A stretch of DNA of 64,000 nt, taken from NCBI GenBank assembly GCA_018816765.1, contig JAHIUX010000009.1:62001-126000 (forward strand), read 5' to 3'. Made by a program: the position numbers and the translations under genes. The stretch comes from Bacteroidota bacterium. GTDB lineage: Bacteria > Bacteroidota > Bacteroidia > Bacteroidales > F082. How positions within the stretch are numbered: position 1 is the first letter of the stretch; every line of letters begins with the position of its first letter. The notes under the pieces are model-generated. The model was not told where the DNA came from, did not search any database, and saw only the letters and a list, made by a program, of their open reading frames with translations. This document shows positions 1 through 64,000 of the stretch, one piece after another.

Positions 1-128
1 TTTATATTCATTTGTTATTCATTATATTATCACAATAGGTCAATAAGAAATAAATTTCTACAAACGTGCATTTCGATGAAATCAGGCTGGTAATTTCCTA
101 TGCAAACACACCATGTTTCACAAAAAAT

Positions 129-136
129 TACCTTTG
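129..136 (+). promoter_or_regulatory. Bacteroidota -7 promoter box (TACCTTTG)
   Basis: An exact match to TAnnTTTG lies 34 bases before the ATG at 171. It sits inside the longer open frame that begins at 66, so translation most likely begins at 171. No clear -33 TTTG was found at the usual distance. Confidence 0.5.
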
Positions 137-170
137 TTCATACATTCTTTTCCATCACATGCTGTACCAC

Positions 171-734
171 ATGAACAATAGCGAGGCCCTTTTACTCATC
201 GATATTCAGGATTTTTATTTCCCGGGAGGACAGCTGGCGCTGGTAGCTCCAGAGGCCGCAGCAGCCAAAGCCGCCAGTCTCCTAGCCTATTTCCGCAGGG
301 AGAAAAAAACTGTTGTCCACATCAGGCACAATATTGAGCCCGGTGGCGGCATTCACCACAGCGTGATGCCTTTGGGAACAGAGAAGCAACTGTTGAAACA
401 AAGCATCAACGCATTCATTGGCACCGATTTGCACAAATACCTGACCGAAAAAGGCATCAACAAACTGGTGATTGCCGGCATGCAAACACAATTATGTGTC
501 GAAGCAGCTGCTAGGGCAGGTCACGATTTTGGTTATTCAATTCGAGTTATCGCTGATGCCTGCGCCACCCGCGACCTTATTTTTAATGACAGACGGGTTT
601 GTGCAGCTGATGTGCACGCTGCAGCGTTGGCAAGCTTAAGCGGAAATTATGCCGAAGTTATTGGACTGAACGAATACCTTACATCAGTTAACAATGAAGA
701 AAGACAACCAAATTTCGGGAATAATCAGGCCTGA
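171..734 (+). CDS. Isochorismatase-family cysteine hydrolase
   Basis: A 187-residue protein of the isochorismatase-like fold, a family of cytoplasmic cysteine hydrolases that includes nicotinamidases, ureidoacrylate amidohydrolase and isochorismatase. The catalytic triad is visible: Asp11 in LLLIDIQDF, Lys76 in LLKQSINAF and Cys109 in GMQTQLCVEAA. The cis-peptide region before the cysteine is also typical. The length is normal for the small single-domain members. The reading frame is open from 66, but a -7 promoter box at 129-136 and the typical family start (MNNSEALLLIDIQ) favour 171. It ends 13 bases from the convergent mutS2. The substrate cannot be told from the sequence; the zinc-binding residues typical of PncA nicotinamidases are not evident, so a general amidase role is more likely. 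Confidence 0.85.
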   Translation: MNNSEALLLIDIQDFYFPGGQLALVAPEAAAAKAASLLAYFRREKKTVVHIRHNIEPGGGIHHSVMPLGTEKQLLKQSINAFIGTDLHKYLTEKGINKLVIAGMQTQLCVEAAARAGHDFGYSIRVIADACATRDLIFNDRRVCAADVHAAALASLSGNYAEVIGLNEYLTSVNNEERQPNFGNNQA

Positions 735-747
735 AAATACTGTTAAT

Positions 748-3165
748 TTATTTCAGTACCACACGGGTAATGCCAGTTCCGCCTGTTTCGGCCGAGGCAT
801 CTTCAAATGAAGCTACATTTCGCTGCTTGCTCAGGTAATCCCGCACTACCCGGCGCAGTATGCCATTTCCTTTGCCATGCAGAATGCTAACCTCCTTCAT
901 GCTGAGCAACATGGCCTCATCGAGGTATTTTGCTATCAGCTCCAGGGTTTCCTCCACCCTTTTCCCCCTCACATCAATGGTCAGCCTGAACTGTGTTGAT
1001 TTTTCATTGAGGTCGTCCATGATGCTTTGACGGCCATATTTTCTGTTCTCCCTGACCAGGTTACGGCTGTCGGCACGGCTTAATTTTCGGAGTTTCTCGG
1101 GCGAGGTGCGCAGTTTCATCGAGTGGAAACTGATGACTGCTTCATGCTCATTGATGGAAATCAGCTCGCCTGTAATTTCCAGTTCGTCGATACTGACCAT
1201 ATCACCAACTTTAAGGTCTGTTACAACAACCTCATTTTCTGCGGGTTCAACAGCCAGCGACTGAGCAATTTCTTCGGCCTGTGCAACAAGCTCCGTTTTC
1301 GACAATTGCAGCGATTCGCGCAACTGCTTTGTTTTTTCCTTGTCGGCTTGCGATTCCCGTATCTCTTTTATGGTAAGTTCGATTTGCCGGTTTGCCTTGT
1401 CAATCAGGGTTTGTGCTTCCCGGCCTGCCTCACTCAGGAGTGTTTTTTTCCGTTCTTCAAGTTGTTTGAGCAGCCGCTTGTACTTCTCAATCACCTCATT
1501 GAGCAAGATATCGGCCAGCCTTAGTTCTGTCTGTTTTTTGGCCACTTCCTTTTTCTCAATCTCGAGTTGCTGCAGTTGCTGGTCGAAATTCAGCTGCGAT
1601 TGTCCGCTGATGCTTCCGGCCATGGCCAGTGTTTCTTCCGGGAAGCCGATTTTCCGTGCAATTTCGAAGGCGAATGAACTTCCGGGATGGCCTGTCTGAA
1701 GCATATAAAGTGGCTGTAACCTTCGGGTATCGAACAGCATGGCACCATTGATAATGCCGGTTGATTTATCAGCCAGCAGCTTAAGGTTGGCATAATGCGT
1801 GGTCACAATGCCGAATGATTTTTTCTCGTTCAGCTGATGCAGCACCGATTCAGCTATTGCTCCACCAAGCTGTGGCTCGGTGCCTGTGCCAAATTCATCG
1901 ATCATGAACAAGGTAGAAGGACCAGCGTGTTCCAGGAAATACTTCATGCTGATCAGGTGTGAACTGTACGTACTGAGGTCGTTTTCGAGCGACTGCTCAT
2001 CGCCGATATCGATGAAAACATGTTCAAAGATGCCACAAGTCGCGTTTTGTTTCAAGGGGATGGCCAAACCACACTGCAGCATATATTGCAACAAACCAAT
2101 GGTTTTCAGGCACACCGATTTACCTCCTGCATTTGGCCCTGAAATGACCAGGATGCGCTGTTGCTCATCAAGTTTCAGGTCGAGTGGGACAATGCTTTTT
2201 TTCTGCTCCTTCAGTGCGAGGTAAAGCAAGGGGTGGGTAGCCTGAATCCAGTCGATGTATGGCTTGGGCAGGATATTTGGCTTTGTGCCATTGATTTTTT
2301 GTGCCAGAAGCGCCTTTGCGCGCGTAAGGTCGAGTTTACCAAGTAAGATCCATGCCTGATGAAGTTCGGGCAGCATCGGCCTGACAAAGGAAGAGAAAGC
2401 GGCCAGGATGCGGTGAATTTCGCGCTTTTCGGCATATTCCAGTTCTTTCACTTCGTTGTTGGTATCGAAAACCTCGGCTGGCTCAATATATACCGTTTGT
2501 CCGGTAGCTGACTCGTCGTGAATGAAGCCGCGCATTCGTCTTTTGTCGGCAGCCCTCACCGGAATCACCATTCGGCCATTGCGGATGGTGATGTCGACAT
2601 CAGCATCGGACCAGCCTGAATGCTTGGCTTCGCTCAGCATCAGTCTGATCTTGCGTTCAACTGTCCCCTGCTTGCGCCTGATGTCGCGCCTGATTTCGGC
2701 AAGCTTCTCCGATGCATGGTCAGGAATTTCACCTTTGTCATCGGTAAGCCTGTTGGCTTCTTTCAGCAGGTTGCGGTCAACAGAAACGCCCTCACACAAT
2801 CGGCGCAGTGGCATAAAATCGGTGCCTTTTTCCGAATCAAGAAACTTAAGTACTTGCTCGAGTGCATTCAGCGAAAGCTTCAGGTCGAACAATGCTTCCT
2901 GTTCAATGACGGTCCCTTCAATCCTGATGCGGGTCAGTTCTTCGCGCAGGTCAAATACATCGCGCATATGAAAGGCATAGCCGCCTTGCATCAGCTGCTG
3001 ATAGGCCATGGTTTCGTCGAGGCTATCGTGGATGACATCAAGGTTGGTTCCAAAGGCAAGCGCTTCGGCCTGTTCATGGCCCATCGGGCTTTGACACGCT
3101 GCTTTCAGCATTTGCCTGATGCTGTTGAAACCAATTTTCGCTTCGAAGTTATGCGGGTATATCAC
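748..3165 (-). CDS. mutS2: Endonuclease MutS2
   Basis: MutS2 is a MutS-like ATPase with a C-terminal Smr nuclease domain, linked in other bacteria to suppression of recombination and to rescue of collided ribosomes. In this 805-residue protein the MutS core and clamp region come first. The ATPase follows, with Walker A GPNAGGKS and Walker B FMIDEFGTGTEP. A long charged coiled coil comes next, and then the Smr domain with DVRGKR and the HGKGNGILR motif. I place the start at the GTG at 3165 (VIYPHNFEAKIGF), the usual N-terminus in this phylum. The longer frame to 3222 would start upstream of the -7 box at 3182-3189. The gene is convergent with the isochorismatase-like gene and lies downstream of sdaA on the same strand with its own promoter. 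Confidence 0.93.
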   Translation of the reverse strand: MIYPHNFEAKIGFNSIRQMLKAACQSPMGHEQAEALAFGTNLDVIHDSLDETMAYQQLMQGGYAFHMRDVFDLREELTRIRIEGTVIEQEALFDLKLSLNALEQVLKFLDSEKGTDFMPLRRLCEGVSVDRNLLKEANRLTDDKGEIPDHASEKLAEIRRDIRRKQGTVERKIRLMLSEAKHSGWSDADVDITIRNGRMVIPVRAADKRRMRGFIHDESATGQTVYIEPAEVFDTNNEVKELEYAEKREIHRILAAFSSFVRPMLPELHQAWILLGKLDLTRAKALLAQKINGTKPNILPKPYIDWIQATHPLLYLALKEQKKSIVPLDLKLDEQQRILVISGPNAGGKSVCLKTIGLLQYMLQCGLAIPLKQNATCGIFEHVFIDIGDEQSLENDLSTYSSHLISMKYFLEHAGPSTLFMIDEFGTGTEPQLGGAIAESVLHQLNEKKSFGIVTTHYANLKLLADKSTGIINGAMLFDTRRLQPLYMLQTGHPGSSFAFEIARKIGFPEETLAMAGSISGQSQLNFDQQLQQLEIEKKEVAKKQTELRLADILLNEVIEKYKRLLKQLEERKKTLLSEAGREAQTLIDKANRQIELTIKEIRESQADKEKTKQLRESLQLSKTELVAQAEEIAQSLAVEPAENEVVVTDLKVGDMVSIDELEITGELISINEHEAVISFHSMKLRTSPEKLRKLSRADSRNLVRENRKYGRQSIMDDLNEKSTQFRLTIDVRGKRVEETLELIAKYLDEAMLLSMKEVSILHGKGNGILRRVVRDYLSKQRNVASFEDASAETGGTGITRVVLK

Positions 3166-3181
3166 CGGCTCATATTTGTGG

Positions 3182-3189
3182 CAAAAATA
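3182..3189 (-). promoter_or_regulatory. -7 promoter box of mutS2 (TATTTTTG)
   Basis: An exact TAnnTTTG box on the minus strand, 16 bases before the proposed GTG start of mutS2. It implies a very short leader and argues against the upstream ATG at 3222. Confidence 0.5.
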
Positions 3190-3296
3190 CAAAGTCTGCC
3201 GAAGAAAGCAGCCATCCCACACAGGAATAATAATTGCCTGACATGTATGCTGTTATGATTTTATTGTCCGTTTGATGGCCTTTTGAAATCGTTGCC

Positions 3297-4505
3297 CTAT
3301 TTCATTTGTCGCTTTCCGGCATATAGTGCCATGCCCCCTTCAGCTGTTTCTTTATACAGGCTTGGCAGGTCTTTTCCGGTTTCTTTCATGGTTTTCACGA
3401 TCTTGTCGAAAGAAACAAAGTGATTCCCATCGGACAGCAGGGCGAACATATGGCAGTCGAGGGCTCTGGCGGCGGCGTGGGCATTGCGCTCGATACAGGG
3501 AACCTGCACAAAACCACCAATGGGGTCGCAGGTGAGTCCAAGGTGGTGTTCAAGGCCCATTTCAGCTGCATATTCAATCTGTTGCGGAGTACCACCAAAA
3601 AGCTGATTAATTGCGGCAGAGGCCATGGCGCAGGCAGCGCCAACCTCACCCTGACAACCAACTTCGGCACCTGAAATAGAAGCATTTTCCTTGATAATGT
3701 TGCCAATGAGGCCCGCCGTTGCCAGTGCTTTGTAGATTTTGGCATCAGAGAAGCCGTGGTTGTGTTTGGTATGGTAAAGGACTGCAGGCAGCACTCCACT
3801 TGAGCCACAGGTGGGAGCAGTAACCACCTTTCCTCCGCAGGCATTTTCTTCGGAGACTGCAAGGGCATAGGAAAAGACCAGGCTACGGCTTTTCAGCGAA
3901 TCTTTCAGGCTCTGGGCCCTGATATGATAGGCCGATGCTTTGCGGGCAAGTTTGAGGTCGCCAGGTATAACGCCTTCGTTTTCAATACCACGCTGAACGG
4001 CTTCCTGCATCACTTCCCACACTTCTTTCAGATAATCGAAAGTGTCGGCAGGTTCGTGCAACTGCACATACTCCCAAAAGGTCCGTCCGTTATTTTCGCA
4101 CCATTTCAGGATGTCACTGAGGTGTGTCAGTGGGTAAACATCCGTTTTGGGCGAAAGAATGTGGTCATCGACAATGGCCCCGCCGCCGATGCTGTAAACC
4201 GTTTTTTCATCCACACAGTTCCCTGCACTGTCAATGGCCTCAAAGCGCAGTGCGTTTGGATGTCTCGGCAAGCGGGTCTGAGGTTCCCAAACGAACGTTA
4301 CGGGTATAGGATCCATCATTTTCCGTATGGCGCTATCAGTAAGGTGTCCTTTACCCGTTGCCGCCAGGCTGCCATACAAGGTAACCCTGAATTGCTTTGC
4401 ATCGGCATGACTGGCAAAAAATTCAGCCGCTGCACGCGACGGCCCCATGGTGTGGCTGCTTGATGGGCCAAAGCCAATGCGGAAAAGGTGACGGATCGAA
4501 TCCAT
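3297..4505 (-). CDS. sdaA: L-serine ammonia-lyase, single-chain iron-sulfur type
   Basis: L-serine dehydratase converts L-serine to pyruvate and ammonia using a [4Fe-4S] cluster and no PLP. The 402-residue chain has the beta domain first, with the family signature FGPSSSHTMGP near the N-terminus. The alpha domain follows with TAPTCGSSGVLPA, GCQGEVGAACAMA and LTCDPIGGFVQVPC, which supply the cluster cysteines. I take the ATG at 4505 as the start, because MDSIRHLFRIGFGPSSSHT is the normal N-terminus and a promoter lies at 4527-4560, inside the longer open frame. It is transcribed divergently from cutC. All core motifs are intact, so it is probably active; like other members it should be oxygen sensitive. 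Confidence 0.94.
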   Translation of the reverse strand: MDSIRHLFRIGFGPSSSHTMGPSRAAAEFFASHADAKQFRVTLYGSLAATGKGHLTDSAIRKMMDPIPVTFVWEPQTRLPRHPNALRFEAIDSAGNCVDEKTVYSIGGGAIVDDHILSPKTDVYPLTHLSDILKWCENNGRTFWEYVQLHEPADTFDYLKEVWEVMQEAVQRGIENEGVIPGDLKLARKASAYHIRAQSLKDSLKSRSLVFSYALAVSEENACGGKVVTAPTCGSSGVLPAVLYHTKHNHGFSDAKIYKALATAGLIGNIIKENASISGAEVGCQGEVGAACAMASAAINQLFGGTPQQIEYAAEMGLEHHLGLTCDPIGGFVQVPCIERNAHAAARALDCHMFALLSDGNHFVSFDKIVKTMKETGKDLPSLYKETAEGGMALYAGKRQMK

Positions 4506-4526
4506 GTAATGCGTATTAAGGGATAG

Positions 4527-4560
4527 CAAAAATACCAAATGTGATGCAGCATTGCCCAAA
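4527..4560 (-). promoter_or_regulatory. Promoter of sdaA (-33 TTTG, -7 TATTTTTG)
   Basis: On the minus strand a TTTG (4557-4560) precedes TATTTTTG (4527-4534) with a 22-base spacer, within the range seen for Bacteroidota sigma-ABfr promoters. The -7 box is 21 bases before the sdaA ATG. Confidence 0.6.
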
Positions 4561-4596
4561 ATTTGTTTTCTTTGATGAACCTTATGCCCAAAGCAA

Positions 4597-5334
4597 ATGA
4601 CGACCATTGAAGTTTGCGCCGGATCACTCGAATCGGCCATTATTGCCCAGCAATGTGGCGCTCACCGGGTGGAACTCTGCGACAGCCTCGAAACAGGTGG
4701 ATTAACACCTTCTTTTGGCACCTTGCAGCAGGCGGCCCGGTTGCTTAGGTTAAACACCCATGTGCTAATCAGGCCCCGCAACGGTGATTATGTGTATGAC
4801 GACCAATTACTGGAAGTGATGGTGAGCGACATAGCACTTGTAAAACAACTTGGTTTTAAAGGCGTTGTGATCGGTGCGCTTGACCGGCGTGCAAATATCG
4901 ATTTAGCTCGTTTACATGTGCTGTTGCAAGCGGCTGAAGGGCTAAGCGTGACTTTTCACAGGGCTTTCGACCTGTGTGCAAAGCCTTTTGAAGCCGCTGA
5001 AAAGCTGATACAACTTAAGGTTGACCGGATTTTAACCTCAGGTCAGCGGCCGACTGCGTTTGAGGGGATTCCAATGATTGCTGACCTGGTCCGTGAATTC
5101 GGGCAGCACATCAGTTTCATGCCCGGAAGCGGCATCAATGGCAGCAACATCAGCGAAATAATCAGAAAAACAGGTGTAAATGAATGTCACCTTTCGGGGC
5201 GACAAGCAGTTCGGGCCGCTGGCCCTGCAACAGGGTTAATGCGATGGCAATCAGATGCCTTCATCCGTTACGAAACCAGTGCATCAGCCCTTCGGGAAAT
5301 CATGGAACTGGTAAAAGTCTTGCCTGAGCACTAG
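4597..5334 (+). CDS. cutC: Copper homeostasis protein CutC
   Basis: A CutC-family TIM-barrel protein of 245 residues, the full family length. The N-terminal EVCAGSLESAIIAQQCGAHRVELC and the LTSGQRPTAFEG segment are characteristic. The C-terminal MPGSGINGSNI and CHLSGRQ motifs are also present. CutC was linked genetically to copper tolerance in E. coli and its human orthologue binds Cu(I), but its biochemical function is still poorly defined. The gene is divergent from sdaA and its stop codon overlaps that of the convergent lipoprotein gene at 5331-5334. Confidence 0.9.
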   Translation: MTTIEVCAGSLESAIIAQQCGAHRVELCDSLETGGLTPSFGTLQQAARLLRLNTHVLIRPRNGDYVYDDQLLEVMVSDIALVKQLGFKGVVIGALDRRANIDLARLHVLLQAAEGLSVTFHRAFDLCAKPFEAAEKLIQLKVDRILTSGQRPTAFEGIPMIADLVREFGQHISFMPGSGINGSNISEIIRKTGVNECHLSGRQAVRAAGPATGLMRWQSDAFIRYETSASALREIMELVKVLPEH

Positions 5335-5726
5335 TTGGATCTGACCGGCTTTCCTTCGTCAGCGTTCAAACCATACTTTTCCTTCAATGCCTTTACCTCT
5401 TTCGATTCGCTGCGCTCTTTCTTAAGGATAAGTCCAAAAGCCTGGGTACGGGCCGGTTCGTTTCCGTATTTTTCGCTTAAACTGGTCGAAAAGCGCATTT
5501 CTTCGCGTTTCAGCCTAACATAAGCCGAATCATTTGTAACAGGAGTTTTGCCATCCTTGATCAATTCGAACATGCGCTCGCGCACTTTGCAGTTGAGTGA
5601 AACCAGCTCTCTGGCGTCCTTTTTCATTTGCTTCTCACCCGTTTGGTCGCCCGATGAACAGGCCATAATCAACATCGGGAATACAAGCACTGCAAACAGG
5701 GTAAACATTTTATTTTTCAGCGACAT
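5331..5726 (-). CDS. Small predicted lipoprotein, function unknown
   Basis: 131 residues. The N-terminus MSLKNKMFTLFAVLVFPMLIMACSS is a lipoprotein signal with lipobox LIMAC, giving a lipidated cysteine at residue 23. The mature part of about 109 residues is highly charged and predicted helical, with no family I can name. It has a CKVRERM segment and an SEKYG segment. The next gene upstream on the same strand (5779-6186) encodes another small secreted helical protein with a similarly placed CKCRAG and KEKYD, so the two may be distant paralogues. The stop codon overlaps the cutC stop. Confidence 0.65.
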   Translation of the reverse strand: MSLKNKMFTLFAVLVFPMLIMACSSGDQTGEKQMKKDARELVSLNCKVRERMFELIKDGKTPVTNDSAYVRLKREEMRFSTSLSEKYGNEPARTQAFGLILKKERSESKEVKALKEKYGLNADEGKPVRSN

Positions 5727-5778
5727 ACATTTGTGTTTATTAAGGTAGAAAGGTCATTTTCAGAAAATGAGCAACAGA

Positions 5779-6186
5779 TTATTTTACAGGCTTTTTCCCA
5801 CTTTTTGCCTGTATTTTTGTCTGTTTGTATTTCACACAGGATTCCAGTCGGTTTCTGGCTTCTTCCTGGGTTTTGATAAAAAGATCAGCCCAGTCTTTGC
5901 GTTTGGTATCGTATTTTTCTTTCAGCTTGGCTTCAAATTTCTCGGCCTGTTCATTCATGGCTTCCACATCGCGGGCACGGGCCATATTGTCGGCCATTTG
6001 CTTTGATTCAACCCGGGCCAGGCCAGCCCTGCATTTGCAGTCTGCTACGGCATAAGCATCGGCTTTTGTGGATTCGGCAATTGCCTTTTTTTCCTTTTTT
6101 GACTGGGCATGAAGGGTGTTTGCACCAAACACCATTTGCAAGGTGATAAATGCGAACACATTGATTACATAAAACATGCGTTTCAT
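5779..6186 (-). CDS. Small secreted helical protein, function unknown
   Basis: 135 residues with a cleavable signal peptide (MKRMFYVINVFAFITLQMV, cleavage near ANTLHAQS). The mature protein is lysine- and glutamate-rich and probably almost all helix, with three cysteines (CKC and a later CVK). I do not recognise the family. The frame is open to 6321, but the signal peptide and the -7 box at 6214-6221 place the start at 6186. It is transcribed away from the ABC transporter operon that begins at 6354. It shares short motifs with the lipoprotein just downstream and may be cotranscribed with it across a gap of 52 bases. Confidence 0.65.
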   Translation of the reverse strand: MKRMFYVINVFAFITLQMVFGANTLHAQSKKEKKAIAESTKADAYAVADCKCRAGLARVESKQMADNMARARDVEAMNEQAEKFEAKLKEKYDTKRKDWADLFIKTQEEARNRLESCVKYKQTKIQAKSGKKPVK

Positions 6187-6213
6187 AAGCGTCGTTGTTA
6201 GCGTGATTGGGGG

Positions 6214-6221
6214 CAAAGATA
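6214..6221 (-). promoter_or_regulatory. -7 promoter box (TATCTTTG) for the small secreted protein
   Basis: Exact TAnnTTTG match on the minus strand, 27 bases before the ATG at 6186. It lies in the divergent region shared with the ABC transporter operon. Confidence 0.5.
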
Positions 6222-6303
6222 GTATATTCGGTCGTTTGATAAACTGACACTCGCAACTGCTTATTGTATTAAACCAACATTTTATACATCTCACCAAGGC
6301 CTG

Positions 6304-6336
6304 TTGGCCAGCGTAGGTCAAATCCCCTTAAATTTG
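6304..6336 (+). promoter_or_regulatory. Promoter of the LIV-type ABC operon
   Basis: TTGG at 6304-6307 and TAAATTTG at 6329-6336 are separated by 21 bases, matching the Bacteroidota promoter pattern. The -7 box ends 17 bases before the TTG start codon of the first permease, so the leader is very short. Confidence 0.55.
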
Positions 6337-6353
6337 CAAGCAAATAAATCACA

Positions 6354-7208
6354 TTGACTGAATTCATCACCCAGGTACTCACCAACGGCTTGATTACCGG
6401 CAGCAGCATTGCTGTCGTTGCGCTTGGGTTTAGTATTGTTTACCACACCACACGCATTTTTCATATCGCCTATGCAGCAATTTACAGCCTAGGCGGGTAT
6501 TTGTGCTGGTATTTTGATGTTCAGCTCGGTCTGGGAATTATTGCCTCACTAGGCTTTGCCAGTTTCTTTTCTGCTGCTTCCAGTTTACTGATCTGGCTGT
6601 TTCTTTATAAGCCTCTGACCCGTTATGGTGCCGCAGAAAATGAGTTAATGGTTGCTTCTGTTGGCATCATGATTATGATCATTTACCTGATCAGCCTGGT
6701 TTTTGGGACTGATCCAAAGCTCCCGGGACCACCTTCTGATCAGCTGCTTTCAGCGCGCAGCATGCAAATTACCATCAATGGTTTGCTGATCATACTGATG
6801 CTGGTGATTACCAACCTATCTGATTTTGGGCTAAAGATGAGGGCTTTACGCGATAATCCGCGGTTGATTGAGCGCATGGGCATCAACAGCGCTGCGCTGA
6901 CGACCCTGCTCTTTATTGCTTCGGGCGTGCTTGCGGGAATGGAAGCCTCGCTCAGTACCAATGATCTGGGCATTAGTCCGTTTACCGGGATTCATGTCTT
7001 TATCAACGCGTTTATCGCTGTCATTGCCGGTGGTTCAGGGAGGGTGTCAGGGGCAGTGATCGGCGGGTTTGTTCTGGGGATACTGCAGGCCATTGTGGTG
7101 TTTTTTGCCGGATCGGCCTGGATACTCTCGGTAAGTTTCATCCTGCTCATTGCCATCATGCTGTTTAAACCCGACGGCATAACCGGTATTACCAACAGAA
7201 ACGATTAA
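6354..7208 (+). CDS. LIV-type ABC transporter permease (LivH-like)
   Basis: A 284-residue inner-membrane protein of the branched-chain amino acid/urea permease family. It has many hydrophobic segments, starting with NGLITGSSIAVVALGFSIVYHTT, and the family loop with MRALRDNP, the point where the permease touches the ATPase. FTGIHVFINAFIAVIAGGSGRVSGA is typical of the LivH C-terminal half. The start is a TTG, supported by the short distance to the promoter. It is the first gene of a four-gene operon, 2 bases before the second permease. The substrate is unknown: LIV systems import amino acids, urea, amides or aromatics, and the usual binding protein that sets specificity is not next to it. Confidence 0.87.
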   Translation: MTEFITQVLTNGLITGSSIAVVALGFSIVYHTTRIFHIAYAAIYSLGGYLCWYFDVQLGLGIIASLGFASFFSAASSLLIWLFLYKPLTRYGAAENELMVASVGIMIMIIYLISLVFGTDPKLPGPPSDQLLSARSMQITINGLLIILMLVITNLSDFGLKMRALRDNPRLIERMGINSAALTTLLFIASGVLAGMEASLSTNDLGISPFTGIHVFINAFIAVIAGGSGRVSGAVIGGFVLGILQAIVVFFAGSAWILSVSFILLIAIMLFKPDGITGITNRND

Positions 7209-7210
7209 GC

Positions 7211-8089
7211 ATGGAATACGTTATTCATATCGGCATTGTCTTGGGTTTGTACATGATACTGGTGGCTTCAGCCCAGTTGGTGATTGGCCATGCCAGGCTC
7301 ATCAGCCTTGGGCAGGGAGCGTTTTTCGGAACCGGCGCGTATGTCACTGCACTTTGCATGCTCAATCTTGGATGGTCATTTTTCCCTGCTTTGCTGACAG
7401 CCGTTGTCCTTAATGCCGTTATTGGATTATTGCTTGCCTTGCCTGCGGTAAGATTAAAAGGCGATTATTTTGTTTTGACGACCCTTGGTTTTCAGTTCAT
7501 CATCTTTCAACTAACGGTTAACCTTGATAGGCTAACGGGTGGGCCGGCCGGCCTCGGAGGAATACCCTCACCCAGCACACCGCAATTCCTGCCCATAAGC
7601 CAGTCAGGCTATTTGTTCGTTGTCACCCTAATTTTGGTCATTATTGCCTTTACTGCATTGTTTTTGTTGCAAAAATCACGCTTTGGCCGAAACCTGAAAG
7701 CCCTTTGTGACCACGAGTTATTGTATGAGATTTCTGGTCGCAGCCCGATTAAGCTACGCGCACAGGTGATCGCTGTTTCGGCAGCCACAACAGCCCTGGC
7801 TTCTGCGGTGTATGCTGTTTACATGAGTTACCTGGCTCCGGGTGCCTTCAACCTCGATCAGTCAATCTTCATCCTTACCGGCGTGATGCTGGGCGGACTA
7901 AGCCGTCTGCGGCAGGCTGTCGTAGGCGCGCTTGTCATCGTGCTTTTTCCCGAACTAATGCGTGCCATGGGCTTGCCCGCAACTTACGGACCATCGATGA
8001 ACCAGGTCTTTTTCGGACTGGTTTTGCTTGTTTTGGTTTCATTCACTGTTGTAAAACGCTTCCAATCAAACGAAAGGCGGAACCAATGA
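7211..8089 (+). CDS. LIV-type ABC transporter permease (LivM-like)
   Basis: 292 residues with about eight to ten hydrophobic segments. The LivM features are visible: LISLGQGAFFGTGAYVTAL near the N-terminus, LKGDYFVLTTLGFQFI, TGGPAGLGGIPSP, the coupling loop SRFGRNLKALCDHELLYEISG, and MLGGLSRLRQAVVGA near the end. With the preceding permease it should form the membrane channel. It overlaps the next gene by four bases (ATGA), so translation is probably coupled. The coupling loop reads LKALCDHELL rather than the common ALRDDE form, which may reflect pairing with an atypical ATPase. Confidence 0.87.
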   Translation: MEYVIHIGIVLGLYMILVASAQLVIGHARLISLGQGAFFGTGAYVTALCMLNLGWSFFPALLTAVVLNAVIGLLLALPAVRLKGDYFVLTTLGFQFIIFQLTVNLDRLTGGPAGLGGIPSPSTPQFLPISQSGYLFVVTLILVIIAFTALFLLQKSRFGRNLKALCDHELLYEISGRSPIKLRAQVIAVSAATTALASAVYAVYMSYLAPGAFNLDQSIFILTGVMLGGLSRLRQAVVGALVIVLFPELMRAMGLPATYGPSMNQVFFGLVLLVLVSFTVVKRFQSNERRNQ

Positions 8090-8898
8090 AACCAATAGTA
8101 CTCGATATAAAGGGCTTGTCGAAGCAGTTTTCGCTCAGTGCCAAAGGTGCCGGGAAAGGCCATGCACAGGTGATTTCTGACCTCAACCTGAGCGTTAATG
8201 AAGCCGAAGTGTGCACCATTCTCGGCAGCAATGGTGCGGGAAAAACAACGCTATTCAACCTGATCAATGGCTTTACCAGGGCCGATTCGGGGAGTATCCG
8301 GTTTTTCGATTCAGCAGGTGAAGGGCATGAGTTAACAGGGCTTTCAACCCCGCATATTGCGCGCTTGGGTATAAATCGCATGTTGCAGGGCATCAGTGTG
8401 TTCGGACACTTAAGCATGATCGATAACCTGCAAATGGCCCGACCGGTGCTGGCATCACGACACTCATGGCTCGAAAGAATGAAACCTGGCTTTTACCGGG
8501 CCGAAAAGAGACAAGCTGCGGAAAAACTCTTCGTGCAGGCCGAGCAGTTTTTTGATCAGTTCAGCATTTGCCTGGCAGCAAATCAGCATAAAATAGCCGG
8601 AACCCTTTCCACTGCCGAACAACGCCTCTTGTCGCTCTGCATGATGGTTGTTTCGCCGGCCTCGCTTCTGCTACTCGATGAGCCTTGTTCGGGTTTGCAT
8701 ACTGACCAACTGGGAATGATTGCCAAAGCCCTTGAAGAACTGAAAAGACATCAAAAAAGCATTTTACTTATCGAGCACAACCTTGCATTTGTTGAGGCGA
8801 CTTCCGACACCTGTCATTACCTCGAAGGAGGGCACATCAGGCTTTCCGGATCGGGCAATGAGGTTGTCAGGCACTATAAAACAGAACAGGGATGTTAA
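8086..8898 (+). CDS. LIV-type ABC transporter ATP-binding protein (LivG-like), atypical signature motif
   Basis: A 270-residue ATPase subunit. Walker A (GSNGAGKTT), Q-loop region (INRMLQGISVFGHLSMIDNL), Walker B (LLLLDEPCSG) and the switch histidine (LLIEHN) are intact. The ABC signature, normally LSGGQ or LSYGQ, reads LSTAEQ, which is degenerate. In asymmetric ABC transporters such a change usually leaves one of the two ATP sites weak. The partner ATPase encoded next has a normal LSGGE, so a heterodimer with one consensus site is likely. The gene overlaps both neighbours (4 bases upstream, 7 bases downstream), so the operon is tightly coupled. Confidence 0.87.
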   Translation: MKPIVLDIKGLSKQFSLSAKGAGKGHAQVISDLNLSVNEAEVCTILGSNGAGKTTLFNLINGFTRADSGSIRFFDSAGEGHELTGLSTPHIARLGINRMLQGISVFGHLSMIDNLQMARPVLASRHSWLERMKPGFYRAEKRQAAEKLFVQAEQFFDQFSICLAANQHKIAGTLSTAEQRLLSLCMMVVSPASLLLLDEPCSGLHTDQLGMIAKALEELKRHQKSILLIEHNLAFVEATSDTCHYLEGGHIRLSGSGNEVVRHYKTEQGC

Positions 8899-9554
8899 CG
8901 ATCAATGCATTGACAGTAGGCTATCTGAAAGACCAGCCCATCCTCGACGGGCTGGACCTGGTGCTGCATGAGGGCGACTATCTGGCAGTTGGTGGTGAGA
9001 ACGGTGCCGGGAAAACAACCCTGGTCAGGGCACTTGCAGGAGAAAGGGTGTGGGCCGCCGGATCGGTCCAGCTGAAAGGAAAGGAATTGACGGCAATGCC
9101 CGCCTGGAAAAGACAGGAATTGGGTTTAGGGTTTTATATGCAGGGCGCTGAAGTCTTTGGAAGGCTGAACTGTGTCGAAAACCTGCGCATTGCTGGCTCA
9201 TCAGTGCCACAACCAAGGTATCATGAAACAAGGAAATGGCTTAAAACCCGCCTGCCCATTTTCAATCAGGGGGCATTCGCAAACAAAGCCGGAAACCTGA
9301 GTGGTGGCGAAAGGGCGCAGCTGGCCCTTGCCATGGTGCTTATCGGCCTGCCCAAAATCCTGATCCTCGATGAACCTTCGGCCGGACTTTCGAGTGCCAA
9401 TGCCGAAGCCCTGCGCATGACCATCGCCGATTATTTGCATCAGTTCGGACAGGGATTGCTGCTCATCGAACAGAACAAATCACTGACAGAAGCCTTGTGC
9501 AACAGACATGCCTGGATTGCCGGTAAAAAACTTGCGCTGTTACCTCCTGCCTAA
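8892..9554 (+). CDS. LIV-type ABC transporter ATP-binding protein (LivF-like)
   Basis: A 220-residue ATPase with Walker A GENGAGKTT, signature NLSGGERAQLALAM and Walker B ILILDEPSAGLSS. Where many ABC proteins have the H-loop histidine it has LLIEQN, which is normal for LivF. It is slightly shorter than typical LivF (about 235). It starts inside the end of the previous gene and closes the operon. The convergent DUF5686 gene ends one base later, with no visible terminator between them. No periplasmic binding protein follows. Confidence 0.87.
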   Translation: MLTINALTVGYLKDQPILDGLDLVLHEGDYLAVGGENGAGKTTLVRALAGERVWAAGSVQLKGKELTAMPAWKRQELGLGFYMQGAEVFGRLNCVENLRIAGSSVPQPRYHETRKWLKTRLPIFNQGAFANKAGNLSGGERAQLALAMVLIGLPKILILDEPSAGLSSANAEALRMTIADYLHQFGQGLLLIEQNKSLTEALCNRHAWIAGKKLALLPPA

Positions 9555-9555
9555 C

Positions 9556-12201
9556 CTAAAAACTCACGGTGGTTTCGCCAAACGGAATGCCAATCCTGAT
9601 GCCCGTATATTGGTAATCGGCTCCCCTGAAACCACTTACCACTTCCAGATTGAACATCAAAAACAACTGACTGATGCCGTAACCAATTTCGGTGTAGGCC
9701 TGCCTGTCTTTGCCAATCAGCATGTTTCCGAAGACCTTTTCCCGCATGAGGCTGTTGGCCAGAAATGGCAAGCGTTTAATCAGCAAGCGGCTGTGCTCAA
9801 GTTGCAGGTGTCCCTCCACGAAACTGGTGTTGGTGCTGTTTTCGTAAAACCCCAGTGTACGGAAAACCGAAAACCTGTCACCTGCCCCAACCCAAAGTGG
9901 ATCATTGTTAAAATGCCTGTAATCTGCAAAGTAATGCCGAGAGTTGTCTAAAAACGTACCCGCCAAAAAGGCATACTGCAACCGACCTATCATCCGGATG
10001 TCAAACGATTGCCTGATGCCTGCTTCGGCATACTGATAGCGGGCATCGCTGCCAGCAACCCCGTCAAAAGCTTGTCGCCACTGCAGACTAAAAGTCGGAT
10101 AGTGCGAATACAACATTCGTTTTACTTTTCCGTCCATCCGGTAGTGATGGCGAGGGGTGTAGTCAAGCGACGCATCAACGACAAACACCTTATGTGGTGC
10201 CACCAGTTCGGGGTTTGCCAGTATTGGTGGAGGAATGTTCGGGCTGTATTGGTCTCCATACATATTGGTCAGGTAGAAATCCGAATGGTTTTCGAGTGGC
10301 CTCCTTTGCATCCAGGCGCCTGTCAGTTTAAACACCAGCCCGTTGGTAACATCAATCTGGTGTTGAATCCGTATAAAATCCTGCTCATAAAGTTTCATGT
10401 AATTGTGGCGGGCAAACAGGCTGGTAAATGTATTGAAGAAGGGCATGATGCCCTGGTTCGCATTGAAATCGATGCAGGACCTGCCGCCACTTATGCTTAT
10501 GGATGCGCGTTTTGTTGCATCGTAACGGTAGAAGGTTTCGGTTGAAGCGGTCAGCCCCTGCCGCGCAAAGCCATAGGCACCCATGCCACTCAGCCTGAGC
10601 ATCCGGCCCGAATGCCAATCCTTTTCGAAGCTGAGTTTTTTGCTGTACAACAAGCCATCAACGGTGTTAAACGAAAAAGAACTCAGTCCTGCCAACCCAT
10701 TGTGAGTGTATTTCCAGTTACTGGCCAGTTTTCTTTGCTCAGCGCCAAATATCGCATCATTAAAACGCTTGTTTCTTTTTTTATGGGTTGTATCAGCTTT
10801 CGTAGTATCTACTGGCTTTTCGCCAAAACTATTCAGTTCTTCGGTAGTGAGTGGCACCTGCCTGTTTTCTTGCCAGTAATCCACGGTTCGGGTACGGGCG
10901 CTGTCAGCAATTTTGGTGTTGGGTGGTTTCACTTCCAAGGGTGCTTTTTCCTTTTTGCCCGCAGTTTCCATTTTGATGAGTTTATTTAACTCACGCATTT
11001 CCTTGTTGTTCAGGTCCTCACGTGCCATGAGGGTTTCAATCCTGGTTTTTTTTGTATCAACCAGTGCCGCCCCGGGCGATTCAACTACGAGCGGTTCGGG
11101 CAAGGTGAGTGCAATAACGGTTGAATCCTCGGCTTTGAGTTCATCGAGCAGGCGTGCATAAAAGCCATGGTCAACAGCAGGGTTGAGCACTGTTTTGTAG
11201 TCGTTTACAGAAACAAGGTATTTGTAAGAAACAGAGGCCCCTAGCGCTTCAAAAAGGATGTCGTAATCGTGGCTCACTGGCATCCAGACCAAAGGACTCA
11301 CAGCCTGAAACACCTGCCTGATTTTCACGCTGAACATCTTCTGTTCTACAAACAAATCAACCGAATGCAGGTTCCAGCTGCCTTCGCGAACAAATAAGGT
11401 TCCTGAATAAAGGTCCTGTCCCCTCCGTTTGGGAATGACTCTTATTTTGTTGATTGTACGTCCATCTTCCACAAAGGTGCCCTCAAGCCTGAAGCGATAC
11501 ACCTGAAACGCATCCCGGCTGAGGGGCGAAATGATGCCGTTGATGTCTTCGTACAGGCTCAGGCTCACGAACTCCATCGGGCTGCTTTCGTTGGAAAATC
11601 CCGAACTGCGCATCGACAACACATTGGTTTGCAATGGTTCACCTTCCTTGTAGTGAATACTGGAAATGGTTTCTGTGACAAAATATTTGCCTGGCTCGAT
11701 GCCTTCCTTCTTAAGCTGTCCTCGCAACAGGGCCGGAATTTTGAGCGCCACCCCGGTTCCTTTCAGGTAGACATGGGCTGTGTATGCCGATACCTGACGG
11801 CGGTAATAGCTGCTCATGCTGATGGCCTTGCGCATGATATAATAGGCGGGGTCTTCGCCACTGGCCGAAATGATTACCTCGGCAAGGTTGTATGCCTGGG
11901 CACTGAGTACAATATCCTGTCTGACCATGGCATCGGCCACCACCAATAGCTTGTTTTGTGTTTGATAGCCGAGATACTGGTAAATCACTTCGTAGCTGCC
12001 CGGTGGCAAAACAAGTTGGTATTCGCCAGCCATATTGGCGGTGGTTCCTTTGTGCAATTGCGGCACATAGACCGAGGTGAACGGAATGGGCTGTTTCTTG
12101 CTATCAATCACATAACCCTGAATACCACCTGTTTGAGCAAAAAGCCCAAAAGGCAACACAAAAAAAAGTAAGGCTGAAAGGCTACAGCTAAAAAACTTCA
12201 T
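9556..12201 (-). CDS. DUF5686 outer-membrane protein with carboxypeptidase-like regulatory domain
   Basis: An 881-residue predicted outer-membrane protein. A signal peptide (MKFFSCSLSALLFFVLPFGLFAQ) is followed by a CarboxypepD_reg-like domain at about residues 25-105, with IQGYVIDSKKQPIPFTSVYV and TTANMAGEYQLVLPPGSYEV. The rest resembles the DUF5686 family, ending in a beta-barrel-like region with aromatic strands and a final phenylalanine (TTVSF), typical of outer-membrane barrels. A low-complexity charged segment lies near the middle. The family is widespread in Bacteroidota and its function is not established. I chose the ATG at 12201, which starts the signal peptide, rather than 12222. 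The gene is alone on its strand, convergent with the ABC operon. Confidence 0.8.
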   Translation of the reverse strand: MKFFSCSLSALLFFVLPFGLFAQTGGIQGYVIDSKKQPIPFTSVYVPQLHKGTTANMAGEYQLVLPPGSYEVIYQYLGYQTQNKLLVVADAMVRQDIVLSAQAYNLAEVIISASGEDPAYYIMRKAISMSSYYRRQVSAYTAHVYLKGTGVALKIPALLRGQLKKEGIEPGKYFVTETISSIHYKEGEPLQTNVLSMRSSGFSNESSPMEFVSLSLYEDINGIISPLSRDAFQVYRFRLEGTFVEDGRTINKIRVIPKRRGQDLYSGTLFVREGSWNLHSVDLFVEQKMFSVKIRQVFQAVSPLVWMPVSHDYDILFEALGASVSYKYLVSVNDYKTVLNPAVDHGFYARLLDELKAEDSTVIALTLPEPLVVESPGAALVDTKKTRIETLMAREDLNNKEMRELNKLIKMETAGKKEKAPLEVKPPNTKIADSARTRTVDYWQENRQVPLTTEELNSFGEKPVDTTKADTTHKKRNKRFNDAIFGAEQRKLASNWKYTHNGLAGLSSFSFNTVDGLLYSKKLSFEKDWHSGRMLRLSGMGAYGFARQGLTASTETFYRYDATKRASISISGGRSCIDFNANQGIMPFFNTFTSLFARHNYMKLYEQDFIRIQHQIDVTNGLVFKLTGAWMQRRPLENHSDFYLTNMYGDQYSPNIPPPILANPELVAPHKVFVVDASLDYTPRHHYRMDGKVKRMLYSHYPTFSLQWRQAFDGVAGSDARYQYAEAGIRQSFDIRMIGRLQYAFLAGTFLDNSRHYFADYRHFNNDPLWVGAGDRFSVFRTLGFYENSTNTSFVEGHLQLEHSRLLIKRLPFLANSLMREKVFGNMLIGKDRQAYTEIGYGISQLFLMFNLEVVSGFRGADYQYTGIRIGIPFGETTVSF

Positions 12202-12684
12202 GTGAAACGCGTTGTAGTACAATATTAATAAAAAAATTCAGGCCGGCCAGGGTGAAGTCATGACGCATCACCGATCGATAAAGTTACAATGAAATAATGC
12301 GCTTCTAAGAATATCGTGAGATTCAGGTATTAATAAAAAATGCAATAATGATCAGAGCTGATAAATACCAGTATATAATCTTAGCTCATTGGATTATTTT
12401 GAGACTAGTTTGTACTATTATTAATTCCAATATCTTCTTTCAAATTTCTTTCTTACAACAAACATTTTTTTTCTCTTTTGCAAAATATATTAGAAATTTT
12501 CACTTATTATTGTTTTATTAATTATTAGACATAAATACATGAAAACAAACTACTTATTAAAAAACTATGGGAGGGGGGCTTTGTAAGGTATTCTTTGCGC
12601 AAGTTAAAGGATTAGGTTCAAGTCGTGGAGTTGGAAATAATTGGGCAGAAATTTCTTGTGGTTATTAAACATAAAAGAATAGAA
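12202..12684. other. Intergenic region, 483 bases, no gene seen
   Basis: AT-rich spacer between two divergent envelope-protein genes. No open frame with protein-like composition was seen. A G-rich run (AGGAGGGGGG-like, about 12568) and a TATTCTTTG near 12590 (one base longer than the -7 consensus) are the only notable motifs. The latter could be a weak promoter for the barrel gene at 12685. Confidence 0.5.
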
Positions 12685-13347
12685 ATGAAAACAATTATTC
12701 TCTGCATATTCAGTTTCTTCATAATTCCCACATCCATATGGGCCCAGGAAAACTATGGAATTTCCGTTTCTTTTGGTTTAAGCGACATTAATCATTTTAA
12801 GACCATTTTTAGCGATCATCCCATTAATGGGGACCAGTACATCAATCAAAACAATTATCATCCATTGGTTGCATGGAGTTTTGGCGCATTCTATATAAAA
12901 CCCATTGGCAAGAAAGGCCTCGGGATACAGGCTGAGTTATTGTTAAACGCACTGGGAGCCAATTATTTTCTCGATTTGGGATCGCCTGATCCACAGGGAA
13001 TTTCAGTGTACGAACATAACGAACGCCTCATTTACCTTGCGTTACCGCTCGGTTTACGCTACACGCAATCCAACTGGCATATTTCAGGATCCATCTCCAA
13101 TAGCCTGCTACTCATCCCTCCGGGGAAAGAAATCAATTACTCACAGGCTGGCACCTATGATCTGGGTGGAATTCTTGCCGTTGGTATTCAACTATTTCCA
13201 AGGCTTGAAATCGAACTTAACGCATATCACGGTTTCAAACATATGAACCCGGATGGTATCGAAGGTTTGACTGACTACCGGCTTTACAACAGTTCGATTC
13301 AGATGGCTTTGAAATATACATTGGGCAAACATAGCGTACCGGAATAA
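12685..13347 (+). CDS. Porin-family outer-membrane beta-barrel protein
   Basis: 220 residues. The signal peptide MKTIILCIFSFFIIPTSIWAQ is followed by alternating polar and hydrophobic strands that look like an eight-stranded barrel. Examples are GISVSFGLSDINHF, YLALPLGLRYT and LGGILAVGIQLFPRLEIELNAYHG. It ends with ALKYTLGK. The start is set by the signal peptide; the frame is open from 12625. A diverged paralogue follows directly at 13397, sharing LFPR, the YH segment and RLYN. The function is not known; proteins of this type occur widely in Bacteroidota genomes as small orphan barrels. Confidence 0.7.
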   Translation: MKTIILCIFSFFIIPTSIWAQENYGISVSFGLSDINHFKTIFSDHPINGDQYINQNNYHPLVAWSFGAFYIKPIGKKGLGIQAELLLNALGANYFLDLGSPDPQGISVYEHNERLIYLALPLGLRYTQSNWHISGSISNSLLLIPPGKEINYSQAGTYDLGGILAVGIQLFPRLEIELNAYHGFKHMNPDGIEGLTDYRLYNSSIQMALKYTLGKHSVPE

Positions 13348-13396
13348 ACAATCATTGGGCAATGATCAATTGTGGTAATAAAATAAAGTCATCATC

Positions 13397-14032
13397 ATGA
13401 AAAGGTTCATACTTTTAGTTGCATTTTCAGCCATATCGGCTGTTGCTGTATCGCAAAACACCTTTGGCCTCAACGCAGGTTTCGGGAGCAGCATGCTGGA
13501 TAATTACCGCAATTACTTTCGCCGCAATACAGCTAAGCTGCCGGCTGATGTGGTGGTGTAGCCCTACAAGCCGGATTATGCCTGGCGTTTTGGCTGTTGG
13601 ACTGAATTTCATTACCGGATCAGCGGTTTGTCAACGGTGGTAGAAGCCAATTTTGTCCGTTTGGGAGCACGCATGCCCCTTACTGATTTTTCGTCCGAAA
13701 CAGAAAGCCTTCACTATCTGACAATTCCGCTAAGCCTGAAATACTCCCCAGTGACGCACTGGTATGTACCGGGCGGCCTCAGTCTGGCAGTGCTCATCGG
13801 TAAGCCTGGCACAGCTTACAACGATCCAAGAGCAATTGATTTCGGCTCAAACCTTGGCTTTGGGCTGCAGTTGTTTCCACGCTACGACCTTTTGGTCAAC
13901 TTCTATCACGCGCTGACGTATATGAACAACAATCATGATGCAATCAAAGATGCCGATGGAAGGTTATACAACCGTTCACTCACTGTTTACCTGCGGGTTC
14001 AGCTGGGCAAAATCAGGCCTTCCGGTGAATAA
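13397..14032 (+). pseudogene. Paralogous outer-membrane beta-barrel gene with an in-frame TAG
   Basis: The frame runs from the ATG at 13397 (signal peptide MKRFILLVAFSAISAVAVSQ) to the TAA ending at 14032, 211 codons, interrupted only by TAG at 13559-13561 (codon 55). The frame does not shift, and the downstream part still reads as good barrel sequence (YLTIPLSLKYSP, LGFGLQLFPRYDLLVNFYHAL, RLYNRSL). It aligns along its length with the preceding gene: YKPDYAWRFG here corresponds to YHPLVAWSFG there. A single C-to-T change from CAG would explain the stop. This could be a recent pseudogene, a sequencing error or, less likely, stop readthrough. Its last 20 bases overlap the convergent short-chain dehydrogenase gene. 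Confidence 0.7.
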
Positions 14033-14780
14033 TTGTTGCGCAGGGTTGTGCTGTAGGCATCAGCAGTAAATCGTTCACATTCACATGCGGAGGCAGGTTT
14101 GCGGCAAACCAAACGGCTTCGGCTACATCCTCGCCGCTCAGTGGAACAAAACCATGATACACTGTCTTCGCGCGCCCGGCATCGTCTTTAAAACGAACGA
14201 TGGAGAATTCTGTTTCAACAGCCCCCGGAGCTACCTGACTTACTTTCACACCAAACGGAGCGAGGTCGATCCGCATCCCGCGCGTGAGTCCGTCAACAGC
14301 AAATTTAGTTGCACTATAGACGTTGCCTGCAGGATAATTTTCTTTTCCGGCAACCGATCCTATGTTGATGATATGGCCGCTTTTTTTGGCAACCATGAGG
14401 GGCGATATGGCCCGGCTGACATACAGCAATCCTTTGATATTGGTGTCAATCATGCGCTCCCAGTCGTCAACAACTCCTTCGTGAATGGGCTCGAGCCCAA
14501 CGGCAAGCCCGGCATTATTCACCAACAGGTCAATTGAAAGCCACTCCTCCCCGATCAGCTTCAGCAAGGTTTCTCCGGCCGAAGGCTTACGTACATCAAG
14601 GCAAAGCACGTTCACCTGCACAGCATACTGGTCAACTATTGCTTGCCGAAGCTGATTCAGTTTTTCGGCCCTGCGGGCAACGAGCAACAGGTTCCAGCCT
14701 CCGGCTGCAAAACGGCTTGCACAAGCCATGCCAATGCCACTGCTGGCACCGGTGATTAATGCGGTTTTACGTTCGTTCAT
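14013..14780 (-). CDS. Short-chain dehydrogenase/reductase, SDR family
   Basis: A 255-residue classical SDR. It has the NAD(P)-binding TGASSGIG near the N-terminus followed by VARRAEKL, whose arginines suggest NADP(H) preference. The NNAG motif, the catalytic serine in INIGSVAG and the YSATK active-site motif are all present. The sequence resembles the YdfG/serine 3-dehydrogenase group that oxidises 3-hydroxy acids, but the substrate cannot be fixed by eye. It is a cytoplasmic enzyme and probably a single gene. It overlaps the tail of the interrupted barrel gene on the other strand. Confidence 0.88.
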   Translation of the reverse strand: MNERKTALITGASSGIGMACASRFAAGGWNLLLVARRAEKLNQLRQAIVDQYAVQVNVLCLDVRKPSAGETLLKLIGEEWLSIDLLVNNAGLAVGLEPIHEGVVDDWERMIDTNIKGLLYVSRAISPLMVAKKSGHIINIGSVAGKENYPAGNVYSATKFAVDGLTRGMRIDLAPFGVKVSQVAPGAVETEFSIVRFKDDAGRAKTVYHGFVPLSGEDVAEAVWFAANLPPHVNVNDLLLMPTAQPCATIIHRKA

Positions 14781-14826
14781 TGGAATAGATTTTTAAAACT
14801 AACGGCCATATTGCCAACAAATTTCA

Positions 14827-16818
14827 TTATTCAAAGTTAATCTCATATGTTAAACCTGCACTGACCCAACGTCCGGGCATTTGCACATTGGCAATGTCAA
14901 CAAAGGGTGTATTGAGCAGATTACTTGCACTGGCAAACACTTTCCATCGCTTAAGTGACCAGCTTAGGCGTGCATCGAGCAGCCAAAGCGCTTCATATGC
15001 AATTGTTTGCTTCAAAGCGGCATCATACCATCCTCCTTCCCTTTCGCGGTATGTCAGGTTCCAGGCAAGTGACAATTGCGCCGGCAGGCGGTGTGTTGCG
15101 CCAAGGCTGATTTTAAACTTTACATAATCGAGTGCATAAGCCGACTGAAAATCGCCGCTCTGCTTGCTGTTGTCATAATAAGCCAGTGCAATGCCTGCCC
15201 TTTGAGGCACAAACAGTTTGCCGGGAGCATTTTCCGAATACGACAGCTGCCACTCTGCGCCCACTGTCCGTACTTCGGTGTGGTTCATGCTGATCCATTT
15301 TACAGAATCGGAAGGGCGCACCCAGTCGATGATGTTTTTTCCATCGCGTAAAAACAATGCAAGGCTTGAAGAAAACTGCTTCCGCTTAAATTTCAATCCA
15401 CTTTCCCAAGTCATTGAATTTTCGGGCTTCAGATCAGGATTGGCTTGATTAACAGGTCCTTTATAGTACAAATCAGTGAAAGTGGGTAACCTCAGCGAAG
15501 GGTTTGCCGAAGCGAAAATGCGCCAATGTGTATTCAAGGCGAAGCCGGCATCCAGTCCAGGGTGAACATACCAGCCATAAGCCGAACTCCAGTAGGCCAG
15601 CATGCCTGCCGAAACACTGAGTTTACGTGCGAAAATGCCGTACTCGGCAAATACATTCAGGTTATCGCGCGATTTTCCGTAGGTGAACAATGCGTTTTCA
15701 TTGTTTACGGGCTTAGGATGGTCGCGCTTTTCACCCAGCACATTGCTCAGAATGTGCTCACTTCTCCAGGTAACACCAACGGCTGAACGGCTGAAACGTC
15801 CGTTGTGGCTCAGATTGGTTTCGATGCCAAACACATCCGTACGGTGGTAATTGTGCCCTGCATAAGGGATGAGTCCGGCAGCCGTGCGAAATCCAGCCGT
15901 ATCTGTTCCCCTGATATACACATCACCCTGTTTCACATACCAGTCAGGACCTTCCCTGAAAAGTTCAAACCTGTCGTTGTTTCTTCTCCAATAGGCATTG
16001 GCCTTAACCGATGCTTTTCCCGGCAAGGCATAACTCAGGTTAGCCATACGGGTATTTAGCTGTTCGAACTGCCAGGGGTAGGTTCCGGAATAGAATTTAT
16101 ACGCGCCGAATGCCTTGTCGGCCAATCCACCCATCAATGACCAGCTGCCCAGCTTATTGATCAGGTCGAAGCGGCTCATGAGCTGCAGCTGGTTAAAGTC
16201 GGTATTGCTGATGTAACCTTGCGACGAGGAGCGGCTGACCTGCGTGTGGTTTGAGAGTCGTTTTTGCCCGATGCTGAGCCCGATCGACTGGTCGTTGAGG
16301 CCATACTCGCCTGCACCCAAACCCACTTTCAGTTTGTTTTGCCCTTGTTTGCGCGTAATGATGTTGATGGCGCCACTGAAGGCATTGGGGCCGAAAATGC
16401 GTGAACCCGGGCCTTCAAGGATTTCAATCCGTTCAATGGCATCAAGGTCAACAGGCAGGCTCAGGCTGTGGTGTCCGGTTTGCGGATCGTTCATTTGAAC
16501 ACCATCAATCAGGATCATCGTCTGTTCAAAGGTTCCACCACGCATACTTAAATCGCCCTGAACCCCGGCTGTTCCGCGCTGCCGGATGTCGACAGAAGGC
16601 AATGCTGATAACAGATCGCTGAGTGTTGAGGCACTACCGGATTCAATCCCGGCACGGTCAATGATATGCAATATTCTGATGTTTTCGCTGTAGAGCTGCG
16701 GGATACGCGACGAAGTGATTTCAATTTCCTTCATCTGAATGGTATCCTGCCGGGCATGCAGGGAAGTAGTAAACATCAGAAAGGGCAGTAAAATAGTAAT
16801 TATGTTTTTCATCATCAT
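14827..16818 (-). CDS. TonB-dependent receptor (BtuB/CirA-like)
   Basis: A 663-residue outer-membrane receptor. Signal peptide (MMMKNIITILLPFLMFTTSLHA) is followed by a TonB-box-like region and the plug domain with LLSALPSVDIRQRG, SMRGGTFEQTMILIDGV and FGPNAFSGAINIIT. The 22-stranded barrel follows, ending in LTYEINFE with a C-terminal aromatic two residues from the end. Unlike SusC proteins it lacks the N-terminal carboxypeptidase-like extension and is much shorter, so it belongs to the siderophore/cobalamin receptor class. I found no cobalamin riboswitch in the 72 bases between it and purL, nor a nearby binding protein, so the ligand is open. Confidence 0.87.
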   Translation of the reverse strand: MMMKNIITILLPFLMFTTSLHARQDTIQMKEIEITSSRIPQLYSENIRILHIIDRAGIESGSASTLSDLLSALPSVDIRQRGTAGVQGDLSMRGGTFEQTMILIDGVQMNDPQTGHHSLSLPVDLDAIERIEILEGPGSRIFGPNAFSGAINIITRKQGQNKLKVGLGAGEYGLNDQSIGLSIGQKRLSNHTQVSRSSSQGYISNTDFNQLQLMSRFDLINKLGSWSLMGGLADKAFGAYKFYSGTYPWQFEQLNTRMANLSYALPGKASVKANAYWRRNNDRFELFREGPDWYVKQGDVYIRGTDTAGFRTAAGLIPYAGHNYHRTDVFGIETNLSHNGRFSRSAVGVTWRSEHILSNVLGEKRDHPKPVNNENALFTYGKSRDNLNVFAEYGIFARKLSVSAGMLAYWSSAYGWYVHPGLDAGFALNTHWRIFASANPSLRLPTFTDLYYKGPVNQANPDLKPENSMTWESGLKFKRKQFSSSLALFLRDGKNIIDWVRPSDSVKWISMNHTEVRTVGAEWQLSYSENAPGKLFVPQRAGIALAYYDNSKQSGDFQSAYALDYVKFKISLGATHRLPAQLSLAWNLTYREREGGWYDAALKQTIAYEALWLLDARLSWSLKRWKVFASASNLLNTPFVDIANVQMPGRWVSAGLTYEINFE

Positions 16819-16890
16819 TTAGCTTATTAAAAAAACCCTTGGTTGCCCAAAGGTTTGTGAAGTTTGATCGTGAAATTTCATTTTCACTAC

Positions 16891-19800
16891 CTATTTTTTA
16901 TGCAATTTTATCCAGTTCCTGGCATTCACAAAGGCTTCAATCCAAGGGGTAACTTCATCGGATTTGCGCTCGCCGGGATAATGGGCCCATTGCCAAGGCA
17001 TGACTGATCGTTCGAGGTGTGGCATCATGGCCAGATGGCGGCCGTCGTTTGAGCAGATTGCTGCAGCAGACCAGTCGCTGCCATTGGGATTGCCCGGATA
17101 TTCATCATAGCCGTATGTCATCACCAGGTTGTAATTGTCTTTGTAGCAAGGAAAACTGAACTTTCCTTCGCCGTGTGCCACCCAGATTCCCAGGCGTTTG
17201 CCGGCCATTGAGCTCAGCATAACACTGTTGTTCCCGGGAATATCCACTGCCAGGAAAGCGGACTCGAACTTATGCGAATCATTGACCTTCATCAGTGGTT
17301 TTTCAGGATGTTCGGGATAGATCAGGTTAAGTTCGACCATCAGCTGGCAGCCATTGCACACGCCCAGCGACAAGGTATCGTGGCGGGCATAAAAGGCATC
17401 AAGCGCCGATTTGGCCTTTTCGTTATAGAGGAAGGCGCCTGCCCAGCCCTTGGCCGATCCAAGCACGTCGGAATTGGAAAACCCTCCGACAAACACGATC
17501 ATGTTAACATCCGAAAGGTCGTCACGCCCGCTGATCAGGTCAGTCATATGCACGTCTTTCACATCAAAACCTGCCAGATACAGTGAATAGGCCATCTCAC
17601 GGTCGCCATTGACTCCCTTTTCGCGGATGATGGCCACCCTGATCCCACTAGGCTGACGCCTGTTGTGAGCGATGTCATACTGCGACAATTTGCCCGTGAA
17701 TTGTTTGTTGAAGCTAAACTCCAGGTCCTGCTTTTTGTAATGCCGGAAGCGTTCCATGGCCTTCCGCTCGCCACTTTGTTTGCGATCGAGCTGATAGGAC
17801 GATTTGTACCACACATCACGCAAAGTATTGATATCGAGTTTGATGATCTCTTTTTTGTGGCTGATTGTCAACATGCGTTCTTTGCAGGGTTTACCGAGGA
17901 CGCTGTATCGCACCGAGGCTTTGCCAAGCATAACCTTCACCGTTTCCAGGTCGGTGACCTGAATCAGGATGGCTGGTTTTTCGCTGAACAGCAGGCTGAC
18001 CAGGTCTGCTCTGCCAAGCCCATCGAGTTGAACATTAAGTCCGTGCTCGCTATTGGCAAAATTCATTTCGAGCAAGGCAGTGACCAATCCACCGGCAGAG
18101 ATATCGTGTCCTGAAAGTACCAGGCCCTGACCGATCATTTGCTGGACCACGCTGAACGCATCTGCAAAATAAGCTGCATCGCGCACATCGGGGGCCTTAT
18201 CGCCGATCATATTGATCGATTGGGCAAAGCTGCTGCCACCAAGGTAAAATTCGTCACCCGAAAAGTCGATATACACCAGGTGACTATCCATTTGATGCTG
18301 CAGCACCGGTGAAATTGCTTTTCTGACATCGGTAACTTCGGCAGCGGCGGTGACAATAACTGTACCCGGAGCAAGCACCTTGTGGCCGTCAGGGTATTTT
18401 TGCGTCATTGAGAGTGAATCCTTGCCTGTTGGCACATTGATTCCCAGATCGATACAAAAATCACTCAGGGCCTTAACTGCCTTATAAAGCCTGGCGTTTT
18501 CACCTTCATTTTTAGCAGGCCACATCCAGTTGGCGCTGAGGGAAATGCCTAACAGGCCATCCTGAATCGGTGCCCAAAGAATATTTGTTAGTGCTTCGGC
18601 AACCGACAAGCGCGATCCGATTCGTGGATCGATCAGGCCGGCAACAGGTGCATGTCCGAGTGCTGTTGCGATACCGCTGATGCCCTGATAATCGATGGTG
18701 GTGATGCCCAGGTTATTCAGCGGAAGCTGAATCTCGCCGGCACATTGCTGCATGGCAATACGGCCGGTAACCGAACGGTCGACCTTGTTGGTCAGCCAGT
18801 CCTTACAGGCAACGGCTTCGAGCTGCAACACCTGGTTGATATGGAAATGTATGTTGTCGTTATTGTACTTCAAGGGTTCAAACCGGTAGGGTTTGTTGGT
18901 GTCGGTGAGCACGGTTTTTGGCGGTTTACCAAACAGGTCTTCGAGTCGCATATCAATGGGGCAGATGTTTTCGCTACGCGAAAACTTTAGCTGCTGATCG
19001 CCGGTGACTTTTCCTGCCTGATACATTGGTGAGCGTTCACGCTGAGCTGTCCGGCTGAGCAAATCAAGGTCCTTTTCGCGGATGACAAGCCCCATGCGTT
19101 CCTGCGATTCGTTGCCTATAATTTCCTTGTCCGACAAGGTCGGATCGCCCACAGGTAACTGATTGATATCAATGATGCCACCGGTCTTTTCGACGAGTTC
19201 GGATAAGCTGTTCAGGTGTCCACCTGCTCCGTGATCGTGTACGGTGCGCACCGGATTGATGGCTGTTTCGGTCATGGCCCTGATAACATTGGATACACGC
19301 TTTTGCATTTCGGGATTTGCCCGTTGAACAGCATTCAGTTCAATGGCATTGCTGAATTCACCTGTGTCGACACTGGAAACAGCGCCGCCGCCCATGCCAA
19401 TGCGGTAATTATCGCCGCCTAGAACGATGATCAGGTCTCCTGGTTCCGGTATTTCTTTTTGGTTGTCCTCGTAACGTGCATAGCCAACACCGCCAGCCTG
19501 CATGATCACCTTGTCGTAGCCAAAATGCTGGGCTTCATTATGCTCAAAGGTCAGCAGACTGCCATTGATCAGTGGCTGGCCAAATTTGTTTCCAAAATCA
19601 GAAGCCCCGTTCGAAGCTTTGATGAGGATTTCAGAAGGGTTGTGATACAACCACTCTCTTGGTTCACAGGATTGCTCCCAACTTCTGTTGGCTTCAGACC
19701 GAGCATAGGAGGTCATATAAACAGCTGTTCCTGCCAGTGGCAGACTGCCTTTTCCTCCTGCAAGCCTGTCGCGGATTTCGCCACCACTACCTGTCGATGC

Positions 19801-20580
19801 ACCGTTAAATGGTTCTACAGTGGTCGGGAAATTATGTGTTTCGGCCTTGATCGAGATTACAGTTGAGATATCGGTCAGGGTGAAATAACTCGATGTATCG
19901 GGCGACTCAGGAGCAAATTGCACAGCCGGAGGTCCAAGCACAAAGGCAACATTGTCTTTATAGGCCGAAACAAGCTTGTTTGGGTTTGCCTGAGCGGTTT
20001 TTTTTATCAGGGCAAAAAGGGTATCGGGCATGGTTTTGCCATCGATGATAAAGGTTCCGTTGAAAATCTTGTGCCTGCAATGTTCCGAATTAACCTGAGC
20101 AAAACCATACACTTCGCTGTCCGATAATTTACGCCCGATCTTGCGGCTGACTTCATACAAATAAGCAACTTCATCTTCGCTTAAAGCCAGTCCTTCGGCA
20201 TTGTTATAGGCCTCAATGTCATCAATAAACTTAACTGCTTCGGGTTTATGACTGATATCGAATAAATCCTGACCCGGATTCAGGTATAGGGCCTGAAGCA
20301 TGGGATCGAATCGGGCATTTTCTTTGGTTGTCTTTGTCAACTCTTCAATGCGGCTAATGCCTTTAACACCCATGTTCTGTGTAATTTCTACAGCATTGGT
20401 GCTCCAGGGTGTTACCATTTCCTTCCGTGGTCCGATATAATATCCCTGCACGTTTTCGCCCACTATCAGGTTTGCCTGACCAAAAAGCCAAAGTAGTTTT
20501 TCGAGTTCAGCAGGTGTAGGCTTGGCGTTGGTTTCAGTTACAATGAGCTTGTCGGGGGAGGGTTGGAAAAACAGTATCAT
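16891..20580 (-). CDS. purL: Phosphoribosylformylglycinamidine synthase
   Basis: The fourth step of purine biosynthesis: FGAR, glutamine and ATP give FGAM. This is the large single-chain form of 1229 residues that includes its own glutaminase. The linker and the two AIRS-like ATP domains (SAETHNFPT-type motif seen as [15 protein letters not shown], and the [11 protein letters not shown]-like [10 protein letters not shown]) come first. The C-terminal class I amidotransferase has the nucleophile cysteine in LGVCNGCQL and the histidine/glutamate pair in the WVAHGEGKF region. The ATG at 20580 ([14 protein letters not shown]) is the usual start and lies 42 bases after the -7 box at 20623-20630; the frame is open to 20652. 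It stands apart from other pur genes. Confidence 0.95.
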
Positions 20581-20622
20581 GTTGCTTGTTTTTATGGGAA
20601 TTTCGACAAAAAGAACCCGCTG

Positions 20623-20630
20623 CAAAGATA
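20623..20630 (-). promoter_or_regulatory. -7 promoter box of purL (TATCTTTG)
   Basis: Exact TAnnTTTG followed by C on the minus strand, inside the longer open frame of purL, supporting the ATG at 20580. No clear -33 element. Confidence 0.5.
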
Positions 20631-20778
20631 TAAAAAAGCGGCTTGCCAGCACGGGTTTTCAGGCTTTGTTTACACTTTGACAGCAACCAAAGCGACCAAT
20701 CAGTCAGTCAGATAGTTAAAAAAAGCAAGGATGCATAAACGCATATAAATTCAAACGAAGTTTTCGGAGCTGCCAGAC

Positions 20779-21705
20779 TTACAGGTCGTTCACAGAAATA
20801 CCGAACACTTCGTTGGAAGGATCATCGCCAATGGGTTCAAGGTGAATGAGGATATCATACACATTGGGGAGGGCTGCTCTGATGCTGTTTTCGACCATGT
20901 GTGAGATGCGGTGCGCTTCATCGAGCGATTTGCGTCCATCGATTTCGATATCCAGGGCCACCAGGTAATAGTGCGCCATTTTGCGCACGCGGATGCGGTG
21001 CGGATTCCCGGCTTCTTCGATCAGTCCCACCGCATCAGTGATTGTCTTATACACCGTTGGGTCATCAACGCCATCCATCAGCTCAAGGCTGGTTTTTATG
21101 ATGATCCGGACAGCTATAAACATGATCCAGACGCTCACCAACAGTGCGGTTATTGCATCAAGCACAGGCATTTTAAAAACATGGGTAAAGATGAGTCCCA
21201 GCAAAACAGATACCGAAATTACCACATCATTCTGCATGTTTTTTCCGTTGGCACGCAACATACTCGAGTCAATCTTTTTGCCTATACGGTTCAGGTACAT
21301 GGCCAGGAACTGTTTGCCAATGATGGAAATAACCACAACAATCACTGCAATGATGGAAGGCAATCCCCTCTCTTCGCCCTCCATAAGCCGGTGAACGGTT
21401 GAAATGGCCAGCTGAGCCCCGGCAAAAAAGATTACAAATGCAAGCAGTTTTGTGGCAACAGTGTCGGCCTTATCGTAACCGTAGGCATGCCGGATGTTTG
21501 GCGGGCGCGAAATGATGCGGGCCGTAACAAGTGTGATGAGCGAAGTCAGGATGTCGCCTGCCGAATCGATGCCATCGGCAACAACAGCGAGACTTCCGGC
21601 CAGCAACCCAACAACAATTTTAAGGACAGAAAGCAAAGCATTGAACGTGATGCTGAACCAGGAAGCTCTGATGATCTGATGTTCTCTTGTGCCGGATTGG
21701 GCCAT
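20779..21705 (-). CDS. Cation diffusion facilitator family transporter
   Basis: A 308-residue CDF (FieF/CzcD) metal/proton antiporter of the inner membrane. About six transmembrane helices are followed by a cytoplasmic metal-sensing domain. TM2 carries VVADGIDSAGDILTSL, the DxxxD-type metal site of the family. TM5 and the loop after it are in FTHVFKMPVLDAITALLVSVWIM. The C-terminal domain reads HRIRVRKMAHYYLVALDIEIDG with HRISHMVE, typical of the ferredoxin-like fold. The metal is likely Zn, Fe or Mn; one Asp-to-Gly change (DGIDSAGD versus HSLVD in others) makes prediction unsafe. It has its own -7 box at 21722-21729. Confidence 0.88.
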   Translation of the reverse strand: MAQSGTREHQIIRASWFSITFNALLSVLKIVVGLLAGSLAVVADGIDSAGDILTSLITLVTARIISRPPNIRHAYGYDKADTVATKLLAFVIFFAGAQLAISTVHRLMEGEERGLPSIIAVIVVVISIIGKQFLAMYLNRIGKKIDSSMLRANGKNMQNDVVISVSVLLGLIFTHVFKMPVLDAITALLVSVWIMFIAVRIIIKTSLELMDGVDDPTVYKTITDAVGLIEEAGNPHRIRVRKMAHYYLVALDIEIDGRKSLDEAHRISHMVENSIRAALPNVYDILIHLEPIGDDPSNEVFGISVNDL

Positions 21706-21721
21706 CCTGTTTGTTTTTGCG

Positions 21722-21729
21722 CAAAAATA
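21722..21729 (-). promoter_or_regulatory. -7 promoter box of the CDF transporter (TATTTTTG)
   Basis: Exact TAnnTTTG on the minus strand, followed by C, 16 bases before the ATG at 21705. Confidence 0.5.
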
Positions 21730-21799
21730 ACACCTTTATCTCTGGGTTGCACCTCACAAGCTAAATAAGTCAGAAGAGGAATTATGTCCTAAAACAATC

Positions 21800-21867
21800 C
21801 GGACAGTAACCTACTTCCGGCTATCATCTTTAGCATTGCTGATGATTACAGGAGAAATTACTGTCCG
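21800..21867 (-). terminator. Nested inverted repeat after trxB, possible terminator
   Basis: Ten-base arms CGGACAGTAA (21800-21809) and TTACTGTCCG (21858-21867) are perfectly complementary. A second six-base stem (ATCATC/GATGAT) lies nested inside. On the trxB transcript the hairpin begins about 43 bases after the stop codon and is followed by ATTGTTTT, a weak U-rich stretch. It could terminate or protect the trxB message; the long loop makes it an imperfect intrinsic terminator. Confidence 0.4.
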
Positions 21868-21910
21868 AACTAGTAATCAGAACAGCGACTCTGTCGCTTC
21901 TGAAATAAAA

Positions 21911-22867
21911 TTAATCGTTCACAGCAGCCAGAAAGCGCTCAGCTTCCAGGGCTGCCATGCAGCCGGTACCGGCTGCCGTCACTGCCTGTCTGAAGGCCTT
22001 ATCCTGCACATCGCCACAGGCGAAAATTCCCGGAATATTGGTAGCCGTTGAGTCGGGTTTGGTGATGATGTATCCGGTTTCGTCCATATCAATCACCCCT
22101 TCAAACATTTCGCTGTTTGGCTTATGTCCGATGGCCACAAAGAATCCATCAATATTGATGGTGCGTTCCTGATGGGTTTTGTTATTGATCAGCACGGCTC
22201 CTTTTAACGACTTCACGAAGCCTGATTCCTCACCAAACAATTCTTTAGTCTGGTGGTTCCACAACACCTCGATATTGGGTGTGGCCAACACGCGGTTCTG
22301 CATGGCTTTTGAGGCCCTTAGCTCGTCGCGGCGAACGATTAGGTATACCTTACGGCACAGTTTGGCCAGGTAAGATGCTTCTTCAGCAGCGGTGTCGCCT
22401 CCGCCAACCACGGCCACGTCTTTTCCTTTGTAGAAGAAACCGTCGCAGGTGGCACAGGCCGAAACCCCTCCCCCTTTGAACTTTTCTTCCGATGCGAGGC
22501 CAAGGTATTTGGCGGTTGCGCCTGTGGCAATGATTACTGTTTCGGCAAGGAGTTCTTTGCCATCATCAGCCTTTACTTTAAAAGGCCTGGAGGTTGTGTC
22601 CACTTCGGTCACAATTCCCCAACGGGTATCTGTCCCAAAGCGTTCTGCCTGTTTTTTCAGTTCCTCCATCATTTCTGGTCCGGTGATTCCCTCGGGGTAG
22701 CCAGGGAAATTCTCCACTTCTGTAGTGGTTGTTAACTGACCACCAGGCTGCATGCCCTGATACATCACAGGTTTGAGGTCGGCGCGTGCAGCATAGATGG
22801 CTGCTGTGTAACCTGCCGGTCCCGATCCGATGATCAGGCACTCGACATGTTCGGTATTGTTGCTCAT
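21911..22867 (-). CDS. trxB: Thioredoxin-disulfide reductase
   Basis: A 318-residue low-molecular-weight thioredoxin reductase that reduces thioredoxin with NADPH through FAD. It shows the FAD-binding IIGSGPAGYTAAIYAARA near the N-terminus, the redox-active CATCDG, the NADPH-binding VVGGGDTAAEEA followed by VRRDELRASK, and the C-terminal FAD motif GIFACGDVQDKAFRQ. The length and all active residues are normal. It is a monocistronic minus-strand gene with a hairpin downstream. Confidence 0.95.
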   Translation of the reverse strand: MSNNTEHVECLIIGSGPAGYTAAIYAARADLKPVMYQGMQPGGQLTTTTEVENFPGYPEGITGPEMMEELKKQAERFGTDTRWGIVTEVDTTSRPFKVKADDGKELLAETVIIATGATAKYLGLASEEKFKGGGVSACATCDGFFYKGKDVAVVGGGDTAAEEASYLAKLCRKVYLIVRRDELRASKAMQNRVLATPNIEVLWNHQTKELFGEESGFVKSLKGAVLINNKTHQERTINIDGFFVAIGHKPNSEMFEGVIDMDETGYIITKPDSTATNIPGIFACGDVQDKAFRQAVTAAGTGCMAALEAERFLAAVND

Positions 22868-23171
22868 ATTGCTTTAATTAGGTGAGTATTTATTTTTTGA
22901 TTTGATTGTATCGAAAATGATGCCATTTTGCTTCACGACATGATTAAAGCGAAATTACATATAATCCTGCTTCGATAAACTGCCAGAATGACGTTTATCT
23001 GATTAGTGATACCAATGCGATTTACTTTTTGTCATTAGTTTTGGTGTGTAGGACCATTTGGTGATGAATTGAGCTCATATCACCTTTAACCTTAAAGTCT
23101 ATGATTTTTTCATTGATTCTTATCATTTTTTCAATTTTTATTGAGGATGATGCAATTTTGATGTATTCCTT
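22868..23171. other. Intergenic region between trxB and the GH5 gene
   Basis: AT-rich divergent spacer. A minus-strand frame of 76 codons (23022-23252) crosses it, but it has no recognisable domain, overlaps the GH5 promoter and starts inside the divergent leader, so I do not call it a gene. Confidence 0.4.
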
Positions 23172-23206
23172 TTTGCCAATGTGAAAGCCGATAATGGCTA
23201 AGTTTG
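23172..23206 (+). promoter_or_regulatory. Promoter of the GH5 gene (-33 TTTG, -7 TAAGTTTG)
   Basis: TTTG at 23172-23175 and TAAGTTTG at 23199-23206 are 23 bases apart, an acceptable Bacteroidota spacing. The ATG at 23267 is 60 bases further on; the longer open frame from 23204 would begin inside the -7 box, so it is excluded. Confidence 0.55.
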
Positions 23207-23266
23207 CCAGGTCAAAACAAAACACTTGTTGCGTGTATTGAGCAAATCGCAAATAACATTATCAGC

Positions 23267-25981
23267 ATGAGATTAAGCATTTTATTATCCCTATTTGTAT
23301 TGTTGTTCAGTGGAACCCGGACAAACATCATGGGTCAGGGATACCTGCATGTAAGTGGCAAATACATTAAAAACGGTAACGGCGAAGAAGTGATCCTGAG
23401 GGGCATTGGAACAGGGAATTGGATGCTGCAGGAAGGCTATATGATGAAAACTGCTGATTTTGCGGGGACCCAGCATGAGCTCAGGCAGAAAATGGTTGAA
23501 ACCTTTGGTGAAGCCAACACCAACACCTTCTATCAAACCTGGCTCGACAATCATTTTACCCGACGCGATGCCGATTCGCTCAGCGCCTGGGGTTTTAACA
23601 GCCTGCGCGTAGCCCTGCATTATAAGTGGTTCACACTACCCATTGAAGAGGAGCCAGTTGAAGGACAGGATACCTGGCTGGAATCGGGATTTGTCCGCAT
23701 CGACAGCCTCCTTGACTGGTGTGGCGATAACCAAATGTACCTTATTCTTGACCTGCATGGAGCACCTGGTGGACAGGGCCACGATGCCAACATCTCTGAT
23801 TATGATGACACCAAACTTTCTTTATGGGAAAGTGCCGAAAACAGGCGTAAAACGGTTGCACTTTGGGCCCGGTTTGCCCAACGTTATGCCAACGAACCCT
23901 GGCTGGGGGGCTACGACCTGATCAACGAACCGAACTGGGATTTGCCCAATGGCGTGATGCTCAAAAACCTCTATCTCGACATTACCAATGCCATCAGGGC
24001 TGTCGATCATAATCACATCATATTCATTGAGGGCAATTGGTTCGCCAATGATTTCACCGGACTTACCCCGCCCTGGGACAACAATATGGTATATAGTTTT
24101 CACAAATACTGGACCTACAACACCCTGGAGTCGATCAACTGGATGATCAATATGCGGAACACTTACAATGTTCCCATATGGCTGGGCGAATCGGGCGAGA
24201 ACTCAAATTCGTGGTTCACCAGTCTCATTGCCTTGTGTGAACAACAAAAGATTGGCTGGTCGTGGTGGCCGGTTAAAAAAGCAGGAATCAACAATGTGTT
24301 GCTGGTGCATGAAAGTGCGGCCTATAACAATTTGCTGAATTACTGGAAAAACGGAAGTCCGGCCATAACGCCTTCTGAAGCCTTTGCAGCTGTAATGGAC
24401 TGGGCCGATAAGCACCGCATCGAAAATTGTACCGTGCAGCGCGATGTGATTGACGCGATGATCAGACAACCTTTTTCTGATGAGGCACTCCCGTTCAGGG
24501 TATATAAACCAGGCGAAGCGATTCATGCAGTGAATTACGACCTTGGTAAATGCTCTTCGGCCTACTGGGATACCGACACTGCCAATTATCATTTGAGCAG
24601 CAACACCTATACAGCATGGAATGCAGGATGGCAATACCGTAACGATGGCGTCGACATTGAGACCTGCAGCGATAACCATCCGGCAAATATTGGTTATGAT
24701 GTTGGCTGGGTAAATGATAACGAATGGTTGCAATACACCATCGAAGCTGATTCTACTGCGGCTTACACCCTTATGTACCGTTCGGCATCCAATGCCACAC
24801 CAGCCATCGTTCACCTTGCAGTCGACGCAACCGACATCAGCAGCAGCTTTACCCTGCCGCAAACAGGCGGCTGGCAAACCTGGATGAGCGCAACCACCAG
24901 CGGGGTTATCCTCCCTGCAGGCACACATAAAGTCAGGCTTGTTTTTGACCGTGGTGGTTCAAACTTCCACCTGTTTTCGTTTCTCAATCCGGTACCGGTG
25001 AGTTCCGTGCCATTTCAGTTTATTTCAGCTGCAACTTCCACTACCGGCGATCAAATCATGGTAACCCTGAACAAAGACATCAGCACACTGGGTAATGCCA
25101 TCAGCGATTTCACTGTGACAATTGCTGGTAGCCAGGCCAATATCACAGCCGCTGCCATCCACGAAGCAAATCCCAAAATACTGGTATTAAACATTTCGCA
25201 AACAATCAATTACGGGCAGGTTGTGAAATTATCCTATAACGGAAACACGATACTATCTGATGAAGTGCCCTTAAGCGCCTTTAACCAGAAAACGGTAAAA
25301 AACAACCTCCCAAAGCGATTCATGATTCCTGCCCGGATACAGGCCGAAGATTTTGACTACAACAATGGCTTTCAGCTCGAAGACTGCAGCGATGTGAATG
25401 GGGGCAAGAACGTTGGCTATGCCAACAATGGTGATTACCTCGATTACAATATTTATGTGGCCGAAGGTGGTGAATATACCATTACGTTCAGGGTGGCTTC
25501 ACAGTATGACAATGGACGTGTTACAGTAAAAGTTGCCGCTGCCAATGTGTTTACCACCCTGAAAACCATTAGCTTCACAGGCACCGGGGGCTGGCAACAA
25601 TGGGAAAACCAAAGCACCCAGATCAGCTTGCAAAGCGGCAATTACCGCTTGCGTTTGTATTCTGCTGCCGGCGAATACAACCTCAACTGGTTTGAAATAA
25701 GCAAAGCATCGGCCATTGTTGATCAGGTGCTGCAAAACACCCTCCAACTTTATCCAAATCCAGGAAATGGCAGGTTCACACTGGAAGCAGAAATAGAACC
25801 AAACGCATCAGTGCAGCTTGCGGTGTGCGATGTGCAGGGTCGCATTGTGTGGTCGAAAAACGTCACAGCTTCCGGTCACCTGAATGAGATTATTGATCTA
25901 AGTAGCTACAGCAGCGGGCTTTATATTTTGCAGGTTGTTACGCCAAATGGTGTTGCCAGCACGAAATTATTGATTGAGTAA
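23267..25981 (+). CDS. Secreted GH5 glycoside hydrolase with two CBM6-like modules and a T9SS sorting domain
   Basis: A 904-residue modular enzyme. The signal peptide (MRLSILLSLFVLLFSGTRTN) is followed by a family 5 hydrolase domain at about residues 25-400. It contains LDLHGAPGGQG, the acid/base Glu221 in LINEPNW and the nucleophile Glu308 in WLGESGENS. A CBM6-like module follows at about 415-580 (IGYDVGWVNDNEWLQYTI). A linking Ig-like segment comes next, then a second CBM6-like module at about 685-815 (NVGYANNGDYLDYNIYV). The end is a T9SS type A sorting domain with LYPNPGNGRF and LSSYSSGLYILQV. It should be exported and surface-attached or released, acting on a beta-glucan; GH5 covers cellulose, mannan and beta-1,3-glucan activities, so the exact substrate is open. 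Confidence 0.88.
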   Translation: MRLSILLSLFVLLFSGTRTNIMGQGYLHVSGKYIKNGNGEEVILRGIGTGNWMLQEGYMMKTADFAGTQHELRQKMVETFGEANTNTFYQTWLDNHFTRRDADSLSAWGFNSLRVALHYKWFTLPIEEEPVEGQDTWLESGFVRIDSLLDWCGDNQMYLILDLHGAPGGQGHDANISDYDDTKLSLWESAENRRKTVALWARFAQRYANEPWLGGYDLINEPNWDLPNGVMLKNLYLDITNAIRAVDHNHIIFIEGNWFANDFTGLTPPWDNNMVYSFHKYWTYNTLESINWMINMRNTYNVPIWLGESGENSNSWFTSLIALCEQQKIGWSWWPVKKAGINNVLLVHESAAYNNLLNYWKNGSPAITPSEAFAAVMDWADKHRIENCTVQRDVIDAMIRQPFSDEALPFRVYKPGEAIHAVNYDLGKCSSAYWDTDTANYHLSSNTYTAWNAGWQYRNDGVDIETCSDNHPANIGYDVGWVNDNEWLQYTIEADSTAAYTLMYRSASNATPAIVHLAVDATDISSSFTLPQTGGWQTWMSATTSGVILPAGTHKVRLVFDRGGSNFHLFSFLNPVPVSSVPFQFISAATSTTGDQIMVTLNKDISTLGNAISDFTVTIAGSQANITAAAIHEANPKILVLNISQTINYGQVVKLSYNGNTILSDEVPLSAFNQKTVKNNLPKRFMIPARIQAEDFDYNNGFQLEDCSDVNGGKNVGYANNGDYLDYNIYVAEGGEYTITFRVASQYDNGRVTVKVAAANVFTTLKTISFTGTGGWQQWENQSTQISLQSGNYRLRLYSAAGEYNLNWFEISKASAIVDQVLQNTLQLYPNPGNGRFTLEAEIEPNASVQLAVCDVQGRIVWSKNVTASGHLNEIIDLSSYSSGLYILQVVTPNGVASTKLLIE

Positions 25982-25999
25982 TCCTTTAGCAAAGCCCAA

Positions 26000-26599
26000 T
26001 CAGTTTCTTTTTTTCATCAGGCAGCGCCATATTTTTGCCGGACTGGCCTGGTCGCTACCGAAAATGCTGACCTCAAGCGAAAGAATTTCGAAATAAGGGT
26101 CGACTGCAAGCACGATGTCGCTTGCAGTCCTTAGCGGTGGGCCGGTGCGCACGGCAACGCCGTCTTTGTTGCCGATCAGCGAAAGCCAGAGACCGTTCTC
26201 ATGCATGGATGCGGCAAGCTTACGCGCCACCAGGCTGCGTTCCTCATCACTGTCAAAGGTGTGAAAAAAGCCCCGGTCGAAAATAAAATCATAGGTCGAT
26301 AAGGGCAGGTCGTCAGTCATGATGTCCATCACCATCCAACGAATCTCATTACCCAGCTCCCCGGCAGCGGCATTGGCTTTGTCGAGTGCAAGAGGTGAAA
26401 TATCCATGGCGGTTACCTTGAAGCCTTTGCTTGCAAGCCAGATGGCTTCAACACCCAGGCCGCAACCAGGATCGAGGGCCATACAAGGCTTGATTTGACG
26501 CTTTTCTATTACTTCGATCAGGTTAAAATCAACTTGCTGATGCGCCCAGGGCGTTGTCCCTGTGCGGTATCTGTCAAGAAAACGGTTCTCTTCGGTCAT
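26000..26599 (-). CDS. Class I SAM-dependent methyltransferase
   Basis: A 199-residue Rossmann-type methyltransferase. Motif I is LDPGCGLGVEAIWLASKGF, followed by AMDISPLALDKA (motif post-I), and the DFIFDRGFFHTF segment corresponds to motifs II/III. The N-terminal TPWAHQQVDF resembles the thiopurine methyltransferase/TehB-like group, whose members act on small molecules. I cannot assign a substrate. It is convergent with the GH5 gene, 18 bases apart, and stands alone. Confidence 0.83.
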   Translation of the reverse strand: MTEENRFLDRYRTGTTPWAHQQVDFNLIEVIEKRQIKPCMALDPGCGLGVEAIWLASKGFKVTAMDISPLALDKANAAAGELGNEIRWMVMDIMTDDLPLSTYDFIFDRGFFHTFDSDEERSLVARKLAASMHENGLWLSLIGNKDGVAVRTGPPLRTASDIVLAVDPYFEILSLEVSIFGSDQASPAKIWRCLMKKRN

Positions 26600-26682
26600 G
26601 GCTCAAATTTTGACACAAAATAACCACCAATTTTAGATTCTGGCTATAAAAGTTAATATTTTGGAGCAATTGTTGAGAAAGA

Positions 26683-28128
26683 CTAATTCAGCGCGTATTT
26701 CCTGAAAAAATTCCAGATCTCATATTCCGCAACAATGTCTCTGTTCGCGCCTGAATCATTGGTTGCTCCGGGCCATCCGTGCCCTCCGCCATTGATTTTA
26801 TACAAGACCACATCCTTGTGCGTGTATGGACCAGTGTAGTTGTACACGGCGATGGTCGATCCATCGGTAGTGTTTATATCGGGCAGCTGGCTGACCTCCG
26901 GCACCTGATTACAATGGTTGTTCCGGACAAACCAGGATATGGCTGAATCAACAGAAAGCGACTGATATCCACCCTGGTAAGAAACTATTGCATCCATAGT
27001 GCCGTGCATATGCAACAGTGGAAGTTCACATCCGATGGTTCCATTGTGCACGGTATACTCCACTGGCAAACCGGAAACAGGTGCTATGGCAGCAAACTTT
27101 TCGCCCATCTTAAAGGCCAGGTAATAGGTCATATACCCGCCACTCGACATGCCGGTGATATACACGCGTTTTTCATCAATCGGATAGTCATTAATCAATT
27201 GTTTCAGCATCTCTCTGATAAATCCCAGGTCGTCAACAGCATTAAAATCGTTGATGTTCCAGCTTGGAATGTCAGGCTGGTCCCAGATACTCGCTTGAGG
27301 ATATACCAGCAAAAAGTTGTTTTCATCGGCTACGTCCCTGAATCTGGCGTTTTGCATCTCTGGCCAGGCATGGCCACCGGCTCCATGAAAATAAATCAGT
27401 AGTGGCATGGTGTTGCCCGAAGGATTGGGCCTGTATACGGCATACGAACGCTTAAGTCCGTCCCAGGCCAACTGCTTTTGAACCATCAGGGCGACAGGGT
27501 TTTTCAATGTTTTGATCACACAAGATGCAGAAGTTGTTTGCTGCTGATCGTCGGTTGCCACAACGCGGATGGCATAGGAGTGTTGAGGAGACAAATCCTG
27601 AAGCCTGTAATGGTTTCCGGCAAATTGGGCTGTTACCAACTGATTATTGACAAAAAGCGTATAAGATAATGGCCGGTTTTCAGGGTCGGTTGATTGCTCC
27701 CAGTACAACGAAACTGCCGTGCCTGTAATTGAGTCGGTCTCGATATCAAATTCAGCCGGCGGATAGTTTTCGAAAGTAGTGAACGCGAGAAGGGCCTTAT
27801 CAAGACTTTCGGTGCCGACCAGGGCTACAAGCCTGCACTGATAAGTGGTTTTACCCTTAAGTTGTTGAAAAGTGTAGGTTTTATTCTCGATGTCAGCGGC
27901 CACCAACGTCTCGTTAAGGTAAAGCTCATAATGGCATGAGTCTCCTGAAACCTGCGCCATATCAGTCCATCCGATGGTGGCCGAATGATCTGACCGGTCC
28001 ATCAGAAAAACTTCAAACAGCCTATCGGGCTTACTTTCCTTCCGGCAAGCGGGAAGTAACAGCAGGATTACCAACAACAGCGACACCCCCGGTATCCTCC
28101 TGGTCACATACTCAATAGATTTGCCCAT
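26683..28128 (-). CDS. Lipoprotein esterase with fibronectin-III-like repeats and PHB-depolymerase/CE1-like domain
   Basis: 481 residues. A lipoprotein signal (hydrophobic VSLLLVILLLLPACRK, lipobox LPAC) is followed by two fibronectin type III-like repeats at about residues 38-120 and 125-212. An alpha/beta hydrolase of the esterase_phb/CE1 group starts at about 215. It has the oxyanion-hole LIYFHGAGGHAW, the nucleophile serine in ITGMSSGGYM and the catalytic histidine in NGGGHGWPG; the acid is probably the Asp in MHGTMDAIVSY. Such enzymes include feruloyl and acetylxylan esterases and polyhydroxybutyrate depolymerases. The lipid anchor and the adhesive repeats suggest an extracytoplasmic polysaccharide esterase. 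No carbohydrate genes lie directly beside it apart from the GH5 gene one gene away. Confidence 0.82.
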   Translation of the reverse strand: MGKSIEYVTRRIPGVSLLLVILLLLPACRKESKPDRLFEVFLMDRSDHSATIGWTDMAQVSGDSCHYELYLNETLVAADIENKTYTFQQLKGKTTYQCRLVALVGTESLDKALLAFTTFENYPPAEFDIETDSITGTAVSLYWEQSTDPENRPLSYTLFVNNQLVTAQFAGNHYRLQDLSPQHSYAIRVVATDDQQQTTSASCVIKTLKNPVALMVQKQLAWDGLKRSYAVYRPNPSGNTMPLLIYFHGAGGHAWPEMQNARFRDVADENNFLLVYPQASIWDQPDIPSWNINDFNAVDDLGFIREMLKQLINDYPIDEKRVYITGMSSGGYMTYYLAFKMGEKFAAIAPVSGLPVEYTVHNGTIGCELPLLHMHGTMDAIVSYQGGYQSLSVDSAISWFVRNNHCNQVPEVSQLPDINTTDGSTIAVYNYTGPYTHKDVVLYKINGGGHGWPGATNDSGANRDIVAEYEIWNFFRKYALN

Positions 28129-28235
28129 AAACTCAGTCCAACATAGTAAAAACCCTAATACCCGACTATTGCAAGGCTGTCAACATTATCCGGCTTACTA
28201 CTCAAAGGTCAGGAAATTGTAACCGAAGTGATTTG

Positions 28236-28361
28236 TTACAATAAATGACTTCTGTCGTTTTTGTCTTTGCGCTTGGCTTCTTTGGCTGCCCTTTTCTCTT
28301 TGAGGCTTTTCAAAGGCTGTTTTTTTACCGATTTTTCTTTGCCTTCTTTTTCTTTCGACAT
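28236..28361 (-). CDS. 41-residue highly basic small protein, function unknown
   Basis: A 41-codon frame on the minus strand, starting MSKEKEGKEKSVKK and ending DKNDRSHLL. About half of its residues are Lys, Arg or Glu. It is cytoplasmic by sequence (no signal peptide) and probably unstructured or a single helix. Support for its being real comes from a perfect TAACTTTG promoter box 25 bases upstream, with a TTG 20 bases before that. I also have an unverified impression of similar small Lys-rich proteins in other Bacteroidota. It may bind nucleic acid or ribosomes, but that is only a guess from its charge. Confidence 0.6.
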   Translation of the reverse strand: MSKEKEGKEKSVKKQPLKSLKEKRAAKEAKRKDKNDRSHLL

Positions 28362-28386
28362 GGTGTTTTTGGTGTTAAATTCAGCT

Positions 28387-28394
28387 CAAAGTTA
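28387..28394 (-). promoter_or_regulatory. -7 promoter box of the 41-residue protein (TAACTTTG)
   Basis: Exact TAnnTTTG on the minus strand with a TTG 20 bases upstream of it, placed correctly for the small gene at 28236-28361. Confidence 0.5.
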
Positions 28395-28512
28395 GCCTGT
28401 TTACGCTCGCTAATCAATGTTTCCTGATAAAAGCAGGAATAATATTGTGCTCCAGGAGCAATAGTTTCATATCCAACAGCATAACTTATGATGCATGATT
28501 GCTTAAGGAGGC

Positions 28513-28914
28513 TTATTGTATGGTAAAAGTGACGGATGCCACTGTTTTGCTGCTGGCTACCAGGATGCCTGTCACGGTGTAGGTTCCTGCCTCGGATAGG
28601 GTAAATGAAGAAAGGAAAATATGACCGTAACTCTGTGGATTGTTGAAGTCCCAGTTTTCGTCATAGGCCACACCGCTGCCAACAATGTGCAGGCGGACCA
28701 TTGATCCGGCCATGTCATCCTTGCTCTCGAGCCGGAAATACACAGGAGTCGATTTTGTGAAACTCGTTCCCTCTCCGGCTAGCTGAAACAGGTTTGATGG
28801 GTTTAGCCCGGTACCCAGTTTGAGGGAGTTTGAAAATTCATCTGATGCATCCTTTTTTTGACAGCTGACGGCAACGAGCAGGACCAGCAATAACAGACCG
28901 ATAAACTTTTTCAT
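28513..28914 (-). CDS. Small predicted lipoprotein, function unknown
   Basis: 133 residues. The lipoprotein signal MKKFIGLLLLVLLVAVSCQKK (lipobox VAVSC, cysteine 18) is followed by a short Ser/Asp/Gly-rich linker. A compact, beta-rich domain of about 90 residues comes next, with STPVYFRLESKDDM, HIFLSSFTLSEAGTYTV and a C-terminal ASVTFTIQ. The end resembles an Ig-like or PKD-like fold, but no specific family is recognised. It is isolated between the small basic protein and a non-coding spacer. Confidence 0.65.
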   Translation of the reverse strand: MKKFIGLLLLVLLVAVSCQKKDASDEFSNSLKLGTGLNPSNLFQLAGEGTSFTKSTPVYFRLESKDDMAGSMVRLHIVGSGVAYDENWDFNNPQSYGHIFLSSFTLSEAGTYTVTGILVASSKTVASVTFTIQ

Positions 28915-29227
28915 TGTGCATTGGTTTTATGTTCATTAACGAAATTTGTTGTTGAAAGCAGGTAGAATCCCAACACAAAATTAGCAAGCGGATTGTTGTT
29001 AAACAATCGGCTGAACCAGCAAGCGGGAATTTTTATTATGTGAAGTTATTGTTGATTACAATGAACTGTTATACAGACTAATAACCGGAATGCCCTGTAA
29101 ATTCCTGAGTGAACGCATAAAGCGCATAATAAAGGTTAGTTTATTGAGGAACCGTGATAAATGGCATGCCCAGGCTCCCCAAGTCTGGCTGTGGACAATT
29201 GCATCATCATGATTGGTGAGACAGAAA
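28915..29227. other. Intergenic region, 313 bases
   Basis: No gene seen. A small perfect hairpin, GATTGTT-GTTA-AACAATC (28991-29008), is flanked by two copies of AGCAAGCGG (28983-28991 and 29018-29026). There is no T-run after it, so it does not look like a terminator. Confidence 0.45.
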
Positions 29228-30379
29228 TTAATCGACAATCATTCTGGGAATACTCATCGGAAGCCGGGTAAGTGTTTCATAATTCACCTGTGCACTGAGC
29301 TCACTGAAAGAGGCAACAGAAATTTCGAGTTCACCCTGTTCGCCAATGATCACGACCTCATCGCCTTTGTTCACTCCTTCGATGGTGGTAACATCAATCA
29401 TCATGATGTTCATGTTTACAAGGCCGATAACGGCCACCCTCTTGCCATGCAGCAGCACACGGCCAACGTTGCTCAGGCTTCGCGAAAATCCTTGAGCATA
29501 ACCAATTGGAACCGTTGCGATTACCTTGTCAGTCTGTGCAAGAAAGGTAGTGCCATAGCCAATAAATTCCCCGGTTTTGATTGCCTTGACATTCATTATT
29601 TTCGATTTCCACGACAGTATCCGTTTGAGCTGTTCACCGGGCATGCCATTTTTGTGCACATACTGCACAAATGTTTCGCGTGTTGGCCAGAAGCCATATT
29701 GCAAAATGCCCACCCTCACCATGTCCATCTGTGTTTTCGGATACGTTATTGCTGCTGCCGAACAAGCTGTATGGTAGCGTTTTGGCCGCATGCCAGCTGT
29801 CTCAATTGTGCGTCGGAGCCGGTTAAATTTTTTAATCTGGTTTTGCACCCGCACATAATTGGCGATACTTTCTGCGCCGGCAAAATGTGTGCAAAGACCC
29901 TCAAAAGAAATAAATTCCTCATTTTCCTTCAAGTATTTCATGGCTTCTTTTAGGCCCGAAGCATCGAATCCGGTCCGGTTCATGCCGGTTTCAACCTCGA
30001 TATGTATTCTGGCCTTTTTGTGTTTCTTTTTTGCAGCCACCACCGCGGCTTCAAGGCGGTCTTTTTCAAACACATAAAATTCAACATCATTTTCTACTGC
30101 CCAATCCAGTTCCGGATTATCAATATATCCCATGATCATCACACTGGTCGAAGGATGGCAGATGCGCTTAACCCTTAGGGCTTCATCGGCACTGAATACC
30201 GAAAAATGCTCAATACCTGCTTCCTCAGCAATGGGAACATATTCCTCAATGCCATGTCCGTATGCGTTTCCTTTTACCACACTCGAAAGCTTCACACCAT
30301 CATTCAGGTAATTTTTAATGAAATGAATATTTTGTTTTAGGGCGGATCGGCTTATTTCGATGGATGAAGACTGAAACAT
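29228..30379 (-). CDS. alr: Alanine racemase
   Basis: A 383-residue fold-type III PLP enzyme that interconverts L- and D-alanine for peptidoglycan. The PLP lysine is Lys36 in SVVKGNAYGHG. The phosphate-binding and barrel segments IEVETGMNRTGF, GLCTHFAGAE and HTACSAAAI are present. The second-domain catalytic region shows YGTTFLAQTD and VPIGYAQGFSR. It is a free-standing Alr, not fused to MurF as is common in Bacteroidales, so a second copy elsewhere in the genome is possible. It is the last gene of a four-gene operon, 3 bases after the M20 hydrolase. Broad-specificity racemases of this fold also act on serine or lysine, so alanine specificity is likely but not certain. Confidence 0.88.
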   Translation of the reverse strand: MFQSSSIEISRSALKQNIHFIKNYLNDGVKLSSVVKGNAYGHGIEEYVPIAEEAGIEHFSVFSADEALRVKRICHPSTSVMIMGYIDNPELDWAVENDVEFYVFEKDRLEAAVVAAKKKHKKARIHIEVETGMNRTGFDASGLKEAMKYLKENEEFISFEGLCTHFAGAESIANYVRVQNQIKKFNRLRRTIETAGMRPKRYHTACSAAAITYPKTQMDMVRVGILQYGFWPTRETFVQYVHKNGMPGEQLKRILSWKSKIMNVKAIKTGEFIGYGTTFLAQTDKVIATVPIGYAQGFSRSLSNVGRVLLHGKRVAVIGLVNMNIMMIDVTTIEGVNKGDEVVIIGEQGELEISVASFSELSAQVNYETLTRLPMSIPRMIVD

Positions 30380-30382
30380 GGA

Positions 30383-31525
30383 TTATGATAGGATTTTTAG
30401 GATGATGGAATAAAACATTTTTGTGCCGTCGATGATGATTTCATCAGGGAAATCATAATCAGGATGATGCAGTTGTGGGTGGTTTTTGCCCGATCCAAGG
30501 CCAAACATGGCGCCTTTGAACTGATGTGTGAAATGTCCAAAGTCTTCAGACCAACGAAATGGCTGCGCCATCTGCTGCAGTTCCAGGCTATTTTCCTTAG
30601 CAGCCGACACAATCAGACTGACGCACTCAGGGTGGTTCACTGTTGCCGGAAATTCTTCGACCCACTCAACCATTACTTTCAGCTTGTGGCGTGTTGCAAC
30701 ATTGTTTACCATTTCTGTTGCCCTGTCAGTCATCACTGCCATGTCACTATCATTTGCAGCACGAAGGGTAGCCATTAAGCGCGCGTGGCCGGGGCTGGTG
30801 CCAAAAGCCCTTTCGCCAATTAGCGCATGCACGATGGTGACAAGGGTAAAGTCGCTGAACACTGCGCTCTGAGGCAGTTTTGTCAAGGCCGGAATAAGTT
30901 CAGCAACTGCCAGCGCAGGACTGATCCCGTATTCAGGTTCGGCGGCATGAGAAGTCTTTCCATTCAATGTGATAATCATGCCTTTGGATGCTGAGGCAAA
31001 GGCATCGTTTTTAACCACAACCGCTCCCTTTTCGAAACCAGGCAGGTTATGCAGGGCAAACACCATATCAGGCGAAATATCCCTGAAATTCAGGTCGTTG
31101 ATCACTTTCAATGCTCCTGAACCCGTTTCTTCAGCCGGCTGAAAAAGCAATACCACCTTCCCTTTTTGAGGCCTTTGCCGGCCCAGGAGCGGCATTAAGC
31201 CGGAAACGATGGCCATATGGCCATCATGACCACATTTGTGTGAGACCTGAGCGCTTACCGATCTGTGTGGGAAATCGTTGATCTCGGCAATCGGCAAGGC
31301 ATCCAGATCGCATCGGATCAAAACAGCAGGTCCTGTTGATGTGCCATTGAAAACAATAGCCACACCTTCGCCTCCAAGGGGATAATGAATCCTGTCAGGA
31401 TGAAAGCTTTCAGCGAATGCAATTATTGCCGCTGCTGTTTTCTTTTCCTGTCCCGATAGCTCGGGATGTTGATGCAGTTTCCTGCGAAAGTCCCTTAAGG
31501 ATAATGCTAACTTTTCCCAGTCCAT
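30383..31525 (-). CDS. M20 family metal-dependent amidohydrolase
   Basis: A 380-residue zinc-dependent amidohydrolase of the M20D group (hippurate hydrolase / N-acyl-amino-acid amidohydrolase). It shows FRRKLHQHPELSGQEKKTA, the metal-binding SHKCGHDGHMA, FQPAEETGSGA and ALHNLPG, and near the C-terminus the WSEDFGHFTH metal ligand. The lid or dimerisation domain lies in the middle (KTSHAAEPEYG). Such enzymes remove acyl groups from amino acids or open N-acyl-diaminopimelate-type substrates. Lying between two racemase genes, it may release free amino acids from acyl forms for racemisation. It is 3 bases from alr and 105 bases from the next gene upstream. Confidence 0.88.
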   Translation of the reverse strand: MDWEKLALSLRDFRRKLHQHPELSGQEKKTAAAIIAFAESFHPDRIHYPLGGEGVAIVFNGTSTGPAVLIRCDLDALPIAEINDFPHRSVSAQVSHKCGHDGHMAIVSGLMPLLGRQRPQKGKVVLLFQPAEETGSGALKVINDLNFRDISPDMVFALHNLPGFEKGAVVVKNDAFASASKGMIITLNGKTSHAAEPEYGISPALAVAELIPALTKLPQSAVFSDFTLVTIVHALIGERAFGTSPGHARLMATLRAANDSDMAVMTDRATEMVNNVATRHKLKVMVEWVEEFPATVNHPECVSLIVSAAKENSLELQQMAQPFRWSEDFGHFTHQFKGAMFGLGSGKNHPQLHHPDYDFPDEIIIDGTKMFYSIILKILS

Positions 31526-31630
31526 GATGAAAGATTTCGCGTGATTTTCAGGTAAAGACAGGCCACAGATTCGTTATCATTGCATATCTATAATTAATGC
31601 CATAATGCTTCCTTCACGTGATATCAGCTT

Positions 31631-32710
31631 TTATACGATTGATTTGTTCATATAGCGCGAATTGGTGAGCCTGGCAACAGCCATATAGTTCGGACTGAAG
31701 TGAAGCTGATCACCGACCTTGTATTTTTGGCTCACCTGGCCCAGGTCGTATACAGTCATATCCGAAGTTGTTCCTACAAAGTTGATTTTATCATCCTTGG
31801 CGGCAAGGTTATGGTAATCAACATCGAGTTCTCCGAAGTCGACAATTCCCCGGTATGATTCAGTGTATTGCATCTTGTTGAAATCGGCAGTTTCGCCAAT
31901 AGCCGCATCACCGATAACACCATCCGGGACCACTTCCTTTTTTTCAATCTCAACGATTTCGGCAGCAAAGTTGAATGCACTTGTTGAGAGGTTTCTGAAT
32001 TTCTTATTGTCGTAAGGAGAACTTCCCAGAAAGGCAGCCTCGCCGATCCGGAAGTGGGTAACGCCTCTGGGAATTTTATTCATCGATACCAGTGGCAGGG
32101 TGATTGAACTGCCGCTCGAAACCATTTCAAGGTTGACATTAAAGGTGGTTTCGATCAATTGTTTGTACAAACTCAACTGAATAAGTTTATCATAGGTTGG
32201 CTCGACGCCGTACATGCAGCCCAGGTTTGTTCCAATGCCGATGACCGAAATATGCTCCAGTTTAAACACCTTTTCGTAAAACCCGAGGATGTTGTCGCGT
32301 ACAATGCCTTCGCGCAGTTCCCCCATTTCGATCATCACAATAATCTTGTGGATCTTTTGCTGCAAGGCTGCCTGGGCATCCAGTGCTTTAATGGTTTCGA
32401 ACGAGGAATTGAGCGAAATATCGGCATAACGCACGACGGTTTTTGCCAGGTTTATGGCCGGTGGCTTAATGTACATCGTCAGGATGTCGGGCCTGATTTC
32501 CTTGATCAGTTTCAGGTTCGACATCCTTGAATCACCAATTGAATGTACTCCTTCGATTGACGGATCGTTGAGGATCTTTTCAAGCACAGCCCGGCTGCCG
32601 TTCAGGATTTTCGTTACCAGGGTCCAATGGATTCCCTTTGGCGTCAGATACTCATTCAGCTTTTTTATGTTTCCGATAATTCGCTCAGAATGGATATGTA
32701 AGGTGGCCAT
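31631..32710 (-). CDS. Alanine/ornithine racemase-family PLP enzyme
   Basis: 359 residues of the alanine-racemase N-terminal barrel type, lacking the sequence of a standard Alr second domain. The PLP lysine is probably Lys34 in TLVTKILNG. Other family segments are VHSIGDSRMSNLKLIK, VMIEMGELREGI, GTNLGCMYG, VSSGSSITLP and RIGEAAFLG. This matches the YhfX/ornithine racemase group characterised in clostridial D-ornithine metabolism; the substrate in this organism is not known. The gene is 2 bases after the acetyltransferase and upstream of the M20 hydrolase and alr, in the same direction, so the four probably form one transcript. Confidence 0.82.
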   Translation of the reverse strand: MATLHIHSERIIGNIKKLNEYLTPKGIHWTLVTKILNGSRAVLEKILNDPSIEGVHSIGDSRMSNLKLIKEIRPDILTMYIKPPAINLAKTVVRYADISLNSSFETIKALDAQAALQQKIHKIIVMIEMGELREGIVRDNILGFYEKVFKLEHISVIGIGTNLGCMYGVEPTYDKLIQLSLYKQLIETTFNVNLEMVSSGSSITLPLVSMNKIPRGVTHFRIGEAAFLGSSPYDNKKFRNLSTSAFNFAAEIVEIEKKEVVPDGVIGDAAIGETADFNKMQYTESYRGIVDFGELDVDYHNLAAKDDKINFVGTTSDMTVYDLGQVSQKYKVGDQLHFSPNYMAVARLTNSRYMNKSIV

Positions 32711-32712
32711 TG

Positions 32713-33162
32713 CTATGATTGTTTAATAAAACGCATTTCAGCGTATTTGGTATGAAACCCAATGCGCTCGTAAAGTCGTTTTGCAGGGTTGTCATATTCT
32801 ACATGCAGCTTCAGGTCGCCTTCGCATTCAGCTATCGCCTTTTCAACAAGGCTGCGGCCAATTCCCTTTCCCCTGAGGGATGGGTCAACAGCCACATAAA
32901 CAAGAATATGCTCAGGGATGTAGCCCGACATGCCGGTATTGTTAATAACGAGTGTGCCAGCCAATTTCTCTGTATAGTATACTGCCAACAGAAATCCGCC
33001 CAATCCGCCATTCTTACAGAATGCAAAGTCAATCGACTTGTTAATGGCAGGGATTGAATCACCAAATTGCTCCAGATGAGCATGCAAAAAGTCCACAAAT
33101 GCTGTCCTGCTTAATGCCGTGTCAAAATCATTTTCGTTGTTGATTTTCTTAAAAGTAATCAT
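32713..33162 (-). CDS. GNAT family N-acetyltransferase
   Basis: 149 residues of the GNAT fold. The acetyl-CoA pyrophosphate loop is seen in VDPSLRGKGIGRSLVEKAI (the R/Q-x-x-G-x-G/A motif), and the last third has YDNPAKRLYERIGFHTKY, the usual helix-strand end. I chose the start MITFKKINNENDF at 33162; the longer frame to 33222 adds a lysine-rich stretch without family match. It is the first gene of the operon with the two racemases and the M20 hydrolase. The likely substrate is an amine or amino acid, so the operon may couple N-acetylation and deacylation of amino acids. Confidence 0.8.
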   Translation of the reverse strand: MITFKKINNENDFDTALSRTAFVDFLHAHLEQFGDSIPAINKSIDFAFCKNGGLGGFLLAVYYTEKLAGTLVINNTGMSGYIPEHILVYVAVDPSLRGKGIGRSLVEKAIAECEGDLKLHVEYDNPAKRLYERIGFHTKYAEMRFIKQS

Positions 33163-33288
33163 AAATTTTGTGTTCTCAATTTTAGTTGATTTCAAAATGT
33201 AATACATTTTACTAATTATCAATCAACTTTTTACATTATTACTATTTATAACTAAATCACTAAATATTTTAGTATATAATTTATTTTG

Positions 33289-33296
33289 CAAAGGTA
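33289..33296 (-). promoter_or_regulatory. -7 promoter box of the racemase operon (TACCTTTG)
   Basis: Exact TAnnTTTG followed by C on the minus strand, 126 bases before the acetyltransferase ATG at 33162. The leader is AT-rich with several small repeats of TTAGT-like sequence and no visible riboswitch fold. The rest of the 320-base gap (33163-33482) has no gene; a 21-codon ATG frame at 33410-33475 on the plus strand was not called. Confidence 0.5.
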
Positions 33297-33482
33297 CACA
33301 AATATTCCGAAATAAATATTCAGCTCAACAATTCATCTGATTTGGCAATTGCAATAATCCACCATACTCTTACGAATATATATTTTGTTTTAGTTTGGAA
33401 CAGGAATAAATGAGCCAGGCAGAAATACTATACGAACAATATTTGGCACCAATAGTGTCAATCGAAAAGGTATAATACGTTT

Positions 33483-34661
33483 TTAATTCCCTGTTTTTCT
33501 GGACTTTTTATTGGTAATCAGACCAACCATCATCATGAGCGAAGTTATAATAATAACCTGAATGATTAGTGATTTATTCACGATGGCGATTTTATCAGTC
33601 GGAATTATTGTAATAAATAATAAAATAGTAACAAGCCCCCTTGGAGCAATTAAAAGGAGTGGGCGAAGTGGCATTTTAATCAGCCTCAATTGTAGAAATC
33701 GAAACACAACAATCAGTGTAACAATAACAAGCGCCCATGAAAGCGAGGCTGTATTTAATATTTCTTTGGAATCGATGAGATAGCCAAAAAGTAAAAAAAA
33801 CAGGGTTCGAATAAGAAATGTCCCTTCGATAACGATTTCCTTAAATTTTTGAATATCCTTATTGAATTCAACAGGTTTAAGCTTGCTGATCCAGCTGATA
33901 TCCTTCAGTTCATCGAGGTTGGCCAGGAATAGTCCAAGGAAAAGAATAAATACAAGGGCCGGCAGGTTTAACATTTTCGCAAGCTCATATATAAATATAA
34001 TCAGGATGATGATCGGCACAAAACGGATGTGATGTGAGATTCGGCTCAACAGGAATGCAAGGCCTAATGTTGCAATAAATGAAACAAGGCAAATGACCAG
34101 AAATTGAATACCAAAATGGGCAAATGAAGTAAAATTAATGGTTTCGTTAAGGGCAAAAAAGTTGAAAAATATGACCCCGAAAATGTCAGAAAGGCTACTT
34201 TCATAAATCACGAACTCCTTGTCGCGCCGGCTGATGTTCTTTACGCTGGGGATGGCGATGGCGCTGCTGATGATGCATAGGGGAATGGCATTTACCAGGC
34301 TATCTTTGAAGTTGTAATGGCCAAAATGCTGAAAGATGATTGCGAGTAAAAAACCCAGGCCAACCATGGGTATGAGGGCTGCGATCACTGACTTTTTTAC
34401 CAGTGAAATTTTTGATGCATTAAACTCCAGGTCAAGCGCTCCTTCAAGCACAATCAGCACCAGACCAACCGTTCCAAACACAGGAAGCAGCTTACTCAGC
34501 TCAGGAACCTGAATTTCGAACAAAGTTGAAATTTCTTTGGCTGCCCAGCCAAGAAAGAACAGCAGTATTACTGAGGGTATTTTTGTTTTTGCAGAGGTAA
34601 GATCAAAAATATAGGCCAGTAAAAACAAGCTGCATAAGGTCAGTATGATGGCAGTCGTCAT
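33483..34661 (-). CDS. Cation:proton antiporter (CPA family)
   Basis: A 392-residue polytopic inner-membrane protein of the Na+/H+ or K+/H+ antiporter superfamily, with about 12 hydrophobic segments. The typical polar segments are visible: VLIVLEGALDLEF near the first third, IIAIPSVKNISRRDKEFVIYESSLSDIFGVIFF in the middle (the acidic residues of ESSLSD correspond to the ion-binding helix), and LIAPRGLVTILLF in the last third. The APRG loop is typical of CPA1/CPA2 proteins. No TrkA-N or USP domain follows the membrane part. It is transcribed alone, with a TGATTTTG near-match to a -7 box just upstream of its ATG. Confidence 0.83.
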   Translation of the reverse strand: MTTAIILTLCSLFLLAYIFDLTSAKTKIPSVILLFFLGWAAKEISTLFEIQVPELSKLLPVFGTVGLVLIVLEGALDLEFNASKISLVKKSVIAALIPMVGLGFLLAIIFQHFGHYNFKDSLVNAIPLCIISSAIAIPSVKNISRRDKEFVIYESSLSDIFGVIFFNFFALNETINFTSFAHFGIQFLVICLVSFIATLGLAFLLSRISHHIRFVPIIILIIFIYELAKMLNLPALVFILFLGLFLANLDELKDISWISKLKPVEFNKDIQKFKEIVIEGTFLIRTLFFLLFGYLIDSKEILNTASLSWALVIVTLIVVFRFLQLRLIKMPLRPLLLIAPRGLVTILLFITIIPTDKIAIVNKSLIIQVIIITSLMMMVGLITNKKSRKTGN

Positions 34662-34869
34662 GCGGTATATTTAGCAAAATCACGGTTTAAGAAACCAATC
34701 GAGTTGGTTTCACAAGTTACTTGGACAAATATAATCAAAAAAAAACAATGGCCCAGACGGGCAGAAACATGGCCTCAGGCTTCAATGCGCATAGGCAAGA
34801 TAGATTACTTCCAGAAGAAAATCTCAAACAAGGAAATGTCATTCAAAAATTACCTGTGGAGGAACAAGC

Positions 34870-36774
34870 TCAGGAAGGGTACAAATGCTTGTTCACTACC
34901 GAAAGGATCATCGACTGTTTAAATGGCTTGCTGATGAAGTCGTTGCAGCCGCTGCTCATGGCCTTGGCCTTGTCGGCATCTGTAGTGTATGCCGTTTGCG
35001 CAATGATGGGTAAAAACGGCTTTAACACCCTGATTTGCCTGGTCGCCTCATATCCATCCATGCCTGGCATTTTAATATCCATCAATACCATGTCGATTTG
35101 TTGCGACCTGATGGCGTCAACCGCTTCGAAACCATTGTTGGCCCTGATAAACTTCAACTTCAGGCTTTTCAACAAGATGGTGAGCAACATAAAATTGGCG
35201 TCTTCATCCTCTGCAATCAGTACGGTCTTGTGACCATTGATGATGTTGATTTGTGTTGTATTCATTTCTGTATTGGGCACAGTTTTCGCCCCAGCCGTTT
35301 TTAATGGAACGTTAAAGTAGAAAGTTGACCCTTCACCCAAAGATGAAGTAAGCCACATCTTGCCTCCAAGCAATTCGACGTAGGCTTTGGAAATGGATAG
35401 GCCCAGGCCTGACCCTCCATATAACCTGGTTGCATTTGTTTCAACCTGTCTGAAACGCTTGAATATCTCTTCCTGGAACTCAGCAGGAATACCAATTCCA
35501 GTGTCTTTCACAAAAAATTCAACAACATTGTGATCTATATGATAGCCAAAATCAATTTGGCCTTTTTGGGTGAATTTAAATGCATTGCTTACCAGGTTCG
35601 ACAATATTTGCCGAAGCTTGATTTCATCACTGACAATGCTATCCGAACCAGGGGTATCGGGTGTGACGATATTCAGCTGAAGCTGCTTTTCCTGTGCTTT
35701 GAGCTGAAACTGGTGATAAATGAACTGCATGACAACATTGAGGCTTAGGGGATGCTCCAGCACCTTTTCCTGTCCGGATTCAATGGTGGCTATGCTGACA
35801 AGGTCATTGATAATACCCAGTAACTGATTGCTGTTGCGGATAATGACTTCTGCAAAGTGCCTTCTTTTTTCAGGTGAAAACTCCGGCTCGTTCAGAAACT
35901 CTGCAAAACCAACAATGGCATTAATGGGTGTGCGGATTTCGTGGGAAATATTGTGCAGAAATGCCGTTTTCAGGCGGTCACTTTCCTCTGCTTTTTCCTT
36001 CGCCTTTATCAATTCATCTGTCAGCCGCTTACGCTCAGAAACATCCTCCATGGTCATCAGATAATTCGTCACTTTGCCTTGTTCGTTGTGGATGGCTGAA
36101 ATTGTTGCTGATTCCCAATACAATTCACCGTTTTTCTTTTTGCTGAGGACCTCGCCTTTCCACTCTTTTCCCGACAGGACCTGCGGCCAAAGGCTGCTAA
36201 AAGTGAAATTGCCGGTTCCGGCAGCAATGAACAAGTCAGGGCTTTGGCCAATAAGCTCGTCCTGGCGATAACCTGAAAGCTGGACGGTTTTTGGATTCAC
36301 ATACATCATTTTGCCATCAGTATCAGTGATGACCACTGAACCTGTACTTTGATTCACTGCCTGCGACAATTTGAGCAGTTCGCTTTCAGCCCTGCCTCTT
36401 GCTATCTGCTGTTGTGCCTCTCTATAGGCCCGGTAAACAGCTGGTACCAGCCGTTCCAACTTGTTTTTAAGCACATAGTCAGTGGCCCCTTCAAGCAATG
36501 ATTCGATGGCTGCATCTTCACCCATAGTCCCACTCACAAACACAAAAGGAATTTCGGGATACAGGTTTCGGGTGATATGCAGGGCTTCTGACCCACTGAA
36601 ACCAGGCAGGTGATAGTCGGATAAGATCAGGTCGATTGGATGGCGCTTCAGGATGTCAGTAAAAACCACCTCGGTGTCGGCCAGAAAATACTCAAAATCA
36701 ACATTTGCGTGTTTCAATAAAGATTGTACAAGCATCGCATCGGTCTTGTTGTCTTCGATGTGTAAAATTTTCAT
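34870..36774 (-). CDS. Hybrid sensor histidine kinase/response regulator (REC-PAS-HisKA-HATPase-REC)
   Basis: 634 residues without any membrane segment. The order is a receiver domain (about 1-120, phospho-acceptor Asp53 in LILSDYHLPG), a PAS domain (about 135-250), HisKA with His278 in FLHNISHEIRTP, the HATPase domain with NLVSNAFKFT, DTGIGIP and GSGLGLSI (about 345-500), and a second receiver domain at about 515-634 with Asp566 in MDIKMPGMDG. A cytoplasmic kinase flanked by receivers usually acts inside a multi-step phosphorelay. No partner phosphotransfer protein or DNA-binding regulator lies next to it, so it is an orphan. The start MKILHIEDNKTDAMLV is the natural receiver beginning. Confidence 0.88.
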   Translation of the reverse strand: MKILHIEDNKTDAMLVQSLLKHANVDFEYFLADTEVVFTDILKRHPIDLILSDYHLPGFSGSEALHITRNLYPEIPFVFVSGTMGEDAAIESLLEGATDYVLKNKLERLVPAVYRAYREAQQQIARGRAESELLKLSQAVNQSTGSVVITDTDGKMMYVNPKTVQLSGYRQDELIGQSPDLFIAAGTGNFTFSSLWPQVLSGKEWKGEVLSKKKNGELYWESATISAIHNEQGKVTNYLMTMEDVSERKRLTDELIKAKEKAEESDRLKTAFLHNISHEIRTPINAIVGFAEFLNEPEFSPEKRRHFAEVIIRNSNQLLGIINDLVSIATIESGQEKVLEHPLSLNVVMQFIYHQFQLKAQEKQLQLNIVTPDTPGSDSIVSDEIKLRQILSNLVSNAFKFTQKGQIDFGYHIDHNVVEFFVKDTGIGIPAEFQEEIFKRFRQVETNATRLYGGSGLGLSISKAYVELLGGKMWLTSSLGEGSTFYFNVPLKTAGAKTVPNTEMNTTQINIINGHKTVLIAEDEDANFMLLTILLKSLKLKFIRANNGFEAVDAIRSQQIDMVLMDIKMPGMDGYEATRQIRVLKPFLPIIAQTAYTTDADKAKAMSSGCNDFISKPFKQSMILSVVNKHLYPS

Positions 36775-36857
36775 TGAAAATGTATTAATGAGATTGAGCT
36801 GTTTAAACTGAATTGATACTATACCATATGCTTTACATAATTGTATTACACAGGTTT

Positions 36858-36896
36858 AAACTGATTTCACATTTACAAACCAGTGAAATTCAGTTT
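36858..36896. repeat. Imperfect inverted repeat (AAACTGATTTCAC / GTGAAATTCAGTTT)
   Basis: A 13-base left arm (36858-36870) and a 14-base right arm (36883-36896) are complementary except for one bulged T, around a 12-base loop. It could be a hairpin or an operator. The left arm overlaps the second GTTTAAACTG repeat. Confidence 0.45.
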
Positions 36897-37276
36897 TCAG
36901 TGAACTTCGGAGCGTCCTTTCTTATTAGAAGGATTTTCCTGTATACCTGACCTCCAATAAATAGGATAACACAATGCCTTCTCAAATAAATTCATCCCAG
37001 TAAAAACCAAAAGTACGACAATATGAGCTTATTACAAAAATTCTTTTTCTTAAACCATTCAAATTTAGGCCTAATGACCCGCCACACGTGAAATCTTTAG
37101 CATTGATTATGCGCTTTACCGGTTTAACTGCTATTGCATTACAAAGTGAAAACGCAGTCATTCTGAGGCATGGCCATTTCATTTTACCATATCGGAAATT
37201 TTCAACTCAGTTAATGCGAATCTCCGTTTCAAACTTCTCACATATTTCAAAATAAAGTCTTTATCAGTAAATGACT

Positions 37277-37284
37277 TAACTTTG
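37277..37284 (+). promoter_or_regulatory. -7 promoter box of the MscS gene (TAACTTTG)
   Basis: Exact TAnnTTTG on the plus strand, about 130 bases before the ATG at 37414. The -33 element is unclear. Confidence 0.4.
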
Positions 37285-37413
37285 ATTTTTTTCTGCTATT
37301 CAACTTTGTGTTAAGGTAAGCGGGCTAGATAATGTACTGTATGTTCAACCAAAGTGCAATGACGCATCTTCCTGCTTAGGTTAAGGTATTAAGCTCACAC
37401 AATTTATTAACCC

Positions 37414-38316
37414 ATGGAAGAAACATTATCAAAGCTGTTATTCGATCCCATCACAGGCAAAATCGTTACCGTTATTGCCGGAACCATGCTCATCTGGATT
37501 CTCATACAAGTTGTTCAGCGAAACCTCATCACCCGACTGAAAGACAACAATAACCGGTACCGAACCAAGAAGTTTTCACACATTATCGGGTATGTGCTGA
37601 CCATATTGCTGATTACCATTGTTTACAGCAATAAATTAGGCGGACTAACGATTGCACTTGGTGTTGCCGGGGCCGGCATTGCCTTTGCCCTGCAGGAAGT
37701 GATTGCCTCTTTTGCCGGATGGCTGGCCATTATGTTTGGTGGCTTTTATAAAACCGGCGACAGGGTACAACTGGGTGGCATAAAAGGAGATGTGATGGAC
37801 ATTGGCGTGCTGCGCACCACGATTATGGAAATCGGGCAATGGGTTGATGGAGACCTGTACAATGGCCGTATTGTGCTGATTGCAAACAGTTTTGTGTTTA
37901 AGGAACCCGTGTTTAATTATTCAGGTGATTTCCCGTTTTTATGGGATGAAATAAAAATTCCGGTACAATACGGAAGCAATTACACCCTGGCAACGACATT
38001 GTTTCAAGAGGTGGCGAAAGAGGTCGCGGGCGACCTCACGAAGCAATCGCAGGAAAAATGGGAAGCACTCCAGCAAAAGTTTCTGCTCGAAAACGCACAG
38101 ACCGAGCCGATGGTTTCGCTGATTGCAAATGACAATTGGGTAGAGTACACCCTCAGGTATGTAGTCAATTTTAAAAAACGCAGGCTGACGAAAACGGCCT
38201 TGTTTACGAAGATTCTGCAGGCCGTTGAAAAAACCAATGGCGAAGTCAGTTTTGCTTCTGCCACTTTCCAACTTGTTGAAACACCAACGTTTAAAGTGAA
38301 AATCGATCAGGAATAA
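37414..38316 (+). CDS. MscS-family mechanosensitive ion channel
   Basis: A 300-residue inner-membrane protein. Two to three transmembrane segments (GKIVTVIAGTMLIWILIQVV, IIGYVLTILLITIVYS) lead to the pore helix LTIALGVAGAGIAFALQEVIASFAGW, rich in Gly and Ala as in MscS TM3. The conserved beta domain follows (YKTGDRVQLGGIKGDVMDIGVLRTTIMEI and IVLIANSFVF), and then a cytoplasmic alpha/beta part. It should open under membrane tension in hypo-osmotic shock. Its own promoter lies in the long divergent region. A second, distinct MscS-family gene lies at 43028-43864. Confidence 0.87.
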   Translation: MEETLSKLLFDPITGKIVTVIAGTMLIWILIQVVQRNLITRLKDNNNRYRTKKFSHIIGYVLTILLITIVYSNKLGGLTIALGVAGAGIAFALQEVIASFAGWLAIMFGGFYKTGDRVQLGGIKGDVMDIGVLRTTIMEIGQWVDGDLYNGRIVLIANSFVFKEPVFNYSGDFPFLWDEIKIPVQYGSNYTLATTLFQEVAKEVAGDLTKQSQEKWEALQQKFLLENAQTEPMVSLIANDNWVEYTLRYVVNFKKRRLTKTALFTKILQAVEKTNGEVSFASATFQLVETPTFKVKIDQE

Positions 38317-38351
38317 GCAGTGTCCTCGCCAGTAGGTGTGATCATTCAGTT

Positions 38352-39632
38352 TTATGCACCTTTTCTGCTACTCATCTGTGAACTCCGTCCCCAGTATTTT
38401 TGACGTCCGGGGATATGCTGAGTGGAATCCGTCTTGCCTTGTTTTGGCCTTGACGACTGATGGCGAGGTGCTTGTACTGTTTTCACCGGATCATGGTCCA
38501 TTAAAGGATACGGGTGATTGCTGACTTCTGGGATGCGTTTGCCAATTAGTTTTTCGATGTCGCGCAGATAGGCCTTTTCTTCTGCATCGCAGAATGAGTA
38601 AGCAGTTCCTTTTGCTCCTGCCCTTCCGGTGCGGCCAATGCGGTGCACATAGGTCTCCGAAATGTTCGAAATTTCATAGTTGATCACAAATTCAAGTTCA
38701 TCCACATCAATTCCCCTTGCAGCGATATCGGTGGCGACAAGCACACGGGTTGTCTGTGCCTTGAAATTGGCCAGTGCACGCTGACGCGCATTCTGGGCCT
38801 TGTTTCCGTGAATAGCTTCGGCGCTGATGTCGTTCTTTTTCAACATCTTGACCACATGGTCAGCACCGTGTTTAGTGCGTGTAAACACAAGGGCTGTTTT
38901 AATGCCTGGATCTTTCAGCACATCGATCAGCAAAGCGGCCTTGTTTTTCTTATCAACAAAGAAAACCCGTTGTTTGATGATATCCACTGTTGATGCCGAT
39001 GGTGTTACTTCAACCTTAGCAGGGTGATTCAAAATCGATTGTGATAGCTTGACAATCTCAGGCGGCATGGTTGCTGAGAAAAAAAGCGATTGTCGCTTAG
39101 AAGGCAAGGCCGCAATGATTTTTTTCACATCATGAATGAAACCCATGTCGAGCATGCGGTCGGCTTCATCAAGAACAAATATTTCGATGTTGCGCAATGA
39201 AATGAAACCCTGGCTCATCAGGTCAAGTAACCTTCCGGGCGTAGCCACAAGGATATCAACCCCTTGTTTGAGCACCGCTGTTTGCGGATTCTGGTTGACC
39301 CCACCAAAGATGACAGTGCTGTTGATTCCGGTGAAGCGACCATAAGCCTGTATGCTTTCGTTGATCTGTATGGCCAGTTCGCGCGTTGGTGTCACCACCA
39401 GGCTGCGGATAATCCGTTTTTGATCAGGCCGCTTTGTCGCGTAGAGCAACTGAAGTATCGGTATAGTAAATGCTGCTGTTTTTCCGGTTCCTGTCTGGGC
39501 ACAGCCCAGCAAATCGGATCCGCGCAAGACGATGGGAATTGATTCTTTCTGTATGGGTGTGGGTATTTTGTAACCTTCCTGTATTAATGATTTAAGAATA
39601 GGTTCAATGATGTTGAGTGACTGAAAAGGCAT
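38352..39632 (-). CDS. DEAD-box ATP-dependent RNA helicase (RhlE-like)
   Basis: A 426-residue two-domain RNA helicase. It has the Q motif (GYKIPTPIQKESIP), motif I AQTGTGKT, Ia PTRELAIQ, II DEAD, III SAT, motif V ATDIAARGID and motif VI HRIGRTGRAG. A short basic C-terminal tail of about 50 residues (RHQSSRPKQGKTDST) may help RNA binding. The N-terminus MPFQSLNIIEPILKSLIQEGY is typical of the RhlE group, active in ribosome assembly and RNA decay. It is convergent with the MscS gene. A -7 promoter box (TACATTTG) lies at 39714-39721, giving a leader of about 75 bases, typical of cold-regulated helicase genes though not proof of that here. Confidence 0.93.
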   Translation of the reverse strand: MPFQSLNIIEPILKSLIQEGYKIPTPIQKESIPIVLRGSDLLGCAQTGTGKTAAFTIPILQLLYATKRPDQKRIIRSLVVTPTRELAIQINESIQAYGRFTGINSTVIFGGVNQNPQTAVLKQGVDILVATPGRLLDLMSQGFISLRNIEIFVLDEADRMLDMGFIHDVKKIIAALPSKRQSLFFSATMPPEIVKLSQSILNHPAKVEVTPSASTVDIIKQRVFFVDKKNKAALLIDVLKDPGIKTALVFTRTKHGADHVVKMLKKNDISAEAIHGNKAQNARQRALANFKAQTTRVLVATDIAARGIDVDELEFVINYEISNISETYVHRIGRTGRAGAKGTAYSFCDAEEKAYLRDIEKLIGKRIPEVSNHPYPLMDHDPVKTVQAPRHQSSRPKQGKTDSTQHIPGRQKYWGRSSQMSSRKGA

Positions 39633-39713
39633 AAAATGTTTTAGGGAATAATTTTTTTGAGAACCAAAACCTGACTATCGTAGGGAGGGAAATGTCCGTA
39701 TGTAAATTTTTTG

Positions 39714-39721
39714 CAAATGTA
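39714..39721 (-). promoter_or_regulatory. -7 promoter box of the DEAD-box helicase (TACATTTG)
   Basis: Exact TAnnTTTG followed by C on the minus strand, 81 bases before the ATG at 39632. Confidence 0.45.
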
Positions 39722-39842
39722 CACCTTATTGTTTGATTTAACACCATGGCCTTTATTTAGCGCTAAGCAATTGTTTGTCAATGGTTGTTGTCACGTCTGG
39801 TTTCAGCGGCAGGCAACAATGGTTCAACTGGTCAATTTCATG

Positions 39843-39850
39843 TAATTTTG
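39843..39850 (+). promoter_or_regulatory. -7 promoter box of the acetyltransferase-deacetylase gene (TAATTTTG)
   Basis: Exact TAnnTTTG on the plus strand, 14 bases before the ATG at 39865. It lies inside the longer open frame (39775), so the start at 39865 is preferred. Confidence 0.5.
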
Positions 39851-39864
39851 TAAAAATTGAATAT

Positions 39865-41610
39865 ATGCTGAGGATCAGAAAAATATCCAACCCGCTGCTC
39901 GAAGTCAATAAACAGTCAATGCAGCACATCAGGGAGATTACCTCCCTGCAGTTTCCCGACATAAAAACTGAAAAAATTGACGAAATTGCCGCGCAACTCA
40001 TTGATCCGTTGAAGTATAAATACAAAGCCAATATTTTTGTGGCCGAAGACGGTAAGAGCAATTTGAAAGGCTTTGCGCTTTTCCTGCACATGCCCGACAT
40101 CCAGTTTTGTTACCTCGATTATATTGCAGTCACGCCTGGCAAGACTTCTGGTGGTGTGGGTGGCGCCTTGTATGAGCGTGTACGCGAAGAAGCCCTGGCG
40201 CTCAATGCTGTTGGTGTGTTTTTCGAATGCCTCCCCGATGACCCGTTGCTTTGTCCAAACCCCGGTTTCCTTGCGCAAAACAAAAAAAGGCTGGCGTTTT
40301 ATGAGCGCTATGGCGCCCGGCCCATCATAAACACACGCTACGAAACGACAGTGAACCCTGACGATGACTCTCCGCCGTACCTGGTTTTTGACGGGCTTGG
40401 ACTGCGCGAAACCCTTGAAAACGCGCTCACAAAGCGCGTGATCCGTGCGGTACTTGAACGCAAATATGGCGATTATTGTCCGACAGATTACATCAATCTG
40501 GTAGTGGATAGCGTTAAAGATCAGCCGGTTCAACTGCGCGCTTACCGGTATAAAAAACCTTCATCAGGCCTGGCCACACGTCTGGTAACTCCCGAAAGGC
40601 ATCAGATTTTCTGGGTAGTCAACGACCGGCATTCCATTCACCATATACGTGAAATTGGTTATGTTGAGTCCCCGGTCAGGATTGAAAGCATCCGCGCTGA
40701 GCTCGAAAAAACAGGCCTGTTTAAATCAGGCATTGTAAAAGAATTTGGCGAAAAACCCATCTTGAAGGTACATGACGCAGGATATGTGAATTATTTCAAA
40801 AAAGTCTGCGAAAACCTGCCTCCGGGCAAGTCCGTCTATCCTTACGTATTTCCCATCCGCAACGCTGCACGCCCCCCGAAGGACTTGTCGGTTAGGGCCG
40901 GTTATTATTGCATCGACACCTTCACCCCCTTGAACAAAAACGCTTATCTGGCTGCTCGATGGGGTGTTAACAGTTCGCTGACAGCTGCAGAAGAAATCCT
41001 GAAGGGAACTCAGTTGGCATACGTCCTTACCCGTCCACCCGGGCATCATGCTGAACGCTTTGTTTTTGGCGGATTCTGCTATTTCAACAACAACGCCATC
41101 GCCGCCAATCACCTTAGCGGATTTGGCAAGGTCGCTATTCTCGACATCGACTATCACCATGGCAACGGGCAGCAACAAATCTTTTACAACAGAAAGGATG
41201 TGTTTACAGTTTCCATTCATGGCCATCCTTCCTTTGCCTACCCTTATTTCAGTGGTTTTAAGGAAGAAATTGGCGAAGACGATGGCAAGGGATTTAACCT
41301 GAATTTTCCGCTTGGCGAAACGCTCGATGGCGCCGGTTATCGCCTGACGCTCGAGAAAGCCCTGACCGCCATTGCAAGGTTCAGGCCCGATTACCTCGTT
41401 GTTGCGCTTGGACTCGACACCGCCAAAGATGACCCAACGGGTACCTGGACGCTTACTGCCAAAGACTTTGAAGCTAACGGCCGGATGATCGGTGCGCTGA
41501 AAATGTCTACGCTGGTGATTCAGGAAGGCGGTTATAAAAACCGCAGCCTGGGTGCAAATGCAAAAGCATTTTTTACAGGATTGTATGCAAGTCACTATCC
41601 GGCCCATTAA
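39865..41610 (+). CDS. Fusion of GNAT acetyltransferase and histone-deacetylase/acetylpolyamine-amidohydrolase domains
   Basis: A 581-residue soluble protein with two opposite activities predicted in one chain. Residues about 1-170 form a GNAT domain: FCYLDYIAVTPGKTSGGVGGALYERV holds the acetyl-CoA loop, and KRLAFYERYGARPI the C-terminal helix and strand. About 175-270 is a linker of unknown fold. From about 275 to the end is a zinc deacetylase of the HDAC/AphA superfamily: RPPGHHA with His394-395, the metal ligands Asp429 and His431 in DIDYHHGNG, the third ligand Asp518 in LGLDTAKDDPTG, and the catalytic Tyr557 in EGGYKNR. All deacetylase residues are present, so it should be active. Candidate substrates are polyamines, other small amines or protein lysines. 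The gene stands alone between convergent neighbours. Confidence 0.85.
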   Translation: MLRIRKISNPLLEVNKQSMQHIREITSLQFPDIKTEKIDEIAAQLIDPLKYKYKANIFVAEDGKSNLKGFALFLHMPDIQFCYLDYIAVTPGKTSGGVGGALYERVREEALALNAVGVFFECLPDDPLLCPNPGFLAQNKKRLAFYERYGARPIINTRYETTVNPDDDSPPYLVFDGLGLRETLENALTKRVIRAVLERKYGDYCPTDYINLVVDSVKDQPVQLRAYRYKKPSSGLATRLVTPERHQIFWVVNDRHSIHHIREIGYVESPVRIESIRAELEKTGLFKSGIVKEFGEKPILKVHDAGYVNYFKKVCENLPPGKSVYPYVFPIRNAARPPKDLSVRAGYYCIDTFTPLNKNAYLAARWGVNSSLTAAEEILKGTQLAYVLTRPPGHHAERFVFGGFCYFNNNAIAANHLSGFGKVAILDIDYHHGNGQQQIFYNRKDVFTVSIHGHPSFAYPYFSGFKEEIGEDDGKGFNLNFPLGETLDGAGYRLTLEKALTAIARFRPDYLVVALGLDTAKDDPTGTWTLTAKDFEANGRMIGALKMSTLVIQEGGYKNRSLGANAKAFFTGLYASHYPAH

Positions 41611-41649
41611 GGCTGGTTACCGTAGCAAACATACATTCCATCGCTGATT

Positions 41650-42921
41650 TTACCTGAACCGAAACCCTGCCACCAACACATTTCGTGTGGTGGCTGAGCT
41701 TAGGCCTACCGATGACGACATGCCGTTTCCACGCTCGAGCCGGTACTCTACTGACCAGTTTTTGTACCTCGAACCTAAGCCAAATACCAGGCTTTGTTCA
41801 TGCTTCCGGCTTTTTTCAACAGCCTTCCCATGGTCGATGGTTTCGGTTCCATAAAACATGGAAACGGTCGTTTTTTCATTGGTTGCCTGAATTGCTATGC
41901 TGTTTGAAAAACCAGCATTTACGAAAATGCTTGCCTTGCCCACGGGAAATGTATAGCGTAGCAAATCGGTTAATTTCAAGCTGTTATACCCAATGGTAGT
42001 AGCTGTTGTTATGTATCTCTGTGGATTTGTATATTCAACAACCTGTCCGCTGACCTCGAAAGCCACATACGACAAGTCGTTAAAGACTGACCAACGCTGC
42101 TGGTTTCTGGGTAAAACCAGATTCAGTGATATGCCTGCTACAAAATTTACCGATTGTGTATAATCCGTTCCAGGTAAATAATCAGGATCTCCCTTGAATT
42201 TGAGATTGGTAAATGACACGCCCGCCACCAGACCGAATTCGACACCTAATTTATCGGCTTTTTTCTCATAGCCGGCTTGCTGGTCGACACATGCATAGTA
42301 GTCGGTAAAAACCTGGGTTAGGTTTTTTTCATTGTAAGCCAGGTCGTCAGGCAATGTTTTCATACCAGGGCAATCCTGAAAATAAAGCGCCAGCTGTGCG
42401 ATATATTTCCTGTTGACCTGAATAGAGGTGCTTTCGTCCTGGCGCAACAGGTAACGCTTGTATACCAGCAACTCATATGCACCATTTTGCCAGATATAAT
42501 ACTGGGCTTTATCGGCCAGGTTTTTGTAGAAGAAAAGACTTTTGGGGCCAAGTACCAGTGCTTGCAGAAAGCCACGTTCAGTGCGCAGCTTAACCGGAGC
42601 AAATTCTTCAAGGTCGGCAGTAATGTCGCGGGATATTTCAATTTCCACTTCCGCGCTGATGTATATTTCATTGTGCACTCCGAATTGCCTGATGTTTACC
42701 GGAGAATAATAATTTTTATCCCCTCCCGGCATCAGGACAAAGCCAATTTTTTCGGGGCTTGCCTCCCAGTTGCGGTAATCGATATAGCCAAAGAGGGTAT
42801 CACCCGATTGTGAAATGACATAGCCTGGTTCATAATTTTCCTGGGCATTGACCGAAAATCCGATCATCATGAATAAGATCATTAGCCAGCATGTGGGACT
42901 TGTGTTTGCTTGTGTTTTCAT
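41650..42921 (-). CDS. Predicted secreted/outer-membrane protein, function unknown
   Basis: 423 residues. A signal peptide (hydrophobic WLMILFMMIGFSVNA, cleavage before QENYEPG) is followed by a domain starting GYVISQSGDTLFGYIDYRNW, seen in other Bacteroidota hypothetical proteins. The last 200 residues look like amphipathic barrel strands (EFGLVAGVSFTNLKF, FVAGISLNLVLP, LLRYTFPVGKASIFVNAGF), with a final phenylalanine-containing FRFR. The start at 42921 (MKTQANTSPTC) fits the signal peptide better than the one at 42966. It may be a small outer-membrane barrel with a periplasmic N-terminal domain. It is convergent with the fusion gene and about 60 bases from the MscS gene, with no shared operon evident. 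Confidence 0.65.
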   Translation of the reverse strand: MKTQANTSPTCWLMILFMMIGFSVNAQENYEPGYVISQSGDTLFGYIDYRNWEASPEKIGFVLMPGGDKNYYSPVNIRQFGVHNEIYISAEVEIEISRDITADLEEFAPVKLRTERGFLQALVLGPKSLFFYKNLADKAQYYIWQNGAYELLVYKRYLLRQDESTSIQVNRKYIAQLALYFQDCPGMKTLPDDLAYNEKNLTQVFTDYYACVDQQAGYEKKADKLGVEFGLVAGVSFTNLKFKGDPDYLPGTDYTQSVNFVAGISLNLVLPRNQQRWSVFNDLSYVAFEVSGQVVEYTNPQRYITTATTIGYNSLKLTDLLRYTFPVGKASIFVNAGFSNSIAIQATNEKTTVSMFYGTETIDHGKAVEKSRKHEQSLVFGLGSRYKNWSVEYRLERGNGMSSSVGLSSATTRNVLVAGFRFR

Positions 42922-43027
42922 AGCAGGATTAATTTGATTTGCATGACCGTGTCTTAACAACAACAATCATATTTTGTGATGATTAATAAGGCATTTTAAG
43001 GAGATGGTGAAACAAAACAGGGTTTGT

Positions 43028-43864
43028 TCATCCCGAAGTTTGCTTCACATGAATGTCCATTTGCGGGAATGGGATGGTAATGTTGTTTTCGTTGAATTTG
43101 CGGTTAATGATCCTGCGGACTTCAGCCTTAACCTTCTCAATGCGGAAGATGTTTTTACTGAAAAACAACAGCTGAAAATCCAGTGAAGAATTGCCAAAGT
43201 CGATCAGGCGGGCTTCGATCAGGTTTTCATCAGTGATGTCAGGATGCTCCATAGCGCTTTCTTCGAGCACCTTGAGCACAAGGTCAACATTGCTGCCGTA
43301 AGCCACACCCACATTGATGCGGAAGCGGGTTTTCATTGACTGGTGACTCCAGTTGATGACTTTGTTGGTTGTTATTAATGAGTTGGGTATGATAATTGAA
43401 ATCTCATCTCTGTTAAGTCCCATTGAAGTACGCAAACCGATTTCCTGGATCTTAACGATATCGCCGTCAATTTCGAGGATATCGCCAATGCGGATGGATC
43501 GCTCCCACAGCAGAATGATTCCCGAAACGACATCATTGAATGTTTGTTGCAGCCCAAGTCCCAGACCTACCAGCAATGCGGCCGAACCGGCCAGCAACAT
43601 GGTCACCTTGATGCCAACGGTTTCCAACAGCATTCCTGTGGCAATCACCCAGATCACGTATTTGAGAATCAGGTAAAGCGCGTGTGTATTGCCGATGTCT
43701 TCCTTGTCGTGTTTATGTTTCCTGAACATGGCTGTTTTGATCAGCCATAAAATCAGTTTGGTAAGAACAAAGATGAACAAGATAATAATCAGGGTGTACA
43801 CCTTTATTTTGTACTCGCCAATGCTGAGCAATTCGAATTTAAGGAATAAGTTGATTGTATTCAT
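43028..43864 (-). CDS. MscS-family mechanosensitive ion channel
   Basis: 278 residues with three to four N-terminal membrane segments (YTLIIILFIFVLTKLILWLI, YLILKYVIWVIATGMLL). The pore helix is TMLLAGSAALLVGLGLGLQQTFNDVVSGI. The beta domain follows (IRIGDILEIDGDIVKIQEIGLRTSM) and IIIPNSLITTNKVINWSH. This is closer to the classical MscS/YnaI arrangement than the other channel at 37414. It probably belongs to a separate transcript. The following gene on the strand (43906) is 41 bases upstream and may be cotranscribed. Confidence 0.87.
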   Translation of the reverse strand: MNTINLFLKFELLSIGEYKIKVYTLIIILFIFVLTKLILWLIKTAMFRKHKHDKEDIGNTHALYLILKYVIWVIATGMLLETVGIKVTMLLAGSAALLVGLGLGLQQTFNDVVSGIILLWERSIRIGDILEIDGDIVKIQEIGLRTSMGLNRDEISIIIPNSLITTNKVINWSHQSMKTRFRINVGVAYGSNVDLVLKVLEESAMEHPDITDENLIEARLIDFGNSSLDFQLLFFSKNIFRIEKVKAEVRRIINRKFNENNITIPFPQMDIHVKQTSG

Positions 43865-43905
43865 GTTTTGTCGTTATTTCGATTGCTTAGTGAAGTCTCA
43901 CGCAT

Positions 43906-44844
43906 TCAGCCCGTCTTTCTGGCATCGGCAAGTGTCGCTTCGAGTCCGGTTTTATAGGTTGTTGGTTTCACCTTGAAATGTGTTTCGAACTTGCTGCTGT
44001 CGAACACATAATCCCTGTCGTATTGATAGGTCATTTCAACCATTTCTTTCATGATGGGAACAAACAAACCGATGATTAGCACCATCCATTTGGGCGCCAG
44101 CTGGAAGGCTGGTTTTGTGTCTAAAATTTTTGCAACAGCTTCAATCCATTCTTTTCCGGTCAGTGGATCCTTTGCTGTAGGCAAGTGCCAGACCTGTCCG
44201 TAAGCATCGGCCGAATTTCCAAGTAGGGCAGTAGCTTTTCCGGCATCGGGCGTATAGGTGAAGGAATGTTTGAAATTCGCCCCGCCAACCCAATTTGCCT
44301 TTTTACCAGCGATTAACGGCTTGACCACTGTTTCGTTAAGCATGCTTGAATTGGCTATGCCAGGGCCGTAAAAATCGGCCGAACGCGCAATGAGCGCCTG
44401 CAGTTGACCCCTGGAAACCTCCTGCATAATCATGTCTGCTATCTGCGCCCTTACCCGGCCTTTTTTGCTGGGTGGATGAATGGGTGTTTCTTCGGTCATG
44501 CCATCGAGGTAGTTTTTATCGTACATATACACATTGTCAAAAAAAACCAGTTTGGCCTTGTGCACTTTGCAGGCTTCAATCGCATGGGTGATAAATACCG
44601 GCCAGTTTTCTTTCCATATTTTGTAGCTGTATGGGAAGCCCACAGTAACATAAACAATTTCAGAGCCTTCCACAGCCCTGAACACCTCTTCCTTTTTAAG
44701 CAAGTCGGCCTGCACAAGCTGGTCTGATTCATTCACTTTTTTTGGGTTACGGCTCACCAGCCTGATGTTCGTTGTGTAGGCAGTAAGCGCCTGTGCCAGT
44801 TCGTTTCCGATCACGCCGCCTGAACCAAGGATTGTTTGTATCAT
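43906..44844 (-). CDS. NAD(P)-binding epimerase/dehydratase-like protein
   Basis: A 312-residue extended SDR-type protein. The dinucleotide-binding motif is ILGSGGVIGNELAQAL, followed by RLVSRNP. It has the NmrA/epimerase-type layout with FFDNVYMYD and SADFYGPG, and WHLPTAKDPLTGKEW in the last third. The YxxxK catalytic motif of true epimerases is not obvious, so it may be a reductase or a regulatory NAD(P)-binding protein. The substrate is unknown. Annotation in relatives is usually NAD-dependent epimerase. It is 41 bases upstream of the MscS gene. Confidence 0.75.
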   Translation of the reverse strand: MIQTILGSGGVIGNELAQALTAYTTNIRLVSRNPKKVNESDQLVQADLLKKEEVFRAVEGSEIVYVTVGFPYSYKIWKENWPVFITHAIEACKVHKAKLVFFDNVYMYDKNYLDGMTEETPIHPPSKKGRVRAQIADMIMQEVSRGQLQALIARSADFYGPGIANSSMLNETVVKPLIAGKKANWVGGANFKHSFTYTPDAGKATALLGNSADAYGQVWHLPTAKDPLTGKEWIEAVAKILDTKPAFQLAPKWMVLIIGLFVPIMKEMVEMTYQYDRDYVFDSSKFETHFKVKPTTYKTGLEATLADARKTG

Positions 44845-44990
44845 GGATGTTTAATTTTGAGGTGATTGTATTGCCTACTTATTCCGTCAAAAAAACAAGT
44901 TTATCACAAACGGAAAATTTATTGTTGATCCTTAGTGATACGCTTTGTAAAAATAGGAAAATTTTTAAGCTGTAAAAACCTATTCTGAAT

Positions 44991-45110
44991 TCAACATCCA
45001 TTCTGATCAAGACAAGCGCTAATGTTCAGCTGACCTTGATTAACCAAATGAAGATCGTAATAATTCAGCTGATAAACCTCATTCCGCCATTTTTTGACAG
45101 AACGAGGCTT
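44991..45110 (-). pseudogene. Possible N-terminal relic of an IS5-type transposase
   Basis: In a 62-codon frame the segment around NYYDLHLVNQGQLNIS resembles the start of IS5-type transposases, in which a W/N..YN.aLv.RG.lt pattern precedes the DDE domain. Nothing of the DDE core follows, and no terminal repeats were seen. The frame lies in the 309-base spacer upstream of the NAD-binding gene and just after the GltD-NuoG fusion gene. It may instead be chance similarity. Confidence 0.3.
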
Positions 45111-45153
45111 TGATTCAGTATAGATTCTATGCAAAAGTCGAAAAATGTTGGTG

Positions 45154-48100
45154 TTATAGCCAGCCAAGATTCTCGTCAAACTCGTTGTCGATCAGTTTGT
45201 TCATTACATCACATCCGTGGTCAAACAAGCGGTTTGCATTGTCCTTGTCTTTGAACACAAACTGCAGTTCCTTGTATTCGCCACGCTTTGGCAGCATGCT
45301 GAGTGCCTCATCGAGTGCCTGTCCGGGAGTTGTAGCGCCCCGAACACCCAATTTCCCACAAATCTTTACCAATTGTGAAAAGGCATCTTCGTTCACTGGT
45401 CCTGGCAACTGCTTGTCAATGCGCTGAATGCGCCTTTGCGAGTTGGTGAAACTTCCACCCATTTCCCAGGGGAAACTGGCTGGCAACACCAGGTTGGCAC
45501 GCTCGGCAGTAGCAGTCATGATATAGTCTTGAACCACAACAAATCCAAGGCGGTCGAACCATTGGCCGACTTCCTGTTTGTTCAGCGCACAGCCCACAGG
45601 GTCCTCACCGAAAATGAGGACGTTGTCGACCCTTCCACCTGAAATAAGCTTATAAACACTGTTTACAGTAAACGGAAGGTCTTCAACACCCCAGCGGTGT
45701 GCCATGCGGTATTGCATGTCCTCATCGAGAATCGGCTCAGCGCCAACACCAATTTTATGACACATACCCATATCGATGATGCCATGTGCATTGCTTATCT
45801 CCTTTAGTGAAATCAATCCGTTGGCTGTTTTGCCAAGCTTTCCGGTGATCATGGCCAAGTTGTGCATGGCCAGACTGGCATTTGCCGAAACCGCCTTTTC
45901 CTGATACACCATAATGGCGTTCAGCTCCTGGTCGTAATCACGCGCAAATGCAGCTACAGTGGCAGCATCGGTTCCAGCCCATTCGAGCAGCTTGCTGAAG
46001 TCCTGTTGAAGCATCTCATCCCTGAAGGCATCAAATCCCTGTGTGCGGTCACCTATAAACAGGTCGTTCTCGAGGCTGTTTTTCAGGACGTAGTGGCACA
46101 CTGCCTGGACAAAATAGAAATGATTTTTTATGCGGATCACCTGGTCGCATTTTTTACTGAATCGGCTGTCGGCCAGTGTGGTTATGTGTACAACCTCAAC
46201 TTTTTCCTTGAATTTCGAATTAAAAATCAGGTGATTGATCACTGGATGGTCGAAGTGCAGCTCATCACCGGCTACGAAAATCTTCGAGGCACCACGTAAA
46301 TCGCAGAAGAAGGTATTTTCGTTTGAATTGTGGAAATAGCCATCGCCGCGACCCAAATAGTGAAAACTGCTGACATTGTTGGTTTTAACGCCAGCCCTGG
46401 CCAGTTTCTGAATCATATATTGCTCTTCGTTGGTGAGCCTTGCGCCACCAAAGAACGCATTTTGATCGGGATTTGCCTTGCGGATTTTTGCTGCAATCAG
46501 TTCATATGCTTCATCAAACCCAATTTGCACAAACGAATTGCCTTTTTTCAGCAAGGGCATTGTGATCCTGTCTGGTCGGTTAAATAGTTTATATCCAAAG
46601 AATTGCTTCCTGTTGATCAGGCCAATTTTATTGATTTCAGCCTGACGTGATTCAGCTTTGTAGAACTGACCGCGGTGGTGCAAAAGGTTGGTTTCATATC
46701 CTTCTGAGCCGAACATGTCGATGGCTGTAATGGGCTCGAGTTTCAACGGGCCTGGTTTGAAGGCAACATTTTCGGTGATGGCACCTGTTGGACAGGTGGT
46801 AATGCACAGTCCACAGCTCTCGCAGCTGGTTTCCTGCAAGGGCAGCCCCATGCTGGGAGCAACATAGCTTTTGAATCCCCTGTTTACGAGTCCCAAAGCA
46901 CCAGCTCCGACGACCTCGCGGCAGATGCGGATACACCGTGAACACAAAATGCATTTGTTGTTGTCGATTTCGATGAAAGGATGCCGGTGATCAATTTCTG
47001 TTACCAGAAAATCGCCTTCAAAGGCTTTTTGTTCAGCCTGATAGGTGGTCGAGTGTTTTTTCAGGTCGCAGGTGAAATATTCGGTACATCCGCACTCTAG
47101 GCAGCGGCTGGCTTCCATCAGGGCGGTCATTTCATCGTGGTAGCCGAGTTCAACTTCCTTGAAATTGTTGCGGGCCGAAGCCGGCATCACCGGCATTTCC
47201 TGCCTTTTCTGGTGCTGGTATTTTTGCTTGTATTCGGCAGGCTCTTGTTCTTTGAAGTTATCCTTTTTACTCAGAAATTCTTTGGCAACAGGCCTTACTT
47301 CTACTCCGCTAAGGAATTGATGGCACGAACGGGCGGCAATTCTTGCCTGCGCGATGGCTTCAATAATTGTTGCAGGACCGGTTACACCGTCACCGGCAGC
47401 AAATACCGAAGGGATGCCTGTTTGCAAGGTGTGTTTGTTGGCCTCAATATCGCCCCAGCGATTGATGTTAAACTTGCCTTCTTTCGCATAGGCATTGATG
47501 TTCTCAATGAAATCAACGTCGGTTTTCTGTCCGATGGCGGCCAGGATAAAATCGGCCTGCAGGTCGAATTCTGAGCCCTCAACAACCACTGGACGTCGCC
47601 GGCCTGAAGCATCAGGTTCGCCTAAGGCCATGCGTGTCAACCTGACTGATTTCAGTTTTCCTTCTTCGTCCTTCTTTATTTCTACCGGATTGGTCAGAAA
47701 CAGGTATTCAACGCCTTCGAGTTTCGATTCATGTATTTCGATCGGATTGGCCGGCATTTCTTTTTCGGTGCGGCGATAAACCACGTACACCTTATCAGCG
47801 CCACAACGGATAGAGGTGCGGCAACAGTCCATTGCAGTGTTTCCACCACCAACTACAACCACGGTTTTTCCCTTGAAGTCGTAGCGCTGGCCTGTCATTT
47901 CCATATTGCGAAGGAAATCGATTCCTGAAAAAACGTTTTCAGCATCGTCGCCCGGACAGCCAACTGATGTTCCCTTTTGAGAACCAATGGTCAGAATGGT
48001 GGCCTGAAAATTCTTGCTAACATCCTTGTAATTCAGGTTTTTGCCCAGGCGTTTGTTATAATGGATTTTCACTCCCAGGTCGGTGATGTTTTTCACTTCT

Positions 48101-48852
48101 TTATCAAGCAGGTCGTTGGGTAAGCGGTATTCCGGAATGCCGTATCGCAACCATCCGCCAGGGTTTGGGGCTGCCTCGAAAATTTCGACAGCATGGCCTT
48201 CAAGCCGCAGGTAATACGCTGTCGACAGTCCGCCCGGGCCTGCGCCAATGACAGCGACTTTTTTGCCTGTTTCCGGTTTCAGTTTTGGTACAAAATGGTT
48301 TGGTGAGGCAAGGTCATAGTCTGCCGCAAAGCGCTTAAGGTAATCAATGCCAACAGCAGCGCCTTCTTCCATAAGGTTGCGGCGGCATGCCACCTCGCAT
48401 GGTCTCACACAAACCCGGCCGCAGATGGCCGGCAATGGATTGACCTCTTTGATCAGCGCAACAGCATCGGAATACCGTCCTTTGTCAATGAGGGAAATGT
48501 ATCCCTGCACATCAACGCCAGCCGGACAAGTCTGCTTGCAGGGTGCCATACAATCGGCATAGTGGTTGCTCAGCAGCAGGTCAAGTGCTGTCTTTCTCGA
48601 CAGTTTCAAGGCTTCTGTTTCTGTCTCAATTTCCATTCCTGGAGCAATCATCGTTGAACACGATGGCTGATGGCCCCGCATGCCTTTCACCTCAACAACG
48701 CATACATAGCAGGACGAAAAGGGCTCGATACGGGGATCATGGCATAATGTGGGAATGTCGAGACCGTGTCGTGTGGCGCATTCATAAATGGTTTCTCCCT
48801 GAATGCCCTGAACAACTTCACCGTTCAGCAGTATATTGATATATTGGTTCAT
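45154..48852 (-). CDS. GltD-NuoG fusion: Fe-S and FAD/NADPH-type oxidoreductase with degenerate molybdopterin-type domain
   Basis: 1232 residues, cytoplasmic. Domain order: [2Fe-2S] ferredoxin-like (Cys37, 48, 51, 65); a GltD-type double Fe-S N-domain (Cys101, 105, 109 and Cys144, 148, 152, 156); an FAD/NADPH module with AVIGAGPGGLS near 199-210 and the second Rossmann VVVVGGGNTAMDC near 331-343 followed by YRRTEKEMPA; two [4Fe-4S] motifs (Cys634, 637, 640, 644 and Cys677, 680, 683, 687). The C-terminal half, of molybdopterin-oxidoreductase/NuoG type, has no catalytic Cys/Sec, as in NuoG. It is the last gene after the NuoE- and NuoF-like genes, 26 bases from the second. The GltD part suggests NADPH, the NuoF part NADH, so a transhydrogenase is the best guess. 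The frame is open to 48921, but MNQYINILLNGEVVQG is the natural start. Confidence 0.83.
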   Translation of the reverse strand: MNQYINILLNGEVVQGIQGETIYECATRHGLDIPTLCHDPRIEPFSSCYVCVVEVKGMRGHQPSCSTMIAPGMEIETETEALKLSRKTALDLLLSNHYADCMAPCKQTCPAGVDVQGYISLIDKGRYSDAVALIKEVNPLPAICGRVCVRPCEVACRRNLMEEGAAVGIDYLKRFAADYDLASPNHFVPKLKPETGKKVAVIGAGPGGLSTAYYLRLEGHAVEIFEAAPNPGGWLRYGIPEYRLPNDLLDKEVKNITDLGVKIHYNKRLGKNLNYKDVSKNFQATILTIGSQKGTSVGCPGDDAENVFSGIDFLRNMEMTGQRYDFKGKTVVVVGGGNTAMDCCRTSIRCGADKVYVVYRRTEKEMPANPIEIHESKLEGVEYLFLTNPVEIKKDEEGKLKSVRLTRMALGEPDASGRRRPVVVEGSEFDLQADFILAAIGQKTDVDFIENINAYAKEGKFNINRWGDIEANKHTLQTGIPSVFAAGDGVTGPATIIEAIAQARIAARSCHQFLSGVEVRPVAKEFLSKKDNFKEQEPAEYKQKYQHQKRQEMPVMPASARNNFKEVELGYHDEMTALMEASRCLECGCTEYFTCDLKKHSTTYQAEQKAFEGDFLVTEIDHRHPFIEIDNNKCILCSRCIRICREVVGAGALGLVNRGFKSYVAPSMGLPLQETSCESCGLCITTCPTGAITENVAFKPGPLKLEPITAIDMFGSEGYETNLLHHRGQFYKAESRQAEINKIGLINRKQFFGYKLFNRPDRITMPLLKKGNSFVQIGFDEAYELIAAKIRKANPDQNAFFGGARLTNEEQYMIQKLARAGVKTNNVSSFHYLGRGDGYFHNSNENTFFCDLRGASKIFVAGDELHFDHPVINHLIFNSKFKEKVEVVHITTLADSRFSKKCDQVIRIKNHFYFVQAVCHYVLKNSLENDLFIGDRTQGFDAFRDEMLQQDFSKLLEWAGTDAATVAAFARDYDQELNAIMVYQEKAVSANASLAMHNLAMITGKLGKTANGLISLKEISNAHGIIDMGMCHKIGVGAEPILDEDMQYRMAHRWGVEDLPFTVNSVYKLISGGRVDNVLIFGEDPVGCALNKQEVGQWFDRLGFVVVQDYIMTATAERANLVLPASFPWEMGGSFTNSQRRIQRIDKQLPGPVNEDAFSQLVKICGKLGVRGATTPGQALDEALSMLPKRGEYKELQFVFKDKDNANRLFDHGCDVMNKLIDNEFDENLGWL

Positions 48853-48878
48853 CGTTTCTATTTTTTCTATCGTTAACA

Positions 48879-50666
48879 TTAATCCACCATCACGGCATCG
48901 AATTTGCAAACCGTGTAACACTCACCGCAGCGGATGCAGGCTTCGGTGCGAATGAAATGGACCTCTTTGCGTGTTCCGTCGATGGCATTTGTCGGACATT
49001 TCTTTGCACACACGGTACAACCCGTGCATTTATCCGCATCGATGGTGTAGGTAAGCAATGGCTTGCAGGCCTTGGCCGGACATTTCTTGTCGTGAATATG
49101 GGCTTCATATTCATGCCTGAAGTACTTCAGCGTAGTGAGTACAGGATTTGGCGCTGTTTGCCCGAGTCCGCACAATGAATTATCCTTGATCTGGTAGGCC
49201 AGCAACTCCAATGTTGCAATATCTTCCTGCTTTCCTTTGCCTTCCGTTATTCTTTCGAGTATTTCGAGCATGCGCTTTGTTCCAATGCGGCAGAAAGTGC
49301 ATTTCCCGCACGACTCTTCCTGTGTAAAGTGCAGGAAGAATTTCGCCAGGTCGATCATGCAGGTTGTCTCATCCATAACCACCATCCCGCCTGAGCCCAT
49401 AATGGCTCCTGTGGCTGTAACAGAGTCGTAATCGACGATGGTGTGCCCGAGTTCGGCAGGAATACAACCGCCTGATGGCCCTCCTAGCTGAACTGCCTTG
49501 AATTTTTTGCCTTTTTGTATGCCACCACCAAGCTTAAAGATGATGTCGTTGATGGAAATGCCCATCGGCACTTCTACAAGGCCGCCATTGTTGATTTTTC
49601 CGGTGAGGGCAAAAACCTTGGTTCCCTTGCTTTTTTCTGTTCCATAGGCCGCGTAGGCTTCGGCGCCTTTGTTGATGATCCAGGGAATGTTGGCCCAGGT
49701 TTCAACGTTATTGATGTTGGTGGGTTTTTTCCAGAGTCCTGATACGGCAGGAAAAGGCGGCCTTTTACGCGGCATACCCCGCTGACCTTCGATGGAAGCA
49801 ATGAGGGCTGTTTCTTCGCCACAAACAAAAGCGCCGGCACCTTCTTTCACATAAATATCAAAATTGAATCCCTCCTTGCCCATGGCATTTTTTCCGAGGT
49901 AGCCTTTTTCCCTGGCTTGCCCAATGGCGATGTTCAATCGCTTGATTGCCAGCGGATATTCGGCCCTGCAATAGATGACACCTGTTTGTGCACCAATGGC
50001 ATAGCCACCAATCATCATGCCTTCGAGCACAGCATGCGGATCGCCTTCGAGCAAAGACCTGTCCATAAATGCACCCGGATCACCTTCGTCGGCATTGCAG
50101 ATAATGTATTTTTCAGGGTTTTCGCTCTGGTAGGCAAATTTCCACTTAAGTCCGGTTGGAAATCCTCCACCTCCCCTGCCCCTTAGGCCGGAGTCGAGTA
50201 CATTCTTTATTACTGCTTCCTGGCTCAGGCCTTGTCCGATGATCTTCCGGATGGCATGATAGGCTTCGCGCTGCTCTGCTTCTTCAAGCGATTCAGGGTC
50301 CATATAGCCGCAATTGCGCAGGGCAATTTTTACCTGTCCATCGAAAAAGCGGTGCTCGCTGCCCTCAAACTGGTCTGACTGAACAGCCATTGTTTCGTCA
50401 ACAACCCCCTCTTTCAGGTGTTTTAAGATGACAGCGGATACCTTATCATCCGTCATATCGCCATATATCACGCTTCCTTTTGCATCCTGCACTTCAACGA
50501 GCGGTTCTTTATAGCACATTCCGATACAGCTGGTCCTGGCCAGGTCGAAGGTGACCTCGCCCTGAAGCTGCAATTCCTTCAGCTTATTGTATGTTTTTGT
50601 GGCACCTGCAGCGATTCCGCAGCTTCCGAGACCAACAATTACCTTCGCTGTTTTATTGTTTTTCAT
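48879..50666 (-). CDS. NuoF/HndC-like NADH-binding flavoprotein subunit
   Basis: 595 residues. A thioredoxin-like [2Fe-2S] domain comes first (about 1-110, with ARTSCIGMCY). The FMN/NADH domain has GRGGGGFPTGLKW and CNADEGDPGAFMDR, and the [4Fe-4S] motif is ESCGKCTFCRIGT. Two bacterial-type [4Fe-4S] clusters at the C-terminus (CTGCTVCAKKCP and CIRCGECYTVCKF) give the same layout as HydB/HndC of [FeFe] hydrogenases and of NADH-dependent bifurcating enzymes. It is soluble, with no quinone-reducing partner in the window. It starts 4 bases into the end of the NuoE gene. It should pass electrons between NADH and the Fe-S chain of the fusion protein. Confidence 0.88.
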   Translation of the reverse strand: MKNNKTAKVIVGLGSCGIAAGATKTYNKLKELQLQGEVTFDLARTSCIGMCYKEPLVEVQDAKGSVIYGDMTDDKVSAVILKHLKEGVVDETMAVQSDQFEGSEHRFFDGQVKIALRNCGYMDPESLEEAEQREAYHAIRKIIGQGLSQEAVIKNVLDSGLRGRGGGGFPTGLKWKFAYQSENPEKYIICNADEGDPGAFMDRSLLEGDPHAVLEGMMIGGYAIGAQTGVIYCRAEYPLAIKRLNIAIGQAREKGYLGKNAMGKEGFNFDIYVKEGAGAFVCGEETALIASIEGQRGMPRKRPPFPAVSGLWKKPTNINNVETWANIPWIINKGAEAYAAYGTEKSKGTKVFALTGKINNGGLVEVPMGISINDIIFKLGGGIQKGKKFKAVQLGGPSGGCIPAELGHTIVDYDSVTATGAIMGSGGMVVMDETTCMIDLAKFFLHFTQEESCGKCTFCRIGTKRMLEILERITEGKGKQEDIATLELLAYQIKDNSLCGLGQTAPNPVLTTLKYFRHEYEAHIHDKKCPAKACKPLLTYTIDADKCTGCTVCAKKCPTNAIDGTRKEVHFIRTEACIRCGECYTVCKFDAVMVD

Positions 50667-51199
50667 ACCGTTGCCTCCTTCTTAGGACAAGGATTGTTTT
50701 TCATTTCCCGCAGAGTCTTTACCGCTGACTTACCGGTTAACTTGCCGTAAGTATCATCACCAATCATCATTACCGGTGCCAGAGAACAGCAACCCAGACA
50801 AGCCACCGACTCAAGTGTAAACATTCCATCGGGGGTGGTTTCTCCGTCGAGTACATTCAACTCTTCTTTCAATGCATCGGTGATGGCATTGGCATTTTGC
50901 ACATGACAGGCAGTACCATGACAAACCTTGATGATGTTTTTCCCAACCGGGCTTAACCTGAACTGTGCATAAAATGTGGCAACGCCGTAAATATCAGCGA
51001 TCTCAATTCCTGTTTCCTGCGAAATCCGGCTAAAGGCTTCTCTTGGTATATAGCCAAAAGCATGCTGTGTGCCCTGCAGCAGTGGGATGAGGCTGCCGTG
51101 TTTTCCCCGGAATGATGCAAACAAGCTGTCAAGTGAACTCAAGTCCACTTTATCCTGCTCTTTTACAGGCTTTTCCGATATTATTCGTGTGATACGCAT
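50663..51199 (-). CDS. NuoE/HydC-like [2Fe-2S] subunit
   Basis: 178 residues of the 24 kDa NuoE family. The single [2Fe-2S] cluster is held by Cys93 and Cys98 (KVCHGTACHVQ) and Cys134 and Cys138 (ACLGCCSLAP). The N-terminal helical part (HAFGYIPREAF and IADIYGVATFYAQF) is standard. It is the first gene of the operon and overlaps the NuoF-like gene by 4 bases. It has no membrane segment, and with the next two genes it should form a soluble complex. Confidence 0.88.
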   Translation of the reverse strand: MRITRIISEKPVKEQDKVDLSSLDSLFASFRGKHGSLIPLLQGTQHAFGYIPREAFSRISQETGIEIADIYGVATFYAQFRLSPVGKNIIKVCHGTACHVQNANAITDALKEELNVLDGETTPDGMFTLESVACLGCCSLAPVMMIGDDTYGKLTGKSAVKTLREMKNNPCPKKEATV

Positions 51200-51498
51200 A
51201 GGATTCTGTTTTTGTCAACAATAGGTTGCTATTGGTGACTAAATTAGATATTCTGTTCCTGATAAAGGGGGTTAATTGCTGATCTGCAACAATTTAAATT
51301 CAGTCTAAATAATTATTAAATCTAATTGACTGATAGTGTATGGGTAATGATTAAACAGATTATGGCTTTCTGTTTTAAGGCTGAATAAATACCGAAAACA
51401 ACAGCTTTTGATGCCTACGTAAAACACGCAAGAAAACTGCTAGAAATGCGCAATGATGTCCATTAACCGGACATGGCAAACACTGGAGGAAGGTACAA
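51200..51498. other. Intergenic region, 299 bases
   Basis: Spacer between the oxidoreductase operon and the NlpC/P60 gene. AT-rich, with no protein-like frame. The operon leader has no perfect TAnnTTTG, the closest being TAATTTAG about 50 bases before the NuoE start. Nothing else stands out. Confidence 0.4.
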
Positions 51499-52068
51499 TC
51501 AGAATACCCGGCGTGAAGCTACAAAACGCTTCCGGAAATAAGGTTCTTCCGTCAGCCAGTCGATTTTCAGTCCGTGCCTTGTGCTGTGAATGATTTGCAC
51601 ATCTTTTTTGCTTTCCGACACTTCAATGACCAAGGCTACATGGCCAATTGAACTGCTTTTGATGTTGCGTCCCTTAAAAAACAACAAATCCCCTTTACGG
51701 ACTGAGTCGATGGCAACCGGGGCTCCCAAATTGACCTGGTTGCGGCTCGAAGAGGGCAACTCCATGCCATATTGCCTGAAAATATAATACATGAATCCCG
51801 AGCAGTCGAATCCTTTTTCGGTCCGGCCCCCGTAACGATAAGGTGTACCCACAAATTTTTTCGAAAATGCAATCAGGCTGTCAACAGGAAATACAGCCGG
51901 CATCATGACAACCTGCACCGTATCTTGGCAAGATGAGGCACTGTCTACCAATGCCTGAAGCATCGAACCATTTGAAAACGGAATCTGATCAGCAATGGAA
52001 TCAACCGATTGGGCATAGGCCACAAACGGCAAAAGCATTGCCAGCAAGAAAAACAGTTTATAATACAT
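51499..52068 (-). CDS. NlpC/P60 (C40) family cell-wall peptidase
   Basis: 189 residues. The signal peptide MYYKLFFLLAMLLPFVAYAQS is followed by a short linker and the C40 papain-like domain: PYRYGGRTEKGFDCSGFMYYIF with the catalytic cysteine, and SSIGHVALVIEVSE with the histidine. The third polar residue is probably the His of IIHSTRHGLK. These enzymes cut D-Glu/DAP bonds in peptidoglycan. It is secreted or periplasmic, so it probably acts in wall remodelling. It is a single gene, divergent from the PUL regulator. Confidence 0.85.
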   Translation of the reverse strand: MYYKLFFLLAMLLPFVAYAQSVDSIADQIPFSNGSMLQALVDSASSCQDTVQVVMMPAVFPVDSLIAFSKKFVGTPYRYGGRTEKGFDCSGFMYYIFRQYGMELPSSSRNQVNLGAPVAIDSVRKGDLLFFKGRNIKSSSIGHVALVIEVSESKKDVQIIHSTRHGLKIDWLTEEPYFRKRFVASRRVF

Positions 52069-52281
52069 GCGCTGATTTTTCGGCCAGCGAAAATAATGCG
52101 AAACTTTTATGTGTAGCGTTAAAATTCATTAAAAAATTGCCTCACATCCAAATTAACCTCGTGCTAGCGTATTGAGCTTCCATTAAGCGATCATTCCTTT
52201 CATTCAATTCAAGGATTATTCCTAATTTTACCCTTCAATCGTGGTTATTGTTCGTCATTTTTGCTAAGTGCCTTTTCAGGT

Positions 52282-55140
52282 ATGCGTGAGCTGGTAATGT
52301 GTAGATCCCTTCTTTTCTTTTTAACACTGTCGATGGTGTTGCCAGCTATTCATTTGTCGCTCAATGCCCAAAACTATTTTAAGGTAGTTAACTTCACTAA
52401 AGACGATTATCAGGGCGGCAATCAGAATTGGGACATCAGCATAAATGGTGCCGGGCAGGTTTTCGTGGCGAACAATGCAGGCCTTCTTTCGATGGATGGG
52501 GCTGGCATCAGGCTCCATCAGCTTGCTTCCAAAACAATCATTCGTTCGGTTGCCTGTATTGGCGATAAGGTATATACGGGATCGTTTGAGGAATTTGGTT
52601 ATTGGAAACCAAACGGGCAACAAACCTTGGAATACCAGTCATTGGTCACAGCTACTGTTGCAAGCCAGCTCAAAAATGACGAAATCTGGAAAATTGTAAA
52701 CCATGACAAAGCCGTTTATTTTCAAAGTTTTGGCAGTATTTTCTGTTACCGTAACGACACCATTACCAGGCTGAAAGTGCCAGGGCCGGTTTTGTTTTTG
52801 CTGGAGGCCAGTCAACGCCTGTTTATTCAGCAAATCAATGGGGCATTGTTTGAAATCATCGGCGATGTGCTTGTGCACCTTGATGGCAGCGACATTTTCA
52901 GTGACACCGAAATTAAGGCGATACTACCCTTTGGCCAGGATAAATTCCTGATCGGAACCAGTTCGAAGGGACTTTATTTATACAGCAACGGTCATTTTGA
53001 AGCCTGGAACAATACGCTGAATGATGTGTTTAAAACAATGAAAATCAATCATGGTGAGCAGATTTCCAATGCCTACGCATTTGGCACCTTGCTCAATGGC
53101 GTTTACCTCATCGATCAAAACGGAACGCTTGTTCAGCATATTCACACGGGTAATGGCCTGCAGAACAACACCATACTGGCTCTGAAAGCAGATATGGATG
53201 GCAACTTATGGATCGGCATGGACAAGGGATTTGGGTACCTTTGGTTCGATTCACCTGTTGAAATTTACCGTGACAATGCCATGAGTCATGGCACTGTTTA
53301 CACGGCGAGCCTCTTCAGGAATGAATTGTATATTGGCACCAACCAGGGCATCTTTTATTACCAATTCAACGAAAAGGGCGGGTTTACCGATAAAAAGCTT
53401 TTGCCTGAATCACAGGGACAGGTTTGGTTCATTCAGGAAATTGACGGACAGCTATATTGTGGACTCAACAATGGCACTTTCATTATTGATCAACATATGC
53501 TCAAAAAGGTGTGCGATGTTTCCGGAGGTTACAACCTCAAAAAAATTGCTGCAAACGATGGAGAACACATGATTCAGAGTACCTACAGTGCGCTTGCTCT
53601 GTTTAGAAAAGATAATCAGATTTGGGTTAAGGATCACGAAATGGGAGGATTCATGGCACCTGCGCGTTTTCTCGAGTCCGATTTTCTGGGAAACCTGTTG
53701 CTGGGCCATTCCATTTCCGGTCTATACCTGGCTCAGCCCTCACCTGATTTCGATTCCCTGCTGAAGGTCATCAAACTTGGACCAGAACAGGGGCTTGATT
53801 TTGCCACAAACAAGGTATATAAAGTAGATAACCGCCTGATCGTTCCCAGCGGGAAACAACTGTTTCAGTGGGATGCCATCAACAACACATTTGTTGAATA
53901 TCAAGAACTTGAACAACAACTTGAAGGCTTTGCCTCGGCTACCTCTATCATTCAGGTTACTCCCGACAAATATTGGCTTGTGAAAGACAACGAACTTGGG
54001 ATGTTCGAAATCCGGTTTGGTACAGCCAAATTGCTTTACAGGCTGATACCTGAAATGTATGACCTGAATCTCGTTGAGAATTATGAGAACATCACAGCAC
54101 TCAATGATAGCCTGCAACTGATATGCCTCGATGAAGGTTTTGCGGTTCTGAACCTTTACAGGCTGCACCGCATCCCTGAAGTCAATAAAGCCCCTTCGAT
54201 CACACGTGCCTATGTGTGGAACAATCCCGAAAAGCATCAGTCTGTGACCCCCGAAAGCAAAAGTTTCAGTCATCAAAACAACAACTTTAATGTTTCATTC
54301 TCAACAGAAGAGCCCGTAGGCCGCAAAAAATATTTCCAGTTCATGCTGAAAGGCATTGACCAAAACTGGAACAATTGGTCGTCGAAGACAGAAACGTCCT
54401 ATAACCGCTTGCCACCAGGCAATTACAGTTTTCTTGTTCGGGCGCTCACTGTAAAAGGCATGACAACCAAAGCCAGCCAGGTCGACTTCAGGATCCGCAT
54501 GCCCTGGTACCTGAGCGTTTATGCGATCATGATTGAATTTATTTTATTGGTTTCATTACTTATCTTGTTGAATATTAACTATAAGCGCCGCAGATGGCGC
54601 CTCAGCGAAAAACTGCTTAAGCAGGAAAACGAGCGGATAAACCACTTAAAAGAACAGGCAGAAGGCGAAATTATTAAGTTATCGAACGAAAAACTGCAGT
54701 CGGAAATAGCCCAAAAAAACCTGGAACTCGCCAAAAACACCATGGCCATACTCAGAAAGAACGAGCTGCTGATCAACATTAAAACGGAGCTCGATAGCCA
54801 AAAGGAAGAATTGGGTTACAGGTTGCCGGCGCGTTTTTACGACAGCCTGAGTAAACTCATTGACCATGGCATTACCAGTGAACATGAGTGGGAAATGTTC
54901 GATCATTTGTTTGATCAGGCCCATGAAAATTTCTTTAAACGGCTAAAAGCTGAATTCCCTGACCTCACGGCAAGTGAATTACGGCTCTGTGCCTACCTTA
55001 AACTAAACCTGGCCTCCAAAGAAATCGCCCCTTTAATGAATATCACCATTCGCGGAGTTGAGGAAAAACGCTACCGCCTCCGCAAAAAACTAAACCTTCC
55101 AAGCGAACAAAGCCTGAACGATTTTATCGTGGGGTTTTAA
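52282..55140 (+). CDS. Membrane-spanning beta-propeller/Y_Y_Y/LuxR-type regulator of the PUL
   Basis: 952 residues counted from this ATG; an ATG at 52297 would be as good. The N-terminal signal or anchor (MCRSLLFFLTLSMVLPA) is followed by beta-propeller repeats over most of the periplasmic part (WDISINGAGQVFVANNAGLL, LKADMDGNLWIGMDKGFGYL). A Y_Y_Y domain ends at about residue 740 (PPGNYSFLVRAL). Next come one transmembrane segment (IEFILLVSLLILLNI), a long charged coiled coil and a C-terminal helix-turn-helix of LuxR type (ELRLCAYLKLNLASKEIAPLMN). No histidine kinase domain is present, so it is a one-component sensor, like SusR-type regulators. Its place just before the hydrolase and SusC/SusD makes it the likely regulator of this locus. 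Confidence 0.83.
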   Translation: MRELVMCRSLLFFLTLSMVLPAIHLSLNAQNYFKVVNFTKDDYQGGNQNWDISINGAGQVFVANNAGLLSMDGAGIRLHQLASKTIIRSVACIGDKVYTGSFEEFGYWKPNGQQTLEYQSLVTATVASQLKNDEIWKIVNHDKAVYFQSFGSIFCYRNDTITRLKVPGPVLFLLEASQRLFIQQINGALFEIIGDVLVHLDGSDIFSDTEIKAILPFGQDKFLIGTSSKGLYLYSNGHFEAWNNTLNDVFKTMKINHGEQISNAYAFGTLLNGVYLIDQNGTLVQHIHTGNGLQNNTILALKADMDGNLWIGMDKGFGYLWFDSPVEIYRDNAMSHGTVYTASLFRNELYIGTNQGIFYYQFNEKGGFTDKKLLPESQGQVWFIQEIDGQLYCGLNNGTFIIDQHMLKKVCDVSGGYNLKKIAANDGEHMIQSTYSALALFRKDNQIWVKDHEMGGFMAPARFLESDFLGNLLLGHSISGLYLAQPSPDFDSLLKVIKLGPEQGLDFATNKVYKVDNRLIVPSGKQLFQWDAINNTFVEYQELEQQLEGFASATSIIQVTPDKYWLVKDNELGMFEIRFGTAKLLYRLIPEMYDLNLVENYENITALNDSLQLICLDEGFAVLNLYRLHRIPEVNKAPSITRAYVWNNPEKHQSVTPESKSFSHQNNNFNVSFSTEEPVGRKKYFQFMLKGIDQNWNNWSSKTETSYNRLPPGNYSFLVRALTVKGMTTKASQVDFRIRMPWYLSVYAIMIEFILLVSLLILLNINYKRRRWRLSEKLLKQENERINHLKEQAEGEIIKLSNEKLQSEIAQKNLELAKNTMAILRKNELLINIKTELDSQKEELGYRLPARFYDSLSKLIDHGITSEHEWEMFDHLFDQAHENFFKRLKAEFPDLTASELRLCAYLKLNLASKEIAPLMNITIRGVEEKRYRLRKKLNLPSEQSLNDFIVGF

Positions 55141-55474
55141 CATTTTTCACCTTCAATTGCACTGCTTATCCGGTGTCAACCCATCAAACTGCCCTGAAAA
55201 TCATTTTCACATTGCAGCATATTCGCATTACAAAAGCATTATGCTGTTTGAATGTTCAACAAACATGTTTTACTTAATCAATTTACATTCATTCATTTAT
55301 CAGCCTGGATTTTTAAGTGAACGTAGCAATGATGAGGTGGCCAGTCATCAAAATAATTGCTGAAGTATTTATTATGATGTATAAAATTGGATTCAGCCTC
55401 TCTGGTGTTGTAATTTTATTCAGTGTTTCAGTATAACGCTGGTGCAACCGATTTCGACCAACACAACAGGAATT
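55141..55474. other. Intergenic region, 334 bases
   Basis: Spacer between the regulator and the first hydrolase gene. It is AT-rich with no gene. A TAATTTTA (near-match to the -7 box) at about 55411 may be the promoter of the hydrolase-SusCD operon. No hairpin terminator was seen after the regulator. Confidence 0.4.
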
Positions 55475-56914
55475 ATGAAAATGCAAGTGCAACCATCCAC
55501 CGTCAGTCATCATCTGCTAATTTGTTCAATTTGCCTGCTGTTATCAGTGGTTTCTTGCCAGTCACATGTTCCTGTTCAGGATAAGCCATTTGACAAAACT
55601 CCCTTCCAGCCGTTTCTGAACGATTTAAAATTCAGGACTTTTAATTTTTTCTGGGAAATTGTCGACACCAACACCTGGCAAAATGACGACCGTTACCCAA
55701 CACAAAACTTCACCAGCATTGCTGCCACCGGTTTTGCCCTTCCTTCCTATATTATTGGTATTGAAAACAAATACATCAGCCGGAGTCAGGGAGCCACAAG
55801 GGTGTTGAATGCCTTACAGTGGCTATGGGCTTCGAAACAGGCAGGTGACACCAGCGGCGCAACGGGTTATCGTGGACTGTATTATCACTTTTTGAATTAT
55901 CAGCGTGGCGACAGGTTTAAGGATGTTGAGTTGTCGACCATCGACACCGGTTTGTTGTTTGGCGGAATCCTATGCTGCCAGTCTTATTTTGACGGGGAAA
56001 ATGAAACCGAACAACAGATCCGGCAACTGGCTGATTCGTTATACCTGAGGGTGGAATGGGATTGGGCAATGAACAATCAGCAAACCATGTCGATGGGATG
56101 GAAACCCGAATCAGGATTTCTTTCGTCAAGCTGGACAGGTTACAACGAAGCCATGCTGCTTGTGGTTTTGGGACTTGGATCGCCAACCCATCCGATACCG
56201 GATAATGCCTGGGAAAATTGGTGCAAGACCTATGACTGGGCCGATTTCTATGGTTTTAGCCATGTAAATTTCGGCCCATTGTTTGGCCATCAGTATTCGC
56301 AGATGTTTATCGATTTTAAGGGCATTGTCGATCCATATATGCAGGCCAAAGGCTTCGATTATTTCGAAAACTCGCGCAGAGCCACCCTGAGCAACAGGGC
56401 ATATTGCATCGACAACCCATTGCATTTCAATGGTTACAACGAAAACATCTGGGGACTTACTGCCTGTGATGGACCTGCTTTCAAAACCATCAATCATAAT
56501 GGCATTGAATGGAATTTTAAAGAGTACAATGCACGGGGTGCTGCCCATAACTATATCGAGGACGACGGCACCATCGCACCGACAGCAGCCGGAGGTTCAA
56601 TTCCTTTTGCGCCCGAATACTGTATCCCTGCTTTAACCGCCATGAGGGACAAATATGGCGACAAGCTCTATCAGCAATATGGTTTTAAGGACGCTTTCAA
56701 TGTCTCCATTGGCGAGAAGGGCTGGTTTGCAGCGGATTACCTCGGTATAGATCAGGGAGCCATACTGATTCAACTCGAAAACTATGAAACCGGACTAATC
56801 TGGAAGCAACTCAGGAATAACAAATACATCATCAACGGCTTGCTAAGAGCAGGTTTTACAGGCGGTTGGCTCGATGCGGTCAACAAAGAACAAACGAATC
56901 AAACGAAAGGTTAA
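55475..56914 (+). CDS. PF10091 glycoamylase-like (GH144-like) lipoprotein hydrolase
   Basis: 479 residues. A lipoprotein signal (hydrophobic ICSICLLLSVVSCQ, lipid cysteine near 28) is followed by the (alpha/alpha) glycoamylase-like domain of PF10091. Characteristic segments are LSTIDTGLLFGGILCCQSYF, MGWKPESGFLSSSWTGYNEAM, LGSPTHPIP, LFGHQYSQMFIDFKGI, DYFENSRRATL and GLTACDGPA, and the acidic residues of the TIDT and NEAM segments lie at the likely active site. Characterised relatives of this family (GH144) are endo-beta-1,2-glucanases. It is the first gene of the PUL, probably on the surface or in the periplasm. The start at 55475 gives the signal peptide; the frame is open from 55442. It is followed 25 bases later by SusC. 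Confidence 0.85.
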   Translation: MKMQVQPSTVSHHLLICSICLLLSVVSCQSHVPVQDKPFDKTPFQPFLNDLKFRTFNFFWEIVDTNTWQNDDRYPTQNFTSIAATGFALPSYIIGIENKYISRSQGATRVLNALQWLWASKQAGDTSGATGYRGLYYHFLNYQRGDRFKDVELSTIDTGLLFGGILCCQSYFDGENETEQQIRQLADSLYLRVEWDWAMNNQQTMSMGWKPESGFLSSSWTGYNEAMLLVVLGLGSPTHPIPDNAWENWCKTYDWADFYGFSHVNFGPLFGHQYSQMFIDFKGIVDPYMQAKGFDYFENSRRATLSNRAYCIDNPLHFNGYNENIWGLTACDGPAFKTINHNGIEWNFKEYNARGAAHNYIEDDGTIAPTAAGGSIPFAPEYCIPALTAMRDKYGDKLYQQYGFKDAFNVSIGEKGWFAADYLGIDQGAILIQLENYETGLIWKQLRNNKYIINGLLRAGFTGGWLDAVNKEQTNQTKG

Positions 56915-56939
56915 TATCAATCACCAATATGTTCATCCT

Positions 56940-59900
56940 ATGCACAAACGTATACCCAATCACAACATCCTGAAGCTGGTTATTGTCTGTAGCCTTGTGC
57001 TGCTGGCATCCGGTGGTTTTGCCCAAAGGTTGATTAAGGGCAATGTGTCGGCAGCTGAAAACAAGGAAACCCTGCCCGGGGTAAACATCATCATCAAGGG
57101 AACAACCCGTGGAGCAGTCACTGACCTTGATGGCAATTTCACATTAGAAGTGAGCGCCACGGACAAAACGCTGAGGTTCTCATTTACAGGATACGAAGAC
57201 CAGGAAGTTGAGATCGGAAATGCTTCTTTTCTGACAATCCTGATGAAAGAAAAAAGCACCCTCCTGAATGAGGTTGTTGTAATCGGGTATGGCACAGTGC
57301 GAAAAAGTGACCTTACCGGATCTGTCAGTTCGCTGAAATCAGAAGACCTGCTGAAAACCACCGCTTCAAACCCCATGCAGTCGCTGCAGGGAAAAGCAGC
57401 GGGGGTTCATGTGACCACCACTTCAGGGGCACCTGGCGCCGGACTTTCAGTAAGAATCAGGGGTGTTGGCACCCTGAACGATTCGGAACCGATTTATGTG
57501 GTTGATGGTGTCATTTTAAATGATATTTCATTTTTATCGACAAATGACATTGCCTCCATGGAAGTGTTGAAAGATGCTTCAGCTACAGCTATTTATGGTT
57601 CAAGGGGCGCCAATGGCGTTGTGATGATTCAAACCAACAGGGGGAAAATTGGTCAGGAGAAAACAGTGGTCAGCTTCTCGAGCGAATACGGGATGCAACG
57701 GCTTGCAAAAAAAATTGATTTGCTTTCAGGACGCGAGTTTGCTATCATTTCAAATGAAATTAAACCCGGTTCATACAACAATGTCGATGCAGTGCCAAAT
57801 ACCGACTGGCAGGACCAGGTTTTCAGGACAGCTCCTGTGCAAAACCACCAGCTTTCCGTCACAGGTGCTTCAAAAAACATGGAATATTATTTTGGCATTG
57901 GTTTGTTCAGGCAGGATGGTATAGTACCAAAATCGAATTACCAGCGCATTTCGGTCAAGTTTAACAACACCTATTATGTAAACGATTATGTAAAATTCGG
58001 GAGTAACCTTACCTTATCGCCCTACGAACAGCGCAATGCGCCAAATGTGACTTACTCGGTATACAGGGCACAGCCATTGCTTAATCCATACTATGCTGAC
58101 GGAAGTTTTGGGGTGGTGTATAATGTGGGCAACCCGCTGGCCGACCTCGCCTATTCGAACAGCTTTAACCGGGGAATCCGAGGTGTGGGCAACCTGTTCA
58201 CCGAAATAAAGCTATCAAAACACTTCACCTTTAAGTCGAGTTACGGGCTCGATGCCGGGCTGAACAAAGCTGAAAACTTTACTCCCGCCTATACCATCTA
58301 CAATCCTGATGGTACTGCCTCGCAGCAATTCAACGAATTCAGCGATTTGTCGAAGTCGTCATCCGATAACTATTCATGGCTTTGGGAAAACACCCTGACC
58401 TATGAGCAGCGTTTCGACAAGCACCGGATCTCAGCAGTTGGTGGTTATACCATGCAGAAAACCAGGTCGGAAGCCATCGGCCTGGCCGGACAAAACATCA
58501 TCCGTAACGAAAGCGATTTCTGGTATCTTGAACCACCCTATATCCTTGATGAAGCAAACAACATCAATATGCTCGGGGGCATATACAACAATGTTGATGC
58601 GAATCAGTTCTACAATATGATCTCTTACCTTTTCAGGGCAAACTACACCTATAATGACAGGTACATCTTAACGGCAACATTCAGGCGTGATGGCTCATCA
58701 AAATTCAGTGAACAAAACAGGTATGGCAACTTTCCTTCTTTTGCCATTGGCTGGAATGCCGGAAACGAATCATTTATCCGCGATATTGACCTCATATCCA
58801 CCCTGAAAATCAGGGCAAGCTGGGGTAAAATTGGAAACGAAAAGATTACCTATTTTGATCGGTTTGCTCGTGTGAACTCAAACCTCATGGCCATCTTTTC
58901 CAATCCTGATGCTGCCTATCCGGGTGCATCCTATGGCAAATCGGGCAATCCTGACCTCAAATGGGAAACAACAACCCAAACCGATATTGGCATCGAAGCC
59001 GGGATATTACAAGACAAACTCACCCTCGAAGCAGACTACTATTACAAGGTCACCGACGACATCCTTGTTGAGCTCTCCACTCCCGGACACCTGGGCAACG
59101 GGCAAGGCCAGAAAGTGCGCTATAATGCAGCATCGGTGATGAACCGTGGACTTGAAGTGAACCTGGGCTGGCGCGAGAAAATCCGTGAATTCAGTTATCA
59201 TATCGGCTTGATCGGCACAACGATATACAATGAGGTGCAAAGCATCGGCGGCAACAGCGGCATCGATTCAGTCCTGATCGACGGTTACCTTGGCAATGGC
59301 ATTCCGGTGACCCTCAGCCGTGTTGGCCTGCCAATTGGTGCATTCTACGGGTATCAGACCGATGGCATTTTCCAGACACAGGCCGAACTGGATGCCTATC
59401 CTCACGCTTCACTGGCCGAGGTTGGCGACCTCCGGTTCTTGGACGTGAATAAAGACGGCAAAATCAATGGTTTCGACAGAACCTATCTGGGATCGCCGAT
59501 ACCCAAATTCACTTTTGGGTTAAACATTGATTTACAGTACAAAGCCTTTGACCTTACCCTCGACTTACAAGGGCAGTCAGGCAATAAAATCTTCAATGGC
59601 AAAGATGCTGTCCGGCCTGATCCCTACAATTTCGAACACAATGTGTGGGACAGATGGACAGGAGCCGGAACCAGCACATCAGAGCCCAAACCTTCGTTTG
59701 GCGGATACAACTACACGCCTTCCAGCAGGTTTGTTCAGGATGGTTCATTCGTACGTTTGCGCAATGTGATCATTGGTTATTCACTGCCAAAAACCATCAC
59801 ATCGAAAATGTTGATGCAGTCTGCCAGGGTGTTTATCAAAGGATCGAATATCCTGACGCTGACAAAATTCACCGGTTACACCCCCGAAATTGGCAGCTAC

Positions 59901-59981
59901 AGCGTGCTTGCAAATGGCATTGATAATGGAATTTATCCCATCGCAGCCGTTTATTCAATTGGACTTAATGTAACATTTTAA
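56940..59981 (+). CDS. SusC-family TonB-linked outer-membrane transporter
   Basis: 1013 residues. The signal peptide (HNILKLVIVCSLVLLASGGFAQ) is followed by the carboxypeptidase-like domain (KGNVSAAENKETLPGVNIII and RGAVTDLDGNFTL) and a TonB-box-like segment LLNEVVVIGYGTVRKSDLTG. The plug has VRIRGVGTLNDSEPIYVVDGV and SATAIYGSRGANGVV, and the barrel ends AVYSIGLNVTF with terminal Phe. It takes up oligosaccharides with SusD. It starts 25 bases after the hydrolase gene; the longer frame (56874) begins inside that gene, so 56940 is preferred. It is 11 bases before SusD. Confidence 0.93.
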   Translation: MHKRIPNHNILKLVIVCSLVLLASGGFAQRLIKGNVSAAENKETLPGVNIIIKGTTRGAVTDLDGNFTLEVSATDKTLRFSFTGYEDQEVEIGNASFLTILMKEKSTLLNEVVVIGYGTVRKSDLTGSVSSLKSEDLLKTTASNPMQSLQGKAAGVHVTTTSGAPGAGLSVRIRGVGTLNDSEPIYVVDGVILNDISFLSTNDIASMEVLKDASATAIYGSRGANGVVMIQTNRGKIGQEKTVVSFSSEYGMQRLAKKIDLLSGREFAIISNEIKPGSYNNVDAVPNTDWQDQVFRTAPVQNHQLSVTGASKNMEYYFGIGLFRQDGIVPKSNYQRISVKFNNTYYVNDYVKFGSNLTLSPYEQRNAPNVTYSVYRAQPLLNPYYADGSFGVVYNVGNPLADLAYSNSFNRGIRGVGNLFTEIKLSKHFTFKSSYGLDAGLNKAENFTPAYTIYNPDGTASQQFNEFSDLSKSSSDNYSWLWENTLTYEQRFDKHRISAVGGYTMQKTRSEAIGLAGQNIIRNESDFWYLEPPYILDEANNINMLGGIYNNVDANQFYNMISYLFRANYTYNDRYILTATFRRDGSSKFSEQNRYGNFPSFAIGWNAGNESFIRDIDLISTLKIRASWGKIGNEKITYFDRFARVNSNLMAIFSNPDAAYPGASYGKSGNPDLKWETTTQTDIGIEAGILQDKLTLEADYYYKVTDDILVELSTPGHLGNGQGQKVRYNAASVMNRGLEVNLGWREKIREFSYHIGLIGTTIYNEVQSIGGNSGIDSVLIDGYLGNGIPVTLSRVGLPIGAFYGYQTDGIFQTQAELDAYPHASLAEVGDLRFLDVNKDGKINGFDRTYLGSPIPKFTFGLNIDLQYKAFDLTLDLQGQSGNKIFNGKDAVRPDPYNFEHNVWDRWTGAGTSTSEPKPSFGGYNYTPSSRFVQDGSFVRLRNVIIGYSLPKTITSKMLMQSARVFIKGSNILTLTKFTGYTPEIGSYSVLANGIDNGIYPIAAVYSIGLNVTF

Positions 59982-59992
59982 ACCAGGCATCC

Positions 59993-61471
59993 ATGAAAAA
60001 GATTCACTATAGCACCCTTTTAGCCGCCCTGATGTTATTTTCGGGCTGTAAAGACTTCCTTGATGTGAAACCACAGGGACAGCTCACCCAGGAAGCGTTT
60101 CCTACCACACCTGCTGATGCGCTGCTTGCAACAAATGGCATTTATGCAAGTCTGCGTTCATGGCATTATCACTCAGGCGGATATCCTATATTGGATATCA
60201 TGTCGGACGATACCCGCAAAGGAAGCAATCCTAACGACCAGTTGAGCAATCTTGAGCCCTACGACAACTTTACCTTTACTACCACACAGGATGGTCTTGA
60301 CCGCTGGTGGGCAACACTTTACGAAGGCATCAAAAGGGCCAACGTGGTCATCGAAAAAGTACCGCTCATCACCATGGACACCAACCTGCGCAACAGGTAT
60401 ATTGGTGAGGCCAGGTTTCTGAGGGGTTTGTTTTATTTTGACCTGGTGCGTGCCTGGGGTGGGGTTCCAAAAGTAACCACAACGACGCCACCACTAAAGC
60501 TGGAAAGGTCCACAGCAGCTGAGATTTACGCTCTCATCGAGTCGGATTTGCAGTTTGCAGGTGGCCATCTTCCTGAGAAAAGCGCCTACAACAGCGAAGA
60601 TTTAGGCAGGGCATCTAAGGGTGCAGCGAATGCCTTACTCGCAAAAATGTATTTGTTCGAAAAAGACTTCATGCAGGCTGAACAATATGCGCTTTCAGTC
60701 GTCAACTCAACAGAGTTCTATGGCCTGGAACCCTTTTTTAAAGATGCCAACTCAAAACTGGGCGAACACGGCATTGAGTCAGTCTTCGAAATCGGCGCCA
60801 TGGAAACTGAAGGTGATGTCGGCAACCAGTATGCCAATACACAGGGCGTGAGGGGAACACCGAACAGGGGCTGGGGATTTAACAGGCCTACACAGGATCT
60901 CAGGTACTCATTCGAAGATGGAGATCCAAGGCTTGACGCCACCATCATCGACCTCGGCGAAGTAATTGATGGCATCGAAATTTTGGGTGATGGCACCACA
61001 CCAGACATTACGGAAGACGAAGACGGCAATATCATCGAAGTGGAATGCTATAACCAGAAGGTGTGGATTCCGGGCACCTCAACAAACACACAGTTTGGCC
61101 ACAACCGCAGGTTGATCAGGTTTGCCGACGTTTTGCTCATGGCTGCCGAAGCCCTGAACGAAAACAATAAACCATCCGAAGCACTCGTTTACCTGAATAG
61201 GGTTCGCGAACGTGCACGTGAAGGCAATACCCAGATTTTACCTGAAATCACAACCACATCGAAGGATGAGCTGCGCAACATAATCCTCGAAGAACGCAGG
61301 CATGAACTTGCCCTCGAAGGACATCGTTTCTGGGATCTGTTGCGCACAGGAAAGGCCGCTGAAGTGCTGGGCCCCTTGGGATTCGTGAGCGGTAAGCATG
61401 ATTTGTTGCCCATTCCTCAGAATGAAATTGATATATCACAAGGATCTTTAACCCAAAATCCAAATTGGTAG
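59993..61471 (+). CDS. SusD/RagB-family starch-binding-like lipoprotein
   Basis: 492 residues. A lipoprotein signal (TLLAALMLFSGCKDFLDVKP) is followed by the SusD-like helical TPR scaffold, with FLRGLFYFDLVRAWGGVP, the loop GRASKGAANALLAKMYL and, at the C-terminus, RFADVLLMAAEALN and NIILEERRHELALEGHRFWDLLRTGKA, all diagnostic. It captures glycan at the surface and closes the SusC channel. It is cotranscribed with SusC and the following SGBP gene. The ligand is unknown, inferred from the flanking hydrolases. Confidence 0.94.
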   Translation: MKKIHYSTLLAALMLFSGCKDFLDVKPQGQLTQEAFPTTPADALLATNGIYASLRSWHYHSGGYPILDIMSDDTRKGSNPNDQLSNLEPYDNFTFTTTQDGLDRWWATLYEGIKRANVVIEKVPLITMDTNLRNRYIGEARFLRGLFYFDLVRAWGGVPKVTTTTPPLKLERSTAAEIYALIESDLQFAGGHLPEKSAYNSEDLGRASKGAANALLAKMYLFEKDFMQAEQYALSVVNSTEFYGLEPFFKDANSKLGEHGIESVFEIGAMETEGDVGNQYANTQGVRGTPNRGWGFNRPTQDLRYSFEDGDPRLDATIIDLGEVIDGIEILGDGTTPDITEDEDGNIIEVECYNQKVWIPGTSTNTQFGHNRRLIRFADVLLMAAEALNENNKPSEALVYLNRVRERAREGNTQILPEITTTSKDELRNIILEERRHELALEGHRFWDLLRTGKAAEVLGPLGFVSGKHDLLPIPQNEIDISQGSLTQNPNW

Positions 61472-61503
61472 TTTTAATTAATGTTTAATCTAAAATTAAA
61501 GTC

Positions 61504-62754
61504 ATGAAAAAAAAGTTTGTATTGTTTAGTTTAATGACCGCTTTGGCGGTCGGATCAATCGCGCTGAACGGTTGTAAAAAAGATGATCCCAAAGACCTCA
61601 CCTTGAAGACACTTGTTGCAGGAGACATCGACCTCAATGGAGCCACCTCGCCAACAACAGTGCCTATTGAACCGGTAATTGTTGCTACTTTCAGCACCGA
61701 TATTGATCCATTGACAGCCACAGCCGATAACATCACACTTACACAGGATTATGACAATGCCAATATTGAACTGACCTTTGTTGTAAGTAAAAACACCCTT
61801 ACCATCACACCAGCTGCTTCACTCGGAAATGGTGCCCTCTACAAACTCATCATGAAAGGTGGTTTGAAATCGACAGAAGGCAAATTCCTCACCGAATTGT
61901 CGCGCACATTTACCACCATCGGCACATTTGTTCCTGCAGGCGCCATTGCTTACTGGCCTTTTGAGGACAACAGCAATGATGTGGTAGGCGATTTCAGTCC
62001 AGCTGCTAATGGCATTGTGGCCATCACTTACACCGCTTCGAGGAATGCCAATGCCGGCAAGGCCGCCACATTCAACGGCACCACAAGTATCATCGAAATT
62101 CCTGACGGCGATCAGCTGATGAACACCCCCGACTTTACGCTGTCGTTCTGGGTTAAAACAAACTCAACAGGCATCGACCACGGCCATTTTGTAATGGGAT
62201 TAGGTGCATATTACGGATTCCAGTTCGAAATCTTCGGCGCCTATGATGGTGCTAAATTTGCCATCCAGTATGGCTACGAAGATGGCACATCAGGTGCTGA
62301 AGATATGTGGTTCCCAGCCCTCGCTACCGACAACACCAACGGTGGTTGGCAAGGATGGGATTTCGCAAAGAGCCTGACAGCCGAAGAAATGACCGCACTG
62401 CTGAAAGACACCTGGTTGCATGTAACCTACACCTACAATGGCACCGCCAAAAAAGGCACTTTGTACTACAATGGCGAAAAAATGAAAAGCTTCGATTTCA
62501 ACCTATGGCCTGATGGCGATGCAAAAAGGACAGTTACCGGTATGAAATATGCCGGCATTGAGCCTGATGTAGTCAACGAACTCGCCTTTGGTTTCATTCA
62601 GTCACGTGCAGGTACCCTTTGGGATACCGAACCATGGGGAGGCTATGATATGCCCGGTGCAAACCACTTCAAAGGTCAGCTCGATGATATCAGGATTTTC
62701 CATAAAGTGCTGACTTCTACTGAAATTCAACTGATGTACGATTCAGAAAAATAG
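61504..62754 (+). CDS. Surface lipoprotein with Ig-like and LamG/concanavalin-like domains (probable SGBP)
   Basis: 416 residues. A lipoprotein signal (LMTALAVGSIALNGCKKDD) precedes a Big_5/Ig-like domain at about residues 35-140 (EPVIVATFSTDIDPLTA). A laminin-G/concanavalin-like jelly-roll follows, starting at about 145 (YWPFEDNSNDVVGDFSP and ATFNGTTSIIEIP) and ending LDDIRIFHKVLTSTEIQLMY. It has no obvious catalytic residues, so it most likely binds glycan at the surface and hands it to SusCD. Such proteins usually sit just after SusD, as here. A terminator hairpin follows before the next gene. Confidence 0.82.
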   Translation: MKKKFVLFSLMTALAVGSIALNGCKKDDPKDLTLKTLVAGDIDLNGATSPTTVPIEPVIVATFSTDIDPLTATADNITLTQDYDNANIELTFVVSKNTLTITPAASLGNGALYKLIMKGGLKSTEGKFLTELSRTFTTIGTFVPAGAIAYWPFEDNSNDVVGDFSPAANGIVAITYTASRNANAGKAATFNGTTSIIEIPDGDQLMNTPDFTLSFWVKTNSTGIDHGHFVMGLGAYYGFQFEIFGAYDGAKFAIQYGYEDGTSGAEDMWFPALATDNTNGGWQGWDFAKSLTAEEMTALLKDTWLHVTYTYNGTAKKGTLYYNGEKMKSFDFNLWPDGDAKRTVTGMKYAGIEPDVVNELAFGFIQSRAGTLWDTEPWGGYDMPGANHFKGQLDDIRIFHKVLTSTEIQLMYDSEK

Positions 62755-62777
62755 TTTTTTGTTAAGTTAGTGATTTG

Positions 62778-62812
62778 AAAGGGGGAAAGGAGCACTCCTT
62801 CCCCCCTTTTTT
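62778..62812 (+). terminator. Intrinsic terminator-like hairpin between SGBP and second hydrolase
   Basis: The left arm AAAGGGGGAAAGGAG (62778-62792) pairs with CTCCTTCCCCCCTTT (62795-62809) with one mismatch around a loop of 2-4 bases, followed by a run of six T (62807-62812). It is a strong, textbook terminator but lies inside the PUL, 23 bases after the SGBP stop and 13 before the next ATG. It may attenuate the downstream gene. Confidence 0.75.
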
Positions 62813-62825
62813 AACTCCAATTCCA

Positions 62826-64000
62826 ATGAAACGAATTCCGCTTGTCGTCGCGCTGATGATTTTTTCGATGCTGTTTACCCTAGCCTGCAAGAAAGACAAG
62901 GGCAATAACCCTACTGATATCATCCAGCTTGTTTATGCGAAGGCAGGAACAACAAGCCTGAGTATTAACGGGCAAGCGCCTTCAATTAGCGTGCAGGCCG
63001 CATTTAGCCTGAAATGGGCTTCTGCCTTCGACGCATCGAAAATGAAAGCAGCAGTTGCAATCATTGACGAATCAACACAACAGGAAATTATCGCCGAAAA
63101 GACTGTTGACGAAAATAACCTGCTAATCCAAATCACCCCATCCCAGCCATTAACCTGGGAAACAGCATACAAACTTATCGTTACGGAAGGAACACTGGGG
63201 AAATCCGGTGAAACCTTTCCCGGGGCGCAATTCAGGTTCATAACCGAAAAAGGCAGCCTGCTGATGAACAACATCACCTTGAATGGCACAGTTTTGAGCG
63301 GGCAAACGGCACCACGTGATGTAACTTACGATCATGTTCAGTTCGACATCACTTTTTCCGAGGCCTTGACTGACAATGACCTAAGCGCCTATTTTACAAT
63401 GATTCCAGGCAACAACCTGAACATCACCACCTCTGCAGATAAAAAAAAGATAACCGTTAGCAGCGCAGCACCACTCGCTTACTACCGGAAACATACATTG
63501 ATAATTTCGAATCAGTTGACTGCTGCAAACGGCTTCAATTTTGCCGGCTTCCGGCAGGATTTTTATACCGGACTCGATTCAACTGACAAATTTCCATTGA
63601 TCAGCGATGAACAATTGCTCGACCTCGTTCAACATCAAACCTTTGGCTTTTTCTGGGACCATGCACATCCGGTAAGCGGGCTTATCCGTGACCGAAAAGG
63701 TGGTGGCGACGTAGTCACTTCGGGTGGCAGCGGATTTGGATTGATGGCCCTCATCATCGGCATCGAGCGCGGCTTCATTACCCGCGATCAGGGTGTTGAA
63801 CGGTTTACAAAAATCGTCAATTTTCTGGCCCTGGCCGAGAGATTTCATGGTGCCTGGCCCCACTGGCTGAACGGCTCAACCGGTAAAGTGATTCCCTTCA
63901 GTCAAAATGACAATGGCGCCGACCTTGTTGAAACCTCGTATCTTGCAGCAGGGCTCGTGACTTTGCGGCAATACCTCAATCCATCAGTATCGGCAGAAAT
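62826..64000 (+). CDS. PF10091 glycoamylase-like (GH144-like) lipoprotein, cut by the window end
   Basis: Open from the ATG at 62826 to the last base, 391 codons, no stop yet. A lipoprotein signal (hydrophobic LVVALMIFSMLFTLACKK, lipobox LAC) precedes two Ig-like segments (about 40-140 and 145-250). The glycoamylase-like domain starts at about 265 with LLDLVQHQTFGFFWDHAHP and VVTSGGSGFGLMALIIGIERGF. It continues with NDNGADLVETSYLAAGL, which matches the active-site region of GH144-type enzymes. It follows the terminator hairpin and completes the visible part of the PUL. With the enzyme at 55475, the locus has two hydrolases of the same family, one plain and one with N-terminal adaptor domains. 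Confidence 0.85.
   Translation, partial: MKRIPLVVALMIFSMLFTLACKKDKGNNPTDIIQLVYAKAGTTSLSINGQAPSISVQAAFSLKWASAFDASKMKAAVAIIDESTQQEIIAEKTVDENNLLIQITPSQPLTWETAYKLIVTEGTLGKSGETFPGAQFRFITEKGSLLMNNITLNGTVLSGQTAPRDVTYDHVQFDITFSEALTDNDLSAYFTMIPGNNLNITTSADKKKITVSSAAPLAYYRKHTLIISNQLTAANGFNFAGFRQDFYTGLDSTDKFPLISDEQLLDLVQHQTFGFFWDHAHPVSGLIRDRKGGGDVVTSGGSGFGLMALIIGIERGFITRDQGVERFTKIVNFLALAERFHGAWPHWLNGSTGKVIPFSQNDNGADLVETSYLAAGLVTLRQYLNPSVSAE

Follow-up and report, generated by a model that had tools for sequence, protein, structure and literature searches.

Enzymes that counteract each other are as a rule kept separate, which prevents futile cycling. Where a conserved acetyltransferase shares one chain with its formal opposite, the question arises of whether the pair serves cycling, switching or sensing. 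Concerning the related systems, the characterised polyamine deacetylases carry Glu106 or His106 and a P-I-S gatekeeper, and AcuC is placed in sub-cluster 2c (both from extracts of PMC11532494). In Ca. Methanoperedens, a salt-induced kamA-ablB operon for acetyl-beta-lysine has an MscS-like gene as its first gene (extract of PMC11337218), and lysine, positively charged as such, becomes a neutral zwitterion on N-acetylation (extract of PMC4685198). Each of the domain families concerned and the idea of acetyl-beta-lysine are already known. In the open-licence literature we found no description of a fused writer–eraser protein or of an aminomutase and twin-ligase gene set; database entries may exist.

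The fusion gene and its relatives

In the window studied here, a stretch of 64,000 nucleotides of DNA from a Bacteroidota bacterium, a writer and an eraser domain are fused in one protein, and many anaerobic bacteria conserve this fused state. The features of the gene and of two of its neighbours are presented in Table 1.

Table 1. Position of the fusion gene, its domains and motifs, and two neighbouring genes in the window
Feature	Position	Strand	Evidence
GNAT-deacetylase fusion gene (FUS), 581 aa	39865..41610	+	ORF call, Pfam, alignment with relatives
GNAT acetyltransferase domain, residues ~1-181	39865..40407	+	Modelled fold; Pfam weak
Acetyl-CoA loop, residues 93-100	40141..40164	+	G97, G99 invariant, 85/85
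FFECLPDD, family-specific motif, residues 119-126; includes strand 118-122 of the GNAT model	40219..40242	+	Alignment, model
N139-x-x-R142-L-x-F-Y146-E147, helix with the conserved GNAT Tyr (84/85)	40279..40305	+	Model, alignment
Helical extension and linker, residues 182-242	40408..40590	+	Alignment, model
Zinc-dependent deacetylase domain, acetylpolyamine amidohydrolase type, residues ~243-580	40591..41604	+	Pfam, profile search, model
Catalytic His394-His395	41044..41049	+	85/85
Zinc ligands Asp429 and His431	41149..41157	+	85/85
Zinc ligand Asp518	41416..41418	+	85/85
Gatekeeper segment P524-T-G-x-W528 (P-I-S in polyamine deacetylases)	41434..41448	+	85/85
Catalytic Tyr557 in EGGY motif	41533..41535	+	85/85
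MscS-family channel upstream of the fusion; may be a functional partner	37414..38316	+	Pfam, genome search
MscS-family channel downstream of the fusion; may be a functional partner	43028..43864	-	Pfam, genome search

The open reading frame begins with an ATG at 39865, ends with a stop codon at 41608-41610 and contains no internal stops. A longer in-frame alternative begins with a TTG at 39775; the ATG is preferred as the start, because the Met1 it encodes aligns with residue 1 of the relatives. The initial annotation had placed a GNAT acetyltransferase and a deacetylase on this one chain, and both the ORF and the conservation of the fusion in its relatives bear this out. A search of the own genome gave a single match to the gene, on contig C33. 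The NCBIfam scan named neither half of the protein and returned one weak match without bearing.

With one genome scanned per species, 260 relatives of the fusion came to light, of which the best 80 were kept. All of these 80 match the protein from residue 1 to residue 573 or beyond, with 55-78% identity, and a chance fusion, a frameshift or an assembly artefact is rejected on the grounds that 80/80 of the kept relatives (of 260 found) are full length. No stop codons were found in the aligned regions of the 86 sequences used. Based on their record labels, which can err for metagenome-assembled genomes, the best 80 of the 260 come from Bacteroidetes or Bacteroidales, Desulfobacterales, Desulfuromonadales, Chloroflexi, Acidobacteria, Calditrichaeota, Synergistales, Spirochaetales and others. 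The alignment used below consists of 85 sequences: the protein of the window, the 80 relatives from the scan and four more, three of which repeat loci of the scan. Cultured carriers include Desulfacinum infernum DSM 9756 (L052) and Desulfoferrobacter suflitae (L060). Looking at closer relatives, the full fusion is present in 5 of 61 genomes (the own genome and 60 relatives) and in neither of the two other genomes of the genus; in a sample drawn evenly from the order it is found in 5 of 149 genomes. Since this distribution is patchy, the gene probably moves between lineages.

The N-terminal GNAT domain

Searched alone, the N-terminal 190 residues match two Pfam families weakly: Acetyltransf_7 at 1.4e-5, short of the cut-off of that family, and Acetyltransf_1 at 1.1e-4, which passes its own. 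The protein was modelled with AlphaFold2 together with 48 family members, giving a pLDDT of 82.4 for the whole chain and of 93.8 for residues 1-242 modelled alone; the N-terminal domain was folded separately because the VIA matches of the whole-chain model span residues 243-580. The top Foldseek match of the N-terminal model is Tetrahymena GCN5 (1m1d, E 6.6e-8), and VIA aligns 166 residues of it with 2wpx (Z 15.9, rmsd 2.5). According to the model, the N-terminal domain has the GNAT fold, which settles an assignment for which the sequence matches were weak. The initial annotation had given residues 1-170 to the GNAT domain and residues 275-581 to the deacetylase; both assignments stand, while the limits shift slightly, to about 1-181 and about 243-580.

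Concerning the conserved residues, the alignment keeps G97, G99, E121 and D125 in 85/85 sequences, Y146 in 84/85 and D126 in 82/85. The acetyl-CoA loop of GNAT proteins is usually Q/R-x-x-G-x-G/A. Its first position in the fusion is T in 48/85 sequences, P, I and S in eight each and other residues in the rest, and Q/R is absent among the residues shown. Invariant G97-x-G99 and a nearly invariant Tyr146 suggest that the loop is not dead; the first reading of the gene, which a non-GNAT domain or a loop dead in most homologues would have overturned, is thus not refuted by the modelled fold and the 85 sequences. The linker which follows has helices at residues 186-200 and 207-215, and Y201, Y209, S216 and R225 are invariant in 48/48 sequences. 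Among 295 genomes of the class, the search for free-standing copies of the fused GNAT domain gave, apart from the fusion, a single weak match (E 7e-5, residues 35-118).

The C-terminal deacetylase domain

Pfam assigns residues 267-572 to Hist_deacetyl (3.7e-73). The sequence profile matches the solved structures 9gkz (7.4e-93), 6phr (2.8e-88) and 3q9b (3.2e-79), the top Foldseek match of the C-terminal domain is 6pi1 (E 2.5e-28), and VIA aligns 328 residues with 6pi8 (Z 39.8, rmsd 3.3). Among solved structures, the acetylpolyamine amidohydrolases are thus the closest match in sequence and in predicted fold. In the whole-chain model the pLDDT falls below 50 at residues 237-240, 327-337, 345-351, 400-403 and 456-458, so no geometry of the pocket is claimed for it.

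The classical zinc deacylase site is complete: Asp-His-Asp, the double His and the catalytic Tyr are all found in 85/85 sequences, and the zinc ligands Asp429, His431 and Asp518 and the catalytic Tyr557 had been named correctly in the initial annotation. E397, T525, G526 and W528 are further invariants of the family in the 85 sequences. The residues linked to polyamine specificity are different. At the position which matches Glu/His106, as read from the profile alignment, the fusions have Ser (46), Pro (20) or Ala (14), together 80/85; these residues thus mostly occupy the 106 equivalent, and P-T-G-x-W is present in 85/85. The polyamine-like substrate suggested earlier is therefore not favoured in its classical form, as position 106, the gatekeeper and the gene company described below all point away from it.

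Genes which accompany the fusion

Clustering of the ORFs around the fusions revealed four recurring neighbours: a KamA-type radical SAM aminomutase (KamA), two different Ddl-like ATP-grasp proteins (A1 and A2) and a small GNAT (GNATb), referred to here as the core genes. They were counted with the own-genome proteins as tblastn queries in 84 loci, three of them duplicated, with flanks of up to about 6 kb, many of which are short. At least one of the four is beside the fusion in 41/84 loci (GNATb 39, A2 38, A1 34, KamA 33); one of these, L017, is counted solely through a weak KamA match to a 508-residue protein, which is probably another member of the KamA family. The partner genes are on the same strand as the fusion in all loci but L067 and are often tens of bases away from it. 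None of the four was found in the available flank, often a short one, of 43/84 loci. Within the window, none of the core genes adjoins the fusion; in the own genome KamA-A1-A2-GNATb lie on C18:54321-58092 (7322-11093 of locus L107) with gaps of 1, 1 and 23 bases, apparently as an operon, on a contig separate from that of the fusion (C33). Near the fusion locus L002, positions 1990-3507 (- strand) encode a different fusion, in which a weak GNAT match is joined to a carbon-nitrogen hydrolase.

A search with A1 was made in 48 genomes for which the ORF scan had shown neither ligase next to the fusion; two are repeats, which leaves 46. A1 is present at E <= 1e-50 in 38 of these, and a diverged tandem pair is found in six others (G090, G095, G096, G104, G105 and G106). 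The remaining two (G093 and G100) have no clear A1-A2 pair among the matches listed. In locus L052 the later tblastn search placed A1 beside the fusion despite the negative ORF scan. In the order sample, A1 is found at E <= 1e-40 in 23/149 genomes, and all 5/5 genomes with the fusion are among these 23 (hypergeometric 6e-5). The fusion is absent from 18 of the 23 A1-bearing genomes, which makes it an optional module that the core pathway does not need. With A1 in 18 fusion-less genomes of the 149, the KamA, ligase and GNAT set apparently constitutes a separate pathway. A gene that might replace the fusion was looked for in 20 core neighbourhoods, some of them short, from 16 of the 18 fusion-less genomes and from four genomes with the fusion; a match to the fused GNAT or to the deacetylase was found only in L119. 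The idea that GNATb and the GNAT of the fusion are closely paralogous received no support from hhalign (probability 1.4).

Looking at each core protein separately, the own KamA aligns with the L-lysine 2,3-aminomutase 2a5h at 1.3e-122. In the 2a5h-type enzyme we take Asp293 and Asp330 to bind the side-chain amine of lysine, and we regard Arg134 and the PLP-lysine Lys337 as its other marker residues. In the 31 KamA proteins compared, a partial one (L058) having been dropped, both Asp residues are kept in 30/31 and Arg and Lys in 31/31, the exception being the L017 protein. The KamA scores are 455.9 (own) and 464 bits (L015), below the 525.4 of the AblA equivalog cut-off (TIGR03820), so the lysine-type label is putative. 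The KamA proteins of L033, L035, L064 and L079 have diverged motifs (CPM[LF]CRHCTR, YLFQCDEV) with both Asp residues kept, and may form a subfamily.

The ligases likewise stay below the curated Ddl cut-off of 243 in NCBIfam: the best score of the own A1 is 148.7 among the matches listed (25 of 37) and that of the own A2 is 105.6 bits. The L015 and L036 copies of A1 and A2 exceed the Pfam cut-off of Dala_Dala_lig_C. Against the AblB model TIGR03827 (cut-off 205.1), the GNATb of L015 reaches 15.5 bits, and neither the own GNATb (E up to 0.001) nor the fusion (E up to 1) is matched. Of 47 fusion genomes searched, 4 carry a canonical AblB above the cut-off, so the gene set is usually not found with the classical pathway. 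One genome with canonical AblB is G093, in which KamA adjoins it and the best A1-like match is at the level of an ordinary Ddl.

Mechanosensitive channels near the fusion

Both MscS genes of the window lie within 4 kb of the fusion. The own genome has six MscS matches, and the rough chance of such an arrangement is 9e-5. The Pfam scan covered 206 of the 231 listed genes which flank the fusions; MscS accounts for 5/97 in the first batch, where it is the commonest family, and for 3/109 in the second, where it is tied second; with 8/206 in total it leads all families of the scan. By tblastn, an MscS-family gene is present in the available flank of 8/84 fusion loci and was not found in that of the other 76, many of which are short. 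The background is 102 MscS matches in 32 of the 46 fusion genomes, about 3.2 each. Assuming 3,300-3,500 genes per genome, the excess beside the fusion has a chance probability of 3e-11 to 7e-9, a range to be read with caution, since loci of related genomes do not count independently. MscS was found beside the core genes in 0/20 core loci, so the osmotic link goes with the fusion rather than with the core. Other neighbours in the first Pfam batch are TrkH (twice), Na/H exchangers (twice) and a GT20 glycosyltransferase (once), GT20 being presumably the trehalose-phosphate synthase family.

Two further genes of the window were recorded. The ORF at 41650-42966 (- strand, 438 aa) is convergent with the fusion, has no Pfam match at E 1e-5 and begins, as judged by eye, like a signal peptide. 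The ORF at 45154-48921 (- strand) encodes a protein of 1255 aa, with a glutamate-synthase-small-subunit-like NAD(P) oxidoreductase, NuoG/hydrogenase-like iron-sulfur domains and a molybdopterin oxidoreductase domain; it reaches the cut-off of none of the 25 NCBIfam models listed (of 59).

Possible function of the fusion

The company of an aminomutase and amide ligases points to a beta-lysine-derived amine as the substrate. The reading that we favour, albeit with a good deal of doubt, is that the fusion acetylates and deacetylates a small molecule derived from beta-lysine, probably an osmolyte, as an optional module of the KamA pathway; a classical polyamine is a less likely substrate. The chemistry and the substrate itself, the use of the same molecule by both domains and their coupling, the net direction of the flux and a role in osmotic stress are what we infer.

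In the proposed course of events, KamA would make beta-lysine or a close relative, and A1 and A2 would form amide bonds as Ddl-like ATP-grasp ligases. The stand-alone GNATb would then acetylate the product to a neutral solute, similar in kind to N-epsilon-acetyl-beta-lysine. On this solute or a close derivative of it, the GNAT domain of the fusion may add an acetyl group and the amidohydrolase domain remove it, and the cell could thereby adjust or dismantle its solute pool, most plausibly when the osmotic pressure changes. One possible mode is the net removal of acetyl groups on down-shock, while MscS vents the solute; alternatively, the fusion might hold a set ratio of charged and neutral forms. 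A wider proposal, which we put forward as a speculative possibility, is that this is a new pathway, widespread in anaerobes, for an acetylated osmolyte made of a beta-lysine-containing peptide or amide, the acetyl group being both attached and detached by a single fused chain, which would thereby control how large or how charged the pool is and would work with MscS during osmotic change.

Other readings of the same data give the two domains different tasks. In one of them the deacetylase is the working enzyme, on the same type of substrate, and the GNAT domain would bind acetyl-CoA in a sensing or regulatory capacity and tune deacetylation. The lower mean pairwise identity of the GNAT domain (0.54 vs 0.64 for the deacetylase), the loss of Q/R from the loop and the presence of a GNAT of its own (GNATb) in the gene cluster agree with such a role; we nevertheless consider it rather unlikely, given that Tyr146 (84/85), E121 and D125 (85 each) and D126 (82/85) are kept, for which a pure acetyl-CoA sensor has no obvious need. 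Masking offers another use of the same genes: the GNAT would protect an amine during ligation by A1 and A2, and the deacetylase would unmask the product. Ligases, acetyltransferases and deacetylase are indeed adjacent in many loci, but with 18/23 A1-bearing genomes of the order sample lacking the fusion, the core pathway needs no unmasking by it, and the idea is highly improbable.

A polyamine cycle, with a spermidine-type acetyltransferase fused to an acetylpolyamine amidohydrolase, would fit the nearest solved relatives of the deacetylase (9gkz and 6phr, with the scores given above) and the presence of a spermidine N-acetyltransferase, 4jly, among the 50 Foldseek matches listed for the GNAT domain. 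It would also fit the conservation, in an alignment made by reading, of the dimer-contact residue Arg95 of PsApaH (extract of PMC11532494) as R332. Against this stand the Ser/Pro/Ala that mostly occupy the 106 equivalent, the different gatekeeper and the family's own invariants E397, T525, G526 and W528. No polyamine gene family was recognised among the 25 flanking Pfam families listed per batch, and we regard the cycle as quite unlikely. Protein lysine acetylation is the remaining alternative, in which the fusion would be a self-contained writer and eraser and the fused counterpart of AcuA and AcuC of Bacillus. Here the deacetylase matches the polyamine-type amidohydrolases far better than HDLP, which we take to be AcuC-like (7e-93 vs 7e-35), and the recurring genomic partners are enzymes of small molecules. 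What speaks for a protein switch is that AcuA, a GNAT, and AcuC, an HDAC-like protein, are co-encoded and act in opposite directions on acetyl-CoA synthetase (extract of PMC13039410), and that one ApaH of cluster 4 also deacetylates acetylated AcsA (extract of PMC11532494); on balance we hold it to be improbable.

The aminomutase and twin ATP-grasp cluster offers a promising route to a new beta-amino-acid solute of anaerobes. It also leads to an enzyme of the HDAC family that may act on neither histones nor polyamines.

Comparison with known systems

The NAGGN osmolyte cluster, in which a GNAT, an ATP-grasp protein and a hydrolase are combined for an acetylated peptide osmolyte, resembles the fusion gene set in its general make-up. 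Unlike that set it has, to our knowledge, no aminomutase and no HDAC-type domain. The AblA/AblB pathway of N-epsilon-acetyl-beta-lysine shares with the fusion gene set a lysine-2,3-aminomutase-type enzyme and a GNAT, as well as, in one archaeal operon, the MscS neighbour; the set described here adds two ATP-grasp ligases and the fusion, and its own GNATb has no AblB match.

The acetylpolyamine amidohydrolases MrApaH (3q9b), msAPAH (6phr) and PsApaH (9gkz), of cluster 4 in the extract of PMC11532494, have in common with the fusion the fold, the zinc site, the RPPGHH and EGGY motifs and the segment of the L2 loop before GYY with its Arg (R332 in the fusion). The fusion differs from them by its N-terminal GNAT, its P-T-G-x-W gatekeeper, an L1 segment that is shorter, and the Ser/Pro/Ala that it mostly has where they have Glu/His106. 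AcuA-AcuC of Bacillus subtilis likewise pairs a GNAT with a classical zinc deacetylase, but on separate chains and for a protein substrate (both according to the extract of PMC13039410), and its deacetylase belongs to a different branch.
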